From positions 62,001-126,000 of the forward strand of contig CABVRZ010000006.1 in the NCBI GenBank assembly GCA_902500775.1: a stretch of 64,000 nucleotides of DNA, given 5' to 3'. The position numbers and the translations under genes were made by a program. Position 1 is the stretch's first letter. Each line of letters starts with the position of its first letter. Below, piece after piece: positions 1 through 64,000 of the stretch. Source of the DNA: an uncultured Nitrospira sp. (GTDB taxonomy: Bacteria; Nitrospirota; Nitrospiria; Nitrospirales; Nitrospiraceae). Under the pieces are notes generated by a model. It did not search any database. It saw only the letters and a list, made by a program, of their open reading frames with translations, and was not told the DNA's origin.

Positions 1-39
1 TTCTTCTTCTTCGGTATGCGAAGCAGCTCGTCGTTCCAT
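1..39 (-). CDS. 5' end of an unidentified gene (truncated by window edge)
   Basis: An ATG at 39 on the minus strand opens a frame of 13 codons that runs off the window, rich in Arg and then Glu (MERRAASHTEEEE). An AGAGAGGA stretch lies a few bases upstream and could be the ribosome binding site. Too little is present to name a product. It would be divergent from the gene at 259. Confidence 0.3.
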   Translation of the reverse strand, partial: MERRAASHTEEEE

Positions 40-258
40 GCCCATCCTCTCTAGTCAACAGCCGATGGCCGGTAGAGGCTTCCGACTCTTGAACACCCAA
101 GCCTAAGAAAATTAAGGGAGTATATCAGAATCAATAGTTTTTTGTGAACCTTAAACAATATCCACGGTGTTATGCACAAGACCCTTGAGGAGGACCTCTA
201 CCAACCGGTATAACAGGCCTATACAATCCTGCTATATATTTCTGAGAGGAGTTTGTAG

Positions 259-930
259 ATGGATCATCAACCTGCCCCACCAACAGTTTCGGATGACCCG
301 CGGGCTCGGGACCTTCTTCGTCGTGCCTTTGAGGCGACCGCTCGATGGCCCAAGGACTTCCAAGGGTTTACCGCCAACCTCACCGTGAATGTGAACGGCA
401 AAGAAACCGCCGGCACCGTGATGGTGAAAAGTCCTCGTGAAGTGTCGGTCCAGCTCAGCGATGGCGACATTCAAAAGTGGGCACAAGAACAGTTGGGCAT
501 GATTGCCGTCCATCGCGGCCCACGAAGCTTCGACGAATCAGATGGCAAATATACCCTGACGATGGAAGAAGACGGTCATCCCTTGGGAACCAAACTGACG
601 ATCCACGGGTCCAATTCTTTTTATCGGCTCAAGGACAACCGCATTACCCAAATCAACCGCAAGATGGCCCATCCCGGCATGAACCCATTTGCCTTTACCA
701 TCAATGTGGAGGAAAGTGCCGTCACGAAGGACCAGAAGAATCTTACGACCAAATACACGGTCTATTACTACTCGCCGACAGATGGAGCATTGACCAATGT
801 GGAGAGTTTCACTGATACCCACATCCGTGTCGGAGCCTGCGACCTGCCGGCTACCAGACGAATCATCACCTATGAAGGTAAGCAGGTGGTCGTGAAACAG
901 CTGACGTTCACGAATCACACCATGCTCTAA
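259..930 (+). CDS. DUF3386-family protein
   Basis: This 223-residue protein has no signal peptide or membrane segment. Its sequence resembles the DUF3386 family known mainly from cyanobacteria and plastids: an N-terminal 'ARDLLRRAFE' helix, a central 'HRGPRSFDES' stretch, and the pattern 'IHGSNSFYRLKDNRITQINR'. The family has no established reaction. A GAGAGGAG ribosome binding site lies 7-8 bases before the ATG. The next gene follows after 2 bases, so the two are probably co-transcribed. The function is unknown; the family assignment is by recall of the pattern rather than a search. Confidence 0.8.
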   Translation: MDHQPAPPTVSDDPRARDLLRRAFEATARWPKDFQGFTANLTVNVNGKETAGTVMVKSPREVSVQLSDGDIQKWAQEQLGMIAVHRGPRSFDESDGKYTLTMEEDGHPLGTKLTIHGSNSFYRLKDNRITQINRKMAHPGMNPFAFTINVEESAVTKDQKNLTTKYTVYYYSPTDGALTNVESFTDTHIRVGACDLPATRRIITYEGKQVVVKQLTFTNHTML

Positions 931-932
931 CC

Positions 933-1382
933 ATGGACCTACGGAAAGAGTTTCCTCGCAGCATGAAAATCAAGCTGGGAGGGTATGCTCATCTTGCGCG
1001 TATGATCGACAAGTGCCGAGCCATCCTGGCCGGGACGGAAGGTGAGTATATCTATCCCTGCCCGATGGACGAACGGCTGTTGGAATTTGTCAGGCTCACC
1101 AGTGATCAGTTTACGGCTGCCGTGAAGGCCAATACGACGGATGAAGGTGTCCTGGCGTGGTTTCAACAGCACGCACAACCACACCAGCCGGAAGAATTAG
1201 AAGACTGGAATCAGCAGTTACTCGCACGAGGACCGAGTTCTCCAAACAGTGCGGCAAAGTTCAAGAAATATCTCAACGCCATCAACCCATCCCGCACCGA
1301 TCTGACCGCCTGGTCAGACTTGCAGGATCTCGAAGAAGGACGACCCGTTCCAAGACGAGAACCAGTGATTCAATCCCCCTGA
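933..1382 (+). CDS. DUF5069-family protein
   Basis: This 149-residue cytoplasmic protein matches the DUF5069 pattern: 'MDLRKEFPRS' at the N-terminus, then 'LGGYAHLARMIDKCRAILAGTEGEY' spread over residues 16-40, and 'YPCPMDERLLEF'. Members are small conserved proteins of unknown role. The gene begins 2 bases after the stop of the DUF3386 gene, so translation is likely coupled. The last about 40 residues are polar and poorly conserved in appearance. No catalytic motif is evident. Confidence 0.8.
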   Translation: MDLRKEFPRSMKIKLGGYAHLARMIDKCRAILAGTEGEYIYPCPMDERLLEFVRLTSDQFTAAVKANTTDEGVLAWFQQHAQPHQPEELEDWNQQLLARGPSSPNSAAKFKKYLNAINPSRTDLTAWSDLQDLEEGRPVPRREPVIQSP

Positions 1383-1508
1383 TCCTGCTTACGAATACTT
1401 TTCACCCACACCCGTTTTCTAAACCTAATACAAACCGCTCACGGGATGTTCAAAAGACCTCAATACTCACCCACCCCCCCTGCGCACCAAGACGCGCACT
1501 TCACCGAC

Positions 1509-1607
1509 AAGGCCGCAGCGAGGGAAGAGGCGAGGCGTATACTTCGGTACGTTGAGTCTCCAAGCGAGACAAGAACGAAGCTGGAGGTCTTTTTCAAGAT
1601 CCTGTCA
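1509..1607. repeat. Dispersed repeat family B, copy 1
   Basis: The stretch shares blocks such as AAGGCCGCAGCGAG, GAAGAGGCGAGGCGTA and GGTACGTTGAG, and ends GGTCTTTTTCAAGATCCTG, with copies at 51970-52095 and, more diverged, 54115-54212. This copy has lost the left inverted terminus. Its right end overlaps the stop codon of the minus-strand gene at 1605. Confidence 0.8.
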
Positions 1608-2231
1608 GTAACTCAGTGCTGGATACTTGCCAAGATAGGTCGGTTGCTCAGCCTGAGTCACCAAAAACTGGGCGACATCAGCACGAGCAATAGCTCCTAC
1701 CTTCATCCCGTCCGCTAGGGTATCAAGGACGCGATAACGCCCGATCATACTGCCATTCGTTAATCGCCCTGGCCGCACGATTTCCCACCGAGAATACCCG
1801 CCGGCAATCAGCTCTTCCTGTCGCTCCTTATCCAGATAGACCTGCTTCAGCACCAGCGCAAACAGAATCTTCATGGGAAATGAATTGTAATTCCAGCTAT
1901 CACCTGTTCCAAAACCAGTCAGAACGATAAGGGTCGGTGATGAGCCGATCTCCTTCAATACCTGCAGCAAGACACGAGAGGAGTCTGAGAACATCGTAGT
2001 CGACAGAGGGCTTTTTGTGCCAAGCGTCACCAGAACGGCCTCGGCTCTCTCCACTGCTGTTCGGACAGCACTCGCATTGGTCGCACTCCCCTGCACCCGC
2101 TTTAGTTTGTCCTGATCCTGAAGTGGCACTACCCGACGCGAGAGCGTGACGACTTCATGCCCCTTCTGCAATGCAAGCCGGACACAGTGGAGCCCTATCC
2201 CGGCTGACGCGCCAAGAACGGCGATTTTCAT
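1605..2231 (-). CDS. NAD(P)-binding oxidoreductase-like protein (atypical SDR)
   Basis: This 208-residue protein starts with a Rossmann nucleotide-binding loop (MKIAVLGASAGIG) followed by the second strand ending in 'LSRR', a typical NADP-preferring feature. The rest resembles NAD(P)H-binding atypical short-chain dehydrogenases/NmrA-like proteins ('LVTLGTKSP', 'IVLTGFGTGDS', 'EIVRPGRLTNG'). No classical YxxxK catalytic pair is seen, so it may act as an epimerase-like or redox-sensing protein. I chose the ATG at 2231, eight codons inside the longest frame, because GGAGGGGAG lies at the right distance upstream. Its substrate is unknown. Confidence 0.75.
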   Translation of the reverse strand: MKIAVLGASAGIGLHCVRLALQKGHEVVTLSRRVVPLQDQDKLKRVQGSATNASAVRTAVERAEAVLVTLGTKSPLSTTMFSDSSRVLLQVLKEIGSSPTLIVLTGFGTGDSWNYNSFPMKILFALVLKQVYLDKERQEELIAGGYSRWEIVRPGRLTNGSMIGRYRVLDTLADGMKVGAIARADVAQFLVTQAEQPTYLGKYPALSY

Positions 2232-2425
2232 AGTGTCTCCCCTCCACTCGTTCAATCAACGTTGAGTCAACCTACCACACGTCGCCGCGATCCAACAGCG
2301 GAGTTGTGTGGATGTAAATGAAAAGGCGGTGACACCCGGTCAAACGGACTGCTGCAGACTAGCCATCCTAGTTCATCTCGACAAGCGCGCCACAATACGC
2401 TTCTCGCCCTGCTATCACAGCAAGG

Positions 2426-2866
2426 CTATTTCGGCAATCTGAGCGCCTTCACCGCAGCACGAGCGGCGGTGCGAGCTTTGATGGCAGGACCCAGGAGCAC
2501 GCCAGGATCGGCGTGGACCCCGATTTCTGCAACACGTTTACAGTATTTGATCACATCATGAAGTGAGGAAGTCGTCTCGTCTCGTTGCGGACTAGCCGGA
2601 GGCACTTGCTTGAGTAGGGATCCGGCATAGCGAGCAGATTCCCCGCAATGATGAAGGATGGCCTTCGCATCGCCCATTCCGCCATGAGCCACCATGTCCT
2701 CTGCATTAACTGTTAGTCCATCGAGATCATCCGTCAAACGACTCGTCGGTTCAGCAGCCACTGCGACCAGCTCACCCAGAGTGCTGAACAGAGCGGGCAC
2801 GCCCCCCCCCATGACTGTCACGATCATGCACAAGCCAACCGCGCGACACCTTGCGATCATCTTCAT
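2426..2866 (-). CDS. Small exported protein, SmbP-like
   Basis: This 146-residue protein has a signal peptide (hydrophobic segment at residues 9-38, cleavage likely near 'VAVAAEP'). The mature part is helical with His/Cys-containing segments ('MVAHGGMGDAKAILHHCGESARYAGSLL'-type spacing over residues 58-86). That recalls the four-helix small metal-binding protein SmbP of nitrifiers, which binds copper, although the His content is lower here. The start ATG overlaps the upstream gene's stop as TGATG, so the two are translationally coupled. It lies downstream of the copper oxidase genes, consistent with metal binding, but this is inference. Confidence 0.5.
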   Translation of the reverse strand: MKMIARCRAVGLCMIVTVMGGGVPALFSTLGELVAVAAEPTSRLTDDLDGLTVNAEDMVAHGGMGDAKAILHHCGESARYAGSLLKQVPPASPQRDETTSSLHDVIKYCKRVAEIGVHADPGVLLGPAIKARTAARAAVKALRLPK

Positions 2867-3372
2867 CAGTAGCGCCCCTTGGGATCAATCACCGCAGATG
2901 TGAGTTCGCGATAGAGCCGATGGAACGCGTCTGTACTTAGCTCTGGGTTTCTCAGCTTTTCCAACGTTTCTTGGTTGATGGGATACTCGACCGTATCATC
3001 GTAGTTCGAAGACGCAATCGTAATAAACCGAGGAGGAAACAGCCGTTCAGGCAACAAAATGCCGACGCCAAGATTGTATTTCACGGCTAGACGAATCGCC
3101 TCTCGGGCCTTATCCGCTGGAACGTCCCTGCCCAACCCGATGTTCTGTGGCGGCTGGCCCATTCTCGCGTATTGGAAGTGGACATTCGTGAAACCCACCT
3201 GAACAAATTCTTTTTTTATTTCTCCTTCGCGCGTTCGATACGGATAAGCCAGCACAACTTCCACCCGACTCACGGAAGCCGGCGCAGCAGTATCTGCAAA
3301 GACGATCGGGACAGCCGACTCGCCAACCGCCAGCGTGAGTATACCGACGACCAAAACATGCAACAGAGCCAT
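2866..3372 (-). CDS. Exported hypothetical protein
   Basis: This 168-residue protein has an N-terminal signal peptide (cleavage probably after 'IVFADTAA'). The mature domain contains 'VEVVLAYPYRTREGEI', 'AREAIRLAVKYNLGVGILLPERLFPPRF' and no cysteine. I do not recognise the family. It is translationally coupled (TGATG) to the small SmbP-like gene. It lies 165 bases beyond the oxidase gene ending at 3537, separated from it by a terminator-like hairpin. Confidence 0.65.
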   Translation of the reverse strand: MALLHVLVVGILTLAVGESAVPIVFADTAAPASVSRVEVVLAYPYRTREGEIKKEFVQVGFTNVHFQYARMGQPPQNIGLGRDVPADKAREAIRLAVKYNLGVGILLPERLFPPRFITIASSNYDDTVEYPINQETLEKLRNPELSTDAFHRLYRELTSAVIDPKGRY

Positions 3373-3489
3373 GGGCTATTCCTGATATGAGAATGGTACG
3401 TCTTGGAGAGGATTTATTTCAACTACACATCTGGTTGGAACACTCAAAGCGGACCTGCTCCTTGGATGGCTACCGGGAGCCTGCATGAA

Positions 3490-3527
3490 AAGGGGTGGCG
3501 TACCCGCACGTACGCGAGTACGCCACC
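3490..3527 (-). terminator. Rho-independent-like terminator after the first giant oxidase
   Basis: A perfect 10-base stem, GGTGGCGTAC (3494-3503) with GTACGCCACC (3518-3527), encloses a 14-base loop. Read on the minus strand it is followed by CCTTTTC. It lies 10 bases past the stop of the gene ending at 3537. Confidence 0.6.
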
Positions 3528-3536
3528 AGGCTGAAC

Positions 3537-6500
3537 TTACTTGACGCTCAGCGCCGTGGGAGAGACCTTTGCCTTCCCATTTTGCGTTGCCGTCTTCGTT
3601 GAAGGCACCTGCGGTGTCAACGGCTTAATCCGTTGATCATCCGTCGGAAGCACCCGGAAGAGGCCCCACTGCCCAGCGTTGGCGTATGCCGGTCGCTGAT
3701 TCTTCCAGATGTAGTCTCCGACGATCCTATTTGGACCGCCTGCTCCACCGGTCAGATGGGCATTGATGATTTCCGAACCGCCAAATTCCATGGTGCTAAC
3801 TTGGTCGGCACCCTGCATGTACGGTTCGTGCGGCCATTCATGTCCATCGATCGTGAACAATTGCACCTGCTCGCTGAATGCACCGAGCACATGCACCGCC
3901 ACTGGGTCTCCCAGATGCGCCTGCAACAACGGTGTCGCTGGTGTCTCCCCGGCCTTCACGCAGGCAAAGACCTCAGGGATGTCACAACCCTTTTCCATCC
4001 GCCATGCAGTCGGTTCAGAGCGGTAGTTCACCGCGGTGATCCCTGCCACTTGTTGGATATAGGGCATGAAACTGACCCCAACGATGTTATCCTCGTCCTG
4101 GAACATCAAGGAAAAGTCTCGATAGTTCTTCCGATTTTCATTTCCTGAAATGGTCCGGTCAACAAGCACATCCGCCCGCCAGCTGCTCTTCATCGTCACA
4201 TCTTCGCCGGTCACTGGATCACGATACCGTGAACCCTTCGGACCAACAATGATGGACCCAAATAGCCCATTTCGCGGGTTCTCCACGACGTTGCCCCAGT
4301 CCTGAATGAGGGCTGCAAGTTCCCCATACTCTGGATGCGCATAGTACGTATAGGTCTTGCTCTCGCCTGGGCCGACCGTTTGGTCACCGGGATTGTTCCC
4401 GACGTTGGCGCCGAACGAGTCCTTCGGGTCAAACGCCATCATGTCGACGTGGAATCCGGCTCGATCCTTAGCCATTTCGTTCTTCAGATTGATCTTCACA
4501 CAATCTCCGACGTTGACGTGCAGCGTCAACGGGCTCGGCTTCAATTCACCGGCCTTGACACGCCCCCGATCCCCATCGAGCACATACATCTTGCCCTGTT
4601 CATTCCCAAACACCATCTTCCGTTCGAGGTCGACTTCCATAACACCCGGCGCACCATCATGGTACCGGATCTGTTGATCGACCGCCGAGACGTTAAAGCT
4701 CTTCACAGGAACTTCCGCCGGACAGACCGACGGGGCAGACTTCTGAATCTGCTCACGGCTAGGCAAGGGCTTCAGGTCGGCTTGCAATTCATCGAAGACT
4801 CTGAAGATACCCCAGCTGCCTTCAGCGAAGTGAGACGCACGACCGCTGTAGTAGAGGTAATCGCCCGCTTGCTTCTGTGGACCACCAGCAGCCGGAATGG
4901 CCGGATCGTACCGCTCACCGATCACCAGGTGCACGGTGCTTCGCGGCATCGCGTCCTTGGCGTATCGCTCCATCGGGAACCAATGGCCGGTCACGTGCCA
5001 CGTATGCACTTCATTCGCTGAGCCAACCAGCGCCCGCACCATGATCGGGTCACCGAGATAGGCTCGTAGTAGCGGCGTACCAGGATCGCCATGGATTCCC
5101 GACACGAAGAGTTTCGACGGGTCAGGATTATTGGCGAGACGGACGCTCAGCGGCTCGACGCGCATGCCGTAACCACTGCCTGTAGTCGCTTCCCCACCGT
5201 TGAGGAACCACATGGCCGACTTATTGATCTTCTCAGGGAATTGATGCGACGGTGGTCCATCGACCGTGACTGCACCGACCTTCGCCTGAGGATTGTCCGT
5301 CGTAATCAGCTCCGCCGTTCTGGCGTTGCTGTCCATAATATGCATCATAACTTCGCGGAAGCTCCCACGAATGTGGGCCGAGACCGGTTCCAACGTGTGA
5401 ATATCCGCGACGGGACCGCTCCGGATTTCCTTACCCGTAACCGGGTCATGATAGGTCGACCGCGGCGGCTCAGTGATAAAAGCCGAGAACAGTCCATGGC
5501 CCCACGTATCCGTTCCAAACACGTGATCATGCCAGTAGACCGTACCGAGGTCTGCATCGACATACCAGCGTTCACGAATGAATTCCACGCTGGCAATATC
5601 GTTCTTCTTATGTGCGTGCCTCAATGGCGCATCAAATGTAATGGTCTTTCCGTTGATAGCCTTGATCCGAGCCACTTCAAAGTACTTCGGATCATCCATG
5701 CCGACGCCAAGTTCAGTGTTCACATGGAACTTGGACGTGTCCGCAACGGTAATACTCCGTGAACCGACCTTTGTATCCGCCGTCAAGACAGTGTTCCCAG
5801 GCAACGGCATGCCCTTATCGGGTTGTGGGTCTTTCAACATCGTGAAAGCCCTGAGCGACATATCGTACGAGAATCCGATGGTCGGACCATCAGACGCGCT
5901 CGTATCGAATTGGAAGAAGTGCGGGTGCAGGTTGATCTTGTTGGACCAGCCAGTCCGCGCATCATCCGGGATTTCGTTCTTAAAGATCACGTCCACACAA
6001 TCATAGACGTTGCCGCGGATAACCAACGGCACTTGCCTCTTGGGATTCTTTCGAACTTCTGCTTCCTCTTCGTGCAACACATAGATCATACCGATCGGAT
6101 CAACCAACGCTGCGGTATTCGCCGTGGCGGGTTTCAGCGTGATCGGTAGAGTGATGGAGTGCGTCGTAAAATACTTCCGCGGAGCATTCTCTGGGCACAA
6201 ACTCCATGGACCCTGTTCACCAGGCTTGGGCGGTTCGGTACTCTTTGTACCATCTTCCCTTACATGGAACGGCTCCAACCAGGGAGCTCCACCATGGTTC
6301 GGAGCAAATGGCGGACGCTTTCCGAGGTGCGGACGCAACCACGGGAACGCCAACTTCCCAGTCTGCGGATCGAAGGTGATCGGAGGCCGCTTTAACGGCG
6401 TGGGCGACACATAGTCCGCCCACTTATGCGGAGTCTCCGGTTCATTGAGCGCTAACGCAGCTTCCCACTTCCAGTTCACGACCGTCGGGTCATTGGCCTG

Positions 6501-8276
6501 AGCTTGCTTGACCTGATCTTCCGTCTTGCCAGGCAAACCCTGAGGCGGAAGCATGTACTCAACCCAATCCTTGATGGATACCTTTGCCGGATTAGCTTTC
6601 CAATCGGTCTTATCCTTTGTGATTTCCCACTTCTTCCCGCCATACCAATCGACCGTGGTGCCGACCAACTTATCGGAGCTGACGGCCTGCTTAATCTTGC
6701 CCTTTCGATCCGGCAACTCTGCCAACGGCTTCATCACGTCAGTCTGGAACCCGGGAGCCTGCAAGGTGTTATACACCCGCCAGAACCCCCACATACCCGT
6801 CACGTAGTGCTGCGGGATATGGCAATGGAACACAAATTCTCCGGCCAACGCTTGCAATCCACCGGATCCGCCTTCGATCACTTCATCATAGATCTCGGAC
6901 GGTCCGATTGACTGCACATCCAAACGGTCCGACGTATCGTTGATCAACGGAAACTTGACCGGACCATTCTTCGACAGCGTCGGATCCAGCTTGCTGGTTC
7001 CAGGCTGTCTGGCCCAACGAATCGATCCACCATGCAAGTGGTGCGAATGGACGATTTCTGACCCACCGATCATGCGGAAGGTTGCAGGATCGCCCAAGTA
7101 GGAACGTGGAATTGTGGTAGCCGGGTCACCGAACGTATAGGACCCATAGCCCTGTGATTCATCGGCAAATCCCACGAGATGCTCTTGCATCTCCAATCGC
7201 GTCCCGTGTGGCTCACTACGATAGTTGAGCAACCGAGCGGCCGGCCGATAGGTATCGGTATGGGCGTCGCGTTGCGGGAGCATGTCGCCTTTGCGATTCA
7301 AAAGTCGGAATGTCTCGTCACCGGCTTCATGATAGAAAATCACGAATTCGCGGAAATCCGATCCCTTGTCCTTATCGATGATGGCTTCCCAACCGCTCTT
7401 CATTTCCTCGCCGGTGAAGGGGCTCAAGAAACGAGAACCGCGTGGCTCCACCACGAGCGACCCCAACAAACCGAGCGAGTACTGATCTCTCGAGGCATGG
7501 CTGTGGAACGCATGCCCGCCCTCTTGCGTATCAGGCTGGATATACCACTCAAATTCACCGGTCTTTCCCGAGGCCACCAAGGCTTCGGGATTATTGGCTG
7601 TCGCCGGCTTGCCGGTGCTGGCCACCAGCAATTGCGAGCCATTGATGATCATATTCGTGGGTTCGCCTTCGATCTGGTTGCGGAGTGTAATCCGCAAGCA
7701 ATCGCCCTGGTTTGCTCGGATAACCAACGGCTGAATCAAATCGCCTTGCAAGCCGTTCGAGACCGCCCCACCAGCAAAGCTTGGATCTTCGCTCTCGCGC
7801 GCCGCTTTATTCTTCGTCTCTTCGTCGCGCACACCCGCCACATTCTCAGTGAGGACATACATGAAGCCCGGATAGAAATCGCCGAACCGGTTGACCGTGA
7901 TCTCGACGTTCATTGCCGTCACGTCATAGGCCCGAACCGATGCATGGGCGGGACATCTCCCACCCTGCGTAACTTTCACCTTATCCATGTCATCTGCGAC
8001 AAGGAGCACACCCTGCTGCATCGCGTGAGCACTGGCTCCCTGGAATGGTCCTTTGCTGTGAACCTGCCGTTCAACTTGCTCCACGGCTTTTGACATCTTG
8101 TCCATCAGCGCTGGACCAGCTTGAGCATGAACCGGCTGTGCCAGATCCTGCTTCGTATCCTGGGCGATATGGGCATCATGCGACATGAGCGCACTAGCCG
8201 GCAGCGCCCCAGCCAAGATCAGACTAGCCACCAGCCCCAGGACTCCCGACCCCATCCATCTTATTGAATCGATCAT
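3537..8276 (-). CDS. Giant six-domain multicopper oxidase 1 (secreted)
   Basis: This 1579-residue secreted protein has a signal peptide (residues 1-29) and three repeated two-cupredoxin units, beginning near C108 ('RCPAHASVRAYDV'), C694 ('LCPENAPRKYF') and C1185 ('VCPAEVPVKSFNV'). Copper motifs visible are H258-S-H260, H410-S-H-H-L-H415, H484-C-H-IPQ-H490 with M495 (type 1 plus type 3 ligands), H784-P-H786 and H916-D-H918, with more His at 1094 and 1098. Motifs III/IV thus precede motifs I/II. Size and domain number resemble giant oxidases implicated in Mn(II) oxidation elsewhere; the substrate here is not established. The start has AAGGAGGAGG 8 bases upstream. A sigma-54 promoter and two palindromes lie upstream, beside a two-component system. 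Confidence 0.9.
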   Translation of the reverse strand: MIDSIRWMGSGVLGLVASLILAGALPASALMSHDAHIAQDTKQDLAQPVHAQAGPALMDKMSKAVEQVERQVHSKGPFQGASAHAMQQGVLLVADDMDKVKVTQGGRCPAHASVRAYDVTAMNVEITVNRFGDFYPGFMYVLTENVAGVRDEETKNKAARESEDPSFAGGAVSNGLQGDLIQPLVIRANQGDCLRITLRNQIEGEPTNMIINGSQLLVASTGKPATANNPEALVASGKTGEFEWYIQPDTQEGGHAFHSHASRDQYSLGLLGSLVVEPRGSRFLSPFTGEEMKSGWEAIIDKDKGSDFREFVIFYHEAGDETFRLLNRKGDMLPQRDAHTDTYRPAARLLNYRSEPHGTRLEMQEHLVGFADESQGYGSYTFGDPATTIPRSYLGDPATFRMIGGSEIVHSHHLHGGSIRWARQPGTSKLDPTLSKNGPVKFPLINDTSDRLDVQSIGPSEIYDEVIEGGSGGLQALAGEFVFHCHIPQHYVTGMWGFWRVYNTLQAPGFQTDVMKPLAELPDRKGKIKQAVSSDKLVGTTVDWYGGKKWEITKDKTDWKANPAKVSIKDWVEYMLPPQGLPGKTEDQVKQAQANDPTVVNWKWEAALALNEPETPHKWADYVSPTPLKRPPITFDPQTGKLAFPWLRPHLGKRPPFAPNHGGAPWLEPFHVREDGTKSTEPPKPGEQGPWSLCPENAPRKYFTTHSITLPITLKPATANTAALVDPIGMIYVLHEEEAEVRKNPKRQVPLVIRGNVYDCVDVIFKNEIPDDARTGWSNKINLHPHFFQFDTSASDGPTIGFSYDMSLRAFTMLKDPQPDKGMPLPGNTVLTADTKVGSRSITVADTSKFHVNTELGVGMDDPKYFEVARIKAINGKTITFDAPLRHAHKKNDIASVEFIRERWYVDADLGTVYWHDHVFGTDTWGHGLFSAFITEPPRSTYHDPVTGKEIRSGPVADIHTLEPVSAHIRGSFREVMMHIMDSNARTAELITTDNPQAKVGAVTVDGPPSHQFPEKINKSAMWFLNGGEATTGSGYGMRVEPLSVRLANNPDPSKLFVSGIHGDPGTPLLRAYLGDPIMVRALVGSANEVHTWHVTGHWFPMERYAKDAMPRSTVHLVIGERYDPAIPAAGGPQKQAGDYLYYSGRASHFAEGSWGIFRVFDELQADLKPLPSREQIQKSAPSVCPAEVPVKSFNVSAVDQQIRYHDGAPGVMEVDLERKMVFGNEQGKMYVLDGDRGRVKAGELKPSPLTLHVNVGDCVKINLKNEMAKDRAGFHVDMMAFDPKDSFGANVGNNPGDQTVGPGESKTYTYYAHPEYGELAALIQDWGNVVENPRNGLFGSIIVGPKGSRYRDPVTGEDVTMKSSWRADVLVDRTISGNENRKNYRDFSLMFQDEDNIVGVSFMPYIQQVAGITAVNYRSEPTAWRMEKGCDIPEVFACVKAGETPATPLLQAHLGDPVAVHVLGAFSEQVQLFTIDGHEWPHEPYMQGADQVSTMEFGGSEIINAHLTGGAGGPNRIVGDYIWKNQRPAYANAGQWGLFRVLPTDDQRIKPLTPQVPSTKTATQNGKAKVSPTALSVK

Positions 8277-8476
8277 ACGTTGCTCCTCCTCCTTCTAGTT
8301 CCTACTTCTATGTTCGTTGTCAGAAGATGTTACGCGTCACAATGGTTTAGAGTCTGGCAGGGTCCGATGATACACGGAGGGTACTCGAGGAGGTCGGTCC
8401 TTTGGTGCCCACTTCCCTACCAGACAAGTTAGATGCTCAATTGCGCACACGAATACCGATATCTACTGAATGCATT

Positions 8477-8492
8477 AGCAAATGCCATTCCA
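8477..8492 (-). promoter_or_regulatory. Sigma-54 (-24/-12) promoter of the first giant oxidase
   Basis: Read on the minus strand the site is TGGAATGGCATTTGCT. It matches the sigma-54 consensus TGGCACG-N4-TTGCW at TGG, A, G and the whole TTGCT, with the obligatory GG and GC at the correct spacing. Transcription would begin near 8466, leaving a leader of about 190 bases before the ATG at 8276. The gene for an NtrC-class activator is adjacent. Confidence 0.75.
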
Positions 8493-8564
8493 GGTAGCGT
8501 TACTCTTAGATTTCGCTATTTCTTGCGAGATTCTTGCGGACTTGGTTTACGATCTAGAATCAAT

Positions 8565-8584
8565 ATGGGGCAACAGCGCCCCAT
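8565..8584. promoter_or_regulatory. Palindromic enhancer-like site 1
   Basis: Perfect inverted repeat ATGGGGC-N6-GCCCCAT (spacer AACAGC). Its centre is about 108 bases upstream of the predicted sigma-54 start, the usual distance for an NtrC-family activator site. It shares its half-site with the palindrome at 8653. Confidence 0.7.
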
Positions 8585-8652
8585 CATTTTCTCATTTCTG
8601 TCGATATATAATTGCTTAATTGGCAGTTAGTGCTATTTTCCTCTCAGAATGG

Positions 8653-8676
8653 AAATGGGGCATCTATGCCCCATTT
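8653..8676. promoter_or_regulatory. Palindromic enhancer-like site 2
   Basis: Perfect inverted repeat AAATGGGGC-N6-GCCCCATTT (spacer ATCTAT). The 7-base core half-site and 6-base spacer are the same as in site 1. Its centre is 90 bases from that of site 1, about 198 bases upstream of the predicted start. The likely binder is the neighbouring response regulator. Confidence 0.7.
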
Positions 8677-8726
8677 ATAGAACAGAAGTGCATGCTCCGA
8701 ATCCTTTTATTCGCATGAAGGGACCC

Positions 8727-8861
8727 AGCAGTCTGCTGAAAAACCCTTCGTTCATCCTTCGAAAGCCTCAGGACGAACGAGGCAGCCATTGAAACTATTC
8801 AGGTGTTCCGTTCGTGCTGAGCTTGTCGAAGCACACAGATTGAGTTTTTCAGCAGACTGCT
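8727..8861. repeat. Dispersed repeat family A, copy 1 (MITE/REP-like)
   Basis: A 135-base element bounded by a perfect 17-base inverted repeat, AGCAGTCTGCTGAAAAA at 8727-8743 and its complement at 8845-8861. The interior shares blocks such as CGTTCGTGCTGAGCTT and TCGAAGCACACA with the copy at 17252. It has no coding capacity and lies between the oxidase control region and the 3' end of the response-regulator gene. Confidence 0.85.
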
Positions 8862-8959
8862 AGACGCTGCTGCTACAAGAAGCCAGCAACAATGTCTCCA
8901 TCAACCACGCAAGAGCCGTGAGTGCTCAGTAGCTGCCAGCCAATACGTAGTTCGTTTGG

Positions 8960-10369
8960 TCAAAATGATCCCCGCAGACCGTGCCTCTTAACCATCCGCT
9001 CAATGGTCTTACGATCCACACCAGCTTCACGCGCCGCCCGCCCCATGTGTCCATCGTGACGCTTCAGGAGATCGACTAAAAACCCCCGTTCGAAAGACTC
9101 CACCGCCTGTTGCTTAGCCTGCTTGTATAAACTGGATTCCGGTTGCAACGCATCCCTCTCTGTCAGGGCCCGGAGACGCTCGGGCAGATGAGTACTGGTC
9201 ACAGTGGTTCCATCGACCAACACAGCGGCTCGTTCCATCACATTTTGCAGCTCCCTGACATTGCCGGGCCATGAATATCGCATCAACAGATCGGCGGCCG
9301 ATGGATCGATTGTCGGTACCATGGTGGCATCACATCGAACCCGCGATGCAAACCTAGTCAGAAACTCATTGGCCAATAGAAGAATGTCCTCTCCCCGCAC
9401 CCTGAGAGGGGGAAGAGTTATCGAAATGACGTTAAGACGGTAATACAGATCTTCACGGAAGGTCCCTCTACGGCACAATTCCTCGAGATCCTGGTTGGAT
9501 GCCGCAATGACACGGACGTTCAATGGCGTGAACCGTGTCCCGCCAACCCGCCGCACGTGTCTCTCTTGCAGAACACGAAGCAACCGTGCTTGTAGATTCG
9601 CCGTCATCCCACTGACTTCGTCGAGAAACACTGTGCCACCATCAGCCGCCTCAAACAGACCGGCCTTTGCAGCGTGAGCACCAGTAAAGGCTCCCCTTTC
9701 ATGGCCAAACAGCTCAGTTTCTAACAGTGAGTCCGGTAGCGACACGCAGTCCACGGTGATAAACGGACGGTCGCTGCGTGAGCTCAGCTCGTGAATCATC
9801 CGAGCGACCATTTCTTTTCCAGTCCCGCTTTCTCCATCGACGAGAACATTTGAATCGGTCGGTGCCACTTTGCTCACGAGTGCCAAGACATGTCCTATCA
9901 CAGCACTGTTCCCCACAAGCCTGGTCACGTCCGTCGTCGAAGGTGCGGACAATCCTCCCCGTGAGGCACCGATGAGCAAACACGCATCGGAGCTCAACGC
10001 CACGGATTCAAAAGCCCGTCTTGCCACGTGCACCAGCTCCTCGCTTGTAAACGGTTTCGTGATATAGTCGAAGGCACCATATCTCATGGCCGTCACGGCC
10101 GTATCGACCGTTGCATGCGCTGTGAGGAGGACAACAGGGACCGTCGGATCCATCCGCTTAGCAGCAGTCAGAACCTCAATTCCATCCAGCTTGGGCATCC
10201 GCAGATCCGTCAACACGAGGCCCGGCCGTTCCCGCACCATCATCTCAAGTGCATCTCTCGGATCGGTGGTCACCACGCAGTCATACGGTACTCGGCTGAG
10301 AATTCTTTGACAGTTCTCCACCGCCTCTCGCTCGTCGTCAACTATGAGAATTTTTCCTGCGATTCCCAT
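8960..10369 (-). CDS. NtrC-family sigma-54-dependent response regulator
   Basis: This 469-residue regulator has a receiver domain (residues 6-120; acidic pocket D11-D12, phosphoacceptor D55 in 'LVLTDLRMP', K near 105). An AAA+ domain follows with Walker A GESGTGKE (179-186), the sigma-54-contacting GAFTGA loop (226-231), Walker B 'GGTVFLDEV' and arginine fingers. A Fis-type helix-turn-helix ends the protein ('AAREAGVDRKTIERMVKRHG'). Its start overlaps the end of the kinase gene by 28 bases, so they form a two-component pair. The oxidase gene just downstream has a sigma-54 promoter with two palindromes, making it the obvious target; that link is inferred. Confidence 0.95.
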   Translation of the reverse strand: MGIAGKILIVDDEREAVENCQRILSRVPYDCVVTTDPRDALEMMVRERPGLVLTDLRMPKLDGIEVLTAAKRMDPTVPVVLLTAHATVDTAVTAMRYGAFDYITKPFTSEELVHVARRAFESVALSSDACLLIGASRGGLSAPSTTDVTRLVGNSAVIGHVLALVSKVAPTDSNVLVDGESGTGKEMVARMIHELSSRSDRPFITVDCVSLPDSLLETELFGHERGAFTGAHAAKAGLFEAADGGTVFLDEVSGMTANLQARLLRVLQERHVRRVGGTRFTPLNVRVIAASNQDLEELCRRGTFREDLYYRLNVISITLPPLRVRGEDILLLANEFLTRFASRVRCDATMVPTIDPSAADLLMRYSWPGNVRELQNVMERAAVLVDGTTVTSTHLPERLRALTERDALQPESSLYKQAKQQAVESFERGFLVDLLKRHDGHMGRAAREAGVDRKTIERMVKRHGLRGSF

Positions 10370-12378
10370 ATTCCCTCTTCTTCAACCAACGCGTCACACC
10401 AGACTGCTGGTAAGGTCACGGAGAATAGTGCACCGGTCTCTCCGTTTTTCACCTCAATCTGTCCTCGATGGTCTGCGACGATCCCGTAGGCCAGAAATAG
10501 CCCCAACCCGGTTCCCTGACCAGCCGGTTTGGTACTAAAAAATGGATCAAAGACCCGTCCCATGATCTCCTGTGGAATGCCAAGTCCGTTGTCGGACACC
10601 GTCACTTCGACCCCAAGCCTTCCATCCATCTGCATGGGTCTTGTTCGAACTGTCACGATACCACCCCTTCCCAAGGGGGTGACCGCATCAATCGCATTGT
10701 TGATCAGATTGAGGATGACCGTTTCTAGTCGATCACGATCACCCATGACAGGAGGCAGTAATGGGGCAAGCCTGGACTCCAATCCCACAGAAAGGGCCGC
10801 AACTCGCTCACCAGCGAAGCCAACGCACGAGCGCACGACACAATTCAGATCAATGGGTTTCAAGGTCGATACCGATCCTCGGGAGAAAGCTAGAATACTT
10901 TTGGTAACCCTGGAAATTCGCTCTGCCTGAGCCTTGACCGCAAGAAGATCACGCCTCACCACATCCGAAATCGGTGAACAGGCCGCATCCGCCTCCATGC
11001 ACTCGATCCGATTCAATATGATTCCGAGTGGATTATTCACCTCATGTGCGATCCCACTCGCAACCTTGCCAAGCGTAGCCAGACGTTCGGCTAATTCGAG
11101 ATTGTGCATATGCAGGGTAATCTCCTGCGTCTTCTCTTCAACGCGACGGGCTAGGTCTTCGTTGAGTGTTTCGAGCTCAATGCGAGAAGCCTTCAACCTA
11201 TCGGCCATGCGATGCACCGCAACGGCCAATTCCTCGAACTCGTCACCCGTGTGGATATTGAGGGGATGCTCATAGGTCCCTTGACTAATCGCCTCAACGC
11301 CACTCTGAAGAATCTGAATGGGCCGTGCAATCCGTGCCGCAACATATCGGCCGATCGACAAGAGAAGTCCCAACATAACAAGACCAATCAGGGCTAAATT
11401 CCGCGATTGATCGCGGATGGGCGCATAGCTCTCAGAAGGTTGCTGACGTACAAGAACATGCCATGGGTTCTCCGGTATCTTCAGCTGAGACACCGGTGCA
11501 TACCCCACCACTGTATCCATCGCACCATGCCCATCATCTTCCGCAACACCCCATCCCGGCTCCTCGGACACAATCATCGCCATTAACTGACTGGGAATTC
11601 GGTGTGCCTGCCTGGGAAGAATCGGACAGACGAGAGGATTTCCTGCGTCATCAAACAACATCGCGTGACCGGTTTGGCCGATGTGAATCTGCTTCACCAT
11701 GGCGAAGAGTGTATCGAAGCGGTACGAGGCCTTGACTGCTCCAATGACAACACGCTGCCGGTCGTCAAGAATAGGCACCGCAATATCAATCGTCTCTTCT
11801 GGAGTCCGAAACGACCCTTCTTGGGCCGGAATCATTCCGCTGATATATACCTGGTCTCCAGTACCCGTTTGGACAGCCTTCCACCACGATTCATCCCCGA
11901 AAAAAAAGTGGTCTGGATCGGAGCTGGCGGCCACCAATGCCCCGTATTGATCCACGATGAGCAGGCCCACAACCTTATCCCCACCACGAACCTTTGTTTC
12001 CCGAAGAAAGCGGGAGAGGTCGGCGTCCATGAGTCGCACTGCACTCGCCACCCCCGTGTCCCACAGCTTTATGCGGTCTGAGATGAGGTGTTGTGCGTCA
12101 TTGAGATCCTTGGGATAGGTTCGATTGACCACTTCAACCGGTTGGCGCACGCGCAAGGGCGTGTTTCCCAATAACCGAACTCCTTGCATCTCTGCCTGGA
12201 CCATCATGGTCACTCGATCTGCTGCTTGAACAGCCACCGCCTGAAGATTTCCACCGATCACATCTCGAAGAGACTGCATACCAGACACATAGGCAAGCGC
12301 AAGCCCAATCAACAGCGGAATGCATCCCACCAGCACGATCGCCAGCATGATTCGAGCACGAATCGTCCCGATTTTCAT
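10342..12378 (-). CDS. Membrane sensor histidine kinase
   Basis: This 678-residue kinase has a first membrane helix (about 11-31), a long periplasmic sensor region (about 35-320, double-Cache-like with 'KVVGLLIVDQYGALVAAS' and 'GHAMLFDDAGNPL' segments), and a second helix (about 335-355). HAMP, a coiled coil, a HisKA domain with phosphoacceptor H445 in 'GIAHEVNNPLG', and a HATPase domain ('NLINNAIDAV', 'DNGLGIP', 'GTGLGLFLAYG') follow. It should sense a periplasmic signal, plausibly a metal or redox cue given the neighbours, and phosphorylate the regulator encoded in the overlapping gene. The signal cannot be deduced from sequence. Confidence 0.93.
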   Translation of the reverse strand: MKIGTIRARIMLAIVLVGCIPLLIGLALAYVSGMQSLRDVIGGNLQAVAVQAADRVTMMVQAEMQGVRLLGNTPLRVRQPVEVVNRTYPKDLNDAQHLISDRIKLWDTGVASAVRLMDADLSRFLRETKVRGGDKVVGLLIVDQYGALVAASSDPDHFFFGDESWWKAVQTGTGDQVYISGMIPAQEGSFRTPEETIDIAVPILDDRQRVVIGAVKASYRFDTLFAMVKQIHIGQTGHAMLFDDAGNPLVCPILPRQAHRIPSQLMAMIVSEEPGWGVAEDDGHGAMDTVVGYAPVSQLKIPENPWHVLVRQQPSESYAPIRDQSRNLALIGLVMLGLLLSIGRYVAARIARPIQILQSGVEAISQGTYEHPLNIHTGDEFEELAVAVHRMADRLKASRIELETLNEDLARRVEEKTQEITLHMHNLELAERLATLGKVASGIAHEVNNPLGIILNRIECMEADAACSPISDVVRRDLLAVKAQAERISRVTKSILAFSRGSVSTLKPIDLNCVVRSCVGFAGERVAALSVGLESRLAPLLPPVMGDRDRLETVILNLINNAIDAVTPLGRGGIVTVRTRPMQMDGRLGVEVTVSDNGLGIPQEIMGRVFDPFFSTKPAGQGTGLGLFLAYGIVADHRGQIEVKNGETGALFSVTLPAVWCDALVEEEGIWESQEKFS

Positions 12379-12524
12379 TCGTTCTACTGCCTCGTTGAGG
12401 CAATATTGTAAGCACCCGAAATGAGAAAACTCCAGGCCCCTCTCACAACGATCAGCCCGCGCCGGCTACCACATGAGATGGGACAGTAAGGGCCTTCCGA
12501 TGGCAGCATGTCATAGGATCAGGT

Positions 12525-13559
12525 TCACCCGCCGCCCAGGACCACATGAAAGGTCAGGTCGACATCAACCCGACGCACTTTGATGGACACCTCTTGACCA
12601 GGGGTCGTGCGCTCAATCAGGAAATTCTTTAGTTGGGAGGCATCAAGAATCTCTGTATCTTCAATGGCTAACAACATATCGTGCTTTTGTAGACCTGCAG
12701 CTTTGGCCGGCTCAGTGACATCCTTCACGGCCACGCGCAGCCTCGTGCCATCTTTAACCGAAGTCAGGTGGAGACCCAGCTTGGAAAAGGTAAGCGGTTT
12801 TCCAGAGAGCGCGGCGTTCACAATACGCTCGGCAAGCACACCTGGGATCGCGAATGCCATACGGCTGCAATAGGTCTGGGTGTCCTCCTTGTCGGTGTGA
12901 ATCACCGCGTGGAGGATTCCCACCATCTCCCCTTGTCCATTGAAGAGTCCTCCCCCGGAGTTGCCGCTACAGGCCGATAGGTCAGCTTGAATCAAGCGGG
13001 TATCAACAGTCTGTAGGAAGGTATTGGTATTCCCAAGCCTGCCAAAGGCCATTGTCGGTCCCCAGCCAAGCGGATAGCCGACCGTGAAAACCTCCATGCC
13101 AGGTGAAATGTCTCCGGTGACAAACGTGGTTCCTGTCTGGAGTTTGGAGCGATGCGGCTCCGCCACTCGATAGACCACGACATCCATGAATGCGCTGTCT
13201 CCGACGAGATCGGCTGGAAGCTCGTGAAGGTCATTCGTCAGGAGACGGATTCGCTTTTGAATGATGGTGCCGGTCGTTGGATCGTGCTTTTCCGCAGCAT
13301 GCCTGGCAGTGACCACGTAGCCGTCTCGCAGGTGCACTCCCGTGCCTCGAACCGAGACCTTTCCTGGCTTCTCCGGCATCCGTTGATCTTGTGTGTCGGC
13401 CAGAATACCCACCGTCACCTGTTTTGCCAGAAGAAATGCATCCTGAATGGGTGACACTGTTTCAGCATGAGTCGGAAAAACAAATAACGACGAAACCGCC
13501 CATAGGCCGAGTACAGATAACCATTGAGTGTAAGACCCCACCGACCGATAGAAGACCAT
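12525..13559 (-). CDS. Exported trypsin-like serine protease with PDZ domain (HtrA-like)
   Basis: This 344-residue exported protease has a signal peptide ending near 'FPTHAETV'. The catalytic triad is visible: H87 in 'VVTARHAAE', D126 in 'FMDVVVY' and S201 in 'CSGNSGGGLF'. A single PDZ domain follows, ending 'RRVDVDLTFHVVLGGG'. It resembles DegP/HtrA periplasmic quality-control proteases but is short, with one PDZ. I chose the ATG at 13559 over an upstream TTG because GGAAGGAG lies just ahead. It may process or protect the copper proteins nearby, which is inference. A decayed copy of its C-terminus lies at 16140-16300. Confidence 0.88.
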   Translation of the reverse strand: MVFYRSVGSYTQWLSVLGLWAVSSLFVFPTHAETVSPIQDAFLLAKQVTVGILADTQDQRMPEKPGKVSVRGTGVHLRDGYVVTARHAAEKHDPTTGTIIQKRIRLLTNDLHELPADLVGDSAFMDVVVYRVAEPHRSKLQTGTTFVTGDISPGMEVFTVGYPLGWGPTMAFGRLGNTNTFLQTVDTRLIQADLSACSGNSGGGLFNGQGEMVGILHAVIHTDKEDTQTYCSRMAFAIPGVLAERIVNAALSGKPLTFSKLGLHLTSVKDGTRLRVAVKDVTEPAKAAGLQKHDMLLAIEDTEILDASQLKNFLIERTTPGQEVSIKVRRVDVDLTFHVVLGGG

Positions 13560-13758
13560 GCCCAGCTCCTTCCTCAACAACTACCAGTTTGTTGCAGTAT
13601 AATCTATGTTGCCGTACAGATACTTTTCAGCAAATGTGGTTGCTACTCTTGGTTGCGACCGGTAACAAACAGTGGTACGGCGCCAGAACAATGTGCGGCC
13701 ATCATCAGGTTTTGTTGTACCTAAACGATTCATCGGTGAAGAAGAAGAGGTCCGCCTC

Positions 13759-14406
13759 ATGAAGACAGGAATGATTCAACGCTGTGTTGCGTTGTCGGTA
13801 TTTGTGATGTGTCTTGCTCCAAGCATTCCACCCGTTCATGCCGATGCAACCGAGAATACCAATGAAGCAGGCTGGAAGCTCTACACCAACGCCCGATTCG
13901 GGTTCTCCATTCGCTATCCGGATGATTGGCGCCTTGGCAATCCTATGCCGGACGGAGTCGGTGTGATGCTCCACCCTCCTATTGAACAGAGCCTCGTTGC
14001 CGTATCCGGCCATATGAATGTGGTCAGCGGGAGTAGCCCAGAAGGCAGACAGACGCTCGAGGAGTTCGCCTCAGCCCACCATCGCATTATCACCGACCTC
14101 TATAGCAAGAAACAGGTCATCCTCCGATGGCAACCGGATCAGGAGAGATCGTTCGCAGGACTCCCAGGGAAAGAGCTTATCTTTACCTATACGGACAACA
14201 AACAGGGTGAAATCACCGAACACCACATCTTTTCTCTCGGGCGGAACGAAGGGCGAGGCGTACGTGTCAAAGTTCCTCACTCAGCTGAAGCTCGAGTGAT
14301 GCCGACAGTGCGAAAAATGTTGGACGGCTACCAACCCGGGCGAGATCAAAACGCCGTGAGTCCGCTTAAACCGAACACAGACCTCCCCATACCTGCACCG
14401 CGATGA
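13759..14406 (+). CDS. Exported PsbP-like / DUF1795-like protein
   Basis: This 215-residue exported protein has a signal peptide ending near 'PPVHADA'. The mature part begins with 'YTNARFGFSIRYPDDWRLG', the N-terminal signature of PsbP/MOG1-fold proteins, and continues with beta-rich sequence including 'LPGKELIFTYTDNK'. Such proteins in bacteria are mostly uncharacterised. The start at 13759 has a GAGG stretch upstream and gives an intact signal peptide; an ATG 29 codons earlier would add a non-signal extension. It is divergent from the protease and convergent with the cupredoxin gene that ends 20 bases away. Confidence 0.7.
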   Translation: MKTGMIQRCVALSVFVMCLAPSIPPVHADATENTNEAGWKLYTNARFGFSIRYPDDWRLGNPMPDGVGVMLHPPIEQSLVAVSGHMNVVSGSSPEGRQTLEEFASAHHRIITDLYSKKQVILRWQPDQERSFAGLPGKELIFTYTDNKQGEITEHHIFSLGRNEGRGVRVKVPHSAEARVMPTVRKMLDGYQPGRDQNAVSPLKPNTDLPIPAPR

Positions 14407-14425
14407 GGAGGTCCCGCATTGCCGT

Positions 14426-15199
14426 TTACTTGGCGCCGAAGGTGAAATCGAGCGAAACCGTCTCGTTCGGTTTCACGGTGATGTCCTGCTCATGGCTTCC
14501 CAAGGTCGGATGCCACGCCTTGATCCGATAGGTCCCGACAGGAAGATCGCCGATCGTGAACGCCCCATTAGGACCAGTTACGGCATAATAGGGATTATCA
14601 ATGGCATATCCCCAATTTTGCATGTAGGGGTGCATGCCGCACTGCATGGTGAACACTTTCCTCCCCTTGACCAGCTGAACAATATCAGTCGTCCCGCTCA
14701 CATGCAGCGCCGGCCGATGAAGGACAATATCCACCCCTGATTGATCGTACGCATACCCTTGGATGTCGTGGGACACCGGATCTCGATTAAACACCGTAAC
14801 TCGGCGCTTGTCGCTGACTACGGTGACGAATGGCATGAACTGACACAGACTCGCCTCCATCTCAGCATCGCTGACAGTAAAAGGCTTGCCCTTCTCGACA
14901 CCCTCAATAACCACTACCACGTCCTTGAGGCCACCATCCTGTCCGACAGTGACTTCGTTCAGGAGGCGATGCCCCTTTCCGTCCGAAAGAGTCGCGCAGT
15001 ACTCACGGTCATAGTAGCGACGCATCTCGAACGTTTTCGGAGCCGGCACGGTTCCCGTGAACGTGATCTTGCCTTGTACGGTCGCGCCATTGATCACGGT
15101 CCCAGACTCATACGCGAAGGCCTCCGGTTGGAGGCCCATCGGTATCGCCATGTGCCCACCGATCGCGAGACAAAGCGCCGTGATGATGATTCGTTTCAT
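14426..15199 (-). CDS. Exported amicyanin-like cupredoxin fused to a carboxypeptidase-regulatory-like domain (1)
   Basis: This 257-residue protein has a signal peptide (to about residue 28). Its central domain carries a full type 1 copper ligand set: H144 in 'NRDPVSHDIQG', then C187, H190 and M193 in 'QCGMHPYM'. The C-x2-H-P-[FY]-M spacing is that of amicyanin. The last 50 residues ('NGAFTIGDLPVGTYRIKAWHP') form a carboxypeptidase-regulatory-like beta sandwich. Two further cysteines (C68, C119) have counterparts in the paralogues at 22105 and 31225 and may form a disulfide. It probably shuttles electrons in the periplasm, possibly to or from the giant oxidases; partner is inferred. Confidence 0.82.
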   Translation of the reverse strand: MKRIIITALCLAIGGHMAIPMGLQPEAFAYESGTVINGATVQGKITFTGTVPAPKTFEMRRYYDREYCATLSDGKGHRLLNEVTVGQDGGLKDVVVVIEGVEKGKPFTVSDAEMEASLCQFMPFVTVVSDKRRVTVFNRDPVSHDIQGYAYDQSGVDIVLHRPALHVSGTTDIVQLVKGRKVFTMQCGMHPYMQNWGYAIDNPYYAVTGPNGAFTIGDLPVGTYRIKAWHPTLGSHEQDITVKPNETVSLDFTFGAK

Positions 15200-15218
15200 C
15201 CCAATCCCTCCTACATTA

Positions 15219-15827
15219 CTATTTGTTTAAAGTCGGTTGCATGGGTGCGGGTAGACTGGCTGGATCCAATCTGTGCGGCAGCTCGAACAAGAATCGAGAC
15301 TGTTCGGTAAAGACCAACCGGCGAAACTCTTCCGACCATTCCCCCTGCTTGCTCACAGTCTTCATTGGAAACCGCTGAACCTTGGTCACCCACCGATAGT
15401 ATTGCCGAGTTTCCCCTTTTTCTGCAACTGTGACCTCGAACAGCTCGGTCGGATACCCGCTGAGCATTTCCTCTCCCACAAACTCGCGCGAGATTTCACC
15501 GGGTATTTTCTCGCTCACCTCTAACCGATAGTCATTCGCGATAGGCTCTTCCACATACAGCCGCTGCTTGGACGAAATCAGCCAGGCCGTGCCACGATCC
15601 ACTCGGACAATGATCACACTGGCCCCCCGCTGAGGTATGGAAAACTCGAATCGCCATCGATCATCTTTGGCATTCACATGAGATTTCACCACCGATTTGC
15701 TGTGCTTCACGATCCGGTCTGCCGAGAAGTCCACGGCTTCTGCTCGGTGCACTGGGCTACTGATGAAACTACTAACCAAAACAAACATGAACACACTCTT
15801 TGCACTTCGCAGCTCATGTAAATCCAT
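15219..15827 (-). CDS. Exported LolA/DUF4412-like protein (1)
   Basis: This 202-residue protein has an N-terminal signal peptide (cleavage near 'HRAEAVDF'). The mature fold resembles the LolA-like/DUF4412 half-barrel family: 'FSADRIVKHS' opening, 'VIIVRVDRGTAWLISSKQRLYVEEP', then 'MLSGYPTELFEVTV' and 'YYRWVTKVQRFPMKT'. It has paralogues at 17482 and 21464. Proteins of this fold bind lipids or apolar molecules at the outer membrane interface; nothing shows the ligand here. It ends 19 bases before the cupredoxin gene and is likely its operon partner. Confidence 0.75.
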   Translation of the reverse strand: MDLHELRSAKSVFMFVLVSSFISSPVHRAEAVDFSADRIVKHSKSVVKSHVNAKDDRWRFEFSIPQRGASVIIVRVDRGTAWLISSKQRLYVEEPIANDYRLEVSEKIPGEISREFVGEEMLSGYPTELFEVTVAEKGETRQYYRWVTKVQRFPMKTVSKQGEWSEEFRRLVFTEQSRFLFELPHRLDPASLPAPMQPTLNK

Positions 15828-16139
15828 TCGCTCTCTCTAAAGTAGGATTCGTGATTGGTTCAGGGATCGTGAAGAAGAAAGCACACTTGGAAGCCTCCTC
15901 CTCCCCTTAAGATCTCCCGATACGGTCTTGTGGCCTTCCTAAACACCAGATTTGCTTTCGCCGACGATCGGTCTTTCGCTTGCTGAAGATTTGGGACTTG
16001 ACGCGATTCATCTGGGAAGCGAGTGGCTACCACCCCTGCAACCGAGATGGGCCGAGAGTACCCACACTGCCACCGAACAGTCAGCCTTTAGGATGACACA
16101 GACTCATGAGACTGGGCAACGCCTCGATTGACATCACAG
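15828..16139. other. Intergenic stretch without recognisable genes
   Basis: About 310 bases upstream of the LolA-like gene. I see no convincing coding frame, and no clear sigma-70 or sigma-54 promoter, although a promoter for the minus-strand pair must lie here. Confidence 0.5.
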
Positions 16140-16300
16140 TCATCCTCCACCCAGGGCGACTTGAAAGATGAGATCGACATCGACTCGGCAGACCTTGCGT
16201 CCTGGCGCCGTGAGCTCGACGAGAAAATTCTTCAACAGTCCCCGCCGCTCACATAAGATGCAGTGGAACCGACCTCTGTGATAGCCTGAGCCCATCTGGC
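16140..16300 (-). pseudogene. Decayed C-terminal fragment of the PDZ serine protease gene
   Basis: On the minus strand the end of this stretch reads 'NFLVELTAPGRKV' and then 'CRVDVDLIFQVALGGG', closely matching the last residues of the protease at 12525 ('NFLIERTTPGQEV', 'RRVDVDLTFHVVLGGG') with a small internal deletion. Upstream, 'KPDGLRLSQRS' resembles 'KDGTRLRVAVKD' of the protease but in another frame. No start, triad or intact PDZ remains. It is therefore a broken relic of a duplicated protease gene. Confidence 0.75.
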
Positions 16301-16309
16301 TTAACCGCG

Positions 16310-17251
16310 GTGAGCATTGAAAAGGTGGGGGGACTCCCGGTTGCACGCAATATGCTAGGTTACAATATAGGTTCCACGACATTCCTTTCCTTTCTCCTTC
16401 TGATTGGATCTTCCACCGTCGTGCAGGCCGGATCAAAACCTTCTCTGGAACTAGCTCGTCATCTCACCGCCATTGCAAACCTGTCCCAGCCCTCACCCAT
16501 TGTACTCATCACAGCCGGTCTAGTTTTTATCGGCAGTAAACGGGTTGATAGCGATCCTTACGGGAAGTGGACACAGTTTGATGACACTGAACTTCCTCAA
16601 CATCACGTATGGTTGGACGCATACGAGATCGATCGCGATGAAGTGAGCCTCGGGGAATACCTGGCATTCTTACACCAACAGGACAGCTATCCCTCGACCG
16701 AGTTGCAGCAACTCCTATGGCATGTCATCACTGTTCATTCTATCCCGGACGAGGCCCTAACACGGTGGCCCGCTCTGTACGTGACATGGGAGGAGGCCGA
16801 GGAGTTCTGCGCCATCAAGCACGCGAGACTGCCCACAGAAGCCCAATGGGAAAAGGCCGCAAGAGGGCCAGAGGGTAATCTCTATCCATGGGGTGACGCC
16901 ATGCCCAACTCCAAACTAGCCATGTTCGGGCAACATCATGTCCACGAAATTCCCATTCTTGCAACGGTCGATTCCCACGAAGAGGGCAAAAGCCCTTATG
17001 GGCTACACCATATGGCGGGAAACGTGGCAGAGTGGGTGCATGACTGGTTTGGGTTGGACTATTATGCCTACATGCCGGATCGAAATCCCCCAGGTCCAAC
17101 CACTGGACGCTACAAAAGCGTTCGTGGAGGTTCGTGGAAAAGCAAGCGAGTCATGCTCAGAACGGCAACAAGGGGCGGTGCATCGCCCGATCAGCGGTCC
17201 TCCACGATTGGGTTTCGATGTGCACGGACACTGACTTTAGTTTCCCCCTAA
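16310..17251 (+). CDS. Exported SUMF1/NirV-like protein (1)
   Basis: This 313-residue protein has an N-terminal signal segment ('TTFLSFLLLIGSSTVVQA') and a SUMF1 (formylglycine-generating-enzyme-like) domain. Hallmarks include 'HHVWLDAYEIDRDEVS', 'ARLPTEAQWEKAARGPEGNLYPWGD', 'SPYGLHHMAGNVAEWVHDW', 'SVRGGSWK' and 'GFRCART'. The catalytic cysteine segment of true FGE (YC near the RYRVAAR motif) is absent, so it should not make formylglycine. NirV, encoded beside copper nitrite reductase genes, is the nearest described analogue. It is the most divergent of five such proteins here. The start at 16310 has a weak ribosome site; the ATG at 16352 is an alternative. Confidence 0.85.
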   Translation: MSIEKVGGLPVARNMLGYNIGSTTFLSFLLLIGSSTVVQAGSKPSLELARHLTAIANLSQPSPIVLITAGLVFIGSKRVDSDPYGKWTQFDDTELPQHHVWLDAYEIDRDEVSLGEYLAFLHQQDSYPSTELQQLLWHVITVHSIPDEALTRWPALYVTWEEAEEFCAIKHARLPTEAQWEKAARGPEGNLYPWGDAMPNSKLAMFGQHHVHEIPILATVDSHEEGKSPYGLHHMAGNVAEWVHDWFGLDYYAYMPDRNPPGPTTGRYKSVRGGSWKSKRVMLRTATRGGASPDQRSSTIGFRCARTLTLVSP

Positions 17252-17385
17252 CAGTCTGCTGAAAAACTCTTCGTTCATCCTGCGAGAGCCTCAGGATGAA
17301 CAGAGAAGCCATTGATACTATTGATGTTTTCCGTTCGTGCTGAGCTTATCGAAGCACACATATTGAGTTTTTCAGCAGACTGCTA
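17252..17385. repeat. Dispersed repeat family A, copy 2
   Basis: The element starts at the first base after the stop codon of the SUMF1-like gene. It is bounded by a perfect 18-base inverted repeat, CAGTCTGCTGAAAAACTC at 17252-17269 and its complement at 17365-17382. The interior is strongly similar to the copy at 8727. It could fold as a long hairpin in either transcript. Confidence 0.85.
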
Positions 17386-17481
17386 GCCCCTATTTATCTT
17401 CCGCAGATGTGGAACACTCTGTTCATATACTTCAGCGACCAAAAAGAAAATATGCCAATCAGTGTGGTAGGATTTCCCCCC

Positions 17482-18072
17482 ATGCGTCTACTCCGGTCAG
17501 CATTCATGCTTGTGTGCTTCGTCATGCTCCCCTGGCAGTCGGCATCTGCGCTGGAGTTCACTGCCGACCAAGTGACTAAAATCGATGGAAAAATGCGCAA
17601 GGCGAATATCTACTACCGCGATGCCATGTGGCGTATTGAACACCATACCATGGGACCCGTCAACGTCAGCATCGTGCGAAAAGACAAGCAAGTTGTGTGG
17701 CTGTTGCTGTCGAGAATGAAGCATTTCAAGACTGTTCCGTATAGTCCTGAGCAGGACCTCAGAGTGGGTGAAACATTGCCTGGTGAGGTCTCACGGGAAG
17801 AGATCGGCCAGGAAGTCCGGGAAGGACACCCGACCGTCTTGTACGAAGTGACGACGAAGCAAGGCGAGCAGGTCGATGTCTACTATCAATGGCTCGCGAC
17901 GGACATTCACTTTCCCATGAAGCTGGCCAAGAAAGATGGTAGTTGGATCATGGAATATCACCATGTCAAAATGCATTCGGTATCAGACTATCTCTTCAAC
18001 TTACCAGTCAACTTCCAGCCATTGGAAGAATTCGATGCGCCAGCTCGGGAGCAGAACGGGCCAGGCCTGTAA
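17482..18072 (+). CDS. Exported LolA/DUF4412-like protein (2)
   Basis: This 196-residue protein starts with a signal peptide (MRLLRSAFMLVCFVML..., cleavage near 'SASALEF'). The mature domain parallels that of the protein at 15219: 'FTADQVTKIDGKMRKANIYYRD', 'VSIVRKDKQVVWLLLSRMKHFKTVP', 'EVREGHPTVLYEVTT', 'YYQWLATDIHFPMK'. I chose the ATG at 17482 over upstream ATGs (17407, 17452) because it gives a compact signal peptide and TAGGA lies about 10 bases ahead. It precedes a SUMF1-like gene by 33 bases and is likely in one operon with it. Confidence 0.75.
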   Translation: MRLLRSAFMLVCFVMLPWQSASALEFTADQVTKIDGKMRKANIYYRDAMWRIEHHTMGPVNVSIVRKDKQVVWLLLSRMKHFKTVPYSPEQDLRVGETLPGEVSREEIGQEVREGHPTVLYEVTTKQGEQVDVYYQWLATDIHFPMKLAKKDGSWIMEYHHVKMHSVSDYLFNLPVNFQPLEEFDAPAREQNGPGL

Positions 18073-18105
18073 CACAATCGTGTCGAAGAAAAAGGAGGAG
18101 GGGCC

Positions 18106-19017
18106 GTGCAGGTGTTAGGAATTATTGTGAGCGTCGTGCTGATGGGAGTCATCGGCGGAAGTGACGCATCCGCATTGGACGTGGCTGATGTCGTGCGTCA
18201 ATGGACGACCGAGGGGAAAAAACTTGCAGAGGAACGGGCGAAGCTGCCGGCTCATGACGAGATGGCCCTCATCCCAGCTGGTGAGTTTCTCATGGGCAGT
18301 GACAAGAAGGCCGATCGGAATGCGTATCAGCCAGAACTCCCACAGCGAAGTGTCTATCTCGACTCCTATGAAATTGATCGGTTCGAGGTAACAACTGTCC
18401 AATTTTTGAAATTTGTCTTGGCGCATGATCTACCGCCTCTCATCGATTGGCAATACGACGGCGGCAATTTCCAGGACACTATGACAAACCATCCAGTTAT
18501 GCATGTGTCCTGGATTGATGCCGAAGCCTATTGCAAGTGGGCGGGGAAGCGCTTGCCCACGGAGGCTGAATGGGAGAAAGCAGCGCGTGGGGAGGACGGG
18601 CGCCTGTATCCGTGGGGCAATCAGATCGCCGGGTTGTCACGAGCCAACTTCGGTCGGACCGGCCTGTCTGGCCCTGTACGCGATCGCCCCGAACGATTGC
18701 TCTTGTACCCACCAATCATCTCAGTTGATAAATACGACAATGCGGTCAGCCCGTACGGATTATTCCAGATGTCCGGGAACGTAGCCGAATGGGTAGCTGA
18801 TTGGTACGATCCTAAGTACTATGCCGCGGCACCAACCAAAAATCCGAAGGGACCGGAGAAGGGAACGCAGCGAGGTTTTCGTGGCGGAAGCTGGATCGAC
18901 AGTACCCCCAGTGTACGGGTGGCTCAACGGAATGGAACGGGCCCTAACACTAAGATGAATTGGCTCGGCTTTCGCTGTGCACGAGATGCCAAACCCGCAG
19001 CAGACGCTCCCAACTAG
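18106..19017 (+). CDS. Exported SUMF1/NirV-like protein (2)
   Basis: This 303-residue protein starts at GTG 18106 behind an AAGGAGGAGG ribosome site and has a signal peptide (cleavage near 'GSDASALDV'). It carries a complete SUMF1 domain: 'MALIPAGEFLMGSDKKADR', 'RLPTEAEWEKAARGEDGRLYPWG', 'SPYGLFQMSGNVAEWVADWYD', 'FRGGSWIDS', 'GFRCAR'. The FGE active-site cysteines are missing. It is very close to the protein at 29216, sharing long blocks such as 'RANFGRTGLSGPVRDRPERL', so one arose from duplication of the other. Role is inferred from context with copper oxidases, as for NirV. Confidence 0.88.
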   Translation: MQVLGIIVSVVLMGVIGGSDASALDVADVVRQWTTEGKKLAEERAKLPAHDEMALIPAGEFLMGSDKKADRNAYQPELPQRSVYLDSYEIDRFEVTTVQFLKFVLAHDLPPLIDWQYDGGNFQDTMTNHPVMHVSWIDAEAYCKWAGKRLPTEAEWEKAARGEDGRLYPWGNQIAGLSRANFGRTGLSGPVRDRPERLLLYPPIISVDKYDNAVSPYGLFQMSGNVAEWVADWYDPKYYAAAPTKNPKGPEKGTQRGFRGGSWIDSTPSVRVAQRNGTGPNTKMNWLGFRCARDAKPAADAPN

Positions 19018-19136
19018 CTCCTCCTTCCCTGTTCAACAAGGGCTAACGCAAGCAGCCATGTCCGAGCATGGGGCACATGAGCCGAGGAGGGGCCACGCGA
19101 GGGAGAATTAGGGGAAACGGAGTAGACGTCCGCCGA

Positions 19137-19982
19137 CTATTTCCCCGGAACATCTGTGGCGCAACGAAATCCAGTAGACTCGTTACGCATGGTCGGGTCG
19201 CTCTCCACTCGGGTGAAGATGCGGACAGTTGGTGTTTCATTTTGCCAACCAGCTCCCCGGATGACCTTCTTCGACCCAGTTTCAGGACCTTTGGGATTTT
19301 TGTCCGGACTTTTCTCGTAATAATGGGCGTCATACCAGTCATGGACCCACTCCCAGACGTTGCCGGCCATATCATAGACTCCGTAAGGGCTCCTTCCCGC
19401 CTCATAACTCCCAACCGGCATAAGGGTTTTTACCCCAATCCAGCGTTGATTGTAGTTGAGATGTTTGGCGGTTGGCTCAACATTCCCCCATGGGAACCGT
19501 CGATCGGCTGTCCCTTTTGCTGCCTTTTCCCATTCTGCTTCCGTCGGTAGTCGTTTACCCGCCCATGAACAATACGCCTCTGCATCGGACCAATCCACGT
19601 TAATGACCGGACGCTCAGCGACCGATTCCGTCATGTGATCGCCTTCCCAGATATTTCGTGTTGGGCTCGTAAGATTCTGTGGCACACGATGTCCCGTCGC
19701 CTGGACGAATTCAAGATAGCGGCCATTCGTCACTTCAAATTTGTCGATCATAAATATGTCGACAAACACTTCATGCCGTGGATACTCATCACGCCCTCCA
19801 TCTCGGTCCCCGGATGGTACACCCATTGGAAACTTTCCAGCTGGAATCATCACCATCGGTGCGCCATCTTTACTGTGTGGCACCTCAACCGGCACTTGAG
19901 AAAGACGTTCTTCTGCAAATGAAAGCGAGACACTGAATAGACAACTCGACACCACAGCAAGCTTAAGAACTCGAATAAACAT
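19137..19982 (-). CDS. Exported SUMF1/NirV-like protein (3)
   Basis: This 281-residue protein starts at ATG 19982, with AAGGAG upstream, giving a signal peptide (cleavage near 'VSLSFAEE'). The SUMF1 domain shows 'MVMIPAGKFPMGVPSGDRDG', 'HEVFVDIFMIDKFEVTN', 'RLPTEAEWEKAAKG', 'SPYGVYDMAGNVWEWVHDWYD', 'VIRGAGWQNE' and 'GFRCATD'. The catalytic cysteines of FGE are absent. It ends a minus-strand run that begins with the cupredoxin gene at 23052 and converges on the SUMF1-like gene ending at 19017. Confidence 0.87.
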   Translation of the reverse strand: MFIRVLKLAVVSSCLFSVSLSFAEERLSQVPVEVPHSKDGAPMVMIPAGKFPMGVPSGDRDGGRDEYPRHEVFVDIFMIDKFEVTNGRYLEFVQATGHRVPQNLTSPTRNIWEGDHMTESVAERPVINVDWSDAEAYCSWAGKRLPTEAEWEKAAKGTADRRFPWGNVEPTAKHLNYNQRWIGVKTLMPVGSYEAGRSPYGVYDMAGNVWEWVHDWYDAHYYEKSPDKNPKGPETGSKKVIRGAGWQNETPTVRIFTRVESDPTMRNESTGFRCATDVPGK

Positions 19983-20097
19983 CAGAGCACGCTCCTTCCA
20001 CCAAAGCCGTCGGCGGTTGATCGTATCATAGTCAGTCGGTGAATGCCGCGTCATCCCCGCAGGACATCTTCCCCCCTCTCAATCGCAATCTCTGCAC

Positions 20098-21474
20098 CTA
20101 TTCATTGGACGAAAAGATGGTCAGCAACCCACCGCCTGCCGTAGCACGAACCGCATCGTCCTCGTCGTGAAGAGCGCCTCTGAGGACTGTCTGCACACCT
20201 GTTCCTTCGACCTTTGCCATTGAGCGGACGGCAGCCATCCGTACGCGAGGCACGGCATCCTGAACCAATACCATCAATGCAGCCTCCGCCGACCCTCGAT
20301 TTGTCTCTCCGGCATGTCCTAATGCTCGAGCCACAGCGGCACGAACGGCGGGCTCTTTCACATTCGTGAGGCTCCAAACAGAATCGGCGACGACCTCATA
20401 CCGTTCCCCATGCTCCAGCAGCGCACCGATCACGAACGCTCTGACTGCGGCGTCACGATCCTCAAGTGCCTTGATCAACAGTGGTCCGGAGTTCAGCCCA
20501 TGAAACTTCCCTAAGCTGACTGCAGCGGCGATCCGTACCGGAGGGAGTGGATCCTTTAGCAGCCGGCTGAGTATGACAAGTGCTTCTGCAGACGGTAGAC
20601 GACCAAATCCTGTCGCGGCAGCTCCACGTACTGATGGTTGTTGATGCTCGCTCGCTTCTTTGAGGATAGGGAATACTCCTGTCGCTTGAAGCTCGACCAA
20701 TGCACGAATGGCTGCGGTTCTTTCATCGGGATTAGGTGCTTTGGCATAACGGACCAGCACATCACAACCCTTTGATCGTTTGAGATGACAAAACACCTCG
20801 GCTGCCGCAACGCGAACGCGCACTTCCGGGTCCTTCAGTAAGGGCTCAATCAGTGAAATGACCGACGCATCATGTGATTTTATAAATCCTTTGAGCACCG
20901 CCTCTTTGACCAGCGCAGCTTGGTCTTCCAACGCCCCGCGGAACTTTAGTGAACGGCGACCGGCCTCGAAGTTCGCGAGCCCCTCAGCCGCTAAGGCTCT
21001 GACGAGACCTGACTGATCGGTCAGTCCCGCCTCCAGGAACGAAAGCGATTCAGGACTATGCCACTCTTTCAGGGCAGTGTAGGCTGCCCCTCGCATCTGC
21101 TCTCGCATATCATTCGTCAGAATGACGATGAATCCGAGTGCGACCTCCCGCAGAAGCAACCGATCCTCCTGCTTCACGTTCTGCGTCAGAGTTTCATATT
21201 CTGTCAAAGCTTCCTTCGGCTTACCGAGCCTCAGCAACGTGCGAATCTTGAGCCGACGCACATCCGGCAACCCGGCAGCCTCATGATCCAGCCGGTCTAA
21301 CTCCTCAAGAGTTTTTGGATACTCTTTCGCGTCATAGAGTCGCTGTATCTCCGAAACGTCAGACGTAGTTCCAGCGAAGATAGTGCCGACGATCGTCGGT
21401 GGTAACCACATCACGCCTATGAGCATGACTGCGGTAAGTCGGATCGTCTGAACAATCATGGTGCTATTTCTCAT
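20098..21474 (-). CDS. Exported HEAT-repeat protein with N-terminal TPR-like segment
   Basis: This 458-residue protein has a hydrophobic export signal (residues 10-35). A TPR-like helical segment (about 40-95, 'LDRLDHEAAGLPDVRRLKIRTLLRLGKPKEAL' region) precedes at least eight HEAT/PBS-lyase repeats, seen as recurring 'D...VR.AAA..LG' patterns (for example 'DPEVRVRVAAAEVF' and 'DPLPPVRIAAAVSLGK'). Such solenoids are protein-binding scaffolds. The gene overlaps the end of the LolA-like gene upstream by 11 bases, so it belongs to that operon. It may hold together components of the copper system, which is inference. Confidence 0.85.
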   Translation of the reverse strand: MRNSTMIVQTIRLTAVMLIGVMWLPPTIVGTIFAGTTSDVSEIQRLYDAKEYPKTLEELDRLDHEAAGLPDVRRLKIRTLLRLGKPKEALTEYETLTQNVKQEDRLLLREVALGFIVILTNDMREQMRGAAYTALKEWHSPESLSFLEAGLTDQSGLVRALAAEGLANFEAGRRSLKFRGALEDQAALVKEAVLKGFIKSHDASVISLIEPLLKDPEVRVRVAAAEVFCHLKRSKGCDVLVRYAKAPNPDERTAAIRALVELQATGVFPILKEASEHQQPSVRGAAATGFGRLPSAEALVILSRLLKDPLPPVRIAAAVSLGKFHGLNSGPLLIKALEDRDAAVRAFVIGALLEHGERYEVVADSVWSLTNVKEPAVRAAVARALGHAGETNRGSAEAALMVLVQDAVPRVRMAAVRSMAKVEGTGVQTVLRGALHDEDDAVRATAGGGLLTIFSSNE

Positions 21475-22093
21475 GTCGTTGGAAAGCCTCGCTTAGACGT
21501 TTGCTGTACCCTGGCGGTTCCTCGAAATACATACGAGGCTGGGGCGAAATTCTCAGTCTCTCATACTCAAACGACCAATCCCGATCCTGGCTGACCAACT
21601 TGAGCACAATGCCCACCTCCGCATCAACCCACTCATAGAATCGCTCAGGGAATCCATTCCGTTCTACGTGAACGTTGAACAATCGTGCCGCACGACCAGC
21701 CACTGTCGCGTCACCGACAATTATTCTGCTTGTCTCTCCCACAAGCTCCGTGCGTATCGATGGGGCATCATCCCTGACAGGCAAGACCAGGATATGTTTT
21801 TGTTGAGGAAGGATGTACCATCGTTCCCCAAGATCCAGTCGAATGATTTCGATTGCTGAAAAGCCACGCTCGGTCCGGATGGCATACCTATACTCCAATC
21901 TGAGCCGATCTCCCTTCCCAAACACCTGCACGTCATATTGTTTTCCGTCCACCCGTTTGATGAGTGTACCGGAAAATTCAGGCTCAGCAGGAAGCGTGTC
22001 ACCGGCCGTCGCAATCCAGAGAGGCCACCACAGGGTTGCAACACAGCTGAGCAGCAGAAGCACTGACCTACGGGATCTTCCTATCTCGCGCAT
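21464..22093 (-). CDS. Exported LolA/DUF4412-like protein (3)
   Basis: This 209-residue protein has a signal peptide (cleavage near 'IATAGDTLP'). The mature domain follows the same plan as the proteins at 15219 and 17482: 'FSGTLIKRVDGKQYDVQVFGKGDRLRLEYRY', 'IEIIRLDLGERWYILPQQKHILVLP', 'ATVAGRAARLFNVHV', 'FYEWVDAEVGIVLKL'. It lies 11 bases after the cupredoxin gene and overlaps the HEAT-repeat gene by 11 bases, so all three are co-transcribed. Confidence 0.75.
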   Translation of the reverse strand: MREIGRSRRSVLLLLSCVATLWWPLWIATAGDTLPAEPEFSGTLIKRVDGKQYDVQVFGKGDRLRLEYRYAIRTERGFSAIEIIRLDLGERWYILPQQKHILVLPVRDDAPSIRTELVGETSRIIVGDATVAGRAARLFNVHVERNGFPERFYEWVDAEVGIVLKLVSQDRDWSFEYERLRISPQPRMYFEEPPGYSKRLSEAFQRHEK

Positions 22094-22104
22094 GGCACCA
22101 ATCG

Positions 22105-23052
22105 CTACCGTTGGGTTTCAACCAGTGGTTGAATATCGATGGAATACCCCAATGACTTAAGACCAAACCGAGGATTGTCCATGACTTGATGGGCCGTCCG
22201 ATTTCCTTTTGGCGCTGGCAATGCAACCTGCTCGACGAGTTTTCCATCCGGTCGTACGCTCACCAATTTCGTTATCCCAGGTCCCGTCTGTGGATGCCAG
22301 ACCACCAACTGATATGTGCCCGGTGGAATACGATCGATCATGAACTTCCCCTCGGCATCCGTCAGGGCATAGTAGGGATTGTTTACGGCCATTGCCCAAC
22401 TTTCCATATAGGCATGGAACCCACACTGCATGTAGAAGGTCCGGCGACCTTTATTGAGATAGATCGGCCCAATCAGTGACTTCCCAGGCGCATGCGTATG
22501 CATCGCGTGGAGATCGCCCCGATGATGCTGATGGTTCATGATGAGAGGCGTATTGAACAGTACACGCGCTCCGGCTTCCGGCGAGGTCTCATACCCCTGA
22601 ATGTCATGCATGACAGGATCCATATTGATCACTTCGACGGCGTGTCCGTTGCGGACGATCGTCATAAACGGCTGAAACATACAGTCACGAGCTTCGATCA
22701 ATGGAACCGAGACTTCAAAAGGCTTTCCGGCATCAATCCCTTCAAGCAGCACAATGGCATCTTTCAAGCCTCCCTGAGGGCTCACAACAAAGTCGTGCAG
22801 CAAGCGCCATCCACGCCCATTGGAAATGCGCCCACAATACATTGGGTCAGGGAAGGTAATGAGGTTGAACCCTTTTGGTTGAGGCACAACTCCATCAAGC
22901 GTAATCGTGCCTTCAATCGTTCCTCCATGCTCCACATCTATCACATCATAGGAATACACAACCGCAGCTGTCAGGAGCAGCGTAAGAACTCCACTACCAA
23001 GAACAAACGAGATACGTCCTGTGCTCACCGTTCTCTCCTCTTGGGTGTCCAT
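22105..23052 (-). CDS. Exported amicyanin-like cupredoxin fused to a carboxypeptidase-regulatory-like domain (2)
   Basis: This 315-residue protein has an N-terminal hydrophobic segment at residues 15-35, which could be an uncleaved anchor or a signal. The copper ligands are H149 in 'INMDPVMHDIQGYE', then C210, H213 and M216 in 'QCGFHAYM', the amicyanin spacing. Between them is a His-rich loop (residues 172-188: HQHHRGDLHAMHTH) that could bind extra metal. The C-terminus is a carboxypeptidase-regulatory-like domain ('DAEGKFMIDRIPPGTYQLVV'). Conserved C73 and C124 match the paralogues. It heads the run cupredoxin, LolA-like, HEAT, SUMF1-like, downstream of the second giant oxidase. Confidence 0.83.
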   Translation of the reverse strand: MDTQEERTVSTGRISFVLGSGVLTLLLTAAVVYSYDVIDVEHGGTIEGTITLDGVVPQPKGFNLITFPDPMYCGRISNGRGWRLLHDFVVSPQGGLKDAIVLLEGIDAGKPFEVSVPLIEARDCMFQPFMTIVRNGHAVEVINMDPVMHDIQGYETSPEAGARVLFNTPLIMNHQHHRGDLHAMHTHAPGKSLIGPIYLNKGRRTFYMQCGFHAYMESWAMAVNNPYYALTDAEGKFMIDRIPPGTYQLVVWHPQTGPGITKLVSVRPDGKLVEQVALPAPKGNRTAHQVMDNPRFGLKSLGYSIDIQPLVETQR

Positions 23053-23363
23053 TCAGTGATTCTACATTTGAATCATCGAGAGAAATTCATCCTTCATATC
23101 GTGAGTGGTATTATACAGATTGGAGATAGGATCCAACAATTTGTTGGCAACGTGTGGTCCCTTCTCGCTGGCACCACCCGCTCAGTGTGTCTGGGACTCA
23201 TCACAAACGAATCGTGGCTGTTGTCACCAACCGATTCAGCGTCACCATCATTGATCTACTCCTCCTGTGATCCGCAACTGAGCAGTTGAAGCCCAAGTTA
23301 CGTACCCAGCCATCGGATAACGTGTACTCCTAGAGCATCTGACTGAGAGGAGTCAGAAAAAAA

Positions 23364-23388
23364 GGAGCCGTACCAATGGTACGGCTCC
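23364..23388 (-). terminator. Strong rho-independent terminator after the second giant oxidase
   Basis: An 11-base perfect stem GGAGCCGTACC / GGTACGGCTCC with a 3-base loop. On the minus strand it is followed by seven T residues. It lies 30 bases past the stop at 23419. The rest of the gap to the next gene (23053-23363) shows no convincing coding frame. Confidence 0.9.
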
Positions 23389-23418
23389 CCTTGTTTCCCC
23401 CAAGCTGTGTGAAGCGGA

Positions 23419-26400
23419 CTATTTCAAGACCGTTGGCAGAACCCTCGGCTCATGATCTGCTTCTGCATGCTTGGAACCAACTCCAGCCGCGCTTAACGAT
23501 TGAATCCTATTGTCGCCATTCGGCAACACTCTCAGGAACCCCCATTGACCTGACTGGGAGTACGGCAGCCGTTGATTACTATAGACATAGTCACCGGACA
23601 ATCGGTACGGCCCTCCGGCTGAAGAAATGAATACATCGAGAACTTCAGAACCAGAGAATTCGACGACGCTGATCTGGTCGGCTCCTCGCATATACGGTTC
23701 AATCGGCCACTCATGCTTCTCAACGCTGAACATGCCATTCTGCTCATTATTTGCACCGATCACATGAATTCGTACCGGATCACCGGCATGTGACTCAATG
23801 ATCGGTGTCGCCGGATCCTCAGGCTTGTCCGCCTTACAGGGTTGAAACATCTTACCCAACGAACAGCCCTGATCTTGCCGATATAAATAGGGTTCGGACC
23901 GGTAGTTGATGCCGGTCAGACCCGCCACGTTTTGCACGTACGGCATGAAGCTCGTCCCGATGATGTTATCCTCATCCTGGAAGAAGAGTGCGACATCACG
24001 ATAGTTATGGCGCATTTCGTTCCCAGAGATGGACTTGTCCACTATCACGTCGGCAGCCCAGGCATTTTTGTTCGATAAATCGACACCTGTCTTTGGATCT
24101 CGATATTTGGATCCCTTTGGACCAACCACGATTGCACCGAACAAGCCGTTGCGTGGATTGGTCATCACATTACCCCAATCCCACACCAGCGAGGTAGTCT
24201 CTCCGTTGAATGGATCAGCATAGAAAGTGTACACACGTTCAGCAGCTGGTGCGATCGTCTGATCACCAGAATTGTTGCCGACATTGGCACCTAACGAATC
24301 CTTCGGATCAAATGCGAGTCCGATTGCCGAAAATGAAGCCTTACTAGCCTTCATCTTATTCTTCAGATTCACCTTCACACAGTCCCCAACGTTAACCCGA
24401 AGTGTGAGTGGCATCGGTTTGGTGTTTCCAGACACCTTGGCCACATCATCCTCCAGCGCGTAAATCTTTGCATCTGGATTGGAGATTTGAATCTTTCGCT
24501 CAAAATCTACTTCGATTGTCTCGGGCGCCTTGGGGTTAAACGTCATCGACGGATAATCCATCGCCACCACATTGAAGCTCTTGACCGGAGCATCAGCTGG
24601 ACACACCGGTAAGGGCTTCTGAATTTCCCCCTTATTGGAGAATCCGGCAGGCAATTTCTTCAAATCCGGCCGTTCCTGATCATACACGCGCACGATGCCC
24701 CATCCGCCTTCGGATAGTTTTGATGACCGACCGTTAAAGTGAATATAGTCCCCAGGCTGATGACGAGGACCACCCGCCTCAGGTACCACTAAGTCATACC
24801 GTTCTGCAATACCCACATGAATGGAGTTCTTCCGGTTTGCATCTGGTGCATACCGCTCGGTCCAAAAGGTATGGCCAGACAAGGTCCAGGTCATCGTCTC
24901 GTTCATAAGGGTATGCAACAGCCGGAACACCATGGTGTCGCCGGTGTAGGCCCTCAGAAGCGGCGTATAGGGATCTCCATGGATCTGGCTGTTGAAGATT
25001 TGCGAAACATCCGGATTGGTTGCCAAGCGCTGTGCAATTGGGCCAGCCCTGAAGTTCAGACCGCTTCCGGTCGTATGGGTGCCTCCGTTCAAGAACGGCA
25101 TCGGAGTCATGTAAATTTTTTCAGGCATCACAAACGATACGGTTTTCCCAGCCTCCAGCGCCACCTCGATCGGTTGCCCTGGCGGGTTCCCCGCCGTGAC
25201 GATATTGACGGTATGTGGGACCGTATCGTGCACCTGAACCATTAACTCACGGAAACTATTATTCACTCCATGGCCCACAGGTTCGTTCGTGTGAATATCC
25301 GCGATTGGGCCACTGCGTATCTCTCTTCCGGTCACAGGATCGTGATAGGTGGACCCAACCGGCTCGGCGATGAATGTCCCAAACCCGCCATGCGGCCAGG
25401 TTGTTGCACCGAATGCATGGTCGTGCCAAAACACAGTTCCCACGTCCGCATCCACCCAGAACCGTTGACGAACAAATTCAACCGTCACAATGTCCTTGGC
25501 AGGATGATCGTGCTTCAGCCCCTTCGATAGCGTGATCTGGTTACCATTGATCGACTTGATTCGCGCGATCTCGTTACCCTTCACATTGTCTGCACCAACC
25601 ATGATCAAGGTTCCCACATGATACTGCTTGGCATTCTTGACAGACAGTGTGTTGGCCCCCTTCTTTGCAGCCGAGTTCAGCACAGTATTCATCGGAGCAG
25701 GAAGCCCCTTTGGATTCTTCTTCTCAAGCATCGTGAACGGACGCACCGACTGCTCATAGGAGAATCCGGTGATCACGCCATCTGATGCCTGATTGTCAAA
25801 CTGAAGGAAATGCCAGTGCGTGTTAATTTTTGACGCCTGGAAATTCGTGTAATCATCGTCGTCCCACTCACTGGTCAACGTCCAATCCACGCAGTCATAA
25901 ATGTTCCCACGTACGACTAACGGATACTTGAGATCGTCATTGGCGCGAACCGCGGCTTCTTCTTCGTGCAGTACGTAGATCAAACCGTTTTGATCAATGA
26001 CGGCCGGTTCCTTCCCTTGCGCCTTGGCAATCTTGATCGGCACTTTGATGAAATGGACATTGTAACTCTTCCGCCCCGCGTTCACTGGACAGAGACTCCA
26101 ATTCCCCTGCTCACCGGGCTTGGCTTGATCGAGACTCTCCTCTCCATTGTCGTCGCGCCGAATCATCTCCAACCAGGGTGCCCCGACGTGATTCGGAGAA
26201 AACATGACCCTCTTCCCAAAATGCGGAGTGAGATGGGGCCAGGCTACCTTCCCCGTCAGCGGCTCAAACATGATCGGGTGCCGCTTGCCTGGATGAGTTG
26301 ACACGTACTTTGGGTTGACGATCGTACTTTCCTTTTCGCTCATTGCACGAGTGCCTTCCCATGTCCAATCCAGCACGGTGGCATCGTACGAGACGATCTG

Positions 26401-28251
26401 GCCTTTTTCATCATCCTTATGGCCAGGCTTCCCGGCTGGTGGCAACTGCATCGCCACCCAATCCTTGATCGTAATCGTCGCCGGATTCCCTTTCCAGTTG
26501 CTCTTACCCTTCTCCACAATCTTAAATTGCGTTCCGAACCAATCAACAGTCTGACCGATCAACTTGTCTGACGAAATAGGCACCTTGATACGACCCTTCC
26601 GATCCGGTAACTCTCGAAGATCGGGCATCACGTCGTTTCGCAGCTCACCCTGCTGGATGGTGTTGTAGACACGCCAGTAACCCCACATGCCTGAAACGTA
26701 ATGGTGCGCCACGTGGCAATGAAACAGGAAATCACCAGCCAACTGTTGGCACAGCCCGGAGCCGCATTCCGTCTCCAAATCCAATGCCTCTGAAGGACCG
26801 ACGACTTCCACATCGACTCGATCGGTCTTGGCACGGATGACCGGATACTTGACCGGACCATTCATCGCTGTGGCCCATAGATTCATATCATCAATGGCTC
26901 TCGGACTCCGTGGCCAACGGATGGACCCACCATGCGGATGATGGCTATGGAACACCTCTGATCCACCGTGAACAAGACGGAACTTTGCCGGGTCGCCGAT
27001 ATAGGAGCGAGGGATGGTCGGAGAAGGGTCGCCGAACGTATAGGAACCGTACCCCATCGACTCATCTTCAAACCCAAAATACTCATGCTGTAAATGCATG
27101 TTATTGATCCCGAATGGCTCGCTCCGATAGTTGATCGCGCGGCCCCCAGGACGATACGTATCCGTCAACGGATCACGTTGCGGCAAGAAATCACCCTTCT
27201 TGTTTAACGGGCGGAAGGCCTCGTCGCCAACTTCATGGTAATACAATACGAATTCACGGAAGTCGGGACCAGTCCCGTTCTTGATCATCACCTGCCACCC
27301 ACTAGTGGCCGGAGTCGCATCTCCGGTTCCGAGCGGCTCCCAATACGTGGAGCCTTTGGGTTCCACAATAAAAGAACCGAACATGCCCATGACCGTCAAC
27401 TCACGATCGTTACTGTACGTGTGGAACTGACGAACCCCCTCCTGCAAATCGGGAAGAAGGTACCATTCCAAATCCACAGGTTTGTCTTTCGCAGCAATCG
27501 CATCAGCATTACTCGTCGTGGCCGCCGCTCCCGTCTTACTCACGACCATCGAGGAGCCATGGATATGCAGACTGACGTCCTCACCACCCTCTAACTTGTT
27601 ACTCAGCTTGATCTTAAGACAATCGCCCTGATTCGCGCGGATCGTCAGAGGTTGAATCCACTGCGCTTGCACACCGGCAATCACGGCCCCTGGATCAAAC
27701 CCCTCTTTTTCCCTTGCTTCCCTGTTCTTGGTTTCTTCAGCCCTCACCTTATTGATATCTTCGTCCAACACATACATGTAGCCAGGATAAAAATCGAGCC
27801 ACTGATTGAGTGTGATCTCGACGTTTATCGCGGAAACATTATACTGCTTCACTGGCGCACCGGCCGGGCACCTACCGCCTCCGTTCGCAGCCACTGGTTC
27901 TGCTCGAGGATCAGACATGAGCAACATATCCTGGCCGCCCGCTCCGTACTGGTGCATCATGGCGGAAGTGTTGTACATGCCGCTATTCACGGCCTGCACC
28001 TGCGGATCCTTGGACATATGATCCATGATGCGCTGGTGCTGCTGTTCGACCTTCGCAGATCGATCTGCGCGTCCTGACATGGCATCTTCAACAATTGTCT
28101 GGCCCTTGAGCTGTTCAGCCCAAGCCGGCAGCTGGTGATTCATCGCGACGTGCGACGAACTCTCAGCAGTCGCCACCGCCGGTATCGCTAAGAGCGCGAC
28201 ACCAGCGAGCCCGAGCAACACGCTATTGTAAGGTGAACCGAAACGAAGCAT
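23419..28251 (-). CDS. Giant six-domain multicopper oxidase 2 (secreted)
   Basis: This 1610-residue secreted oxidase has a signal peptide (cleavage near 'AVATAESS') and a His/Met-rich linker to about residue 125. It then has three two-cupredoxin units with the same unit-start signature as its paralogues ('RCPAGAPVKQYNV', 'LCPVNAGRKSYNV', 'VCPADAPVKSFNV'). Copper motifs: H435-S-H-H-P-H440, H511-C-H-VAH-H517 with M522, H812-W-H814 and H943-D-H945. The HSH of oxidase 1 in the first domain is replaced ('RQFHTYSND'), so that site is not needed for the core cluster. AAGGAGG lies 7 bases before the ATG. A sigma-70-like promoter lies upstream and a strong terminator downstream, so it may be monocistronic. 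Substrate unknown. Confidence 0.9.
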   Translation of the reverse strand: MLRFGSPYNSVLLGLAGVALLAIPAVATAESSSHVAMNHQLPAWAEQLKGQTIVEDAMSGRADRSAKVEQQHQRIMDHMSKDPQVQAVNSGMYNTSAMMHQYGAGGQDMLLMSDPRAEPVAANGGGRCPAGAPVKQYNVSAINVEITLNQWLDFYPGYMYVLDEDINKVRAEETKNREAREKEGFDPGAVIAGVQAQWIQPLTIRANQGDCLKIKLSNKLEGGEDVSLHIHGSSMVVSKTGAAATTSNADAIAAKDKPVDLEWYLLPDLQEGVRQFHTYSNDRELTVMGMFGSFIVEPKGSTYWEPLGTGDATPATSGWQVMIKNGTGPDFREFVLYYHEVGDEAFRPLNKKGDFLPQRDPLTDTYRPGGRAINYRSEPFGINNMHLQHEYFGFEDESMGYGSYTFGDPSPTIPRSYIGDPAKFRLVHGGSEVFHSHHPHGGSIRWPRSPRAIDDMNLWATAMNGPVKYPVIRAKTDRVDVEVVGPSEALDLETECGSGLCQQLAGDFLFHCHVAHHYVSGMWGYWRVYNTIQQGELRNDVMPDLRELPDRKGRIKVPISSDKLIGQTVDWFGTQFKIVEKGKSNWKGNPATITIKDWVAMQLPPAGKPGHKDDEKGQIVSYDATVLDWTWEGTRAMSEKESTIVNPKYVSTHPGKRHPIMFEPLTGKVAWPHLTPHFGKRVMFSPNHVGAPWLEMIRRDDNGEESLDQAKPGEQGNWSLCPVNAGRKSYNVHFIKVPIKIAKAQGKEPAVIDQNGLIYVLHEEEAAVRANDDLKYPLVVRGNIYDCVDWTLTSEWDDDDYTNFQASKINTHWHFLQFDNQASDGVITGFSYEQSVRPFTMLEKKNPKGLPAPMNTVLNSAAKKGANTLSVKNAKQYHVGTLIMVGADNVKGNEIARIKSINGNQITLSKGLKHDHPAKDIVTVEFVRQRFWVDADVGTVFWHDHAFGATTWPHGGFGTFIAEPVGSTYHDPVTGREIRSGPIADIHTNEPVGHGVNNSFRELMVQVHDTVPHTVNIVTAGNPPGQPIEVALEAGKTVSFVMPEKIYMTPMPFLNGGTHTTGSGLNFRAGPIAQRLATNPDVSQIFNSQIHGDPYTPLLRAYTGDTMVFRLLHTLMNETMTWTLSGHTFWTERYAPDANRKNSIHVGIAERYDLVVPEAGGPRHQPGDYIHFNGRSSKLSEGGWGIVRVYDQERPDLKKLPAGFSNKGEIQKPLPVCPADAPVKSFNVVAMDYPSMTFNPKAPETIEVDFERKIQISNPDAKIYALEDDVAKVSGNTKPMPLTLRVNVGDCVKVNLKNKMKASKASFSAIGLAFDPKDSLGANVGNNSGDQTIAPAAERVYTFYADPFNGETTSLVWDWGNVMTNPRNGLFGAIVVGPKGSKYRDPKTGVDLSNKNAWAADVIVDKSISGNEMRHNYRDVALFFQDEDNIIGTSFMPYVQNVAGLTGINYRSEPYLYRQDQGCSLGKMFQPCKADKPEDPATPIIESHAGDPVRIHVIGANNEQNGMFSVEKHEWPIEPYMRGADQISVVEFSGSEVLDVFISSAGGPYRLSGDYVYSNQRLPYSQSGQWGFLRVLPNGDNRIQSLSAAGVGSKHAEADHEPRVLPTVLK

Positions 28252-28424
28252 GGACCGACCTCCTTGCTAAGTTGAGAATAGTGAGAGGGGCGGCACTGAA
28301 GCAACTACCCCTTCTCCATAAATTATGTGGAAGAATTTAAGCGAAGATTGTTTGTTTAGATCGAAAACCTCCCGGATGAGTCATACCTAAAATTGACATC
28401 AGTACACGAAAAACTGAGAGCTGC

Positions 28425-28453
28425 ACCATACTGAACTCCACCTATAGTGTCAA
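28425..28453 (-). promoter_or_regulatory. Candidate sigma-70 promoter of the second giant oxidase
   Basis: On the minus strand: TTGACA (28448-28453), a 17-base spacer, then TATGGT (28425-28430). It lies in the 236-base gap before the oxidase, with a leader of roughly 165 bases. Perfect -35, four of six at -10. No sigma-54-type site was found in this gap. Confidence 0.5.
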
Positions 28454-28487
28454 GGCTTTCATCGCGACTACCACTCAACTCGAACGA

Positions 28488-29150
28488 CTACTTTGCGACG
28501 GGTGATTTTCTGTTGGCGGTGCCTTGCAAATCCATATCTAATACCATCGGTCCCTCCGGCTTGTTGAACTCGCTCCGGCGCGGCATTTGGTCCACCATGA
28601 GTTTCGTTAACGGAACTGCCGCAATCTTCGTCGCGTTACCGTATGGATCTGAATACAGTGACAGTCGAACGTTCTTCGGCCGTTCGCTCGGTTTGATCTG
28701 AGAAACACCATCGTTCCCCACGAAACCGACCAGCAATCCACTCCCGTCGCCGAGCTTATGAATCTCGTAGGATCCAGATGACGAGGGCATCCGTTCCAAC
28801 ATCAAGTCCGGACTCTGTGTCACCAACGCCAACCCAAGCTGCTTGGGGGCAATGAAACCATAGCTCCCCGTAGGTGCCATCGAAAACCGAACCGCACTAC
28901 TTTCTAACTCCGCCACACCGTTCTTTATTCTCATCTGACGCCTCAATTCCTGGTCAGTTCCGGCTGCCTCGATGACCACTGCAGCAGGCGCAGCCTTCTC
29001 CACAGGCAGCACCTCGGTCTTTCCTCCTGGCGCTGCCTCACTCAACTGTGAAAAGCTCGACGGAACGATAACAGCGAGCAGGAACGCGACAAACCGCAGT
29101 TCGGGTAAGCCGACACGGGTCATGGACCAAGCGAGCCCGGTGACAAACAT
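28488..29150 (-). CDS. Exported hypothetical protein
   Basis: This 220-residue protein starts at ATG 29150, with AAGGAG 6 bases ahead, giving a signal-like segment ('FVAFLLAVIVPSSFS'). The mature part begins with a Pro/Ala-rich stretch ('VLPVEKAAPAAVVIEAAGTD'). It then has a domain with 'SYGFIAPKQLGLALVTQ', 'YEIHKLGDGSGLLVGFVG' and 'ERPKNVRLSLYSDPYGNAT', and contains no cysteine or His-rich motif. I do not recognise the family. It is the last gene of the run from the third oxidase, after two SUMF1-like genes, and precedes the second oxidase. Confidence 0.65.
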   Translation of the reverse strand: MFVTGLAWSMTRVGLPELRFVAFLLAVIVPSSFSQLSEAAPGGKTEVLPVEKAAPAAVVIEAAGTDQELRRQMRIKNGVAELESSAVRFSMAPTGSYGFIAPKQLGLALVTQSPDLMLERMPSSSGSYEIHKLGDGSGLLVGFVGNDGVSQIKPSERPKNVRLSLYSDPYGNATKIAAVPLTKLMVDQMPRRSEFNKPEGPMVLDMDLQGTANRKSPVAK

Positions 29151-29215
29151 ATACGCTCCTTGCCTAATCAGCTTATTAAAACCAGCGTGCAACCATGTCG
29201 CACGGCCCGGATGAT

Positions 29216-30202
29216 TCAGCGCTCTGACTCCACAAGTGGGGTTGCATGTTGCACGCGAGAGGTCTTAACCGATGGTTGCTCCTCGGTTACCGATTTTGCG
29301 CAACGAAACCCCAACCAATTAATCTTCGTGTTCGGGTCGGTCCCGTTCCTCATCGCTACTCTCATGGTGGTGGTACTGTCCATCCAACCTCCACCGCGAA
29401 ACGCTTTTTGTGTTCCGGTTCCTGGTCCCTGAGGATTTCGATCCGGCGCCGCCTTGTAGTAATCCTGGTCATACCAGTCGGATACCCATTCGGCCACGTT
29501 ACCAATCGTCTGGTAGAGGCCATAGGGACTCACCGCATTCTCATACTTATCAACCGAGATGATCGGTGGATACAGCAACAATCGCTCGGGACGATCACGT
29601 ACAGGTCCGGAAAGCCCTGTCCGGCCAAAATTGGCTCGTGTCGGACCGGCGTACTCCCGTCCCCAGGGGAAGAGCCGACCATCCGCCCCGCGTGCTGCTT
29701 TCTCCCATTCAGCTTCGGTCGGTAACCGCTGATTCGCCCACTTGCAGTACGCATCCGCGTCATACCAGCTCACATGCATAATCGGATGGTGCGCCATCGA
29801 CTCTTGGAAGTTGCCTCCATCATAGCGCCAATCGAGTTGCGGAGATCGCTTGGTGGCCAGTACGAACTTCAGATATTCGAGCGCCGTCACTTCGTACCTG
29901 CCGATCTCGAAGGCATCGAGATAGACACGACGCTGAGGAATCTCACTCCGATAGGCAAGTCGATCCGTCTTTTTATCGCTGCCCATCAGAAACTCTCCCG
30001 CTGGTACCATCACCATTTCTGCTTTCGTCTTCCAATTTGTGACTCGCTCAGCGGCAAGCTTTTTGCCAGCTTCGGTCCAGTCCACCGTGATGTCTTGCGT
30101 ATCCAACCCCCAGGCGGTATTGGACATGCCCGCTAGGACACCGACTATGGTCAGGGTCAGACCTATCCAACCCCGTGTGCTAGCCCCAGTTCGCCTCATC
30201 AT
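29216..30202 (-). CDS. Exported SUMF1/NirV-like protein (4)
   Basis: This 328-residue protein has a signal peptide (cleavage near 'SNTAWGLDT'). The SUMF1 domain has 'MVMVPAGEFLMGSDKKTDR', 'RLPTEAEWEKAARGADGRLFPWG', 'SPYGLYQTIGNVAEWVSDWYD', 'FRGGGWMDS' and 'GFRCAKS'. FGE catalytic cysteines are absent. It is very close to the protein at 18106 over the whole domain. I chose the ATG at 30202, preceded by GAGGAGTGGGGAGGGGG, over a GTG four codons upstream. Confidence 0.88.
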   Translation of the reverse strand: MMRRTGASTRGWIGLTLTIVGVLAGMSNTAWGLDTQDITVDWTEAGKKLAAERVTNWKTKAEMVMVPAGEFLMGSDKKTDRLAYRSEIPQRRVYLDAFEIGRYEVTALEYLKFVLATKRSPQLDWRYDGGNFQESMAHHPIMHVSWYDADAYCKWANQRLPTEAEWEKAARGADGRLFPWGREYAGPTRANFGRTGLSGPVRDRPERLLLYPPIISVDKYENAVSPYGLYQTIGNVAEWVSDWYDQDYYKAAPDRNPQGPGTGTQKAFRGGGWMDSTTTMRVAMRNGTDPNTKINWLGFRCAKSVTEEQPSVKTSRVQHATPLVESER

Positions 30203-30246
30203 CCCCCTCCCCACTCCTCAATAAAAACTCATCGCCGCATCGACCG

Positions 30247-31209
30247 TCACTCAGAAAGTCGCATCACGGTCGGCGCGGTACCATCTCGGCCGATATTCGA
30301 TACTTCGGCATTGCCATCACCTGCTGACTGCGCACAGCGAAACCCCGTCAAGTAACTCTCCCGATCAGGTGGACCGCCATTGCGGCCGGCGGAGCGGGCC
30401 ACCTCCGGGTCCTCGTTCCAGGAGCCTCCACGAAAGACCTTGAGTTCTCCGGCCATAGGCCCTTGCGGATTCTTGTCGTGACTATGCCGGTAATACTCCG
30501 GGTCAAACCAATCCGAGACCCATTCGCTGACATTACCCGCCATTTGATAAACACCGTATGGACTGGCGCCCTTGTCATAGCGATTGATATTGGCGAGCGG
30601 CGGGTACTTGAATCCTCGCTTCGACCCAGGGTGGGCGATATTACTCTTGATCCAACCGGCAGGCTCATTCCCCCATGGGAAAATCCGACCGTCCACCCCA
30701 CGTGCTGCTTTTTCCCATTCAGCCTCAGTGGGAAGTCGTTTGCTGGCCCACCGGCAAAAGGCGTCGGCTTCATGCCAGCTCACGTTGATCACGGGATGGA
30801 GTGCGGCCTTTTCGGAAAATGGATTCTCTCGCCAGAATTTCGGCCAATCTGCTCCCGTCCCGAGCACGAATCTAAGATAGTCAAGGTTTGACACCTCGAA
30901 TCGGTCGATCCTGAACGTATCGAGATAAACCTCATGTTGTGGTTGTTCCTGCGGACCGGCCGCGCGGTCCTTCCGCGGATCACTCCCCATAAGAAACGAT
31001 CCTGCCGGAACCAATACCATTCCACCCGGCACCTCCATTGCCGCCAACCGCTCGGCTTCATCACGTGGCGTCCACAGTGGCGGCTGCTTCGAGCTCTCGT
31101 GGTCAGCCCTTGCCGAGACAGCCATGAGCGACAGCAGACCACACCCGATGATTATCCAGATGCATCGCCTGAGACCGCCGGGTGATAGCACTGGTCTCTT
31201 AACCCACAC
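30247..31209 (-). CDS. Exported SUMF1/NirV-like protein (5)
   Basis: This 320-residue protein starts at GTG 31209 with a signal peptide (cleavage near 'AVSARADHE'). The SUMF1 domain shows 'MVLVPAGSFLMGSDPRKDR', 'RLPTEAEWEKAARGVDGRIFPWGN', 'SPYGVYQMAGNVSEWVSDWFD', 'FRGGSWNED' and 'GFRCAQS'. The catalytic cysteine pair of FGE is not present. It begins 15 bases after the cupredoxin gene ending at 31225 and is followed by another SUMF1-like gene after 44 bases, forming one operon. Confidence 0.87.
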   Translation of the reverse strand: MWVKRPVLSPGGLRRCIWIIIGCGLLSLMAVSARADHESSKQPPLWTPRDEAERLAAMEVPGGMVLVPAGSFLMGSDPRKDRAAGPQEQPQHEVYLDTFRIDRFEVSNLDYLRFVLGTGADWPKFWRENPFSEKAALHPVINVSWHEADAFCRWASKRLPTEAEWEKAARGVDGRIFPWGNEPAGWIKSNIAHPGSKRGFKYPPLANINRYDKGASPYGVYQMAGNVSEWVSDWFDPEYYRHSHDKNPQGPMAGELKVFRGGSWNEDPEVARSAGRNGGPPDRESYLTGFRCAQSAGDGNAEVSNIGRDGTAPTVMRLSE

Positions 31210-31224
31210 CGATCCAACCTGCTC

Positions 31225-32163
31225 TCATCGATTTTGCTTCTGAATCATTGGATCGATCTCTTTCTGGGCTTCCTCCGTCACATTATAACGGACATAATCG
31301 TGCTCTAAGACTTCATTGGCATAGAGCCGACCCGTTGGAGCCTGGACCATCAGCGTCGTTTCCATCGTCTCTTTCGGACGCACAGTAATCATCTGCTCAA
31401 TTGGCGTCCTCACATACGGGTGCCAAACAACCAACTTATAGGTACCAGGGGGAACGTTGGTGATGGCAAATCGCCCCTCCTGATCCGTCTTGGCAAAGTA
31501 CGGATTGTTAACTGCCACTCCCCAACTCTCCATATACGCATGAAACCCGCACTGCATCACAAAGATCCGACGCCCCTTGGTAAGATTCACCAGTTGTTTC
31601 GTTGGAGCCCCGGCCATGTGTTTATGGTACATCGCCGCATCGCTACGATCTTTGAAGTTTCGTGGATGCTCCGAGTTCATCGGCAGCGGCACATTGAACA
31701 GCACCCGTGCGCCAAGATTCGACGTTTCATACGCCTGAATATCGTGCATGACAGGATCCATATTGACGACTGTCACCGATTGGTCGTCTCGCACCGCCAT
31801 GGTGAATGGGAGAAACAAGCAGTCCTTCGCTTCAACTTGAGGTGTACTCGTCTCATCAAACGGCTTGCCTTTCTCAACCCCTTCGAGATAGACCAGCACT
31901 TCTCGAAGTTCTCCACCTTGCCCCACATTAAACGGCTGCAAGATCCGCCACCCTTGTCCATCAGAAATGCGGCCGCAGTAGTAGGGATCGGGCAGCGTTG
32001 TGAGATTATAGCCTTTCGGCTTTGGCACCTGCCCTACGAGGTACACCGTCCCCATAATGCTTCCACCGTCTGAGATCGTGACTTCTTGGTACGCCGCAGC
32101 CTGACTGCTCACCGCGAGCATGATTGATCCGATGATGAATCGCGATACTTTTGCCATATTCAT
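31225..32163 (-). CDS. Exported amicyanin-like cupredoxin fused to a carboxypeptidase-regulatory-like domain (3)
   Basis: This 312-residue protein starts at ATG 32163 behind AAAGGAG, with a signal peptide (cleavage near 'SSQAAAYQE'). Type 1 copper ligands are H140 in 'VNMDPVMHDIQAYE', then C205, H208 and M211 in 'QCGFHAYM' (amicyanin spacing). A carboxypeptidase-regulatory-like domain follows ('DQEGRFAITNVPPGTYKLVV'). C63 and C115 correspond to the extra cysteine pair of the paralogues. It is closest to the protein at 22105. The gene lies just downstream of the third giant oxidase, separated by a hairpin, and leads into two SUMF1-like genes. Confidence 0.83.
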   Translation of the reverse strand: MNMAKVSRFIIGSIMLAVSSQAAAYQEVTISDGGSIMGTVYLVGQVPKPKGYNLTTLPDPYYCGRISDGQGWRILQPFNVGQGGELREVLVYLEGVEKGKPFDETSTPQVEAKDCLFLPFTMAVRDDQSVTVVNMDPVMHDIQAYETSNLGARVLFNVPLPMNSEHPRNFKDRSDAAMYHKHMAGAPTKQLVNLTKGRRIFVMQCGFHAYMESWGVAVNNPYFAKTDQEGRFAITNVPPGTYKLVVWHPYVRTPIEQMITVRPKETMETTLMVQAPTGRLYANEVLEHDYVRYNVTEEAQKEIDPMIQKQNR

Positions 32164-32238
32164 GATCACTCCTTTCTCAGACCGATTCCTCCAACGCAAT
32201 CAACACACACGATAGAACTGCCGTCCTTCAAAACGCAA

Positions 32239-32273
32239 GTGGGAGAGCCGCATGAAACAGGCGACTCTCCCAC
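32239..32273 (-). terminator. Terminator-like hairpin after the third giant oxidase
   Basis: On the minus strand GTGGGAGAG pairs with CTCTCCCAC across the region, with an extra GCC/GGC inner stem. It is followed by TTGCGTTTTG. The T-run is weak, so readthrough into the cupredoxin gene is possible. Confidence 0.5.
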
Positions 32274-32297
32274 ACATATGATACTATCTCCGTCCCG

Positions 32298-35200
32298 CTA
32301 TTTCATCGCAGTCGGAGTAGCTTTCGGTTGCGGTGCTACCTCAGCCCGCTTGACTGCCGCTCCCATCGCCCCGAGCGGTTGGATCCGAGTATCACCTGCT
32401 GGCAAGACTCGGAGATAGCCCCACTGCCCGGACTGCGTGTAGGGCAGCCGTTGATTCGACCACACGAAGTCACCGACCTGACGATACGGACCACCCGCAC
32501 CGCCACGAAGGAAGACATCGAGGGTTTCAGAACCAGCGTACTCCACAACACTGATCATATCAGCACCCGGCATGTACGGCTCGATCGGCCACTCATGGCC
32601 CTCGACTCCAAACATCCCGTTTTGCTCACTATTGGCGCCGATCACGTGAATCCTGACCGCGTCGCCTGCGTGCGCTTCGATCAGCGGCGTCACCGGATCC
32701 TCCGGCTTGTCAACGACACAAGGCTGGAAGATCTTCCCCAGCGAGCAGCCCTGATCTTCTCGGAACTTGTAGGGCTCTGCGCGGTAGTTCACCGACGTCA
32801 AGCCCGCGACATTCTGCACATACGGCATGAATGCCGTCCCGATGATGTTGTCCTCATCTTGGAAGAAGAGGGCCACGTCACGGTAGTTCCGTTTCCCGAC
32901 GTTGTCTGGGAGCATCGTGTCCACGATCACGTCCGCCCGCCAGGCATTCTTCTGTGAGACATCGGCACCGGTCACAGGATCACGGTACTGAGACCCGCGC
33001 GGGCCGATGATGATTGCGCCATACAATCCGTTCCGTGGATTGACAACGATATTGCCACCATCCCACACCAAGGAGGTCGTCTCCTTGTTCGACGGATGTG
33101 CGTAATAGGTGTACTGACGTTTTTCACCCGGACCAATGGTCTGGTCGCCGCCATTGTTGCCGACGTTCAACCCTTGACTGTCCTTCGGATCAAAGGCCAA
33201 TCCAGGCGCGAAGAATGACGCCCGACTTGCCTTCATCTTATTCGTCAAGTTCACCTTGATACAGTCGCCCAAATTGGCACGCAGTGTCAGCGGATGCGGG
33301 GTCGCACCGCTGGACACCGTCGTGGCTTCTCCTTCCAGCGCGAAGATCTTGCCTTCCGGCATGGTCATTTCAATCTTCCGCTCGAAGTCCACTTCAATCG
33401 CATCCGGCGCTTTCGGATTCAACTTCATCGGGCGATCCAACGCCACCACACTGAAGTTCTTGACCGGTGCATCCGCCGGACAGACTGAGCTCGGCGTGGC
33501 AGGAATGCTCAAAGGATTGGTTCCCTTGGGCAGAGGCATCAGGTCGGGCACTTGTTTATCCAGCACCCTCAGGATCCCCCATCCACCCTCTGCGAAGTGT
33601 GAACTTCTACCATTAAAGTGGATGTAGTCACCCGGCATACCCTGGAATCCACCTGCCTTCGTGACCAAATCGTACCGTTCGGCGATTCCAACGTGAATCG
33701 AGTTCTTCCGATTGGCATCCGCCGCATACCGTTCCGTGAGGAAGGTATGGCCGGAGATCGTCCAAACGTGGGACTCATTCATGAGCTGGTGCAACAGACG
33801 GACTACCAGGGTGTCACCTGTGTACGCCCGAATCAATGGCGTGCCAGGATCTCCATGGATCGCGCTGCTGAACAGCTTCGAGGAATCCGGATTATTGGAT
33901 AGGCGTTGTGCAAACGGAGCCGCGCGGAAATTGAAGCCGCTGCCGGTCGTATGCGTTCCGCCGTTGATGTACTTATTCGGCGCATTCAGGATCTTTTCCG
34001 GCATCTGGAACGACACGGTCTTTCCAGCTTCCAGAGCAACCTCTACCGGTTGTCCTGGTGGATTCCCGGCCTCGATCACGTTCACGGTGTGTGGCACCGT
34101 GTCATGGATCGATACCATCAGCTCACGGAAACTCCCACTCACGCCGGCCCCGATCGGTTCGTTGCTGTGAATATCTGCAATCGGACCGCTGTAGACCAGC
34201 TTGCCGTTCTTCGGATCATGATACGTGGATCCGAACGGTTCCACGATCGTCACGCCGAACCCGCCATGGGGCCAGGTCGTCGCACCGAAGGCATGGTCAT
34301 GCCAGAACACCGTGCCCATATCCACATCGACCCACCACCGATAGCGGACAAACTCTGGTGATACCAGGTCACCCGCTGGGTGATTATTCTTCAATGGCTT
34401 ATAGAACGTCACCTGATTGCCCTTGATCTCCTTGATCCGGACAACCTCCTGACAGCTCTTGTCGCGTGGCAACGAGGCCGTCGTATCGTTCCCCTTCTCT
34501 AAACAATCCATGCCGACCATGACTTCGGTATTGACATGGAAGGGCGTGGCGCCTGGAGCCATCTTGATGGTGAATGATTTTGCTCCAGCTTTCGCGGCTC
34601 CCTCTAGCTTCGCCACCATCGGTGCCGGCAACCCATGCTTGGTCTTCTTCCCCCACATGGTGAACGGCCGGACCGACATCTCATATTCAAACCCTGAGAT
34701 CACACCATCCGAGTTCCCCGTGTCGAACTGGAAGAAGTGGGGATGGATGTTGATCTTGGACGACTGGAAATTCGTGTAGTCGTCGTCGTCCCACTCGCTC
34801 GTCAGCAGCACGTCCACACAGTCATACACGTTGGCACGAATGACTGCGGGAAGCTTCAAATCGTCATTCGCTCTGGTCAAACGCTCTTCTTCATGCAGCA
34901 CATAGATCAAGCCGTCCTTGTCGACCATGGCCGGCTCTTTCCCCTGCTTCTTGGCCAGAGTAATCGGCATCCGCACGAAGTGGATGTTGTAGTGTTTGCG
35001 ATTCGCATTTTCTGGGCAGAGACTCCATCGGCCCTGCTCGCCCGGCTTGGCTGGCTCGGAGGTCCGCTCACCATTTTCATCCTGGTGAATCGGCTCCAAC
35101 CAGGGCGCTCCGCTGTGGTTTGCAGAGAAGGGCACACGCTTGCCGAAGTGCGGCTTGAACAATGGCCACGCCATCTTGGCCGTGGTTGGATCAAACAGAA

Positions 35201-37241
35201 TGGCAGGCCTGGTGCTGTCATCCCACTTGGCCGCCCATGTATATTTGGGATTCTGCGCGGTACTTTCACGTTCACCGCGCGCGATATTTCCGTCCCACTT
35301 CCAATCCCACACCGTTGAATCATAGGAAAGGATCTGTCCCTTTTCATCTTCGGTATGGCCCGGTTTTCCTTGTGCCGGGACAAACATCTCAACCCAATCC
35401 TTGACGTTCACGACGACCGGGTTAGACTTCCAGTTGGTCTTCTGGCCCTTATCGACGATCTTGAACGTCTTTCCAAACCAATCAACCGTGGTACCAATCA
35501 ACTTGTCCGATGAGACACCAAGCTTCATCCGGCCCTGACGATCCGGCAACTCCCGGAGGTCCGGCATACTATCTGTGTGAGCAGCCCCGACTTGGAGCGT
35601 ATTGTAGAACCGCCCGTACCCCCACATACCAGCTACATAATGGTGGGCCACGTGGCAGTGATAGAGGAACTCACCTGCCAAATGTTGACAGCCACCACCG
35701 CCACATTCCGGCTCAAGGTCCAACGCTTCTGATGGACCGATCACTTCCACATCCACACGATCCGACTTCGTTCTTACGATCGGATACTTCACAGGCCCAT
35801 CCGCACCCATGGCCCAAAGATTGTTGGGCTCGGTGCCTGGGCTCCGCTGCCACCGAATCGTCCCGCTGTGAGGATGGTGTGAATGGAACACTTCGGATCC
35901 ACCATGAACCACCCGCCACTTGACCGGATCGCCTAAGTATCCACGGGCGATCGTGGTCGGTGTATCACCAAACGTATAGGAGCTGTACGCCATCGATTCA
36001 TCTTCAAACCCGAAGTACTCGTGCTGGAGATGCATCTGATCGATTCCGAACGGTTCACTGCGATAGTTGATCGCACGACCACCTGGACGATAGGCATCCG
36101 TAAGCGGATCGCGCTGAGGCAAGAAATCGCCCTTCTTGTTCAGCGGACGAAACGCTTCGTCCCCGATCTCATGATAGAAAAGCACAAACTCACGGAAATC
36201 CGGTCCTGACCCGTTGTCAATATTGACCTGCCAGCCACTCCTCACCTCAGGTGCAGGCCCTCCACTCCCCAACGCATCGACGTACTTTGAACCCTTCGGC
36301 TCGACAACGAACGCCCCGAAGAGGCCCAACACCGTCAGCTCTCGGTCATGGCTGAAGGAATGGAACTGACGCACTCCTTCCTGCATCTGGGGATGAAGAT
36401 ACCATTCAAATTCTTGCGCCTTGCCTGGCGCCACAATCGATTCAGGATTCGTGGTGGTCGCCGGCTTGCCGGACGAGCTCACGATCATGCTGGAGGCCTG
36501 AATGAACAGACTCCCATCTTCACCTTCCATCTGATTGCGCAAGGTCATCTTCACGCAATCTCCAGGGTTTGCGCGCATGACCAGCGGCTGAATCACATCA
36601 CCCTGCAATCCGGTGGTGACGGCACCTGGATCATATCCATCCTTCTCTCGGGCTTCTTTATTCCTCGTTTCCTCTGCACGAGCCTTGGAGAGATCTTCCG
36701 TCAATACGTACATGTAGCCTGGATAAAAATCGAGCCAACGGTTCAAGGTGATTTCGATGTTGATCATCGCCACATCGAACTGTTTCACCGGCACGCCGGC
36801 AGGGCACTTCCCTCCCGAACTGAGGACCGGTTCGCCCTTTCCTGCATCCGTCATCAACAGAAAACTGCTCCCATCCTGCCCCATATATTGGTGCATCATC
36901 GACATGTTGTTGAATGCACCGGACGTCTGTTGCACCTGCGCATCACCTTGAGCCTGCTGTCCAAGTTTCTCCATCAGGCGATGATGCTGCATCTCCATCT
37001 TTTGCGCATTGTCGGCGCGGCCTTCGATGGCATGCTCAACCACCGTTTGCCCCTTCAACTGTTGAGTCCAGCCTGGCATCGCCACCGGGGTCGCATGTCC
37101 ACCATGCTGACGATCCGCCGATTCCGCCGCAAACAACCCAGGCGCAGCTAGCACGCTACCCGTCAGCAACACGGATTGCAGCAGCCGCGCAATACTCGTT
37201 CGCCTCAACTGTTTTAGGCGCCTAGAACAAAAATACCGCAT
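32298..37241 (-). CDS. Giant six-domain multicopper oxidase 3 (secreted)
   Basis: This 1647-residue secreted oxidase, the largest of the three, has a long Arg-rich n-region and signal peptide (cleavage near 'GLFAAESAD'). A His/Met-rich linker follows, then three two-cupredoxin units ('KCPAGVPVKQFDV', 'LCPENANRKHYNI', 'VCPADAPVKNFSV'). Copper motifs: H453-S-H-H-P-H458, H528-C-H-VAH-H534 with M539, H833-P-H835 and H981-D-H983. It is closer to oxidase 2 than to oxidase 1. The first-domain HSH is altered to 'FHSFSHD'. GAGAGGAGG lies 7 bases before the ATG. It heads a cluster with a cupredoxin and two SUMF1-like genes. The substrate is unknown; metal oxidation is one hypothesis. Confidence 0.9.
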   Translation of the reverse strand: MRYFCSRRLKQLRRTSIARLLQSVLLTGSVLAAPGLFAAESADRQHGGHATPVAMPGWTQQLKGQTVVEHAIEGRADNAQKMEMQHHRLMEKLGQQAQGDAQVQQTSGAFNNMSMMHQYMGQDGSSFLLMTDAGKGEPVLSSGGKCPAGVPVKQFDVAMINIEITLNRWLDFYPGYMYVLTEDLSKARAEETRNKEAREKDGYDPGAVTTGLQGDVIQPLVMRANPGDCVKMTLRNQMEGEDGSLFIQASSMIVSSSGKPATTTNPESIVAPGKAQEFEWYLHPQMQEGVRQFHSFSHDRELTVLGLFGAFVVEPKGSKYVDALGSGGPAPEVRSGWQVNIDNGSGPDFREFVLFYHEIGDEAFRPLNKKGDFLPQRDPLTDAYRPGGRAINYRSEPFGIDQMHLQHEYFGFEDESMAYSSYTFGDTPTTIARGYLGDPVKWRVVHGGSEVFHSHHPHSGTIRWQRSPGTEPNNLWAMGADGPVKYPIVRTKSDRVDVEVIGPSEALDLEPECGGGGCQHLAGEFLYHCHVAHHYVAGMWGYGRFYNTLQVGAAHTDSMPDLRELPDRQGRMKLGVSSDKLIGTTVDWFGKTFKIVDKGQKTNWKSNPVVVNVKDWVEMFVPAQGKPGHTEDEKGQILSYDSTVWDWKWDGNIARGERESTAQNPKYTWAAKWDDSTRPAILFDPTTAKMAWPLFKPHFGKRVPFSANHSGAPWLEPIHQDENGERTSEPAKPGEQGRWSLCPENANRKHYNIHFVRMPITLAKKQGKEPAMVDKDGLIYVLHEEERLTRANDDLKLPAVIRANVYDCVDVLLTSEWDDDDYTNFQSSKINIHPHFFQFDTGNSDGVISGFEYEMSVRPFTMWGKKTKHGLPAPMVAKLEGAAKAGAKSFTIKMAPGATPFHVNTEVMVGMDCLEKGNDTTASLPRDKSCQEVVRIKEIKGNQVTFYKPLKNNHPAGDLVSPEFVRYRWWVDVDMGTVFWHDHAFGATTWPHGGFGVTIVEPFGSTYHDPKNGKLVYSGPIADIHSNEPIGAGVSGSFRELMVSIHDTVPHTVNVIEAGNPPGQPVEVALEAGKTVSFQMPEKILNAPNKYINGGTHTTGSGFNFRAAPFAQRLSNNPDSSKLFSSAIHGDPGTPLIRAYTGDTLVVRLLHQLMNESHVWTISGHTFLTERYAADANRKNSIHVGIAERYDLVTKAGGFQGMPGDYIHFNGRSSHFAEGGWGILRVLDKQVPDLMPLPKGTNPLSIPATPSSVCPADAPVKNFSVVALDRPMKLNPKAPDAIEVDFERKIEMTMPEGKIFALEGEATTVSSGATPHPLTLRANLGDCIKVNLTNKMKASRASFFAPGLAFDPKDSQGLNVGNNGGDQTIGPGEKRQYTYYAHPSNKETTSLVWDGGNIVVNPRNGLYGAIIIGPRGSQYRDPVTGADVSQKNAWRADVIVDTMLPDNVGKRNYRDVALFFQDEDNIIGTAFMPYVQNVAGLTSVNYRAEPYKFREDQGCSLGKIFQPCVVDKPEDPVTPLIEAHAGDAVRIHVIGANSEQNGMFGVEGHEWPIEPYMPGADMISVVEYAGSETLDVFLRGGAGGPYRQVGDFVWSNQRLPYTQSGQWGYLRVLPAGDTRIQPLGAMGAAVKRAEVAPQPKATPTAMK

Positions 37242-37394
37242 AGCTTGGCCTCCTCTCGCTTAGATTCATCCCTTATCGAGCAGATGATTTTATTGAACAA
37301 AACCCCTCGCTTCGAACATCCCAACATCGCTTTACATTATTCCATTAATTATTAACACCTTGCTACTAGAACGCAGGCATATTTCTGAGGCATT

Positions 37395-37424
37395 TATGTA
37401 GACGTTTAACAGAACAAGTGTCAA
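37395..37424 (-). promoter_or_regulatory. Candidate sigma-70 promoter of the third giant oxidase
   Basis: On the minus strand: TTGACA (37419-37424), an 18-base spacer, and TACATA (37395-37400). The leader to the ATG at 37241 would be about 150 bases. Immediately upstream is a small palindrome, CTGGGTG-N9-CACCCAG (37438-37460), which could be an operator. Confidence 0.4.
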
Positions 37425-37490
37425 GTCTTTTGTGTGGCTGGGTGCTTTTGTAACACCCAGTTCCACGCATCCCTCTAGAAAATATTGAAA

Positions 37491-37611
37491 CACCGGCCTC
37501 CAGCGTGACCCCGGCCTCTAGCCAACTTGAGAGATAGAGCTGGTGAAGGATTCCTTCTTGCGAAGGAATGGGTCATTCGGAGGCCGGTCCAAAATCACCC
37601 AAACCTTCACC
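37491..37611. repeat. Structured intergenic element (long nested hairpin)
   Basis: ACCGGCCTCC with a downstream TGACCC pairs with GGGTCA and GGAGGCCGGT near 37571-37588, forming a long imperfect outer stem. Inside it, ATTCCTTC-TTGC-GAAGGAAT (37550-37569) is a perfect small hairpin. CTGGTGAAGG can alternatively pair with CCTTCACCAG just beyond the element. I see no coding frame. It lies in the 0.8 kb gap (37242-38059) that otherwise holds only the promoter candidate and short direct repeats. Confidence 0.55.
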
Positions 37612-38059
37612 AGCGACAATATTTGTCAGCAATCACTGTGCCGAAGAACAGCACGAACGACCTTCATCGTGGAATATCGCGTTAGAACAGAACGTTAGAG
37701 CTCTTCGACCATGGAATATCCACAACTCACTTTTGATGAAATATTCCACACAATAGTCACTCCGATGGACACATGGGGAGAACGTACAGTTTTTCCACAA
37801 GTTACACTGTCTATATACTTAGACAGTACTGCCTGGCGAATTGTGGCGAATTGGGACAATTCAAGCATCACGTGGTAGTTACAGCATGTGACTCCGCCGT
37901 GCTCGTTTGGGGATTTTGCTGTAACCGGAGGACAAGAACCGTGGATTGAGCGTCAGACGAGAAACCTATAGGCAGGAATGATGACTGTTCACAAAATAGA
38001 CGCACTGGACGAATTCTTGCGGAGCAGACCAATGCATGAGAAGCACCGAGGCCTGTCCG

Positions 38060-39295
38060 TTAGAAAAACGCCATGCTGGCGTAGGTGGCCGTAGAGTTGT
38101 ATTGATCGGTGATGCCGCGATCATAACGGAGGACCTGGCCCTTCTCAGCTTGGATCAATCGCAAGAGGCAATAGATCGGCGAGAACCCGGAGATGCGGCG
38201 CTGATCGTTTTCTCTCTGGATATAGGCAGCGAATTCCTCCGGCTTCAGATCTTCTGCGTGCTTCAGCATCTCCAAGTCCCGCTGCATAGAACGATGGAAC
38301 GAAAAATCGGTGGGTGGCGCAGGATCGCCATAGCGCAGACCAAGATGGGCCAATTCTCCGGCCGCAATCACACAAACCGATTTCCCAGATTCGGTAACGG
38401 TATCCCGAAGGGCCGTAATAAATTGCTCAACTGAGTGTCGAACAGTTGCATCCTCCAGGCTGGATGCCGAAAACGAGGAGAGAATCGGAACCATCGTGAA
38501 GGGCTTGGTGACACTCGTCTGAAGAAACGGCAGCTGGAATTCAATCGCATGTTCAGCCTGGTGTGCGATCTCTTCAACAGCACACTCCGGCACTAACGCC
38601 TTGAGCCGTTGTACAATCGGTTGATCCGTCGGGACAAGACCGAGCGGTGTTTCAAAATCCTTATCGGTCACGGCAACTACGTGTTCGAGACCGGCATGGG
38701 CGGTCCCGATGATGACATAGACGTCCGGCTGCTGACTTTCTTGGAGTTCCTTGTAGCCCCATGCACAGACCGGCCCCGCTTGCTTGAGATCGTAAGTGGG
38801 AGACACGAGCCCTTTGATCAACTTCCCTTTATTCTCAGATGGCTTAAAATCCGGCCCCTCGCTTGAAGCGAAGAATCCGTCGAGCTGCTTTCGCAGCTTG
38901 GCGCCATCCGCTTCATAACTTCGTCCGGCAAACACCGCGGGGCGGAACGGCCGTTGTCGATACTCGGCCAGAGCCTGTTGCCGTGCGGTCTCAGTCCGTG
39001 GACCTTCCAGAAACAGTTTTTCATCGAGATCCGCCACCAGCTGCTCAACTTTGCTCGGGAGCAGAAACTCACCGAACCGTTTCAGATACAATCCACCGAT
39101 ATCCTGGACGGAATGTGCTCCATCAAAATGCTGCACGATAAAAAAGAAGTTGAGCGGCAGCACCAGCTTTTCTTTACTCAGCCCACTTGGGTCCCACAAC
39201 ACGACCAACTGATCCTCCCCTTGCTTGATGGGTGAGAACTGAAGATTTCTGAGGATCGGATATTGAACGGAGTCTTTAGTTGAACTGGTTGTCAT
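38060..39295 (-). CDS. Divergent MEMO1-family protein (AmmeMemoRadiSam system B-like)
   Basis: This 411-residue cytoplasmic protein has an N-terminal PqqD-like winged segment (about 20-100, 'HFDGAHSVQDIGGLYLKRFG') followed by a MEMO1 domain (about 115-405). In the family three metal ligands lie in P-H-A-G-Y, G-x-x-H and C-G-x-x-P-I. Here the first is T167 ('SPTYDL'), the second H200 is kept ('GTAHAG'), and the third is S369 ('ISGFSPIYCLL'). Two of three ligands are therefore lost, which suggests altered or absent metal chemistry. It ends the MutL/DUF6754 operon; no AMMECR1 or radical-SAM partner is in the window. Confidence 0.8.
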   Translation of the reverse strand: MTTSSTKDSVQYPILRNLQFSPIKQGEDQLVVLWDPSGLSKEKLVLPLNFFFIVQHFDGAHSVQDIGGLYLKRFGEFLLPSKVEQLVADLDEKLFLEGPRTETARQQALAEYRQRPFRPAVFAGRSYEADGAKLRKQLDGFFASSEGPDFKPSENKGKLIKGLVSPTYDLKQAGPVCAWGYKELQESQQPDVYVIIGTAHAGLEHVVAVTDKDFETPLGLVPTDQPIVQRLKALVPECAVEEIAHQAEHAIEFQLPFLQTSVTKPFTMVPILSSFSASSLEDATVRHSVEQFITALRDTVTESGKSVCVIAAGELAHLGLRYGDPAPPTDFSFHRSMQRDLEMLKHAEDLKPEEFAAYIQRENDQRRISGFSPIYCLLRLIQAEKGQVLRYDRGITDQYNSTATYASMAFF

Positions 39296-39456
39296 GATGA
39301 TGAGGTGAATCTCGTCTATGTGGTCTGTTTGGACTGTTCAGAAAACAAATAAGTTCAATCTCGTTGGCACAGTGTATCTGGACTATGGTCCATTTCGTCA
39401 AGAGGCTGAGATTGAGGGACCCGATTCACCAGAAAGACGAGATAGACCAGACAGAC

Positions 39457-40206
39457 CTATTGTTTTTCCTGCGCGCCGGTGCTAGATCGCCGACTGAGAA
39501 TAACCAGCGCAGCCACGACGGCAATCACCAGCCAGATCGTAGGCCTCCCATAGGAAGCGTCTGAAAATTCGATGAGATCGCTGAGGCGACCGATCAAAAG
39601 CGACATGCGAGCCATCACCGTATACCCAAACCCGGCGCCGAAGGAGATCATGAGAAACATAATGCCGATTCGCGCCACCGCTTTTCCCGTTCCGCTATGC
39701 TCGATTGAAAAGAAGAAGTAGAAGAGAACCGAGCTGACCCCGAGCAAGATAATGATGGCATTGAGGTTGCTGGCTGGATTGAGCAGATTCATCGAAAAAG
39801 TAAGCCCATCCGGTCCCGCAATCGACAAGAGCGGACGCACGGTATCCTCGATTTGTTTCAAGATGAACGATGAGATTGTTCTTGGAATCGCCAAGCCTGC
39901 CCCCATCCCCACGATAAACGCAAAGGCATAACGAGACATCCAGGCCGCCTTTGGCACATAACGAGTCAACATGAGCATCCCGATCGCCACGGGAATGAGG
40001 AGCGCGAACTCTCCGTTCTCAGCAATCGGTTTGATGATCAGGTGCAGAATCACGGTGTCGTAGGTCTTCACGATCGTATAGCCGATCGAGACCCCGACGT
40101 AGAGATGTTCGGCGAATTTAAAGAGCGGGGTGTCCTTGTAGAGAAAGGAAAAGATGAGGAGGGTTAGCCCTGTTGCAACCCAGGCTCCAAATATTGTGGC
40201 ATCCAT
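39457..40206 (-). CDS. Polytopic membrane protein of the MutL-linked operon (1)
   Basis: This 249-residue protein has about seven hydrophobic segments ('ATIFGAWVATGLTLLIFSFLY', 'FALLIPVAIGMLML', 'YAFAFIVGMGAGLAIP', 'NAIIILLGVSSVLFYFFF', 'IMFLMISFGAGFGYTV', 'IWLVIAVVAALVILS'). A hydrophilic loop carries 'PLFKFAEHLYVGVSIGY'. I see no transporter or enzyme signature. The start is preceded by a GAGGGGATAAGG stretch, and the gene follows its upstream neighbour by 16 bases. It likely forms a membrane complex with the two proteins encoded just upstream. Confidence 0.7.
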   Translation of the reverse strand: MDATIFGAWVATGLTLLIFSFLYKDTPLFKFAEHLYVGVSIGYTIVKTYDTVILHLIIKPIAENGEFALLIPVAIGMLMLTRYVPKAAWMSRYAFAFIVGMGAGLAIPRTISSFILKQIEDTVRPLLSIAGPDGLTFSMNLLNPASNLNAIIILLGVSSVLFYFFFSIEHSGTGKAVARIGIMFLMISFGAGFGYTVMARMSLLIGRLSDLIEFSDASYGRPTIWLVIAVVAALVILSRRSSTGAQEKQ

Positions 40207-40222
40207 CCTTATCCCCTCTCTG

Positions 40223-41065
40223 CTACCCGAGGTGCCCCTGGGCCCGTAACGCCCGCCGCTTCGAAAAATAGATCAGGTTGCACATGATGACCAGGATAAT
40301 GATCGCCACATGCGTCGCGGACTGTGCATCCATGCCGGCCACCGCCTTGCCTTTTTGACCGATCAAGCTTTCGTATTCCGCCGCCCCACGAAGCCCGCCG
40401 ATCAGGCCGTTGATCTGCCCGCTCCGGAGCAATGGATAGAGTCCGGGCGCCATGACGCCTGTACAGCCGCCACCCATTTCAAACTTATATTTATCCTTTC
40501 CGAAGACGTACCACTCTTCCACCCCCGGTCGTCCTGCTCCAAGACTGACCATGTACGTGACATCTTTCAAATTGCGCACGCCCTCCAACACAGGCAACTC
40601 CTTCGTCGGTTTGCCGCCATAGTCGCTGGGAAAAGCCGAGTAGAGATCCTGCCCCATATTGATGATCACGGCCTGTCCACCTGGACTCCACCCGAGAAAG
40701 GCGTAGTCCTTTCCGTATTCTTTTCCCATCTCCTTGGCGACCTGCGTTACGATCTGATCCGCCATTCCGGTGCCGGATACCCACAAGGTCATCGTTATCA
40801 CGCGAAGATTTTTCCTGAACGCGTGTCGGAGCAGCGAAATCGCTTGCGGATACAGCTCTGGCTTCGAGGCCGGATCAAAATCGATCGAGAGGAGGAACAC
40901 CGACCCTTCCGGTAACGACTCAATGTGGTCATACACACCCCGCACTTCCGACGAAATCTTGATCGGCAACCCGACCGGATAGAGCAACGGCAAGAGGGTA
41001 CAGAGCCCGATCATCAAGAAGATGATCCGCCGATCGATCTTGAGCATGCGGTCCGAGAGGGTCAT
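40223..41065 (-). CDS. Membrane-anchored protein of the MutL-linked operon (2)
   Basis: This 280-residue protein has one membrane helix near the N-terminus (about 14-32, 'IIFLMIGLCTLLPLLYPVGL') and one near the C-terminus (about 247-266, 'VAIIILVIMCNLIYFSKRRA'). The intervening domain is an alpha/beta fold with 'GSVFLLSIDFDPASKPELYPQ', 'NLRVITMTLWVSG', 'GKDYAFLGWSPGGQAVIINMG' and 'GGCTGVMAPGLYPL'. I do not recognise a characterised family. Position and spacing place it in the operon headed by the MutL-like ATPase. Confidence 0.7.
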   Translation of the reverse strand: MTLSDRMLKIDRRIIFLMIGLCTLLPLLYPVGLPIKISSEVRGVYDHIESLPEGSVFLLSIDFDPASKPELYPQAISLLRHAFRKNLRVITMTLWVSGTGMADQIVTQVAKEMGKEYGKDYAFLGWSPGGQAVIINMGQDLYSAFPSDYGGKPTKELPVLEGVRNLKDVTYMVSLGAGRPGVEEWYVFGKDKYKFEMGGGCTGVMAPGLYPLLRSGQINGLIGGLRGAAEYESLIGQKGKAVAGMDAQSATHVAIIILVIMCNLIYFSKRRALRAQGHLG

Positions 41066-41197
41066 GTTATGACCCTGGAAAAAGTAAGAGGTGAAACGTG
41101 GACGGTGAAGGCAAATCCATAATTCGTAGGACCTAACATGAGGGAACTTACTCTCAACATCTCTTTCATCTTTTCACTTTTAACTTTTCACCTTTGA

Positions 41198-41848
41198 CTA
41201 CTCTTTTCCTCCGCCCAGATACGACCGTTCCACACCGAAGATGATCTTGAACGACAGTGCGATGGCCCCAAGACTGACTCCAATTAAAATGGCTCGGCGT
41301 ACGGATGAGTTCAGCACGTTCAAAATCCACGAGGACACATCACCACTCAGAGGAATCAGATACTCACCCAGCGGAACCCGTCCCATCATGACGATCACGG
41401 CTGCCACCAAGAGCACCGCCGCCTCACGACTCCTCGCCCTGAACGAGCGATAGGCCGCCGATGCGATAAAGAACGCCAGGATGGCAAACATCGTACCTTG
41501 CAACGGCACCATCATGAAGTTGTAGACCCAGCCGAAGGCGGTCATCGTGCCATCGATACTTTCTTTCCCATTGGCCCACAGCCCGACTGCGATTGTGCCG
41601 AGCATGCCGACATAGAGAACGAGGCTATACCCCCAGCCTGCTTCCTGGCGGTTGATCTTGACCGCATGTTGATGGAACAGACTCGTCACTCCCAAGATCA
41701 ACGCAAACCCGCCGACGATCTGCATCCACTTTGTGGCAGACGTGAGCATCTGCTCCGACGCCGGATGGGGCACATAGTACTGGGCGGCAAATAACAAGCC
41801 TGTGACCAACGTGATGAGGAGAGGAAGTTGTCGGCGCAGAAAAATCAT
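41198..41848 (-). CDS. Polytopic membrane protein of the MutL-linked operon (3)
   Basis: This 216-residue protein has about six hydrophobic segments (for example 'LPLLITLVTGLLFAAQYY', 'IVGGFALILGVTSLF', 'YSLVLYVGMLGTIAVGLW', 'TMFAILAFFIASAAY', 'AAVLLVAAVIVMMG', 'AILIGVSLGAIALSFKIIF'). No known functional motif is apparent. Its first about 27 codons are duplicated in the short frame immediately upstream (41858-42001), nine bases away. Confidence 0.7.
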   Translation of the reverse strand: MIFLRRQLPLLITLVTGLLFAAQYYVPHPASEQMLTSATKWMQIVGGFALILGVTSLFHQHAVKINRQEAGWGYSLVLYVGMLGTIAVGLWANGKESIDGTMTAFGWVYNFMMVPLQGTMFAILAFFIASAAYRSFRARSREAAVLLVAAVIVMMGRVPLGEYLIPLSGDVSSWILNVLNSSVRRAILIGVSLGAIALSFKIIFGVERSYLGGGKE

Positions 41849-41857
41849 GTCAGCTCC

Positions 41858-42001
41858 TTACGCAGATCCAAAACTTCCTGCGGCCAGTGCGTAGAGGTGA
41901 GCCCCTACCAAAGGCAACTGCGGCACATAGTACTGGGTAGCAACCAGCAATCCTGTGACCAGCGTGATCAACAGCGGAGGTTGTCGGCGCAAAAAGATCA
42001 T
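41858..42001 (-). pseudogene. 47-codon partial duplicate of the downstream membrane protein gene
   Basis: The ATG at 42001 overlaps the stop of the DUF6754-like gene (ATGA). The first 27 codons (MIFLRRQPPLLITLVTGLLV, then ATQYYVP) match the start of the gene at 41198 almost residue for residue. The frame then diverges and stops at 41858. It is either a truncated tandem copy or a short leader peptide kept for translational coupling. Confidence 0.7.
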
Positions 42002-43287
42002 TTCAGGTCCCTCATGAGGTCAAGAAAGAACTGCGGCCATTGCGCGCCGGTGATGACTCCGACGGTCGCCAAAACAGTTCCCACCGCCAGTGCCGCCAGG
42101 ATCACGGCCTTCCCAATGTCCTGCCCACGCAGGGTTCCGATCTGAACCGACTCTTTGGAAAGGTAGGCGCTGGCTGCGTAGAGCTCCTCACCAATCAGGG
42201 TGTAGTCGCAGGTCGTCACGAAGAAGGGCAATTGGTGGTCCGCATCGGTTCCGGCGATCTGAATGGCCCCGGTACTGGCTCCTGTTTCCGTCAAGAGCAA
42301 CGATTCGGCAAAATAATGACCCATGAAAAAATTCGCCGCGGGCTTTTTGCGCAACATGATGCCATCGACCGCCGCCGTGTAGCTGAACTGATCCGACGTG
42401 ATGAAAAAGTTTGCGTCCTCCTTGAAGAGGTCCGGCTTCCCGGCTTCCAAGTACGCCTGTTTCGTGATCTCTTGGCAGACCGCCATCGTGATCGGCTCAC
42501 GATGAGGCACCATCAGTTCCGTTTCATAGAGTGCCGCTCGTTTCGCCACCTTCCCGAGAATGACCGCCGCGGCAATCGTTGAGGGATCATGCAGATCATG
42601 GGCCCCGGTGAGATAGAGAATCGGTTTACCCAGCTCCGTGGCACGACCAATGGCTTCATCCACAGCATCCAACCCCGGAATCCGGCGCAGAAAAATCTCA
42701 TGTCGCTTGGCATAACTGATCGCAAAGAACACCAGTCCGCCGAACGAAAGCCCGATGATCAAATTATTGAGCTGATTCCAATTAAACCAGTTGGCCGTGG
42801 GCGTCGCGATCTGGACCGCACTGAAGACGCGCTGATCAGCCTGTATGGTGGCCACGGCAACAGCATAGGGGCGATCATCCTTGATCTCCAGGCCCTTCAC
42901 AGTCTTGATGGTCGCCTGATGCCACGTCTTCTCTGCCGTCCTGGTCCACCAGGCGGTTTTTATGTCTTTGACGTACTTGGAATGGGATGGAAATTCTGCG
43001 ACGACCGTCAATTTTTGAGGATCCGTCGCAGACACATCACCGACTAGCACCTGATATCGGACATCCGGACCATCACTCGGCAGAGGCGCCCATTGCACGG
43101 TGAGACTTTCTCCTCCGTCATCCGGCGTATCGAACACTCGCACATCTTGCGGAGCCGTAATCAGAGGCTCTGCAAAGGCATGTGATGCCAATACACTCAT
43201 TATCGAGACAATCGCGAATAGCAGCCAGCAGGCTGAGCAAGCATACAAACGCTTCACGACATACGTTTCACGTTTCACGCAATTCAC
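41998..43287 (-). CDS. DUF6754-like membrane protein with fibronectin-type-III-like N-terminus
   Basis: This 429-residue protein has a signal peptide or first helix (about 15-40), a beta-rich periplasmic segment resembling a fibronectin type III domain ('ITAPQDVRVFDTPDDGGESLTVQWAPLP' region), and a membrane helix near 180-200. A conserved cytoplasmic region includes 'EIFLRRIPGLDAVDEAIGRATELGKP' and 'EYLTGAHDL'-like and 'TDADHQLPFFVTTCDYTLIGEELYAASAYLS' segments, with a last helix near 395-415. This matches my memory of the DUF6754 family, often encoded beside MutL-type ATPases. It starts at GTG 43287, overlapping the upstream stop (GTGTGA). Confidence 0.7.
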   Translation of the reverse strand: MNCVKRETYVVKRLYACSACWLLFAIVSIMSVLASHAFAEPLITAPQDVRVFDTPDDGGESLTVQWAPLPSDGPDVRYQVLVGDVSATDPQKLTVVAEFPSHSKYVKDIKTAWWTRTAEKTWHQATIKTVKGLEIKDDRPYAVAVATIQADQRVFSAVQIATPTANWFNWNQLNNLIIGLSFGGLVFFAISYAKRHEIFLRRIPGLDAVDEAIGRATELGKPILYLTGAHDLHDPSTIAAAVILGKVAKRAALYETELMVPHREPITMAVCQEITKQAYLEAGKPDLFKEDANFFITSDQFSYTAAVDGIMLRKKPAANFFMGHYFAESLLLTETGASTGAIQIAGTDADHQLPFFVTTCDYTLIGEELYAASAYLSKESVQIGTLRGQDIGKAVILAALAVGTVLATVGVITGAQWPQFFLDLMRDLK

Positions 43288-44408
43288 ACCCCTTCAATCA
43301 CTTCGATATTCGTCCGTGGGATCACGACGGTCTTTCCGTCAGTAAAGGTGACTTCCAAGACGCGCACCTCACTTTCCGTGGCAATCTTGGTCAGCTCGGA
43401 CGGGAGCGCCGACACTTCACCGATTCGTCCAAACATCGGGTCACGGATGATCCGAACGGGATCACCAAGGCTGATGCCTTCTCGTTGCGATTGGCCCGCT
43501 GTCTTCGCCTGCCCTTCTCCCTGTGGAATGATAATCTCCGGACGAATGACACCGGCCCTGATCTGTGTCGCTCCTGAGATCGAGGCTTTCTGGCCGGCAT
43601 GAGCTGAGAGAAGTTTGAACGTCTTCGCAGCCATAGGAATGGATCCGAACCCCTCGGTCAGGATCAAGGTAAACCCCACCTGTTCGGTTCCCGTAATGGC
43701 GACGCCTAAGTCATAGCCCAGCAAGGCACGGAGGTCTTCGTCATGAATCCCGCCGACCACCACACCGGCCGCTCCGACCGCCTTCGCCTGTTTCATCGTC
43801 TCGGCTGAAAGAAACGAGCCTCCCACTACCACCTTTCCCTTCATGGCGGACGTGAGATGAGTCGGCATCAATGGTTCATCCGGAGCTGTGACCGCCATCA
43901 CGATCTCACCGGAGGTCTCCCCACCGATACCGAAAATGCCTTGGACTAAGCTACAGGTCGTCTCCACCACGACACCCTGTTCCGGAATCGTCTCGGTGAT
44001 CATGCCATCCACATAAGCGAGCAACTCCAGCACTCGAGGCGGCTCACGTAACAAGACCTGCCCCGTCACGGACGAGATTGATTCGATCGTGCCAGAAACC
44101 GGCGATCGAATTTCCGTCTTGAACCATGTGATCAGCGGTTTGTTCTCCGCCAGGACCTCCCCCTTCGTGACCACATCACCTTCTTGTTTGGTCAGATACC
44201 CTGTCATCTCGCCTGGAGTGACGCTGAGCTGATTAGCGAGGTTGATGGGGAAGACTTTTCCAGGCAACTCAGCTTTGGCCACTACCTGATCGGACCGGAC
44301 CCGATCGCCGACGGCGACTAAGACCTTGCCCGGCAGAGGCAACATCCGTCGACGGTGGATGATTGTATGCGCAGTGACTGTCAGGCCTGGAGTATAGGAG
44401 TGCGCCAT
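43284..44408 (-). CDS. Lipoyl-like/KOW-domain protein of the MutL-linked operon
   Basis: This 374-residue cytoplasmic protein begins with two biotinyl/lipoyl-like beta hairpins ('RRMLPLPGKVLVAVGDRVRSDQVVAKAELPG' and 'SPVSGTIESISSVTGQVLLREPPRVLEL'), though no lipoylated-type DK motif is clear. It continues with an alpha/beta region ('GKVVVGGSFLSAETMKQAKAVGAAGVVVGG') and ends with a KOW-like segment ('ISLGDPVRIIRDPMFGRIGEVSALP'). This composite occurs with MutL-type ATPases but has no assigned reaction. It overlaps the DUF6754-like gene by 4 bases, implying coupled translation. Confidence 0.72.
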   Translation of the reverse strand: MAHSYTPGLTVTAHTIIHRRRMLPLPGKVLVAVGDRVRSDQVVAKAELPGKVFPINLANQLSVTPGEMTGYLTKQEGDVVTKGEVLAENKPLITWFKTEIRSPVSGTIESISSVTGQVLLREPPRVLELLAYVDGMITETIPEQGVVVETTCSLVQGIFGIGGETSGEIVMAVTAPDEPLMPTHLTSAMKGKVVVGGSFLSAETMKQAKAVGAAGVVVGGIHDEDLRALLGYDLGVAITGTEQVGFTLILTEGFGSIPMAAKTFKLLSAHAGQKASISGATQIRAGVIRPEIIIPQGEGQAKTAGQSQREGISLGDPVRIIRDPMFGRIGEVSALPSELTKIATESEVRVLEVTFTDGKTVVIPRTNIEVIEGV

Positions 44409-44473
44409 GTTAGCAATAGTCCTGAGTGCTAAGGACTGAGGACTGAGATAGTGGATATGTTCGAAGCGTTACC

Positions 44474-46309
44474 TCAGCCCTCATCGCTCGGTGCTGGATA
44501 GAGATCAACTGAGTTGAACCATTTCGTGAGGGACGCCACACGAGCCTGTTGCTCAGCCGGCAGTTTCAGCGGCCGCCCTCGTCCATCGAGCAGGAGTCCC
44601 ACGACGCCACCATGAACTTCTTTGGCCGCCGCCACACCTGCTCCGGCACCCATGCTGACACCTTTGGCAGGCTGAATCTTGAGCATGGCCTTTTGCTCAG
44701 ATTCCAATGGAAACAACTTCAGTTCGCCGAACCTCAGTTGTTCCTTGGTGATCGTTCCATCAGGCCACGTCGCCTCAACGTCGGCGCAGACTTCGCCGTT
44801 TTTCCCCTGACCAATCGGTGCCACACAAGTCCCGAGATAGATCATGCAATCTCGTACGAATACATCGGTGGCGGCCTGTTCGTTGATCGTCGACAACACC
44901 CCGAGATGTGGCATCATGAAGATGCTGTCGACCGACAGTCTCGTACAACCCATCGGTTCGTAGGCATCGACCATCATCAGCATCGATTGAATCCGGCGTG
45001 GGGCATGAGAGAGAATCCCCCCGCTACCGACGATTAAATCTAGCTTCAACATATCGATCAGCGACTTGCCGGATGTGTGTTGTTCAAACACATCAGAGAT
45101 CGTCCGTTCCTGCTGCACACCTTTCAATCCCGTGGCCAGCGACTTGTGATGAATCAAGGCCAGCCGCAAGGCTTCACGCGCGATCGCTTGCTCAATTTGC
45201 AACTCGTCAAGCGTTTGCGGAATGGTCGTCGGACGGATCATCTTGTTCTTGATGCGATTGCGCAGCGTCTGTTCATCGATCGTGAACGGCACCCATCGCA
45301 TGATATTGGCGAGTCCCGCTTCAGCCAGAACATTCGATACGCTGTAGGACATCCCAAGATTAGCACTGACCGTCCGATTGAACAGCCCGTCGAATACGGA
45401 AAACACATCGGTCGTGGCTCCACCGATATCGACACCAATGAGGTTGAGATGTTCCCGCTTGGCAATGGCCTCCATAATAAGGCCGACTGCGGCGGGAGTC
45501 GGCATGATCGGCGCACCGGCCATCTCGATCAGCTTCTTATACCCAGGTGCCTGCTGCATGACGTGTTCTAGGAAGAGATCATGGATCTTGTTTCGCGCCG
45601 GCGCGAGATTCTCTCGCTCGAGCACTGGTCGAATGTTGTCCGTCACGACGAGTGCGGATTTCGTTTCGAGGATGTTTCTGACTTGCGGCTGCGCTTCCTT
45701 GTTACCGGCATAGATCAACGGCAACTTGTACGTCACACCGAATCTCGGCCGTGGCTCGGCCGCCGCCACATACTCGGCCATCTCCACCACATGATTCACC
45801 GCTCCACCGTCCGTCCCCCCGGCCATCAAGATCATGTCCGGCCTCATGGAACGGATGCGCTCAATCTTCTCATGCGGCAACCGGCCATCATTCGCCGCCA
45901 ACACATCGATGACAATGGCCCCGGCTCCCAACGCCGCCCGTTGGGCACTTTCGCCCGTCATGTTCTGCACGACGCCAGTCACCATCATTTGCAAACCACC
46001 ACCGGCGCTGCTGGTAGAGATGTAGATATCAACACCGGTCTTGTCATCGCGACAAGGCGTGATGATCTGATCACCATCCAAAATCTTACGGCCAGACAGC
46101 TCTTCAATTTCCGCGATGGCGTTCAAGACCCCGCGCGTCACATCCTCGAACGGAGCCTCAACGGTCGTCGGTGCTTCACCACGATAGGTCTGTCGATAGG
46201 TGTCCCCAACTTTCTCGATGAGAATGGCTTTAGTCGTGGTACTGCCACAATCCGTGGCGACAATGACGTTGAGGGGATGGGCAGTCTTAGCCGATCCGTG
46301 GTCTGCCAT
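44474..46309 (-). CDS. MutL-family ATPase (glutamate mutase L-like)
   Basis: This 611-residue protein has the ASKHA-type fold of the MutL family: phosphate-1 loop 'VIVATDCGSTTTKAILIEK', 'STSSAGGGLQMMVTGVVQNMTGESAQRAALGAGA', a second nucleotide motif 'LIGVDIGGATTDVFSVFDG', and 'DLIVGSGGILSHAPR'. MutL proteins are thought to be reactivating chaperones for B12-dependent mutases, but no mutase subunit is encoded here. I chose the ATG at 46309 (GGAG 8 bases ahead). It heads an operon of lipoyl-like, DUF6754-like and membrane proteins. A role as the motor of a membrane complex is an inference. Confidence 0.87.
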   Translation of the reverse strand: MADHGSAKTAHPLNVIVATDCGSTTTKAILIEKVGDTYRQTYRGEAPTTVEAPFEDVTRGVLNAIAEIEELSGRKILDGDQIITPCRDDKTGVDIYISTSSAGGGLQMMVTGVVQNMTGESAQRAALGAGAIVIDVLAANDGRLPHEKIERIRSMRPDMILMAGGTDGGAVNHVVEMAEYVAAAEPRPRFGVTYKLPLIYAGNKEAQPQVRNILETKSALVVTDNIRPVLERENLAPARNKIHDLFLEHVMQQAPGYKKLIEMAGAPIMPTPAAVGLIMEAIAKREHLNLIGVDIGGATTDVFSVFDGLFNRTVSANLGMSYSVSNVLAEAGLANIMRWVPFTIDEQTLRNRIKNKMIRPTTIPQTLDELQIEQAIAREALRLALIHHKSLATGLKGVQQERTISDVFEQHTSGKSLIDMLKLDLIVGSGGILSHAPRRIQSMLMMVDAYEPMGCTRLSVDSIFMMPHLGVLSTINEQAATDVFVRDCMIYLGTCVAPIGQGKNGEVCADVEATWPDGTITKEQLRFGELKLFPLESEQKAMLKIQPAKGVSMGAGAGVAAAKEVHGGVVGLLLDGRGRPLKLPAEQQARVASLTKWFNSVDLYPAPSDEG

Positions 46310-46348
46310 TAGCAACCACTCCGGCTAAGACTGCGTTGCTCGTCGTAC

Positions 46349-46406
46349 GTGAAGCGTAAAGCGTGAGGAATTGGGAACGAAAGGCGCTTCACGAGATACG
46401 CTTCAC
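46349..46406. repeat. Short intergenic inverted repeat (GTGAAGCG type)
   Basis: GTGAAGCG at 46349-46356 pairs with CGCTTCAC at 46384-46391 or again at 46399-46406. Similar GTGAAACGTGAAACG blocks occur at the gene junction near 43260-43285 and at 41083, and TTTTCAC runs near 41170. It lies between the small gene at 46416 and the MutL-like gene. Confidence 0.5.
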
Positions 46407-46415
46407 AGCGGTATG

Positions 46416-46787
46416 TCATTGAGCCGTGGCTCCCTGTGGGGAGGACTTGGCTTCAATGATAGCGATGAGACGGGTCACGGTGTCACGACGTTCGAGCAAT
46501 CGTGCGACCTGTTCAACTTCCTTAGTATTGAAGGCACAGTCAAGGATGGGGGTGAGAAAATGCAGCGCCTGGCTGCCCAGAAAATTCATCGGTCCCATGG
46601 ACTCCAAGAACATCGTCGCCGGCGCCGCCATCCGACGTTTCACGATCACCTCGGCAATCCTCTCCAGCAACTGAACATCTTCATCTGCAAGAGGCTGATT
46701 CTCAGGCTGAACGGCAAAAGCACGGCGTAGACCGGCCCGAACTTTTGTCAGTTTTCCAGTAACGTTTTGACTGAAGAACGATCGCAT
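46416..46787 (-). CDS. Small cytoplasmic protein preceding the MutL-linked operon
   Basis: This 123-residue helical protein carries a striking central stretch ('LLERIAEVIVKRRMAAPATM', then 'FLESMGPMNFLGSQALHFLTPI') and 'ARLLERRDTVTRLIAIIEA' near the end. There is no signal peptide, cysteine pair or nucleic-acid motif. It lies 106 bases upstream of the MutL-like ATPase in the same direction, and proteins with this central stretch tend to accompany that ATPase as far as I recall. Function unknown. Confidence 0.7.
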   Translation of the reverse strand: MRSFFSQNVTGKLTKVRAGLRRAFAVQPENQPLADEDVQLLERIAEVIVKRRMAAPATMFLESMGPMNFLGSQALHFLTPILDCAFNTKEVEQVARLLERRDTVTRLIAIIEAKSSPQGATAQ

Positions 46788-47030
46788 ACGTATAGGTCAG
46801 GAGAGGCAAACCTCAAACGAGCCGCATTATATGAAGGAGGTACAAGAGAGTCAATTCAATGAACCGCCCTGCCGGCACACACGTCAACGGCGAAAGGCGA
46901 TTATCGAGCGGTATCGTACGCCGATGTAGCCAATGAGAGGCAGTTAGTTTAAACTCGTTCGTGACGGTACGAAGCCAGCTCACGGCTGAGCAATAGATCG
47001 CTGCACGTGGTCAGAAGTTAGATTTCGACT

Positions 47031-47303
47031 ATGAAGCTTGAGTGGGATCCGCGCAAGGCTGAGAGCAATCTTCGTAAACACGGAGTCTCGTTTGACGAAG
47101 CAGGATCCGTATTTCTGGATCGCCTAGCTCTTTCTGGCCCCGACCCAGATCACTCTTTAGGCGAAGTGCGGTACATTACCTTTGGGATGTCCCGCTTGGG
47201 TCGGCTACTGGTCCTTTCGCATACAAATCGGCCCGATGCCATTCGAATTATCAATGCCCGTCGCATGACACGTAGCGAAAGGAAAATCTATGAAGAGGGG
47301 TAA
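47031..47303 (+). CDS. brnT: BrnT-family toxin (type II toxin-antitoxin)
   Basis: This 90-residue protein has the BrnT pattern throughout: 'LEWDPRKAESNLRKHGVSFDEAGSVFLD' at the start, 'RYITFGMSRLGRLLVLSHTNR' in the middle and 'IRIINARRMTRSERKIYEEG' at the end. BrnT is an RNase of the RelE-like fold that halts translation. The following gene encodes a likely partner. No clear operator palindrome is visible in the 240 bases upstream, which otherwise show nothing. Confidence 0.9.
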   Translation: MKLEWDPRKAESNLRKHGVSFDEAGSVFLDRLALSGPDPDHSLGEVRYITFGMSRLGRLLVLSHTNRPDAIRIINARRMTRSERKIYEEG

Positions 47304-47310
47304 GGACGAA

Positions 47311-47544
47311 ATGCGCTCGGAATACAAACGCTCGGACTTTACAAAGTTAGAAAGAGGGAAATTTTATTCAGCTGTAGCCGCAGGAACTTCTGTTGCCTTG
47401 TTAGAGCCGGCTATTGCCAAAGCGTTTCCCACATCAAAAGCTGTAAATGAAGCACTGGCTGGCCTGCTCGTATTGACTGAGAAAACAACACGCATACCCC
47501 GGCGCTCAACTCGGAGGCGTAGAAAGACAGCTCGGACCACTTAG
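47311..47544 (+). CDS. Putative antitoxin partner of BrnT
   Basis: This 77-residue basic protein follows brnT after 7 bases if started at ATG 47311, which has AAGGA just ahead; an ATG at 47290 would overlap brnT. It reads 'EYKRSDFTKLERGKFYSAVAAGTSVALLEPAIAKAFPTSKAVNEALAGLL', resembling the short proteins often encoded after BrnT-type toxins rather than classical BrnA. The C-terminus is Arg/Thr-rich. Antitoxin activity is inferred from position. Confidence 0.7.
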   Translation: MRSEYKRSDFTKLERGKFYSAVAAGTSVALLEPAIAKAFPTSKAVNEALAGLLVLTEKTTRIPRRSTRRRRKTARTT

Positions 47545-47702
47545 CGATGCGGACGCTCATTTTTTAGGCCGAACCCCCTATTCTTTGCGCCTAAACGTTT
47601 AGCCTTACCTAGGAAGGCTACAAGCACCTCTTTGCCCAACTTGGCTATTCCGCACAAGTCAGCATTGTCGCCCAGTAATTTCCCCTCATTAGGCTGATCC
47701 GC

Positions 47703-48217
47703 TCTTCCGGCCACCCTCGCCGGCTTGGTGCAACATTTGTCCACTCTGCGTTTACACTCGGCGGTCGTGCACCTTACTTTGATCCCAAAGACGGAGATGT
47801 AAACTGGTTCGGTGGCGGCCAGCTTCGCCTGCATCCATTCAAATTACACGCCGTTGAAGGCTCTATCGACTATCGCAAGACGGACATCAGCTCCACCACC
47901 GTCAGAACCTTTCCCGTGCAAGGGTCTGCCTTGATTTATCCATTTGCACCAAACGGCTCTCTCCTTTCATTCTCGGCGGAGCCGGCTGGTACTTTACCAA
48001 TGTCGAAGGCCCTCACGGTTTCGACAAAACGCAACATCGGTTCGGCGCTCATGTGGGAGGCGGTCTCCAGCTCTTTCTCAGCGAACATCTCTCACTCGAC
48101 GGTACCTACCGCCATATCTGGCTTGAGAAAATCGACTCCAAGGACGCCTCCCTGCATGATAAGCGATTTCAGGATAACGGGCACGTGGTGACCTTTGGAT
48201 TAAACTTGCACTTCTAG
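47703..48217 (+). pseudogene. Frameshifted outer-membrane beta-barrel protein remnant
   Basis: One frame reads 'FTLGGRAPYFDPKDGDVNWF', then 'RLHPFKLHAVEGSIDYRKTD' and 'QGSALIYPFAP'. After about 47955 the sequence continues in another frame as 'FILGGAGWYFTNVEGPHGFD', 'RFGAHVGGGLQLFLSEHLSL' and 'FQDNGHVVTFGLNLHF' to the TAG at 48215. Alternating beta strands and the terminal aromatic residue are typical of small OmpA/OmpW-type barrels. Start codon and signal peptide are missing. A single frameshift splits the body, so no intact product is expected unless the shift is a sequencing error. Confidence 0.7.
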
Positions 48218-48593
48218 CGTTGGCTCGATTGAGGCAATAGTCGGCCTTGTTGGGCAGATACCTCTGGCCAGCTCATCCACCCAACCATTCGCGAGGCCGT
48301 GGCCAGAGTTGTCGACACTAACATCCCCGCGGGTAGACAAACCCAGGAAGCTTGCGCGTAACTTATTGCGAAACTCGGTTGTTCCGCGAAAGTCAACTTC
48401 ATCCCATAGTAGTTTCTGTCACCTCTTGTCATAACTACCAAAGAATGTGCTTTGGGGTGGAACACTCGGCCACCCGCTCCGTAAGCATTGACAAGCACTC
48501 TGGCACGCGCAAGAATCAGCCTTCTATTTTAGATTTGTGGGTGTGCCCTGTGCCGATTGCCATTTTGAGTAGCTAGACACTGCAACCACCCCC
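48218..48593. other. Intergenic stretch without an intact gene
   Basis: About 375 bases between the barrel remnant and the HEPN-motif gene. Short frames exist on both strands but none shows a recognisable domain or ribosome site. Base composition and the neighbouring relic suggest decayed sequence. Confidence 0.4.
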
Positions 48594-49550
48594 ATGGCTC
48601 AACTCATCGTCCGAAAACGTATAACCTTTCAAAGTTTTGGTGCATCTAAGTGGCGAAAGCAAGATCATACGACACCCCTCTCCCTGCAGTTGGCACAGGC
48701 TAAGGCTCTCCTTTACTTAGATGAGGAGCTCTCCCCCTACAAACGAGATGTGATCATGATCCCAGACGGGCGTGTTGAACTCCACTACATTCCAGCGCCA
48801 ACAGATCTCATCAAGAGTATCTCTTGCAAGGGAGCAGGCAGTAGAGCGGCAGCTAAAGTCCTCTATGACGCCTACGTCGAGGCACACTCCAAGTTTGAAG
48901 CCCTCCTCTACTCAGCTGGAAAGGTTCGGTATCTGTTTCACATGGAACCGGAGTCAATAACCGACTTCTTTTCGGATAGTTTCAGATCTAAGGGCCTAGT
49001 TGAGTGGAGCGTTGACGGAGAATCATTCAGGCCGTTTCAGCCGAGGCTTCTCAAACCACGCGGCCGAAACCCGGTATACACAGCAGCTCAGCTAATCACT
49101 CCTATACGCTGGCATGAAATGCAACTCGCTGCTGACAATGGTGAGTTTCCGGATGGCGAACTCCTTGAACTCTACAGAATCCGAGGTAAGGCAGCTTGGC
49201 AGCAGCTTAGTTCTGCAGCTATTGAAGCATCAATCATCTCTGAAACACTACTGCGGGCATATGGTCTAAAGGTACTCAAGGAAAGCGGTTTTAGCAACAA
49301 CAAGCTCAAGCGCCTTAGTGACGAACTCACCTTCAATAACCTTCTAAACATTGTGCTCCCACTTTCTCTTGGCAGGACAGACCTACGCCGCGTTGAGTCT
49401 GCTATTGAGGCTGTCGATCGCTTGCGAGGCATCCGAAACGATCTAGTTCATGGAAATATCACTCAGAAGGATGTAGCGCCACTACGAGTTGAACAAGGAA
49501 TCGACGGCGCAATCAAGCTTGTCCGTTTTCTTCAGGCAAAGCTCGCCTAG
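48594..49550 (+). CDS. HEPN-motif protein of unknown function
   Basis: This 318-residue soluble protein has a C-terminal helical domain (about 180-315) ending with 'LRGIRNDLVHGN', where R281 and H286 form the R-x4-H signature of HEPN domains, many of which are RNases in toxin or defence systems. The N-terminal half is alpha/beta with no motif I recognise ('RDVIMIPDGRVELHYIPAPTD', 'AEALLYSAGKVRYLFHMEPES'-like). The gene stands alone on the plus strand in an accessory patch beside a toxin-antitoxin pair and a pseudogene, with no strong ribosome site before the ATG. RNase activity is inferred from the motif only. Confidence 0.65.
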   Translation: MAQLIVRKRITFQSFGASKWRKQDHTTPLSLQLAQAKALLYLDEELSPYKRDVIMIPDGRVELHYIPAPTDLIKSISCKGAGSRAAAKVLYDAYVEAHSKFEALLYSAGKVRYLFHMEPESITDFFSDSFRSKGLVEWSVDGESFRPFQPRLLKPRGRNPVYTAAQLITPIRWHEMQLAADNGEFPDGELLELYRIRGKAAWQQLSSAAIEASIISETLLRAYGLKVLKESGFSNNKLKRLSDELTFNNLLNIVLPLSLGRTDLRRVESAIEAVDRLRGIRNDLVHGNITQKDVAPLRVEQGIDGAIKLVRFLQAKLA

Positions 49551-49738
49551 TTATACCTATGTCTCTCTCCTAATTAAACGTTAGGTCTCGCTGCTCTGAA
49601 AATCCCGGTGACGACTGCGAGTGCTGCATCTTTATCACTTACAATTACGCGGACCCAGTTGAATCTATAACTACCCGCATAAACGGGCCTTCTCACAACG
49701 CGCGTTCGGCGAGCAAGAATGACGACCTGGCTACTTCC

Positions 49739-50344
49739 CTAATTCTTCCGCCCCCCTATCTTACTCTCCGTCCCATTCCTCAACCGCTCAATATTCTCCT
49801 TGTGCTTGATGGCGATCAGCCCACTCACGGCAAGAGAGAAAAGCATGAACGCGATCGATGGATGGATCAGCGCGGCGATGACGGGGAAGAGACCAAAAGC
49901 CGTCAGTGCGCCGCCCGATGAGTACCGCCAGATAGCCACAGCCGCAATCCAAGCTAGCAGCAGTAAAAGCCCAACCAACGGCGACACACCCAGGACAGAG
50001 CCAAGCGCCGTTGCGACGCCCTTCCCGCCTTTGAATCCTAGAAACGGTGAGAACACATGCCCGAGGAAGGGAGCCAGCGCGACAACAAGAATCGCCCATT
50101 CGTCTTGTAATTGATGCATCGCCGCGAACCCCATGACCCACCCTTTGCCCATATCGCCGATCAACGTCAAGATACCGGCCGGTTTGCCGGAGACGCGCAG
50201 TACGTTCGTAAACCCGACGTTCTTGCTGCCGACCATGCGCGGATCGGGCAAACCCATGGCCTTGGAAATGACCACGCCAAACGGCACCCCACCCAGCAGA
50301 TAGCCGACGATCGCAAGTCCTATAATGAGCCCCAGTTGTTCCAT
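49739..50344 (-). CDS. plsY: Glycerol-3-phosphate acyltransferase PlsY
   Basis: This 201-residue integral membrane enzyme transfers an acyl group from acyl-phosphate to glycerol 3-phosphate, the first step of phospholipid synthesis. The three PlsY motifs are seen: 'GSKNVGFTNVLR' (about 39-50), 'GDMGKGW' (about 63-69), and 'FLGFKGGKGVATALG' (about 100-114). About five membrane helices fit the family, and the length is typical. It stands on the minus strand, with the esterase gene ending 31 bases upstream of it in the same direction. Confidence 0.96.
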   Translation of the reverse strand: MEQLGLIIGLAIVGYLLGGVPFGVVISKAMGLPDPRMVGSKNVGFTNVLRVSGKPAGILTLIGDMGKGWVMGFAAMHQLQDEWAILVVALAPFLGHVFSPFLGFKGGKGVATALGSVLGVSPLVGLLLLLAWIAAVAIWRYSSGGALTAFGLFPVIAALIHPSIAFMLFSLAVSGLIAIKHKENIERLRNGTESKIGGRKN

Positions 50345-50374
50345 GCTATTCGCTTTCTCGATTGCGTCCGACCA

Positions 50375-51238
50375 TCATAAAAACTTCTCTGGATGTATAA
50401 AAAACTCCAGCATCACCCTATTCAGATTCGGCCAGTCACGATGGCTGCCGGCTCCTTCGCAGTACAACGTGGCTCCCCCAGCAGCACAACCTTGATACGC
50501 ACGACAGCCACCCTCCACAGTTTTTGTCTTGGTAACATCACAGCTATTGCACTTCGCCCACCAGGCTGATGTTTGTGCTCCCCAACCTGGAAACAAACTG
50601 TCGTTCTTGCCGTGCATGATCATGATCGGAATGGGATCAGGACATTGAAACTCTTCGAGGTCTTTTCCCGTCCATCCTGCCGCGCTCGGCGCAATGGCCG
50701 CCGGAATACGCTTCGTCTTGTCGAGTACAGCCAGGGCCAGGGATGCTGTCCCTCCGTCAGAATGGCCAGTCGCATAGACTCTTTTCTCATTAATGCACCA
50801 TTCTTTCGCAACCAGGCCGGGAATCGTTCCAAGTTGCTCGACGGTCGAAATATTTAGCTGCTTGTGATCAGCATAGACCATCACAAATCCAGCTCCAGTC
50901 GCTGTAGTCGTGAGGCTGGTCAGCCGTTCAGATGCCCCGCGGCTCATTCTTGCTGGAGCATAGACCATCAACAAGGGATGGGCAAACGTGGGATCATAGT
51001 TCGAGGGCGTGCGCACCATATACTTGATGCCGTCTGCTGAGACCCGTCCATCCGTTGCCCCAGCTGCGCCTTGACGTGCCCCAGCAGGACAAGGCCCTGT
51101 CGTCGTGGGATAAGCGAAGGCTTCGAGCTGGGGAGGCGTCGTGTTTTCACTACAGGCGGTCGTTGCGATTGGGAAGGACAGCAGAACAGAAACAGCAATG
51201 AGGCGGTACAGATTACCGATCACGTTGCGGTTAACCAC
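50375..51238 (-). CDS. Exported lipoprotein esterase, PHB-depolymerase-like
   Basis: This 287-residue alpha/beta hydrolase carries a lipoprotein signal (lipobox around 'TTAC' at about residue 29). The nucleophile is S160 in 'ATGHSDGGTAS', followed by the acid in 'MIMHGKNDSLFPGWG' and the histidine in 'GAGSHRDWPNL'. The arrangement matches the poly(3-hydroxybutyrate) depolymerase/feruloyl-esterase-like family (LpqC-type) rather than lipases. Several extra cysteines near the C-terminus ('CNSCDVTK', 'CRAYQGCAAGGATLYC') probably form disulfides. Substrate unknown. The GTG start is uncertain; a second GTG five codons in is possible. Confidence 0.82.
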   Translation of the reverse strand: MVNRNVIGNLYRLIAVSVLLSFPIATTACSENTTPPQLEAFAYPTTTGPCPAGARQGAAGATDGRVSADGIKYMVRTPSNYDPTFAHPLLMVYAPARMSRGASERLTSLTTTATGAGFVMVYADHKQLNISTVEQLGTIPGLVAKEWCINEKRVYATGHSDGGTASLALAVLDKTKRIPAAIAPSAAGWTGKDLEEFQCPDPIPIMIMHGKNDSLFPGWGAQTSAWWAKCNSCDVTKTKTVEGGCRAYQGCAAGGATLYCEGAGSHRDWPNLNRVMLEFFIHPEKFL

Positions 51239-51315
51239 TTACGGAGAGAATTGATTTGGAGTTTACAGGAAATGACGCATCCAACTCCAAAACGGATCGC
51301 GTCAGATCACCTGCG

Positions 51316-51915
51316 TCAAAGCCCTTTGGCCACAACCTGCTTCCAAAAACTCCACACATAGTGACCACCGGAGATGTACCCGAGCACTAAGGACAGATAC
51401 AAGGTGACCGTGCCGGCTAAATGCATATTGCCGAGTTCCGCAAACCCGGTCCCTTCCAGGATCAGGAGGATGATCGCGATAACTTGGAGCGCCATCTTGT
51501 ACTTGCCGGTCGTCTCCGCCGGAATGATCATCCCTTCTCCCGCCGCGATCGCACGGATTCCCGTCACCGCGACCTCTCGGCCAATGATCAACAACGCAAC
51601 TAACGCACTGACGCGATCCACATTCATCAATAAAATAAGCGCCGACAGCACCAAGAGCTTGTCTGCGATCGGATCGAGGAGTTTCCCGAGCTTGGTGACT
51701 TGGCCGGTTCGCCGAGCAATGTACCCGTCCAACATGTCCGTCACCGCTGCGACCGTGAAGACAATGGCCGCTGCCAACGATTGATCGGGGGTCGGATTGA
51801 CAAAGAGGATGATGAAAACCGGGATCAAGAGGATGCGGAACAGCGTGAGGAAATTCGGCAGATTGAGCGACTCTGCCCCACCGATGTCGCGCCATATTTC
51901 CAGAACACGGTTCAT
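51316..51915 (-). CDS. pgsA: CDP-diacylglycerol-glycerol-3-phosphate 3-phosphatidyltransferase
   Basis: This 199-residue membrane enzyme makes phosphatidylglycerophosphate. The CDP-alcohol phosphotransferase signature D-G-x2-A-R-x8-G-x3-D-x3-D is complete in 'MLDGYIARRTGQVTKLGKLL' followed by 'DPIADK'. 'NLPNFLTLFRILLIPVF' at the N-terminus is typical of PgsA. About five hydrophobic segments follow. It lies between the esterase and the Kdo/LPS gene run, in the same direction, with a repeat element just upstream. Confidence 0.95.
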   Translation of the reverse strand: MNRVLEIWRDIGGAESLNLPNFLTLFRILLIPVFIILFVNPTPDQSLAAAIVFTVAAVTDMLDGYIARRTGQVTKLGKLLDPIADKLLVLSALILLMNVDRVSALVALLIIGREVAVTGIRAIAAGEGMIIPAETTGKYKMALQVIAIILLILEGTGFAELGNMHLAGTVTLYLSLVLGYISGGHYVWSFWKQVVAKGL

Positions 51916-51969
51916 GGTCCGACTCTTCCCCTAGCAGGCTATTAAACCTTGTTTCACCCCAACTGCACC

Positions 51970-52095
51970 AGCAGGATGGTCAAAAAGGCTATCCAGCAAG
52001 GCCGCAGCGAGTGAAGAGGCGAGGCGTACGCTTTGGTACGTTGAGCCCCTGAGCGATGCGAGAACGACGCTGGTGGACTTTTTCACCATCCTGCT
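51970..52095. repeat. Dispersed repeat family B, copy 2 (most complete)
   Basis: A 126-base element bounded by 18-base inverted termini with one mismatch (AGCAGGATGGTCAAAAAG and CTTTTTCACCATCCTGCT). Its interior matches the copy at 1509, with blocks GGCCGCAGCGAGTGAAGAGG, GGTACGTTGAG and GAGAACGACGCTGG. Its right end supplies part of the TAG stop codon of the kdsD gene. Confidence 0.85.
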
Positions 52096-53212
52096 AGACA
52101 ATCCCGTTCTTGAGCAGATCATGCAAATGCACGACACCTTGAACATTTCGTCCGTCTTCCGTCACGACCAGCGTGGTGATGGAAAACCGCTCCATCATCT
52201 CCACGGCCTTCGCAGCCAATTCATCAGGCCCAATCGTTTTGGGACTAGGGGTGGCCAATTCGCTTGCCGTCATATTCACCAAATTCGTTCCACGCTGAAT
52301 ACAGCGCCGGACATCGCCGTCGGTAATGACGCCGACCAATACTCCATCGTGATCAACTACGGTCGTCATACCGAGCTTTTTCGCCGTCATCTCCAGCATG
52401 GCCGCCATCCCCCCGACGGAGGCTTGCACTACCGGAATTTCCGCCTCGGCATGCATGAGATCCTTGACCTTCACCAGTAACCGCCGCCCCAGGCTGCCCC
52501 CAGGATGGAATTGGGCAAAATCTTCCGCTTTAAATTCTCGTTTCTGCAGCAGGGCTACGGCCAGTGCATCACCCAACGCCAACGTGGCTGTTGTACTGGC
52601 GGTCGGGGCTAACCCCATCGGGCAGGCCTCTTCTGCAACCGACACATCAAGTGCGACATCAGAGTTTTTTGACAAGGTCGAGTTCATCCGCCCCGTCATG
52701 GAGATGACCGGAATTCCCAAACGTTTCACGAACGGAAGCAACTGCAACAGCTCTTGAGTTTCCCCACTATTAGAGATCGCGACTAAGACATCCTGACGAG
52801 CCAACATGCCGAGATCGCCATGGACTCCCTCAGCCGGGTGCAGAAAGAACGAAGAGGTTCCCGTACTCGCCAACGTGGCAGCAATTTTTTGCCCGATTAA
52901 CCCCGACTTCCCCATCCCAGAAACCACGGCCTTCCCCTTACATCGAACAAGCACCTCCACAGCCTTCACGAATCGCTCATCAAGACGACTGATCAACGCG
53001 TCAACCGCCCGAGCTTCGATCTCGAGCACACGCCGACCATCGGCAAGAGTTTCCTCAGCTTTCGTAGCTTTCGCTTCTCGACTAGACGGCTTCGCGGCCA
53101 TGGACTTGCTCTGCCTCTTCGTACCCTTTGCTATAGGTCCTGCTGCCTGGCCCTTCGCAGATGTTCTGCGTCGCACGGAATGTTCTATTCTCTTGGTTTC
53201 GCCGCATCGCAA
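52094..53212 (-). CDS. kdsD: Arabinose-5-phosphate isomerase (KdsD/KpsF)
   Basis: This 372-residue enzyme interconverts ribulose 5-phosphate and arabinose 5-phosphate for Kdo synthesis. It has a SIS domain (about 75-215: '[24 protein letters not shown]', '[15 protein letters not shown]', '[20 protein letters not shown]') and two CBS domains (about 245-372). '[20 protein letters not shown]' is a family hallmark. The first about 50 residues are a basic extension unusual for the family, so the real start may be the ATG at 53101. It overlaps the kdsA end by 28 bases if started at 53212. The stop codon lies inside a repeat element. Confidence 0.93.
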
Positions 53213-54012
53213 ATACGCAGGACCCGTTCGAGCAAAGACTTTAATTGATGCAACGGCACCATATTGGGCCCATCGGACAGTGCCTCGTCTGGGTTTGGGT
53301 GAACTTCCATGAAGAATCCATCGACCCCTGCTCCGGCTGCTGCGCAGGCCAACGGTTCAACGAATTCCCGCTGGCCGCTGGATTTCGTCCCACCACCACC
53401 CGGCAATTGAACACTGTGTGTTGCATCGAAGACCACAGGATACCCTAAGCCCCTCATAATAGGGAAGGATCGCATATCCACGACAAGATTGTTGTACCCG
53501 AACGACGATCCCCTCTCGGTCAGCACGATCCGCTGGCTCCCGCACTCCTCAATTTTCTTCACCGCGTTCCCCATTTCGACCGGCGAGAGAAATTGGCCCT
53601 TTTTCACATTCACCACTTTTCCTGTTTTGGCCGCCGCAATCAACAGATCCGTCTGCCGGCAGAGAAAGGCCGGAATCTGCAGGACATCCACAACCTTTCC
53701 GGCTTCCGCCGCCTGCTCTTCCGTATGCACGTCGGTTAACACGGGCAGCCCCAGCTTCTCCCTCACCTGCTTCAGTACCGCCAAGCCTTTTTCCAGGCCA
53801 GGACCTCGAAATGAATGGATGGACGTTCTGTTCGCCTTATCGAATGACGACTTGAAAATGTAGGGGATTCCCAAGTCCTTCGTGATCTCGGCAACTCGCC
53901 CTGCCGTATCCATGACAAGCTGCTCACTCTCAATCACACAGGGACCGGCGATCAGAAAGGGCCGTTGTCCTTGCCCAACTTTGAATGAACCAATCTGCAC
54001 CTGGTGTGGCAT
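53185..54012 (-). CDS. kdsA: 3-deoxy-8-phosphooctulonate synthase (Kdo-8-P synthase)
   Basis: This 275-residue enzyme condenses arabinose 5-phosphate with phosphoenolpyruvate. Family blocks are present in order: '[14 protein letters not shown]', '[20 protein letters not shown]', '[13 protein letters not shown]', '[14 protein letters not shown]', '[11 protein letters not shown]', '[18 protein letters not shown]', '[12 protein letters not shown]'. The length is typical. The extra cysteine in 'GPCVIES' fits the metal-dependent class. It lies between pyrG and kdsD in one direction. Confidence 0.97.
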
Positions 54013-54114
54013 AACTATCGCTTTCAGATTTGCATCACGACAAGATACTCAAAGCGGCTTTCCATTCTCACCCGCCCAACCCTGAGGGCGCCGAGACGCC
54101 CTCTTTTCCACTAA

Positions 54115-54212
54115 AGGCCGCAGGCAAGTCGAAACCGGCGGCGTACCCTCGGGGGTAGGTTGAGGATTTTGATGAGCCGAGAACGCAGTTGAAAGCTGGT
54201 TTCAGCATTTCG
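54115..54212. repeat. Dispersed repeat family B, copy 3 (diverged)
   Basis: Shares AAAGGCCGCAGGCAAGTCGA, GGCGGCGTAC, GTTGAGGATTTTGATGAGCC and GAGAACGCAG with the family-B pattern. It lies 3 bases beyond the pyrG stop, in the gap before kdsA. Next to it, GAGGGCG-N6-CGCCCTC-TTTT at about 54084-54107 is a hairpin whose T-run faces the plus strand. Confidence 0.65.
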
Positions 54213-54214
54213 CT

Positions 54215-55816
54215 TCAATGTCCAAGCTTCCTGCGTAACGCTGCTCCGACAAATCCACTAAATAACGGATGTGGCCGGTGCGGCCGGGAACTATACTCCG
54301 GATGAAACTGGGTTCCCAAGAACCAGGGATGATCCTTCAGTTCAAGAATTTCGACCAGTCGTCCATCCGGCGAAAGGCCGCTCAAGACCAGTCCCTTGGC
54401 ACTCAATCGCTCACGATAGGCATTGTTGAACTCATAGCGATGGCGATGGCGTTCACGAACCTCGTTCACGCCGTACATCTTCTGTGCCAATGTCCCCTCG
54501 CCTAATTTACAGAGATACGAGCCGAGCCGCATGGTCCCGCCCTTGTCGCTGATGCCCTGCTGATCGGGCATGAGATGAATCACCGGATGGGGCGACTGCT
54601 CATCAAACTCCGCGCTATTGGCTCCCGACAGTCCCGCCACATTGCGCGCAAACTCAATCGCGGCACATTGCATCCCTAAACACAGGCCAAGAAACGGGAT
54701 GCGGCGTTCTCGTGCATAGGTGATGGCAGTCACTTTCCCCTCAATCCCTCGCGCCCCAAATCCACCGGGGATCAAGATCCCATCGGCCTCGCGCAGAATT
54801 CGTTCCGTCCCTTGCCGCTCGATATCTTCGGATTCGACCCAGTTGATATTGACCTTCGTCTCATGATCGATTCCACCGTGTACCAACGCTTCGCCCAAGC
54901 TCTTGTAACACTCCTTCAGCCCTACATACTTCCCGACCAGTGCGATGGAGAGTTCATGCTTAGGACGTTTGATCCGCTGCACCATCGCGTCCCACTCGCG
55001 AAGGTTCGGCTGGGCGGTCTCGAGATGCAGCTGACGGACAATCAATTCGTCTAACCCTTCCTTTCGGAAGACGATCGGCACCTCGTAGATCGTTTCGACG
55101 TCTTTGGCCGTGATGACCGCATCCTTATCCACGTTGCAGAACATCGCAATCTTGCCCTTGAGCTCAGGGGGAATATCGCGGTCGGTTCGGCAGAGGAGGA
55201 TATTGGGCTGGATACCGATTTCCCGAAGCTTGTTGACCGAATGCTGGGTCGGCTTGGTCTTCAGTTCACCAGCCGTGCCAATGTAGGGCACCAAGGTCAG
55301 ATGGACATACAACACATTATCGCGCCCGACGTCGTACGGCATCTGTCGGATGGCTTCGAGAAACGGGAGACTTTCGATGTCCCCAACGGTCCCTCCGATT
55401 TCAATGATCGCGACATCGACGCCCTTGGAGATCCGCATGATCGCCTGTTTGATCTCATCCGTGACATGCGGAACAACTTGAACCGTCCCTCCAAGGTAAT
55501 CCCCCCGCCGCTCCTTGGTGATGACTGCATGATAGATCCGGCCCGTGGTGTAATTACTTTCCTTCGTCAGCGAGAGCGAGGTGAATCGTTCATAGTGCCC
55601 AAGATCAAGATCGGTTTCGGCACCGTCGTCCGTGACAAAGACTTCACCGTGCTGGTACGGGTTCATCGTCCCAGGATCGACGTTGATGTAGGGATCCAAC
55701 TTGAGAAACGTAATCTTCAACCCACGGCTTTCGAGGAGGTTCCCAATAGAGGCCGATGCCAGTCCCTTCCCAAGCGATGAGACCACTCCACCGGTCACAA
55801 AAATAAATTTGTTCAT
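54215..55816 (-). CDS. pyrG: CTP synthase
   Basis: This 533-residue enzyme aminates UTP to CTP. The N-terminal synthetase domain starts '[23 protein letters not shown]' and has '[39 protein letters not shown]'-type motifs. The C-terminal glutamine amidotransferase domain shows the oxyanion 'GGFGARG', the nucleophile Cys in 'GLCLGMQCA' and the His-Glu pair in '[10 protein letters not shown]'. The length is typical. It sits between kdsB and kdsA; both CTP and Kdo-8-P are needed to make CMP-Kdo, which explains the grouping. Confidence 0.98.
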
Positions 55817-55865
55817 GGCTTCCCTCTCTCCTAGACGTCAGGCCGATCCATCTCAGCTGTGCACC

Positions 55866-56666
55866 TCATACTTTAAAAAATACTCCGCTGTTCTGCAGCT
55901 CACGCTTAACCGTTTCATATTGCTGGAGCCGTTCCGCGACGCCGGGGACGTCCTCCGGACGATCCACCCTCAGCGAGGCATGCTTGGTTTCCCATACGCG
56001 GATGCGAATGCCAGAATCGAGGGCACGAAGCTGTTCAAGTTTTTCCGCATCTTCTAGGCGACTGGTCGGGAGCGAGGCCAACTGAAGCAATGTGTCTCTC
56101 CCATAGATATACAGCCCGAGATGAATGTAATGGAGCCCCCCGATGGCCTGTTGTTGAGCGACGTCACGAACAAACGGGATGGGCGCGCGTGAAAAATAGA
56201 GCGCGTCTCCTTTCGCATCGGTCACGACTTTCACCACGGCAGGATTGAGAAGATCGTCGGTCGAATCGATCACTCGCTTCAGTGTTCCCATCCTGACACC
56301 ACTGTCCAAAAATGGCTCGATGAGATCGGTCAAGAGCTCTGAGGATAAGGGAATCTCGTCCCCTTGCAAGTCCAGAAAATAATCCCCTGCAAACATCCGA
56401 GCCACCGCAGCAACCCTGTCCGTTCCGGTGCGATATTCACCCGCAACAAACACGGCACGGCCCCCAAATCGCTCGACCACCTGCTTGATGCGCTCGTCAT
56501 CGGTTGCAACCAGCACCTGCGATACGGCACGACAAGCCGCCGCCTGTTCGTACACATGCTGAATCATTGGCTTGCCGTTCAGCTCGACCAGCGGCTTTCC
56601 GGGGAAACGGGATGAGCCGTATCGTGCTGGAATAACGATCGTCACCGTTCGCGACGCTTTAGTCAT
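55866..56666 (-). CDS. kdsB: CMP-Kdo synthetase (3-deoxy-manno-octulosonate cytidylyltransferase)
   Basis: This 266-residue enzyme activates Kdo with CTP. Motifs: 'IVIPARYGSSRFPGKPLVELNGKPMIQHVYEQA', 'VLVATDDERI', 'YRTGTDRVAAVARM', 'FLDLQGDEIPLSSELL', 'YFSRAPIPF' and 'HLGLYIYGRDTLL'. In the family the segment is usually QGDEP; here Ile follows Glu. I started it at ATG 56666, which overlaps the end of rfaE1 by 8 bases; a longer frame adds 25 non-conserved residues. Confidence 0.96.
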   Translation of the reverse strand: MTKASRTVTIVIPARYGSSRFPGKPLVELNGKPMIQHVYEQAAACRAVSQVLVATDDERIKQVVERFGGRAVFVAGEYRTGTDRVAAVARMFAGDYFLDLQGDEIPLSSELLTDLIEPFLDSGVRMGTLKRVIDSTDDLLNPAVVKVVTDAKGDALYFSRAPIPFVRDVAQQQAIGGLHYIHLGLYIYGRDTLLQLASLPTSRLEDAEKLEQLRALDSGIRIRVWETKHASLRVDRPEDVPGVAERLQQYETVKRELQNSGVFFKV

Positions 56667-57744
56667 CTCCGAAGGCCTCAGACAACTGCGCCGGCGACAC
56701 CGTTGCCGTTCCGACCATTCCGACCACAATCCCGGCGGCATAATTCGCCATCGCGGCCCCTGTCTTGATGTCGGCCCCTACCCCAAGGGCCAGCGCCAGG
56801 GTCCCAATAACGGTATCTCCCGCACCAGTGACATCATAGACCTGCCGCGCCTTCGTCGGAAGATGCCAGGACCGCCCATCTCCTTCATAGAGACTCATAC
56901 CCTTCTCCCCACGCGTGACCAGCACGGACTGACAACCCAGTCGCTGGCGGATCATGGTTCCGGCTTCATTGATCGTTTGATCGTCATCCCCATGCATCCC
57001 CGACGCTTGCGTTGCCTCGAGGTGATTCGGCGTAATAACTGTGACCCCCTTATAGAAATTGAAGTGTTCAACCTTCGGATCGACGATGACCGGAACCCTG
57101 CGCAACGCCGCCAGACGAGTGATCTCCGCCATCAAAGCCGACGAGATGACGCCTTTGGCATAGTCTGAAACCACGATACAGGACAGGTCGCGGAGTTTTG
57201 ACTCCACATATCGCACAATCTTCTGTCGAAGCGGTGCTCTCAATTCACTTCGCCCTTCAATGTCATATCGAACAATCTGTTGATTGTGTGCGATGACTCG
57301 GCTCTTTCTGGTCGTCGGCCGTTCACGATCGATCACGAGACCAGCACGGCTCGCCTTGGTGTCCCCAAGTTGCTTGAGCAACCGTTTTCCACTCTCATCC
57401 GCTCCAATCACTCCGCAGAGATAGGCTTTTCCGCCAAGCGCCAGAATATTGCTATAGACGTTGGCCGCTCCACCGAGTCGGATCGACTCCGATTCGACAT
57501 GAACGACCGGAACCGGCGCTTCAGGAGAGATCCGGCTCACTCGCCCCATGACATAATGATCAAGGATCAAGTCGCCGATGACGAGAACGGAGGCTTGTGG
57601 AAATCGCTGTAAATACGCACGGAGTACCGTGGATGGGGGAGAGTCCCCCCTCCCCTGTGAGTTCCTTTTGGGAGGAACGACGTGACCGCTTTTTTTTACT
57701 GAATGGCTTTGGCGAATCGTTCCCACCGAACCCACTCCGTCCAA
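56659..57744 (-). CDS. rfaE1: D-glycero-beta-D-manno-heptose-7-phosphate kinase (RfaE domain I only)
   Basis: This 361-residue PfkB-family kinase phosphorylates heptose 7-phosphate at O1 for LPS-core heptose. It shows 'VLVIGDLILDHYVMGRVSRISPEAPVPVV', 'RLGGAANVYSNILALGG', 'VSDYAKGVIS', 'VTRGEKGMSLYE' and the catalytic 'YDVTGAGDTVIGTLALALG'. The cytidylyltransferase domain of two-domain HldE is absent, so this is the stand-alone form. The first about 35 residues look non-conserved and overlap lepB by 49 bases, so translation may begin further in. Confidence 0.93.
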   Translation of the reverse strand: MDGVGSVGTIRQSHSVKKSGHVVPPKRNSQGRGDSPPSTVLRAYLQRFPQASVLVIGDLILDHYVMGRVSRISPEAPVPVVHVESESIRLGGAANVYSNILALGGKAYLCGVIGADESGKRLLKQLGDTKASRAGLVIDRERPTTRKSRVIAHNQQIVRYDIEGRSELRAPLRQKIVRYVESKLRDLSCIVVSDYAKGVISSALMAEITRLAALRRVPVIVDPKVEHFNFYKGVTVITPNHLEATQASGMHGDDDQTINEAGTMIRQRLGCQSVLVTRGEKGMSLYEGDGRSWHLPTKARQVYDVTGAGDTVIGTLALALGVGADIKTGAAMANYAAGIVVGMVGTATVSPAQLSEAFGDD

Positions 57745-58466
57745 TTTCCCTGCCCGTTCCAGGACCAGTAAATACGAAACGCTTTGCCGCGAATTTTCTC
57801 CTCACGGACATACCCCCAGAACCGACTATCCAGACTTTGGTCGCGATTGTCACCCATGACAAAATAGGACTCCTCCGGGACCGTCACGGGGCCGAAATTA
57901 TCGCGGGGGTTGACCGTCCCGTCGATGATGCCTGGATCAATGCGTTGGGTAAAGGGTTTGTCGTCAAGCGGCTGGCCATTCACGAGCACGACCTTGTTCC
58001 GTAGCTGAACCGTGTCTCCAGGCAGTCCGACAATGCGCTTGATGAAATCCTTCTCTTCATCCTCGGGAAACCGAAAGACGATAATATCGCCGCGTTGCGG
58101 CTTGCCGAACGTGACGACGGTGGCGGACGTATAACAATTGACCGGCGGGAAACTCCATTGCAGTTTGCAGTCCGTCGGCCACTGCAGGCCATAAGACAAC
58201 TTGCTCACCAAAATGTGATCGCCGATCAGCAAGGTTGGAATCATGGATCCTGAGGGAATTTTGAAAGCCTGGACAACGAACACGCGAATGGCGAACGCCA
58301 ACAACATAGCCACGATGATCGCTTCGGCATATTCTCGAACGATGGACTTACGTCCCGCCTGGTCGACGTTGTCGGCGAGCTTGGCCCCGCCCAACGAGGC
58401 TGGCTCACCAGACCGTGACCCACCGGACAACTTGTCCACATTGCGCTGATTTGAATCGGGGCTCAT
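57696..58466 (-). CDS. lepB: Signal peptidase I
   Basis: This 256-residue membrane protease removes signal peptides from exported proteins. It has a membrane helix at about 48-64, the catalytic S74 in '[15 protein letters not shown]', the general base K143 in '[12 protein letters not shown]', and box E '[16 protein letters not shown]'. The 45-residue polar N-terminus precedes a single anchor. The ATG overlaps the lepA stop by four bases. Confidence 0.96.
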
Positions 58467-60262
58467 TCGTCCCCGACCTTTAAAATCGCCAGGAAGGCTT
58501 CCTGCGGAACTTCAACACTGCCAACCGCTTTCATGCGCTTCTTTCCTTCCTTCTGTTTCTCCAGCAACTTCCGTTTCCGCGTGATATCACCGCCATAGCA
58601 TTTCGCCAACACATTTTTCTTCATCGCACCGATTGTCTCACGCGCCACGATCTTGCTCCCGATGGCCGCCTGAATCGCGATCTCATACATCTGCCTCGGA
58701 ATCAATTCCTTCATTTTTTCAGCGAGCTGACGCCCGCGTTGCACCGACCGATCCTTATGCGTAATAAAGGACAAGGCATCGACCGCCTCACCGTTTAGTA
58801 AGATGTCGAGTCGCACCAGATCGGATTCGCGATAGCCGAGCAACTCGTAATCCAGCGACGCATAGCCCTGTGTGCGGGACTTAAGTTTATCGTAAAAATC
58901 AAGAATGACCTCATTGAGCGGCAATTCATAACTGATCATCACCCGCGTCGGATCCAGGAAGTGGATGCTTCGCTGAATGCCTCGGCGCTCCTGGCACAGC
59001 TGAAGAATGGCCCCCATATATCGTTCCGGCGTAATGACCGACGCGAGAATAAACGGCTCTTCGAACGACTCGATGCTGCTGGGAGGCGGGAGCTGTGAGG
59101 GATTCATGACCTCCGACACCTCGCCTTTGGTCGTCATCACACGATACACGACGGTAGGGGCCGTGGTGAGCAGCGTCAAGTTATACTCACGTTCAAGGCG
59201 TTCCTGAATGATCTCCATATGGAGCAGACCCAAGAACCCGCAGCGAAATCCAAACCCCAAGGCCAAGGACGTTTCTGGTTCGTAGACGAACGACGAATCA
59301 TTGAGCCGGAGCTTGACCAGCGCATCCCGCAAATCTTCATACCGGGCCGTGTCGGTCGGATACAGCCCACAGAACACCAACGGTTTGACGTCTTTATACC
59401 CTGGAAACGGTTCACGCGTAGGCGACACCGCATCCGTGAGCGTATCTCCGATTTTGACGTCCGCCACTTCCCGCATATTGGCACAGAGATATCCCACCTC
59501 GCCGGTCAGCAGCTCCGTTTTCTTCGTGCGCTTGGGGGCAAAGTGCCCAACTTCCATCACCTCGAACATGCGATTGTTCGACATGACCTTGATTTTCATG
59601 CCGGGTCTAATCGCCCCATCCACTACACGCGTCAACACGATCACACCCTGATAGTTATCGAACCATGAATCGAAGATCAGCGCTTTGAGCGGCGCCTGCG
59701 GATCTCCTGAGGGAGGTGGGATTCGCGCAATGACCGCCTCCAAGACCTCCGGCACTCCTTTGCCCTCCTTCGCACTAATGGGAAGGGCATCATCCGCTTC
59801 GAGCTGTAACACTTCGGAGATCGACTGCTTGGTTCCTTCAAGATCGGCACTGGCCAGATCGATCTTATTGATCACCGGAATAATCGTCAGCTGATTGGCC
59901 ATCGCCAGATTCACGTTGGCAATCGTCTGCGCCTGCACGCCTTGCGTGGCATCAACGAGCAAGAGCGCCCCCTCGCAAGCCGCAAGGCTGCGCGAGACCT
60001 CATAGGTGAAGTCGACGTGCCCCGGCGTATCGATCAAATGCAACGCATAGGTCTTCCCGTCCTTGGCCTTGTACCGGATCGCCACTGCATGGGCCTTGAT
60101 CGTAATGCCACGTTCCCGTTCGAGATCCATGGCATCGAGGATCTGATCTTTGGCCTCTCGGGCAGTAACTGCGCCAGTAGCTTCGAGGAACCGGTCAGCG
60201 AGGGTTGATTTGCCGTGATCGATATGAGCGATTATGGAAAAATTGCGTATAAGAGTTTGCAA
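58463..60262 (-). CDS. lepA: Elongation factor 4 (LepA GTPase)
   Basis: This 599-residue translation factor back-translocates stalled ribosomes. Motifs are G1 '[14 protein letters not shown]', G3 'DTPGHVDF', G4 'NKIDL', the LepA-specific '[24 protein letters not shown]', and the C-terminal '[25 protein letters not shown]'. The length is exactly typical. It heads the minus-strand run that continues into lepB and the Kdo/heptose genes, with an excellent promoter 30 bases upstream. Confidence 0.98.
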
Positions 60263-60291
60263 ATCCTAACTCATTGGTGAAAATCGGCTCA

Positions 60292-60319
60292 TTATAGTAA
60301 CTGCCTCCTGGGTTGTCAA
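60292..60319 (-). promoter_or_regulatory. Near-perfect sigma-70 promoter of lepA
   Basis: On the minus strand: TTGACA (60314-60319), a spacer of exactly 16-17 bases, and TATAAT (60292-60297 read in reverse). Transcription would begin near 60285, only about 22 bases before the lepA ATG. Both hexamers match consensus. Confidence 0.85.
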
Positions 60320-60448
60320 AGCGATCACCCCCACTTATAATCACGCGCCGCCTCGAGGTCCCTGCCTCGTTGATTGGTATGCGTCAGTCATCGATCGCTG
60401 GCCAAGCTTCTCATAATCACACGATTGGTGAATGACGTCCATGTCATC

Positions 60449-61849
60449 ATGACTCGACAACCTTCGACTCGACAGCTCAAGGACTGGGACCGTCGTTACC
60501 TCTGGCATCCGTTTACCCAGATGCAGGAGTGGGAGCAGGAGGACCCGCTCATTATCGAGCGTGGCAAAGGCTCCTATCTGATCGATACGGAGGGCAGGAA
60601 ATATCTCGACGGCACCTCCTCGATTTGGGTCAATCTCCATGGCCACCGCCACCCGGTTCTCGATCGCGCCATCAAGCAGCAGCTCGACAAAATCGCCCAC
60701 TCGACCTTTCTCGGGCTCTCGAACCCGCCGGCGATTGAGCTCGCCCGTGAGTTAATCCGCATTGCCCCTAAAGGGCTCACTCGTGTCTTCTATTCGGACA
60801 ACGGTTCAACCGCGGTCGAGATTGCCCTCAAGATGGCCGTCCAATACTGGCAACAGCGCCATCCTGATGCCGGTCCAAAAAACACGTTCCTCCATCTGAA
60901 ACTCGCGTACCATGGAGATACGATTGGGGCCGTGAGCGTCGGCAACATCGAACTATTCCATGCGCGGTTTAAACCGCTCCTGTTTCCGACGGTAGAGGTC
61001 GAACCGCCCCATTGCTACCGCTGTCCGCTGAAGCTCGCGTACCCGTCTTGTGATATGGCCTGCACGGAACCGATTGAAGACATCTTACAGAATCGGCATC
61101 GGGAATTAGCCGGTTTGATCATCGAACCGATCATGCAAGCTGCTGCCGGCATGATTCCCCAACCGCTCGGCTACCTGAAACGACTCCGTGAGCTCTGTAC
61201 ACGAAGCAATGTTCTGTTGATCGCCGACGAAGTGGCAACAGGCTTTGGACGGACAGGTAAGATGTTCGCCTGCGAGCATGAAGGCGTGACGCCGGATCTC
61301 ATGGCGATCAGCAAAGGACTCACCGGTGGGTATATGCCGTTGGCGGCCACCTTCACAACGGATGAGATCTATCAAGGCTTTCTCGGCCGCTACGACGAGT
61401 TCAAAACGTTCTTCCATGGCCACAGTTTTACCGGCAATCCTTTGGGCTGTTCCGTAGCGCTCGCGAGTCTTCACGTGTTTCGTCATGAAAAGACGCTCGC
61501 TCGACTTTCTTCCAGAATCAAGCTATTCAGCCGATTGCTTGCACCGCTTGCGGCGCTCCCACAGGTCGGCGACATCCGTCAGCGGGGACTCATGGCGGGA
61601 GTTGAATTGGTTATGGATAAAACGACCAAATCTCCCTACCCACTCAGCGCCAAGGCCGGACATCGCGTGGCAGCCATCGCCCGATCAAAGGGATTGATCT
61701 TACGACCGATTGGGAATGTCCTGGTTCTCGTCCCGCCACTCTCGATCTCCAAAGAGGACCTAAAAACAATGGTGGAAATCCTCAAAGAATCCATAGAGAC
61801 TCTGGACATCGATTCATGCCCAACTCACGGTACGCACAACAACCGGTAA
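60449..61849 (+). CDS. bioA: Adenosylmethionine-8-amino-7-oxononanoate aminotransferase
   Basis: This 466-residue PLP enzyme makes 7,8-diaminopelargonate in biotin synthesis. It shows 'DRRYLWHPFTQMQEWEQEDP', 'YLDGTSSIWVNLHGHRHP', 'RVFYSDNGSTAVEIALKMA', 'LAYHGDTIGAVSVG', the cofactor Asp in 'NVLLIADEVATGFGRTGKMFA' and the PLP lysine in 'AISKGLTGGYMPLA'. I chose ATG 60449; the frame extends 25 codons upstream without homologous-looking sequence. The next gene follows after 6 bases. No other biotin gene is in the window. Confidence 0.95.
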   Translation: MTRQPSTRQLKDWDRRYLWHPFTQMQEWEQEDPLIIERGKGSYLIDTEGRKYLDGTSSIWVNLHGHRHPVLDRAIKQQLDKIAHSTFLGLSNPPAIELARELIRIAPKGLTRVFYSDNGSTAVEIALKMAVQYWQQRHPDAGPKNTFLHLKLAYHGDTIGAVSVGNIELFHARFKPLLFPTVEVEPPHCYRCPLKLAYPSCDMACTEPIEDILQNRHRELAGLIIEPIMQAAAGMIPQPLGYLKRLRELCTRSNVLLIADEVATGFGRTGKMFACEHEGVTPDLMAISKGLTGGYMPLAATFTTDEIYQGFLGRYDEFKTFFHGHSFTGNPLGCSVALASLHVFRHEKTLARLSSRIKLFSRLLAPLAALPQVGDIRQRGLMAGVELVMDKTTKSPYPLSAKAGHRVAAIARSKGLILRPIGNVLVLVPPLSISKEDLKTMVEILKESIETLDIDSCPTHGTHNNR

Positions 61850-61855
61850 CAGCAC

Positions 61856-63064
61856 ATGCCCTCTATGCAGATCTGTGACTTTCTCGTCATCGGCGGCGGA
61901 GTCATCGGCCTCAGTATCGCACGTGAGCTTCGAAAACGCCGCGGAGATGCTCGGATTCTGTTAATTGAAAAGGAGTCATCGTGCGGAACCCATGCCAGCG
62001 GACGCAACAGTGGGGTCCTCCATGCCGGGTTCTACTACTCACCCGATAGCCTAAAGGCCAAATTTACGCGCCTTGGAAATGAGCGACTCACCGCGTACTG
62101 TGAGGAGAAGCAGATCCCTCTCAATAAATGTGGGAAGCTCGTCGTTGCCAAAGATGCTACGGATTTGCCGTCACTTGACGAGTTATTCCGACGAGGCCAG
62201 ATCAATGGGATCGAGCTCCAACCTCTGACCGAAACAGAAGCCAAATCCATCGAACCTCGAGTCAAAACCTATCAACGGGCTCTGTTCTCTCCCCGTACCT
62301 CGACCGTCAATCCTCTCCATGTCGTCAATGCGATGCAACAAGATGCGGTCCGTGAGGGGATTCAGATTCAATGTGACACCGCCTATCAAGGTCAAGCCAA
62401 CGGGACCGTTCGGACAACTCAAGACCGCATCACAGCCGGATATGTCGTCAATGCCGCAGGTCTCTACGCCGATAAAATTGCCATGGACTATGGTTTTTCC
62501 GAAAAGTATCGGATCCTCCCGTTTAAGGGGCTCTATCTGTACTCTGATGAACCCCCAGGGTCGATTCGGACCAATATTTACCCAGTTCCAGATCTGAGAA
62601 ACCCGTTCTTAGGTGTTCACTTCACAATCACGGCTGATGGAAAGGCCAAGATCGGCCCGACCGCTATCCCAGCCATGTGGCGTGAAAACTACGAAGGGTT
62701 TGGGAATTTTGATCTCGGTGAGTTGGTGGAAGTCGCAAGCCGAGGACTCGGACTGTTAACTGGAGCTGGATTCGACTTCAGGCGTTTGGCACTGGAGGAA
62801 ATTACCAAGTACTCCCGGAGCAAGATGGTGTCGCTTGCCTCAGTCCTCGCCGAGGGAGTGGCCGAACGTCACTATCACCAATGGGGGCGCCCCGGTATCC
62901 GGGCACAGCTATTGGATATCACAAAGAAGAAACTCGAAATGGATTTTGTCCTGGAAGGTGACCGCCATTCCATGCACGTGCTGAATGCGGTCTCCCCGGC
63001 CTTTACCTGCTCACTCCCTTTTGCCAGCTATGTCTGTGACCACATCGATAAAGCCCTCAGCTAA
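61856..63064 (+). CDS. lhgO: L-2-hydroxyglutarate dehydrogenase/oxidase-like flavoprotein
   Basis: This 402-residue FAD enzyme of the DAO family oxidises L-2-hydroxyglutarate to 2-oxoglutarate. It has the FAD Rossmann motif 'DFLVIGGGVIGLSIAREL', the LhgO hallmark 'ASGRNSGVLHAGFYYSPDSLKAKF', 'VNAAGLYADKIA', 'FLGVHFTITADGKAKIGPTA' and 'RPGIRAQLLD'. The length matches the family. It lies 6 bases after bioA and is probably co-transcribed. Confidence 0.92.
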   Translation: MPSMQICDFLVIGGGVIGLSIARELRKRRGDARILLIEKESSCGTHASGRNSGVLHAGFYYSPDSLKAKFTRLGNERLTAYCEEKQIPLNKCGKLVVAKDATDLPSLDELFRRGQINGIELQPLTETEAKSIEPRVKTYQRALFSPRTSTVNPLHVVNAMQQDAVREGIQIQCDTAYQGQANGTVRTTQDRITAGYVVNAAGLYADKIAMDYGFSEKYRILPFKGLYLYSDEPPGSIRTNIYPVPDLRNPFLGVHFTITADGKAKIGPTAIPAMWRENYEGFGNFDLGELVEVASRGLGLLTGAGFDFRRLALEEITKYSRSKMVSLASVLAEGVAERHYHQWGRPGIRAQLLDITKKKLEMDFVLEGDRHSMHVLNAVSPAFTCSLPFASYVCDHIDKALS

Positions 63065-63522
63065 CAGGACTCAGCAGAGCCGGATCTCTTCGCACACACC
63101 AAGGAGCATAGCCAGAGTCGTGTAATTTGTATCACAGTAGAGTCAGAATCCCGCTGATTGGTGTTGCCGTTCAAACGGCGTTCATTCGTCTGATTCCACG
63201 GATTTGCTTGGCCAATTCCATAGAGAAACTTACAGTGGAGCAAGACTTGCGGCATAAAGCAAGTAATGGTGCTCGGAAGATCGGGTGCGTGGTTCTCGAT
63301 GACCGGCCGCATCATGAATGCGGAGAGTGTCTATGCAAGATACAAGACGCGACCACCAGTGGTGGATTGGTCGGTGGGAATCAAGACAATTATGATAGCC
63401 TGCCACATGCCTGAATGGTCACGTACAGGTGCAGGTTGGCTTCATAAGACAGCTGGGGCTGCTGAACTCCGATATTTTTCCCGCACATCCAGATTTGTGT
63501 TTACGTCTTTTTCAGTTGAGCC
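63065..63522. other. Intergenic stretch without a recognisable gene
   Basis: About 460 bases between two convergent genes. Frames of up to 95 codons exist on the plus strand (63127-63414) but show no domain, signal or ribosome site. Alternating frames suggest decayed sequence. No strong terminator hairpin was seen. Confidence 0.4.
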
Positions 63523-64000
63523 TTAACGACTATGCTTTTGACGGATTCCTTTGATCGCCTCCTTAGCTGAAGTCTGTGCTGGATTCTTGTCATCGTCGGC
63601 GATGCGCGTCAGTTCAGTTGCTATGTGCTGCGTGCCAACCAATCCCAAACCAGCTAAGGCCGCAGACTTGTAGCGCTCGACGTATTGTAGGAGTTCACGC
63701 TCAGCGTATTGCTTTCCAGAGATCGCTAGTTGCCGTGCTGTTTCTGCCTTGCCCATCTGTAGGTCCCCCAATTGCCTTAGCCAGGTCTGACGCTCGTCAT
63801 AGCGTCTGGCCACCGCGGCACTGACCGTATTCATCTCTTGTTCTGTCGGGCCCAAACGGAACGCCTCCCAGAACGCTAGTTCGAGCACAGAACCGAACGT
63901 GGTAATTTTTCTCTCAAAGGCCATCTGTTCTGCGGCGCCGCAGTTCGTATTGAGCCAAGTCAGAACAAGCTTCTGCGCTTCCGGCTTCAACGTAGCAAAT
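63523..64000 (-). CDS. Hypothetical protein, N-terminus beyond the window
   Basis: The frame stays open to the window edge, so the start is not seen; the first internal start-like codon is a TTG at 63990. About 158 residues are visible. They are helical and charged ('LVLTWLNTNCGAAEQMAFER', 'AVARRYDERQTWLRQLGDLQ'), with Ala-rich helices near the end ('YKSAALAGLGLVGTQHIATEL'), resembling a soluble or peripheral coiled protein. I do not recognise the family. Confidence 0.55.
   Translation of the reverse strand, partial: FATLKPEAQKLVLTWLNTNCGAAEQMAFERKITTFGSVLELAFWEAFRLGPTEQEMNTVSAAVARRYDERQTWLRQLGDLQMGKAETARQLAISGKQYAERELLQYVERYKSAALAGLGLVGTQHIATELTRIADDDKNPAQTSAKEAIKGIRQKHSR

Follow-up and report, generated by a model that had tools for sequence, protein, structure and literature searches.

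How is the transcription of a giant multicopper oxidase controlled when the genes of a sensor kinase and of a response regulator lie immediately upstream of it? The question is raised by the gene called here oxidase 1, located in a stretch of 64,000 nucleotides from an uncultured Nitrospira sp. (the window). Comparing this locus with its relatives, we conclude, with a probability of roughly 85%, that positions 8477-8674 constitute the control region of oxidase 1, which would be driven by the adjoining NtrC-class regulator through two palindromes and a sigma-54 promoter. The features concerned are collected in Table 1.

Table 1. Predicted control region of oxidase 1 and the neighboring genes (positions in the window).
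Feature	Position	Strand	Description
Distal palindrome	8655-8674		Predicted enhancer; ATGGGGCATCTATGCCCCAT, exact; centre at about -198; conserved in relatives
Proximal palindrome	8565-8584		Predicted enhancer; ATGGGGCAACAGCGCCCCAT, exact; centre at about -108; conserved in relatives
-24/-12 element	8493-8477	minus	Sigma-54 promoter element; CTGGAATGGCATTTGCT; predicted start at about 8466; position kept in relatives
Untranslated leader	8277-8466	minus	Predicted from the promoter position and the ATG; about 190 nt
Oxidase 1	3537-8276	minus	MnxG-like multicopper oxidase, 1579 aa; presumed controlled gene
168-aa protein	2866-3372	minus	Unmatched in Pfam and NCBIfam; located behind oxidase-1 orthologues in several relatives
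146-aa protein	2426-2866	minus	Unmatched in Pfam and NCBIfam; located behind the 168-aa gene in several relatives
Response regulator	8960-10369	minus	NtrC class (REC, AAA+ with GAFTGA, Fis-type HTH); presumed enhancer-binding protein
Sensor histidine kinase	10342-12378	minus	dCache, HAMP, HisKA, HATPase; gene overlaps the regulator gene

Upstream of oxidase 1, the elements follow one another on the minus strand in the order distal palindrome, proximal palindrome, -24/-12 element, predicted start and ATG (8274-8276), the latter being preceded by a strong Shine-Dalgarno sequence. The initial annotation had described two perfect palindromes with 7-base half-sites, 6-base spacers and centres 90 bp apart, and both were recovered exactly as ATGGGGC-N6-GCCCCAT, with identical arms and differing spacers; their distances of about 108 and 198 bases agree with a start near 8466. 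The -24/-12 promoter proposed for the minus strand was likewise found, with its GG and GC separated by the correct 10-base gap and two mismatches relative to the general consensus YTGGCACG-N4-TTGCW. Sigma-54 itself (rpoN) is encoded in the genome (PF04552, E 1e-58, C47:19005-19487), and a scan of 8200-9000 for sigma-70 promoters found none. The length of the leader is similar in most oxidase-1-type relatives (about 183-221 nt), and an Rfam search of the leader of oxidase 1 gave no family, its one match being a meaningless microRNA hit below its cut-off.

The genome scan suggested together with these claims returned only two exact copies of the palindrome in 4.53 Mb, both before oxidase 1, where about 0.02 copies of a 14-base match are expected by chance, and the core of the -24/-12 element occurs a single time. 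A further palindrome with one mismatch (contig C72) was taken as a chance match, none of the query proteins being encoded nearby. That palindromes and promoter form a chance pattern or belong to a repeat family is conceivable insofar as the gap is not free of repeats: a large inverted repeat, imperfect in its pairing, separates the regulator stop from the distal palindrome. The absence of any further exact palindrome from the genome, the rarity of a reversed control pattern (2 of 147 family genomes, versus 49 for the true pattern) and the fixed spacing in relatives make this explanation practically negligible. The inverted repeat itself (8727-8861, with 53-nt arms that are 75% complementary) is possibly a mobile intergenic repeat or a terminator.

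The adjacent operon had been said to encode a GAFTGA-containing NtrC-class regulator and its kinase, and profile searches found the corresponding domains in both proteins. The regulator presents a receiver domain (PF00072, E 3.8e-29) and an AAA+ domain (PF00158, E 1.7e-67) whose GAFTGA motif is kept in at least 95% of 54 orthologues. Its HTH (PF02954, E 0.00019) reaches 21.5 bits, slightly below the cut-off of 22; this segment is nearly invariant among the same orthologues, and the protein aligns end to end with full-length chains of the NtrC family. The kinase gene adjoins the regulator gene in the relatives examined. The nearest named relatives belong to Nitrospira.

To follow the control region among relatives, we gathered twin sites from this and related genomes. 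The 46 distinct ones, which are not independent of one another, share the consensus ATGGGRC-N6-GYCCCAT, and almost all orthologous loci with sufficient sequence have such sites 3' of the stop codon of the regulator gene. Alignment of these regions reveals strong conservation in the two palindromes and the promoter only, and the DNA between them diverges. The pitch of the palindromes is 88-92 bp, i.e., about 8.5 helical turns, whereas the classical pair of NtrC sites is spaced more tightly, at roughly 30 bp. For 36 of the 46 sites, a -24/-12 element with at most three mismatches lies 86-93 bp past the point where the second palindrome starts, versus about 0.2% in shuffled sequence; when all offsets are considered, they amount to 88-93 bp (36 times), 100-103 bp (eight times) and 80 bp (once), the last in a locus (L054) distinguished from L050, its sister, by a deletion of 10 bp. 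These values are suggestive of an enhancer-promoter distance that shifts by whole helical turns, and the reading is suggestive rather than proven because the shifts represent few independent events. At one locus (L025, genome G014), two palindromes are located 32 bp apart (about three turns), 351 and 383 bp upstream of an oxidase match. The genome encodes proteins of the HU/IHF type (five matches to PF00216). No enrichment of IHF-like sites over shuffles was seen between the proximal palindrome and the promoter of the 46 sites, and the stretch separating the two palindromes showed a mild excess of one-mismatch sites (12 of 46, versus 9% in shuffles).

The position of the palindromes 3' of the regulator stop, together with a scan that flags the proximal one on both strands, would also be expected if they were intrinsic terminators, forming RNA hairpins at the end of the kinase-regulator transcript, with an incidental match to a -24/-12 element. 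A hairpin needs neither conserved arms around spacers whose letters are free nor a pitch fixed at 88-92 bp, and it does not account for the -24/-12 element that follows nearly every pair; the T tails in the window are moreover poor. The strong argument comes from four loci (L172, L174, L177 and L183) in which the twin sites are found before oxidases situated 2-11 kb from the regulator gene. Because twin sites also front oxidases so far from the regulator, the site goes with the oxidase promoter, and we regard termination as very improbable.

Attribution of the palindromes to this particular regulator, instead of to NtrC-class proteins at large, comes from 147 family genomes, with E 1e-150 or better as the threshold for an orthologue. 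The orthologue is encoded in 47 genomes and the exact site is present in 49: both occur in 42, the regulator only in five, the site only in seven and neither in 93 (Fisher p 8e-24, uncorrected for phylogeny). Six genomes devoid of the orthologue encode 12 to 16 other NtrC-class proteins (E 1e-80 or better), none of them better than 4e-112, and because such genomes still hold many members of the class, the link is to one regulator. The 30 best orthologues of oxidase 1, from which that of genome G143 was excluded, gave the same picture. Neither a palindrome pair nor a convincing -24/-12 element precedes any of the 17 orthologues found in regulator-less genomes, versus a palindrome pair with its promoter before nine of the 12 found in regulator-bearing ones; the remaining three genomes (G050, G059, G136) have the regulator and the twin sites before a sister oxidase that shares about 69-70% identity with oxidase 1. 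A single site with two mismatches, 1190 bp upstream of its gene in a regulator-less genome (L029), has no promoter and was taken as a chance match.

Four of the five regulator-only genomes can be explained: inexact twin sites are present in G078 and G070, G116 (L134) offers only 90 bp of sequence past the regulator gene, and G143 (L185), where the sites are absent and the kinase is broken, was rejected as a counter-example since its gaps are assembly N. Two real exceptions are G049, which has the regulator and no site near it, and G052, which has twin sites before an oxidase and no regulator orthologue at E 1e-112 or better. Together, these comparisons strongly support the notion that the palindrome pair, the -24/-12 element and this regulator have been gained and lost together, and with it the computable steps of the initial annotation.

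Co-occurrence alone cannot name the binder of a predicted site, and the case of G052 would fit palindromes recognized by another protein, either a repressor or an activator outside the NtrC class, that merely accompanies the kinase-regulator pair. The sigma-54-type element present after nearly every pair needs an AAA+ activator, the gene neighboring the sites encodes precisely such a regulator in most loci, its HTH hardly varies, and site and regulator share their gains and losses. An unrelated binder thus seems improbable to us, less so than a terminator, and the adjoining regulator is the best candidate.

Twin sites do not always precede the same type of gene. An oxidase-1-type gene is found behind 22 of the 46, a gene closer to the second oxidase of the window behind 19 (among them Candidatus Nitrospira defluvii, L043) and a second regulator deprived of the HTH behind three, while the gene is off the contig in two. 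The control cassette, as predicted from these sequences, fronts different oxidase subfamilies. The HTH-less protein is a paralogue of the regulator, of about 400 aa and 47-52% identical to it, encoded at L172-L177, L179, L180, L183, L189 and L191. Its gene lies between those of the regulator and the oxidase and is usually preceded by a palindrome (L172-L177, except for the order in L175, and L180); the protein is possibly a partner that does not bind DNA and is itself under the control of the regulator.

Oxidase 1 matches MnxG (PDB 9bxa) along several cupredoxin stretches (E 1e-92). It nevertheless misses the MnxG equivalog NF041487 of NCBIfam (140.4 bits, E 3.2e-41, versus a cut-off of 3100 bits), and because this score is far under the cut-off we name it MnxG-like and not an MnxG equivalog. 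The odds that it oxidizes Mn(II) appear about even, an estimate separate from the one given for the circuit. The window contains three giant multicopper-oxidase genes within 34 kb, the second (23419-28251) and the third (32298-37241) of which have no palindrome before them; nearly all sampled family genomes hold at least one relative of these oxidases. About 400 bp upstream of the third, and without palindromes, is a -24/-12-like sequence, TCGGCACAGTGATTGCT (37628-37644, minus strand). Three genes with formylglycine-generating-enzyme-like (FGE-sulfatase) domains are located between the oxidases (16310-20054).

The mechanism that we infer from the established biology of NtrC-class proteins, as regards phosphorelay, binding, looping and start site, would be the following. 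The kinase would sense an extracytoplasmic signal and phosphorylate the regulator, which would bind the two ATGGGRC-N6-GYCCCAT palindromes and assemble there into an active AAA+ oligomer. By DNA looping, this oligomer would reach the sigma-54 RNA polymerase at the -24/-12 element and open the promoter, and transcription from about 8466 would cover oxidase 1 and probably the two small genes that follow it, which probably share its transcript. The kinase always accompanies the regulator. Mn(II) as the inducing signal is suggested by homology and by the example of Pseudomonas putida GB-1, in which activation of mnxG and mcoA takes place in stationary phase and requires Mn (PMC11930936, PMC11409713).

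Circuits of this type are standard textbook material, and Pseudomonas already offers a case in which Mn oxidation is controlled by sigma-54: in P. putida GB-1 and its relatives, MnxS1, MnxS2 and MnxR have been implicated together with sigma-54 in the control of Mn(II) oxidation, sigma-54 sites are predicted before mnxG and mcoA, and rpoN is needed for Mn oxidation in strain MS-1 (PMC11409713, PMC11930936). Both systems tie a kinase and a sigma-54-dependent response regulator to MnxG-type multicopper oxidases. They differ in that one kinase is present here instead of two (MnxS1/MnxS2), in that a palindromic site of the regulator and its spacing are predicted here whereas we have seen none reported for Mnx, and in that IHF sites are predicted in the P. 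putida promoters, while none are enriched here between enhancer and promoter. With NtrC/glnA and the sigma-54 regulome of Desulfovibrio (PMC4641369), the locus shares the REC-AAA+-HTH architecture, the GAFTGA motif, the -24/-12 promoter and dyad sites at an upstream distance of about 100 bp or more, comparative footprinting being the method in both studies. Unlike general NtrC-class circuits, it presents the site ATGGGRC-N6-GYCCCAT, two copies that are not close to each other but separated by about 90 bp, and one target promoter in this genome. Searches of open-access papers turned up no previous report in which oxidases of Nitrospira are placed under sigma-54, and none that describes the sequence of the site, the regulon in Nitrospira, the swapping of oxidases behind a constant cassette or the 90-bp geometry.

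Nitrospira have been proposed to oxidize manganese in drinking-water sand filters, where they dominate nitrification (PMC12070406). A wider reading of the family, tentative and in our estimate rather unlikely as a whole, is that a portable cassette (kinase, regulator, twin enhancers with a pitch of about 90 bp and sigma-54 promoter) is kept while the oxidase is exchanged, that whole-turn shifts of the promoter distance and enhancers about half a turn out of phase reflect a defined looped activator assembly, and that Mn(II) oxidation may be an inducible side metabolism of nitrifying Nitrospira. The natural spacing variants make the enhancer geometry testable. The predicted code of regulator, site and promoter is present in about a third of the sampled family genomes; it would tell for each species which oxidase is inducible, supplies designs for reporters and allows screening for the inducing signal.
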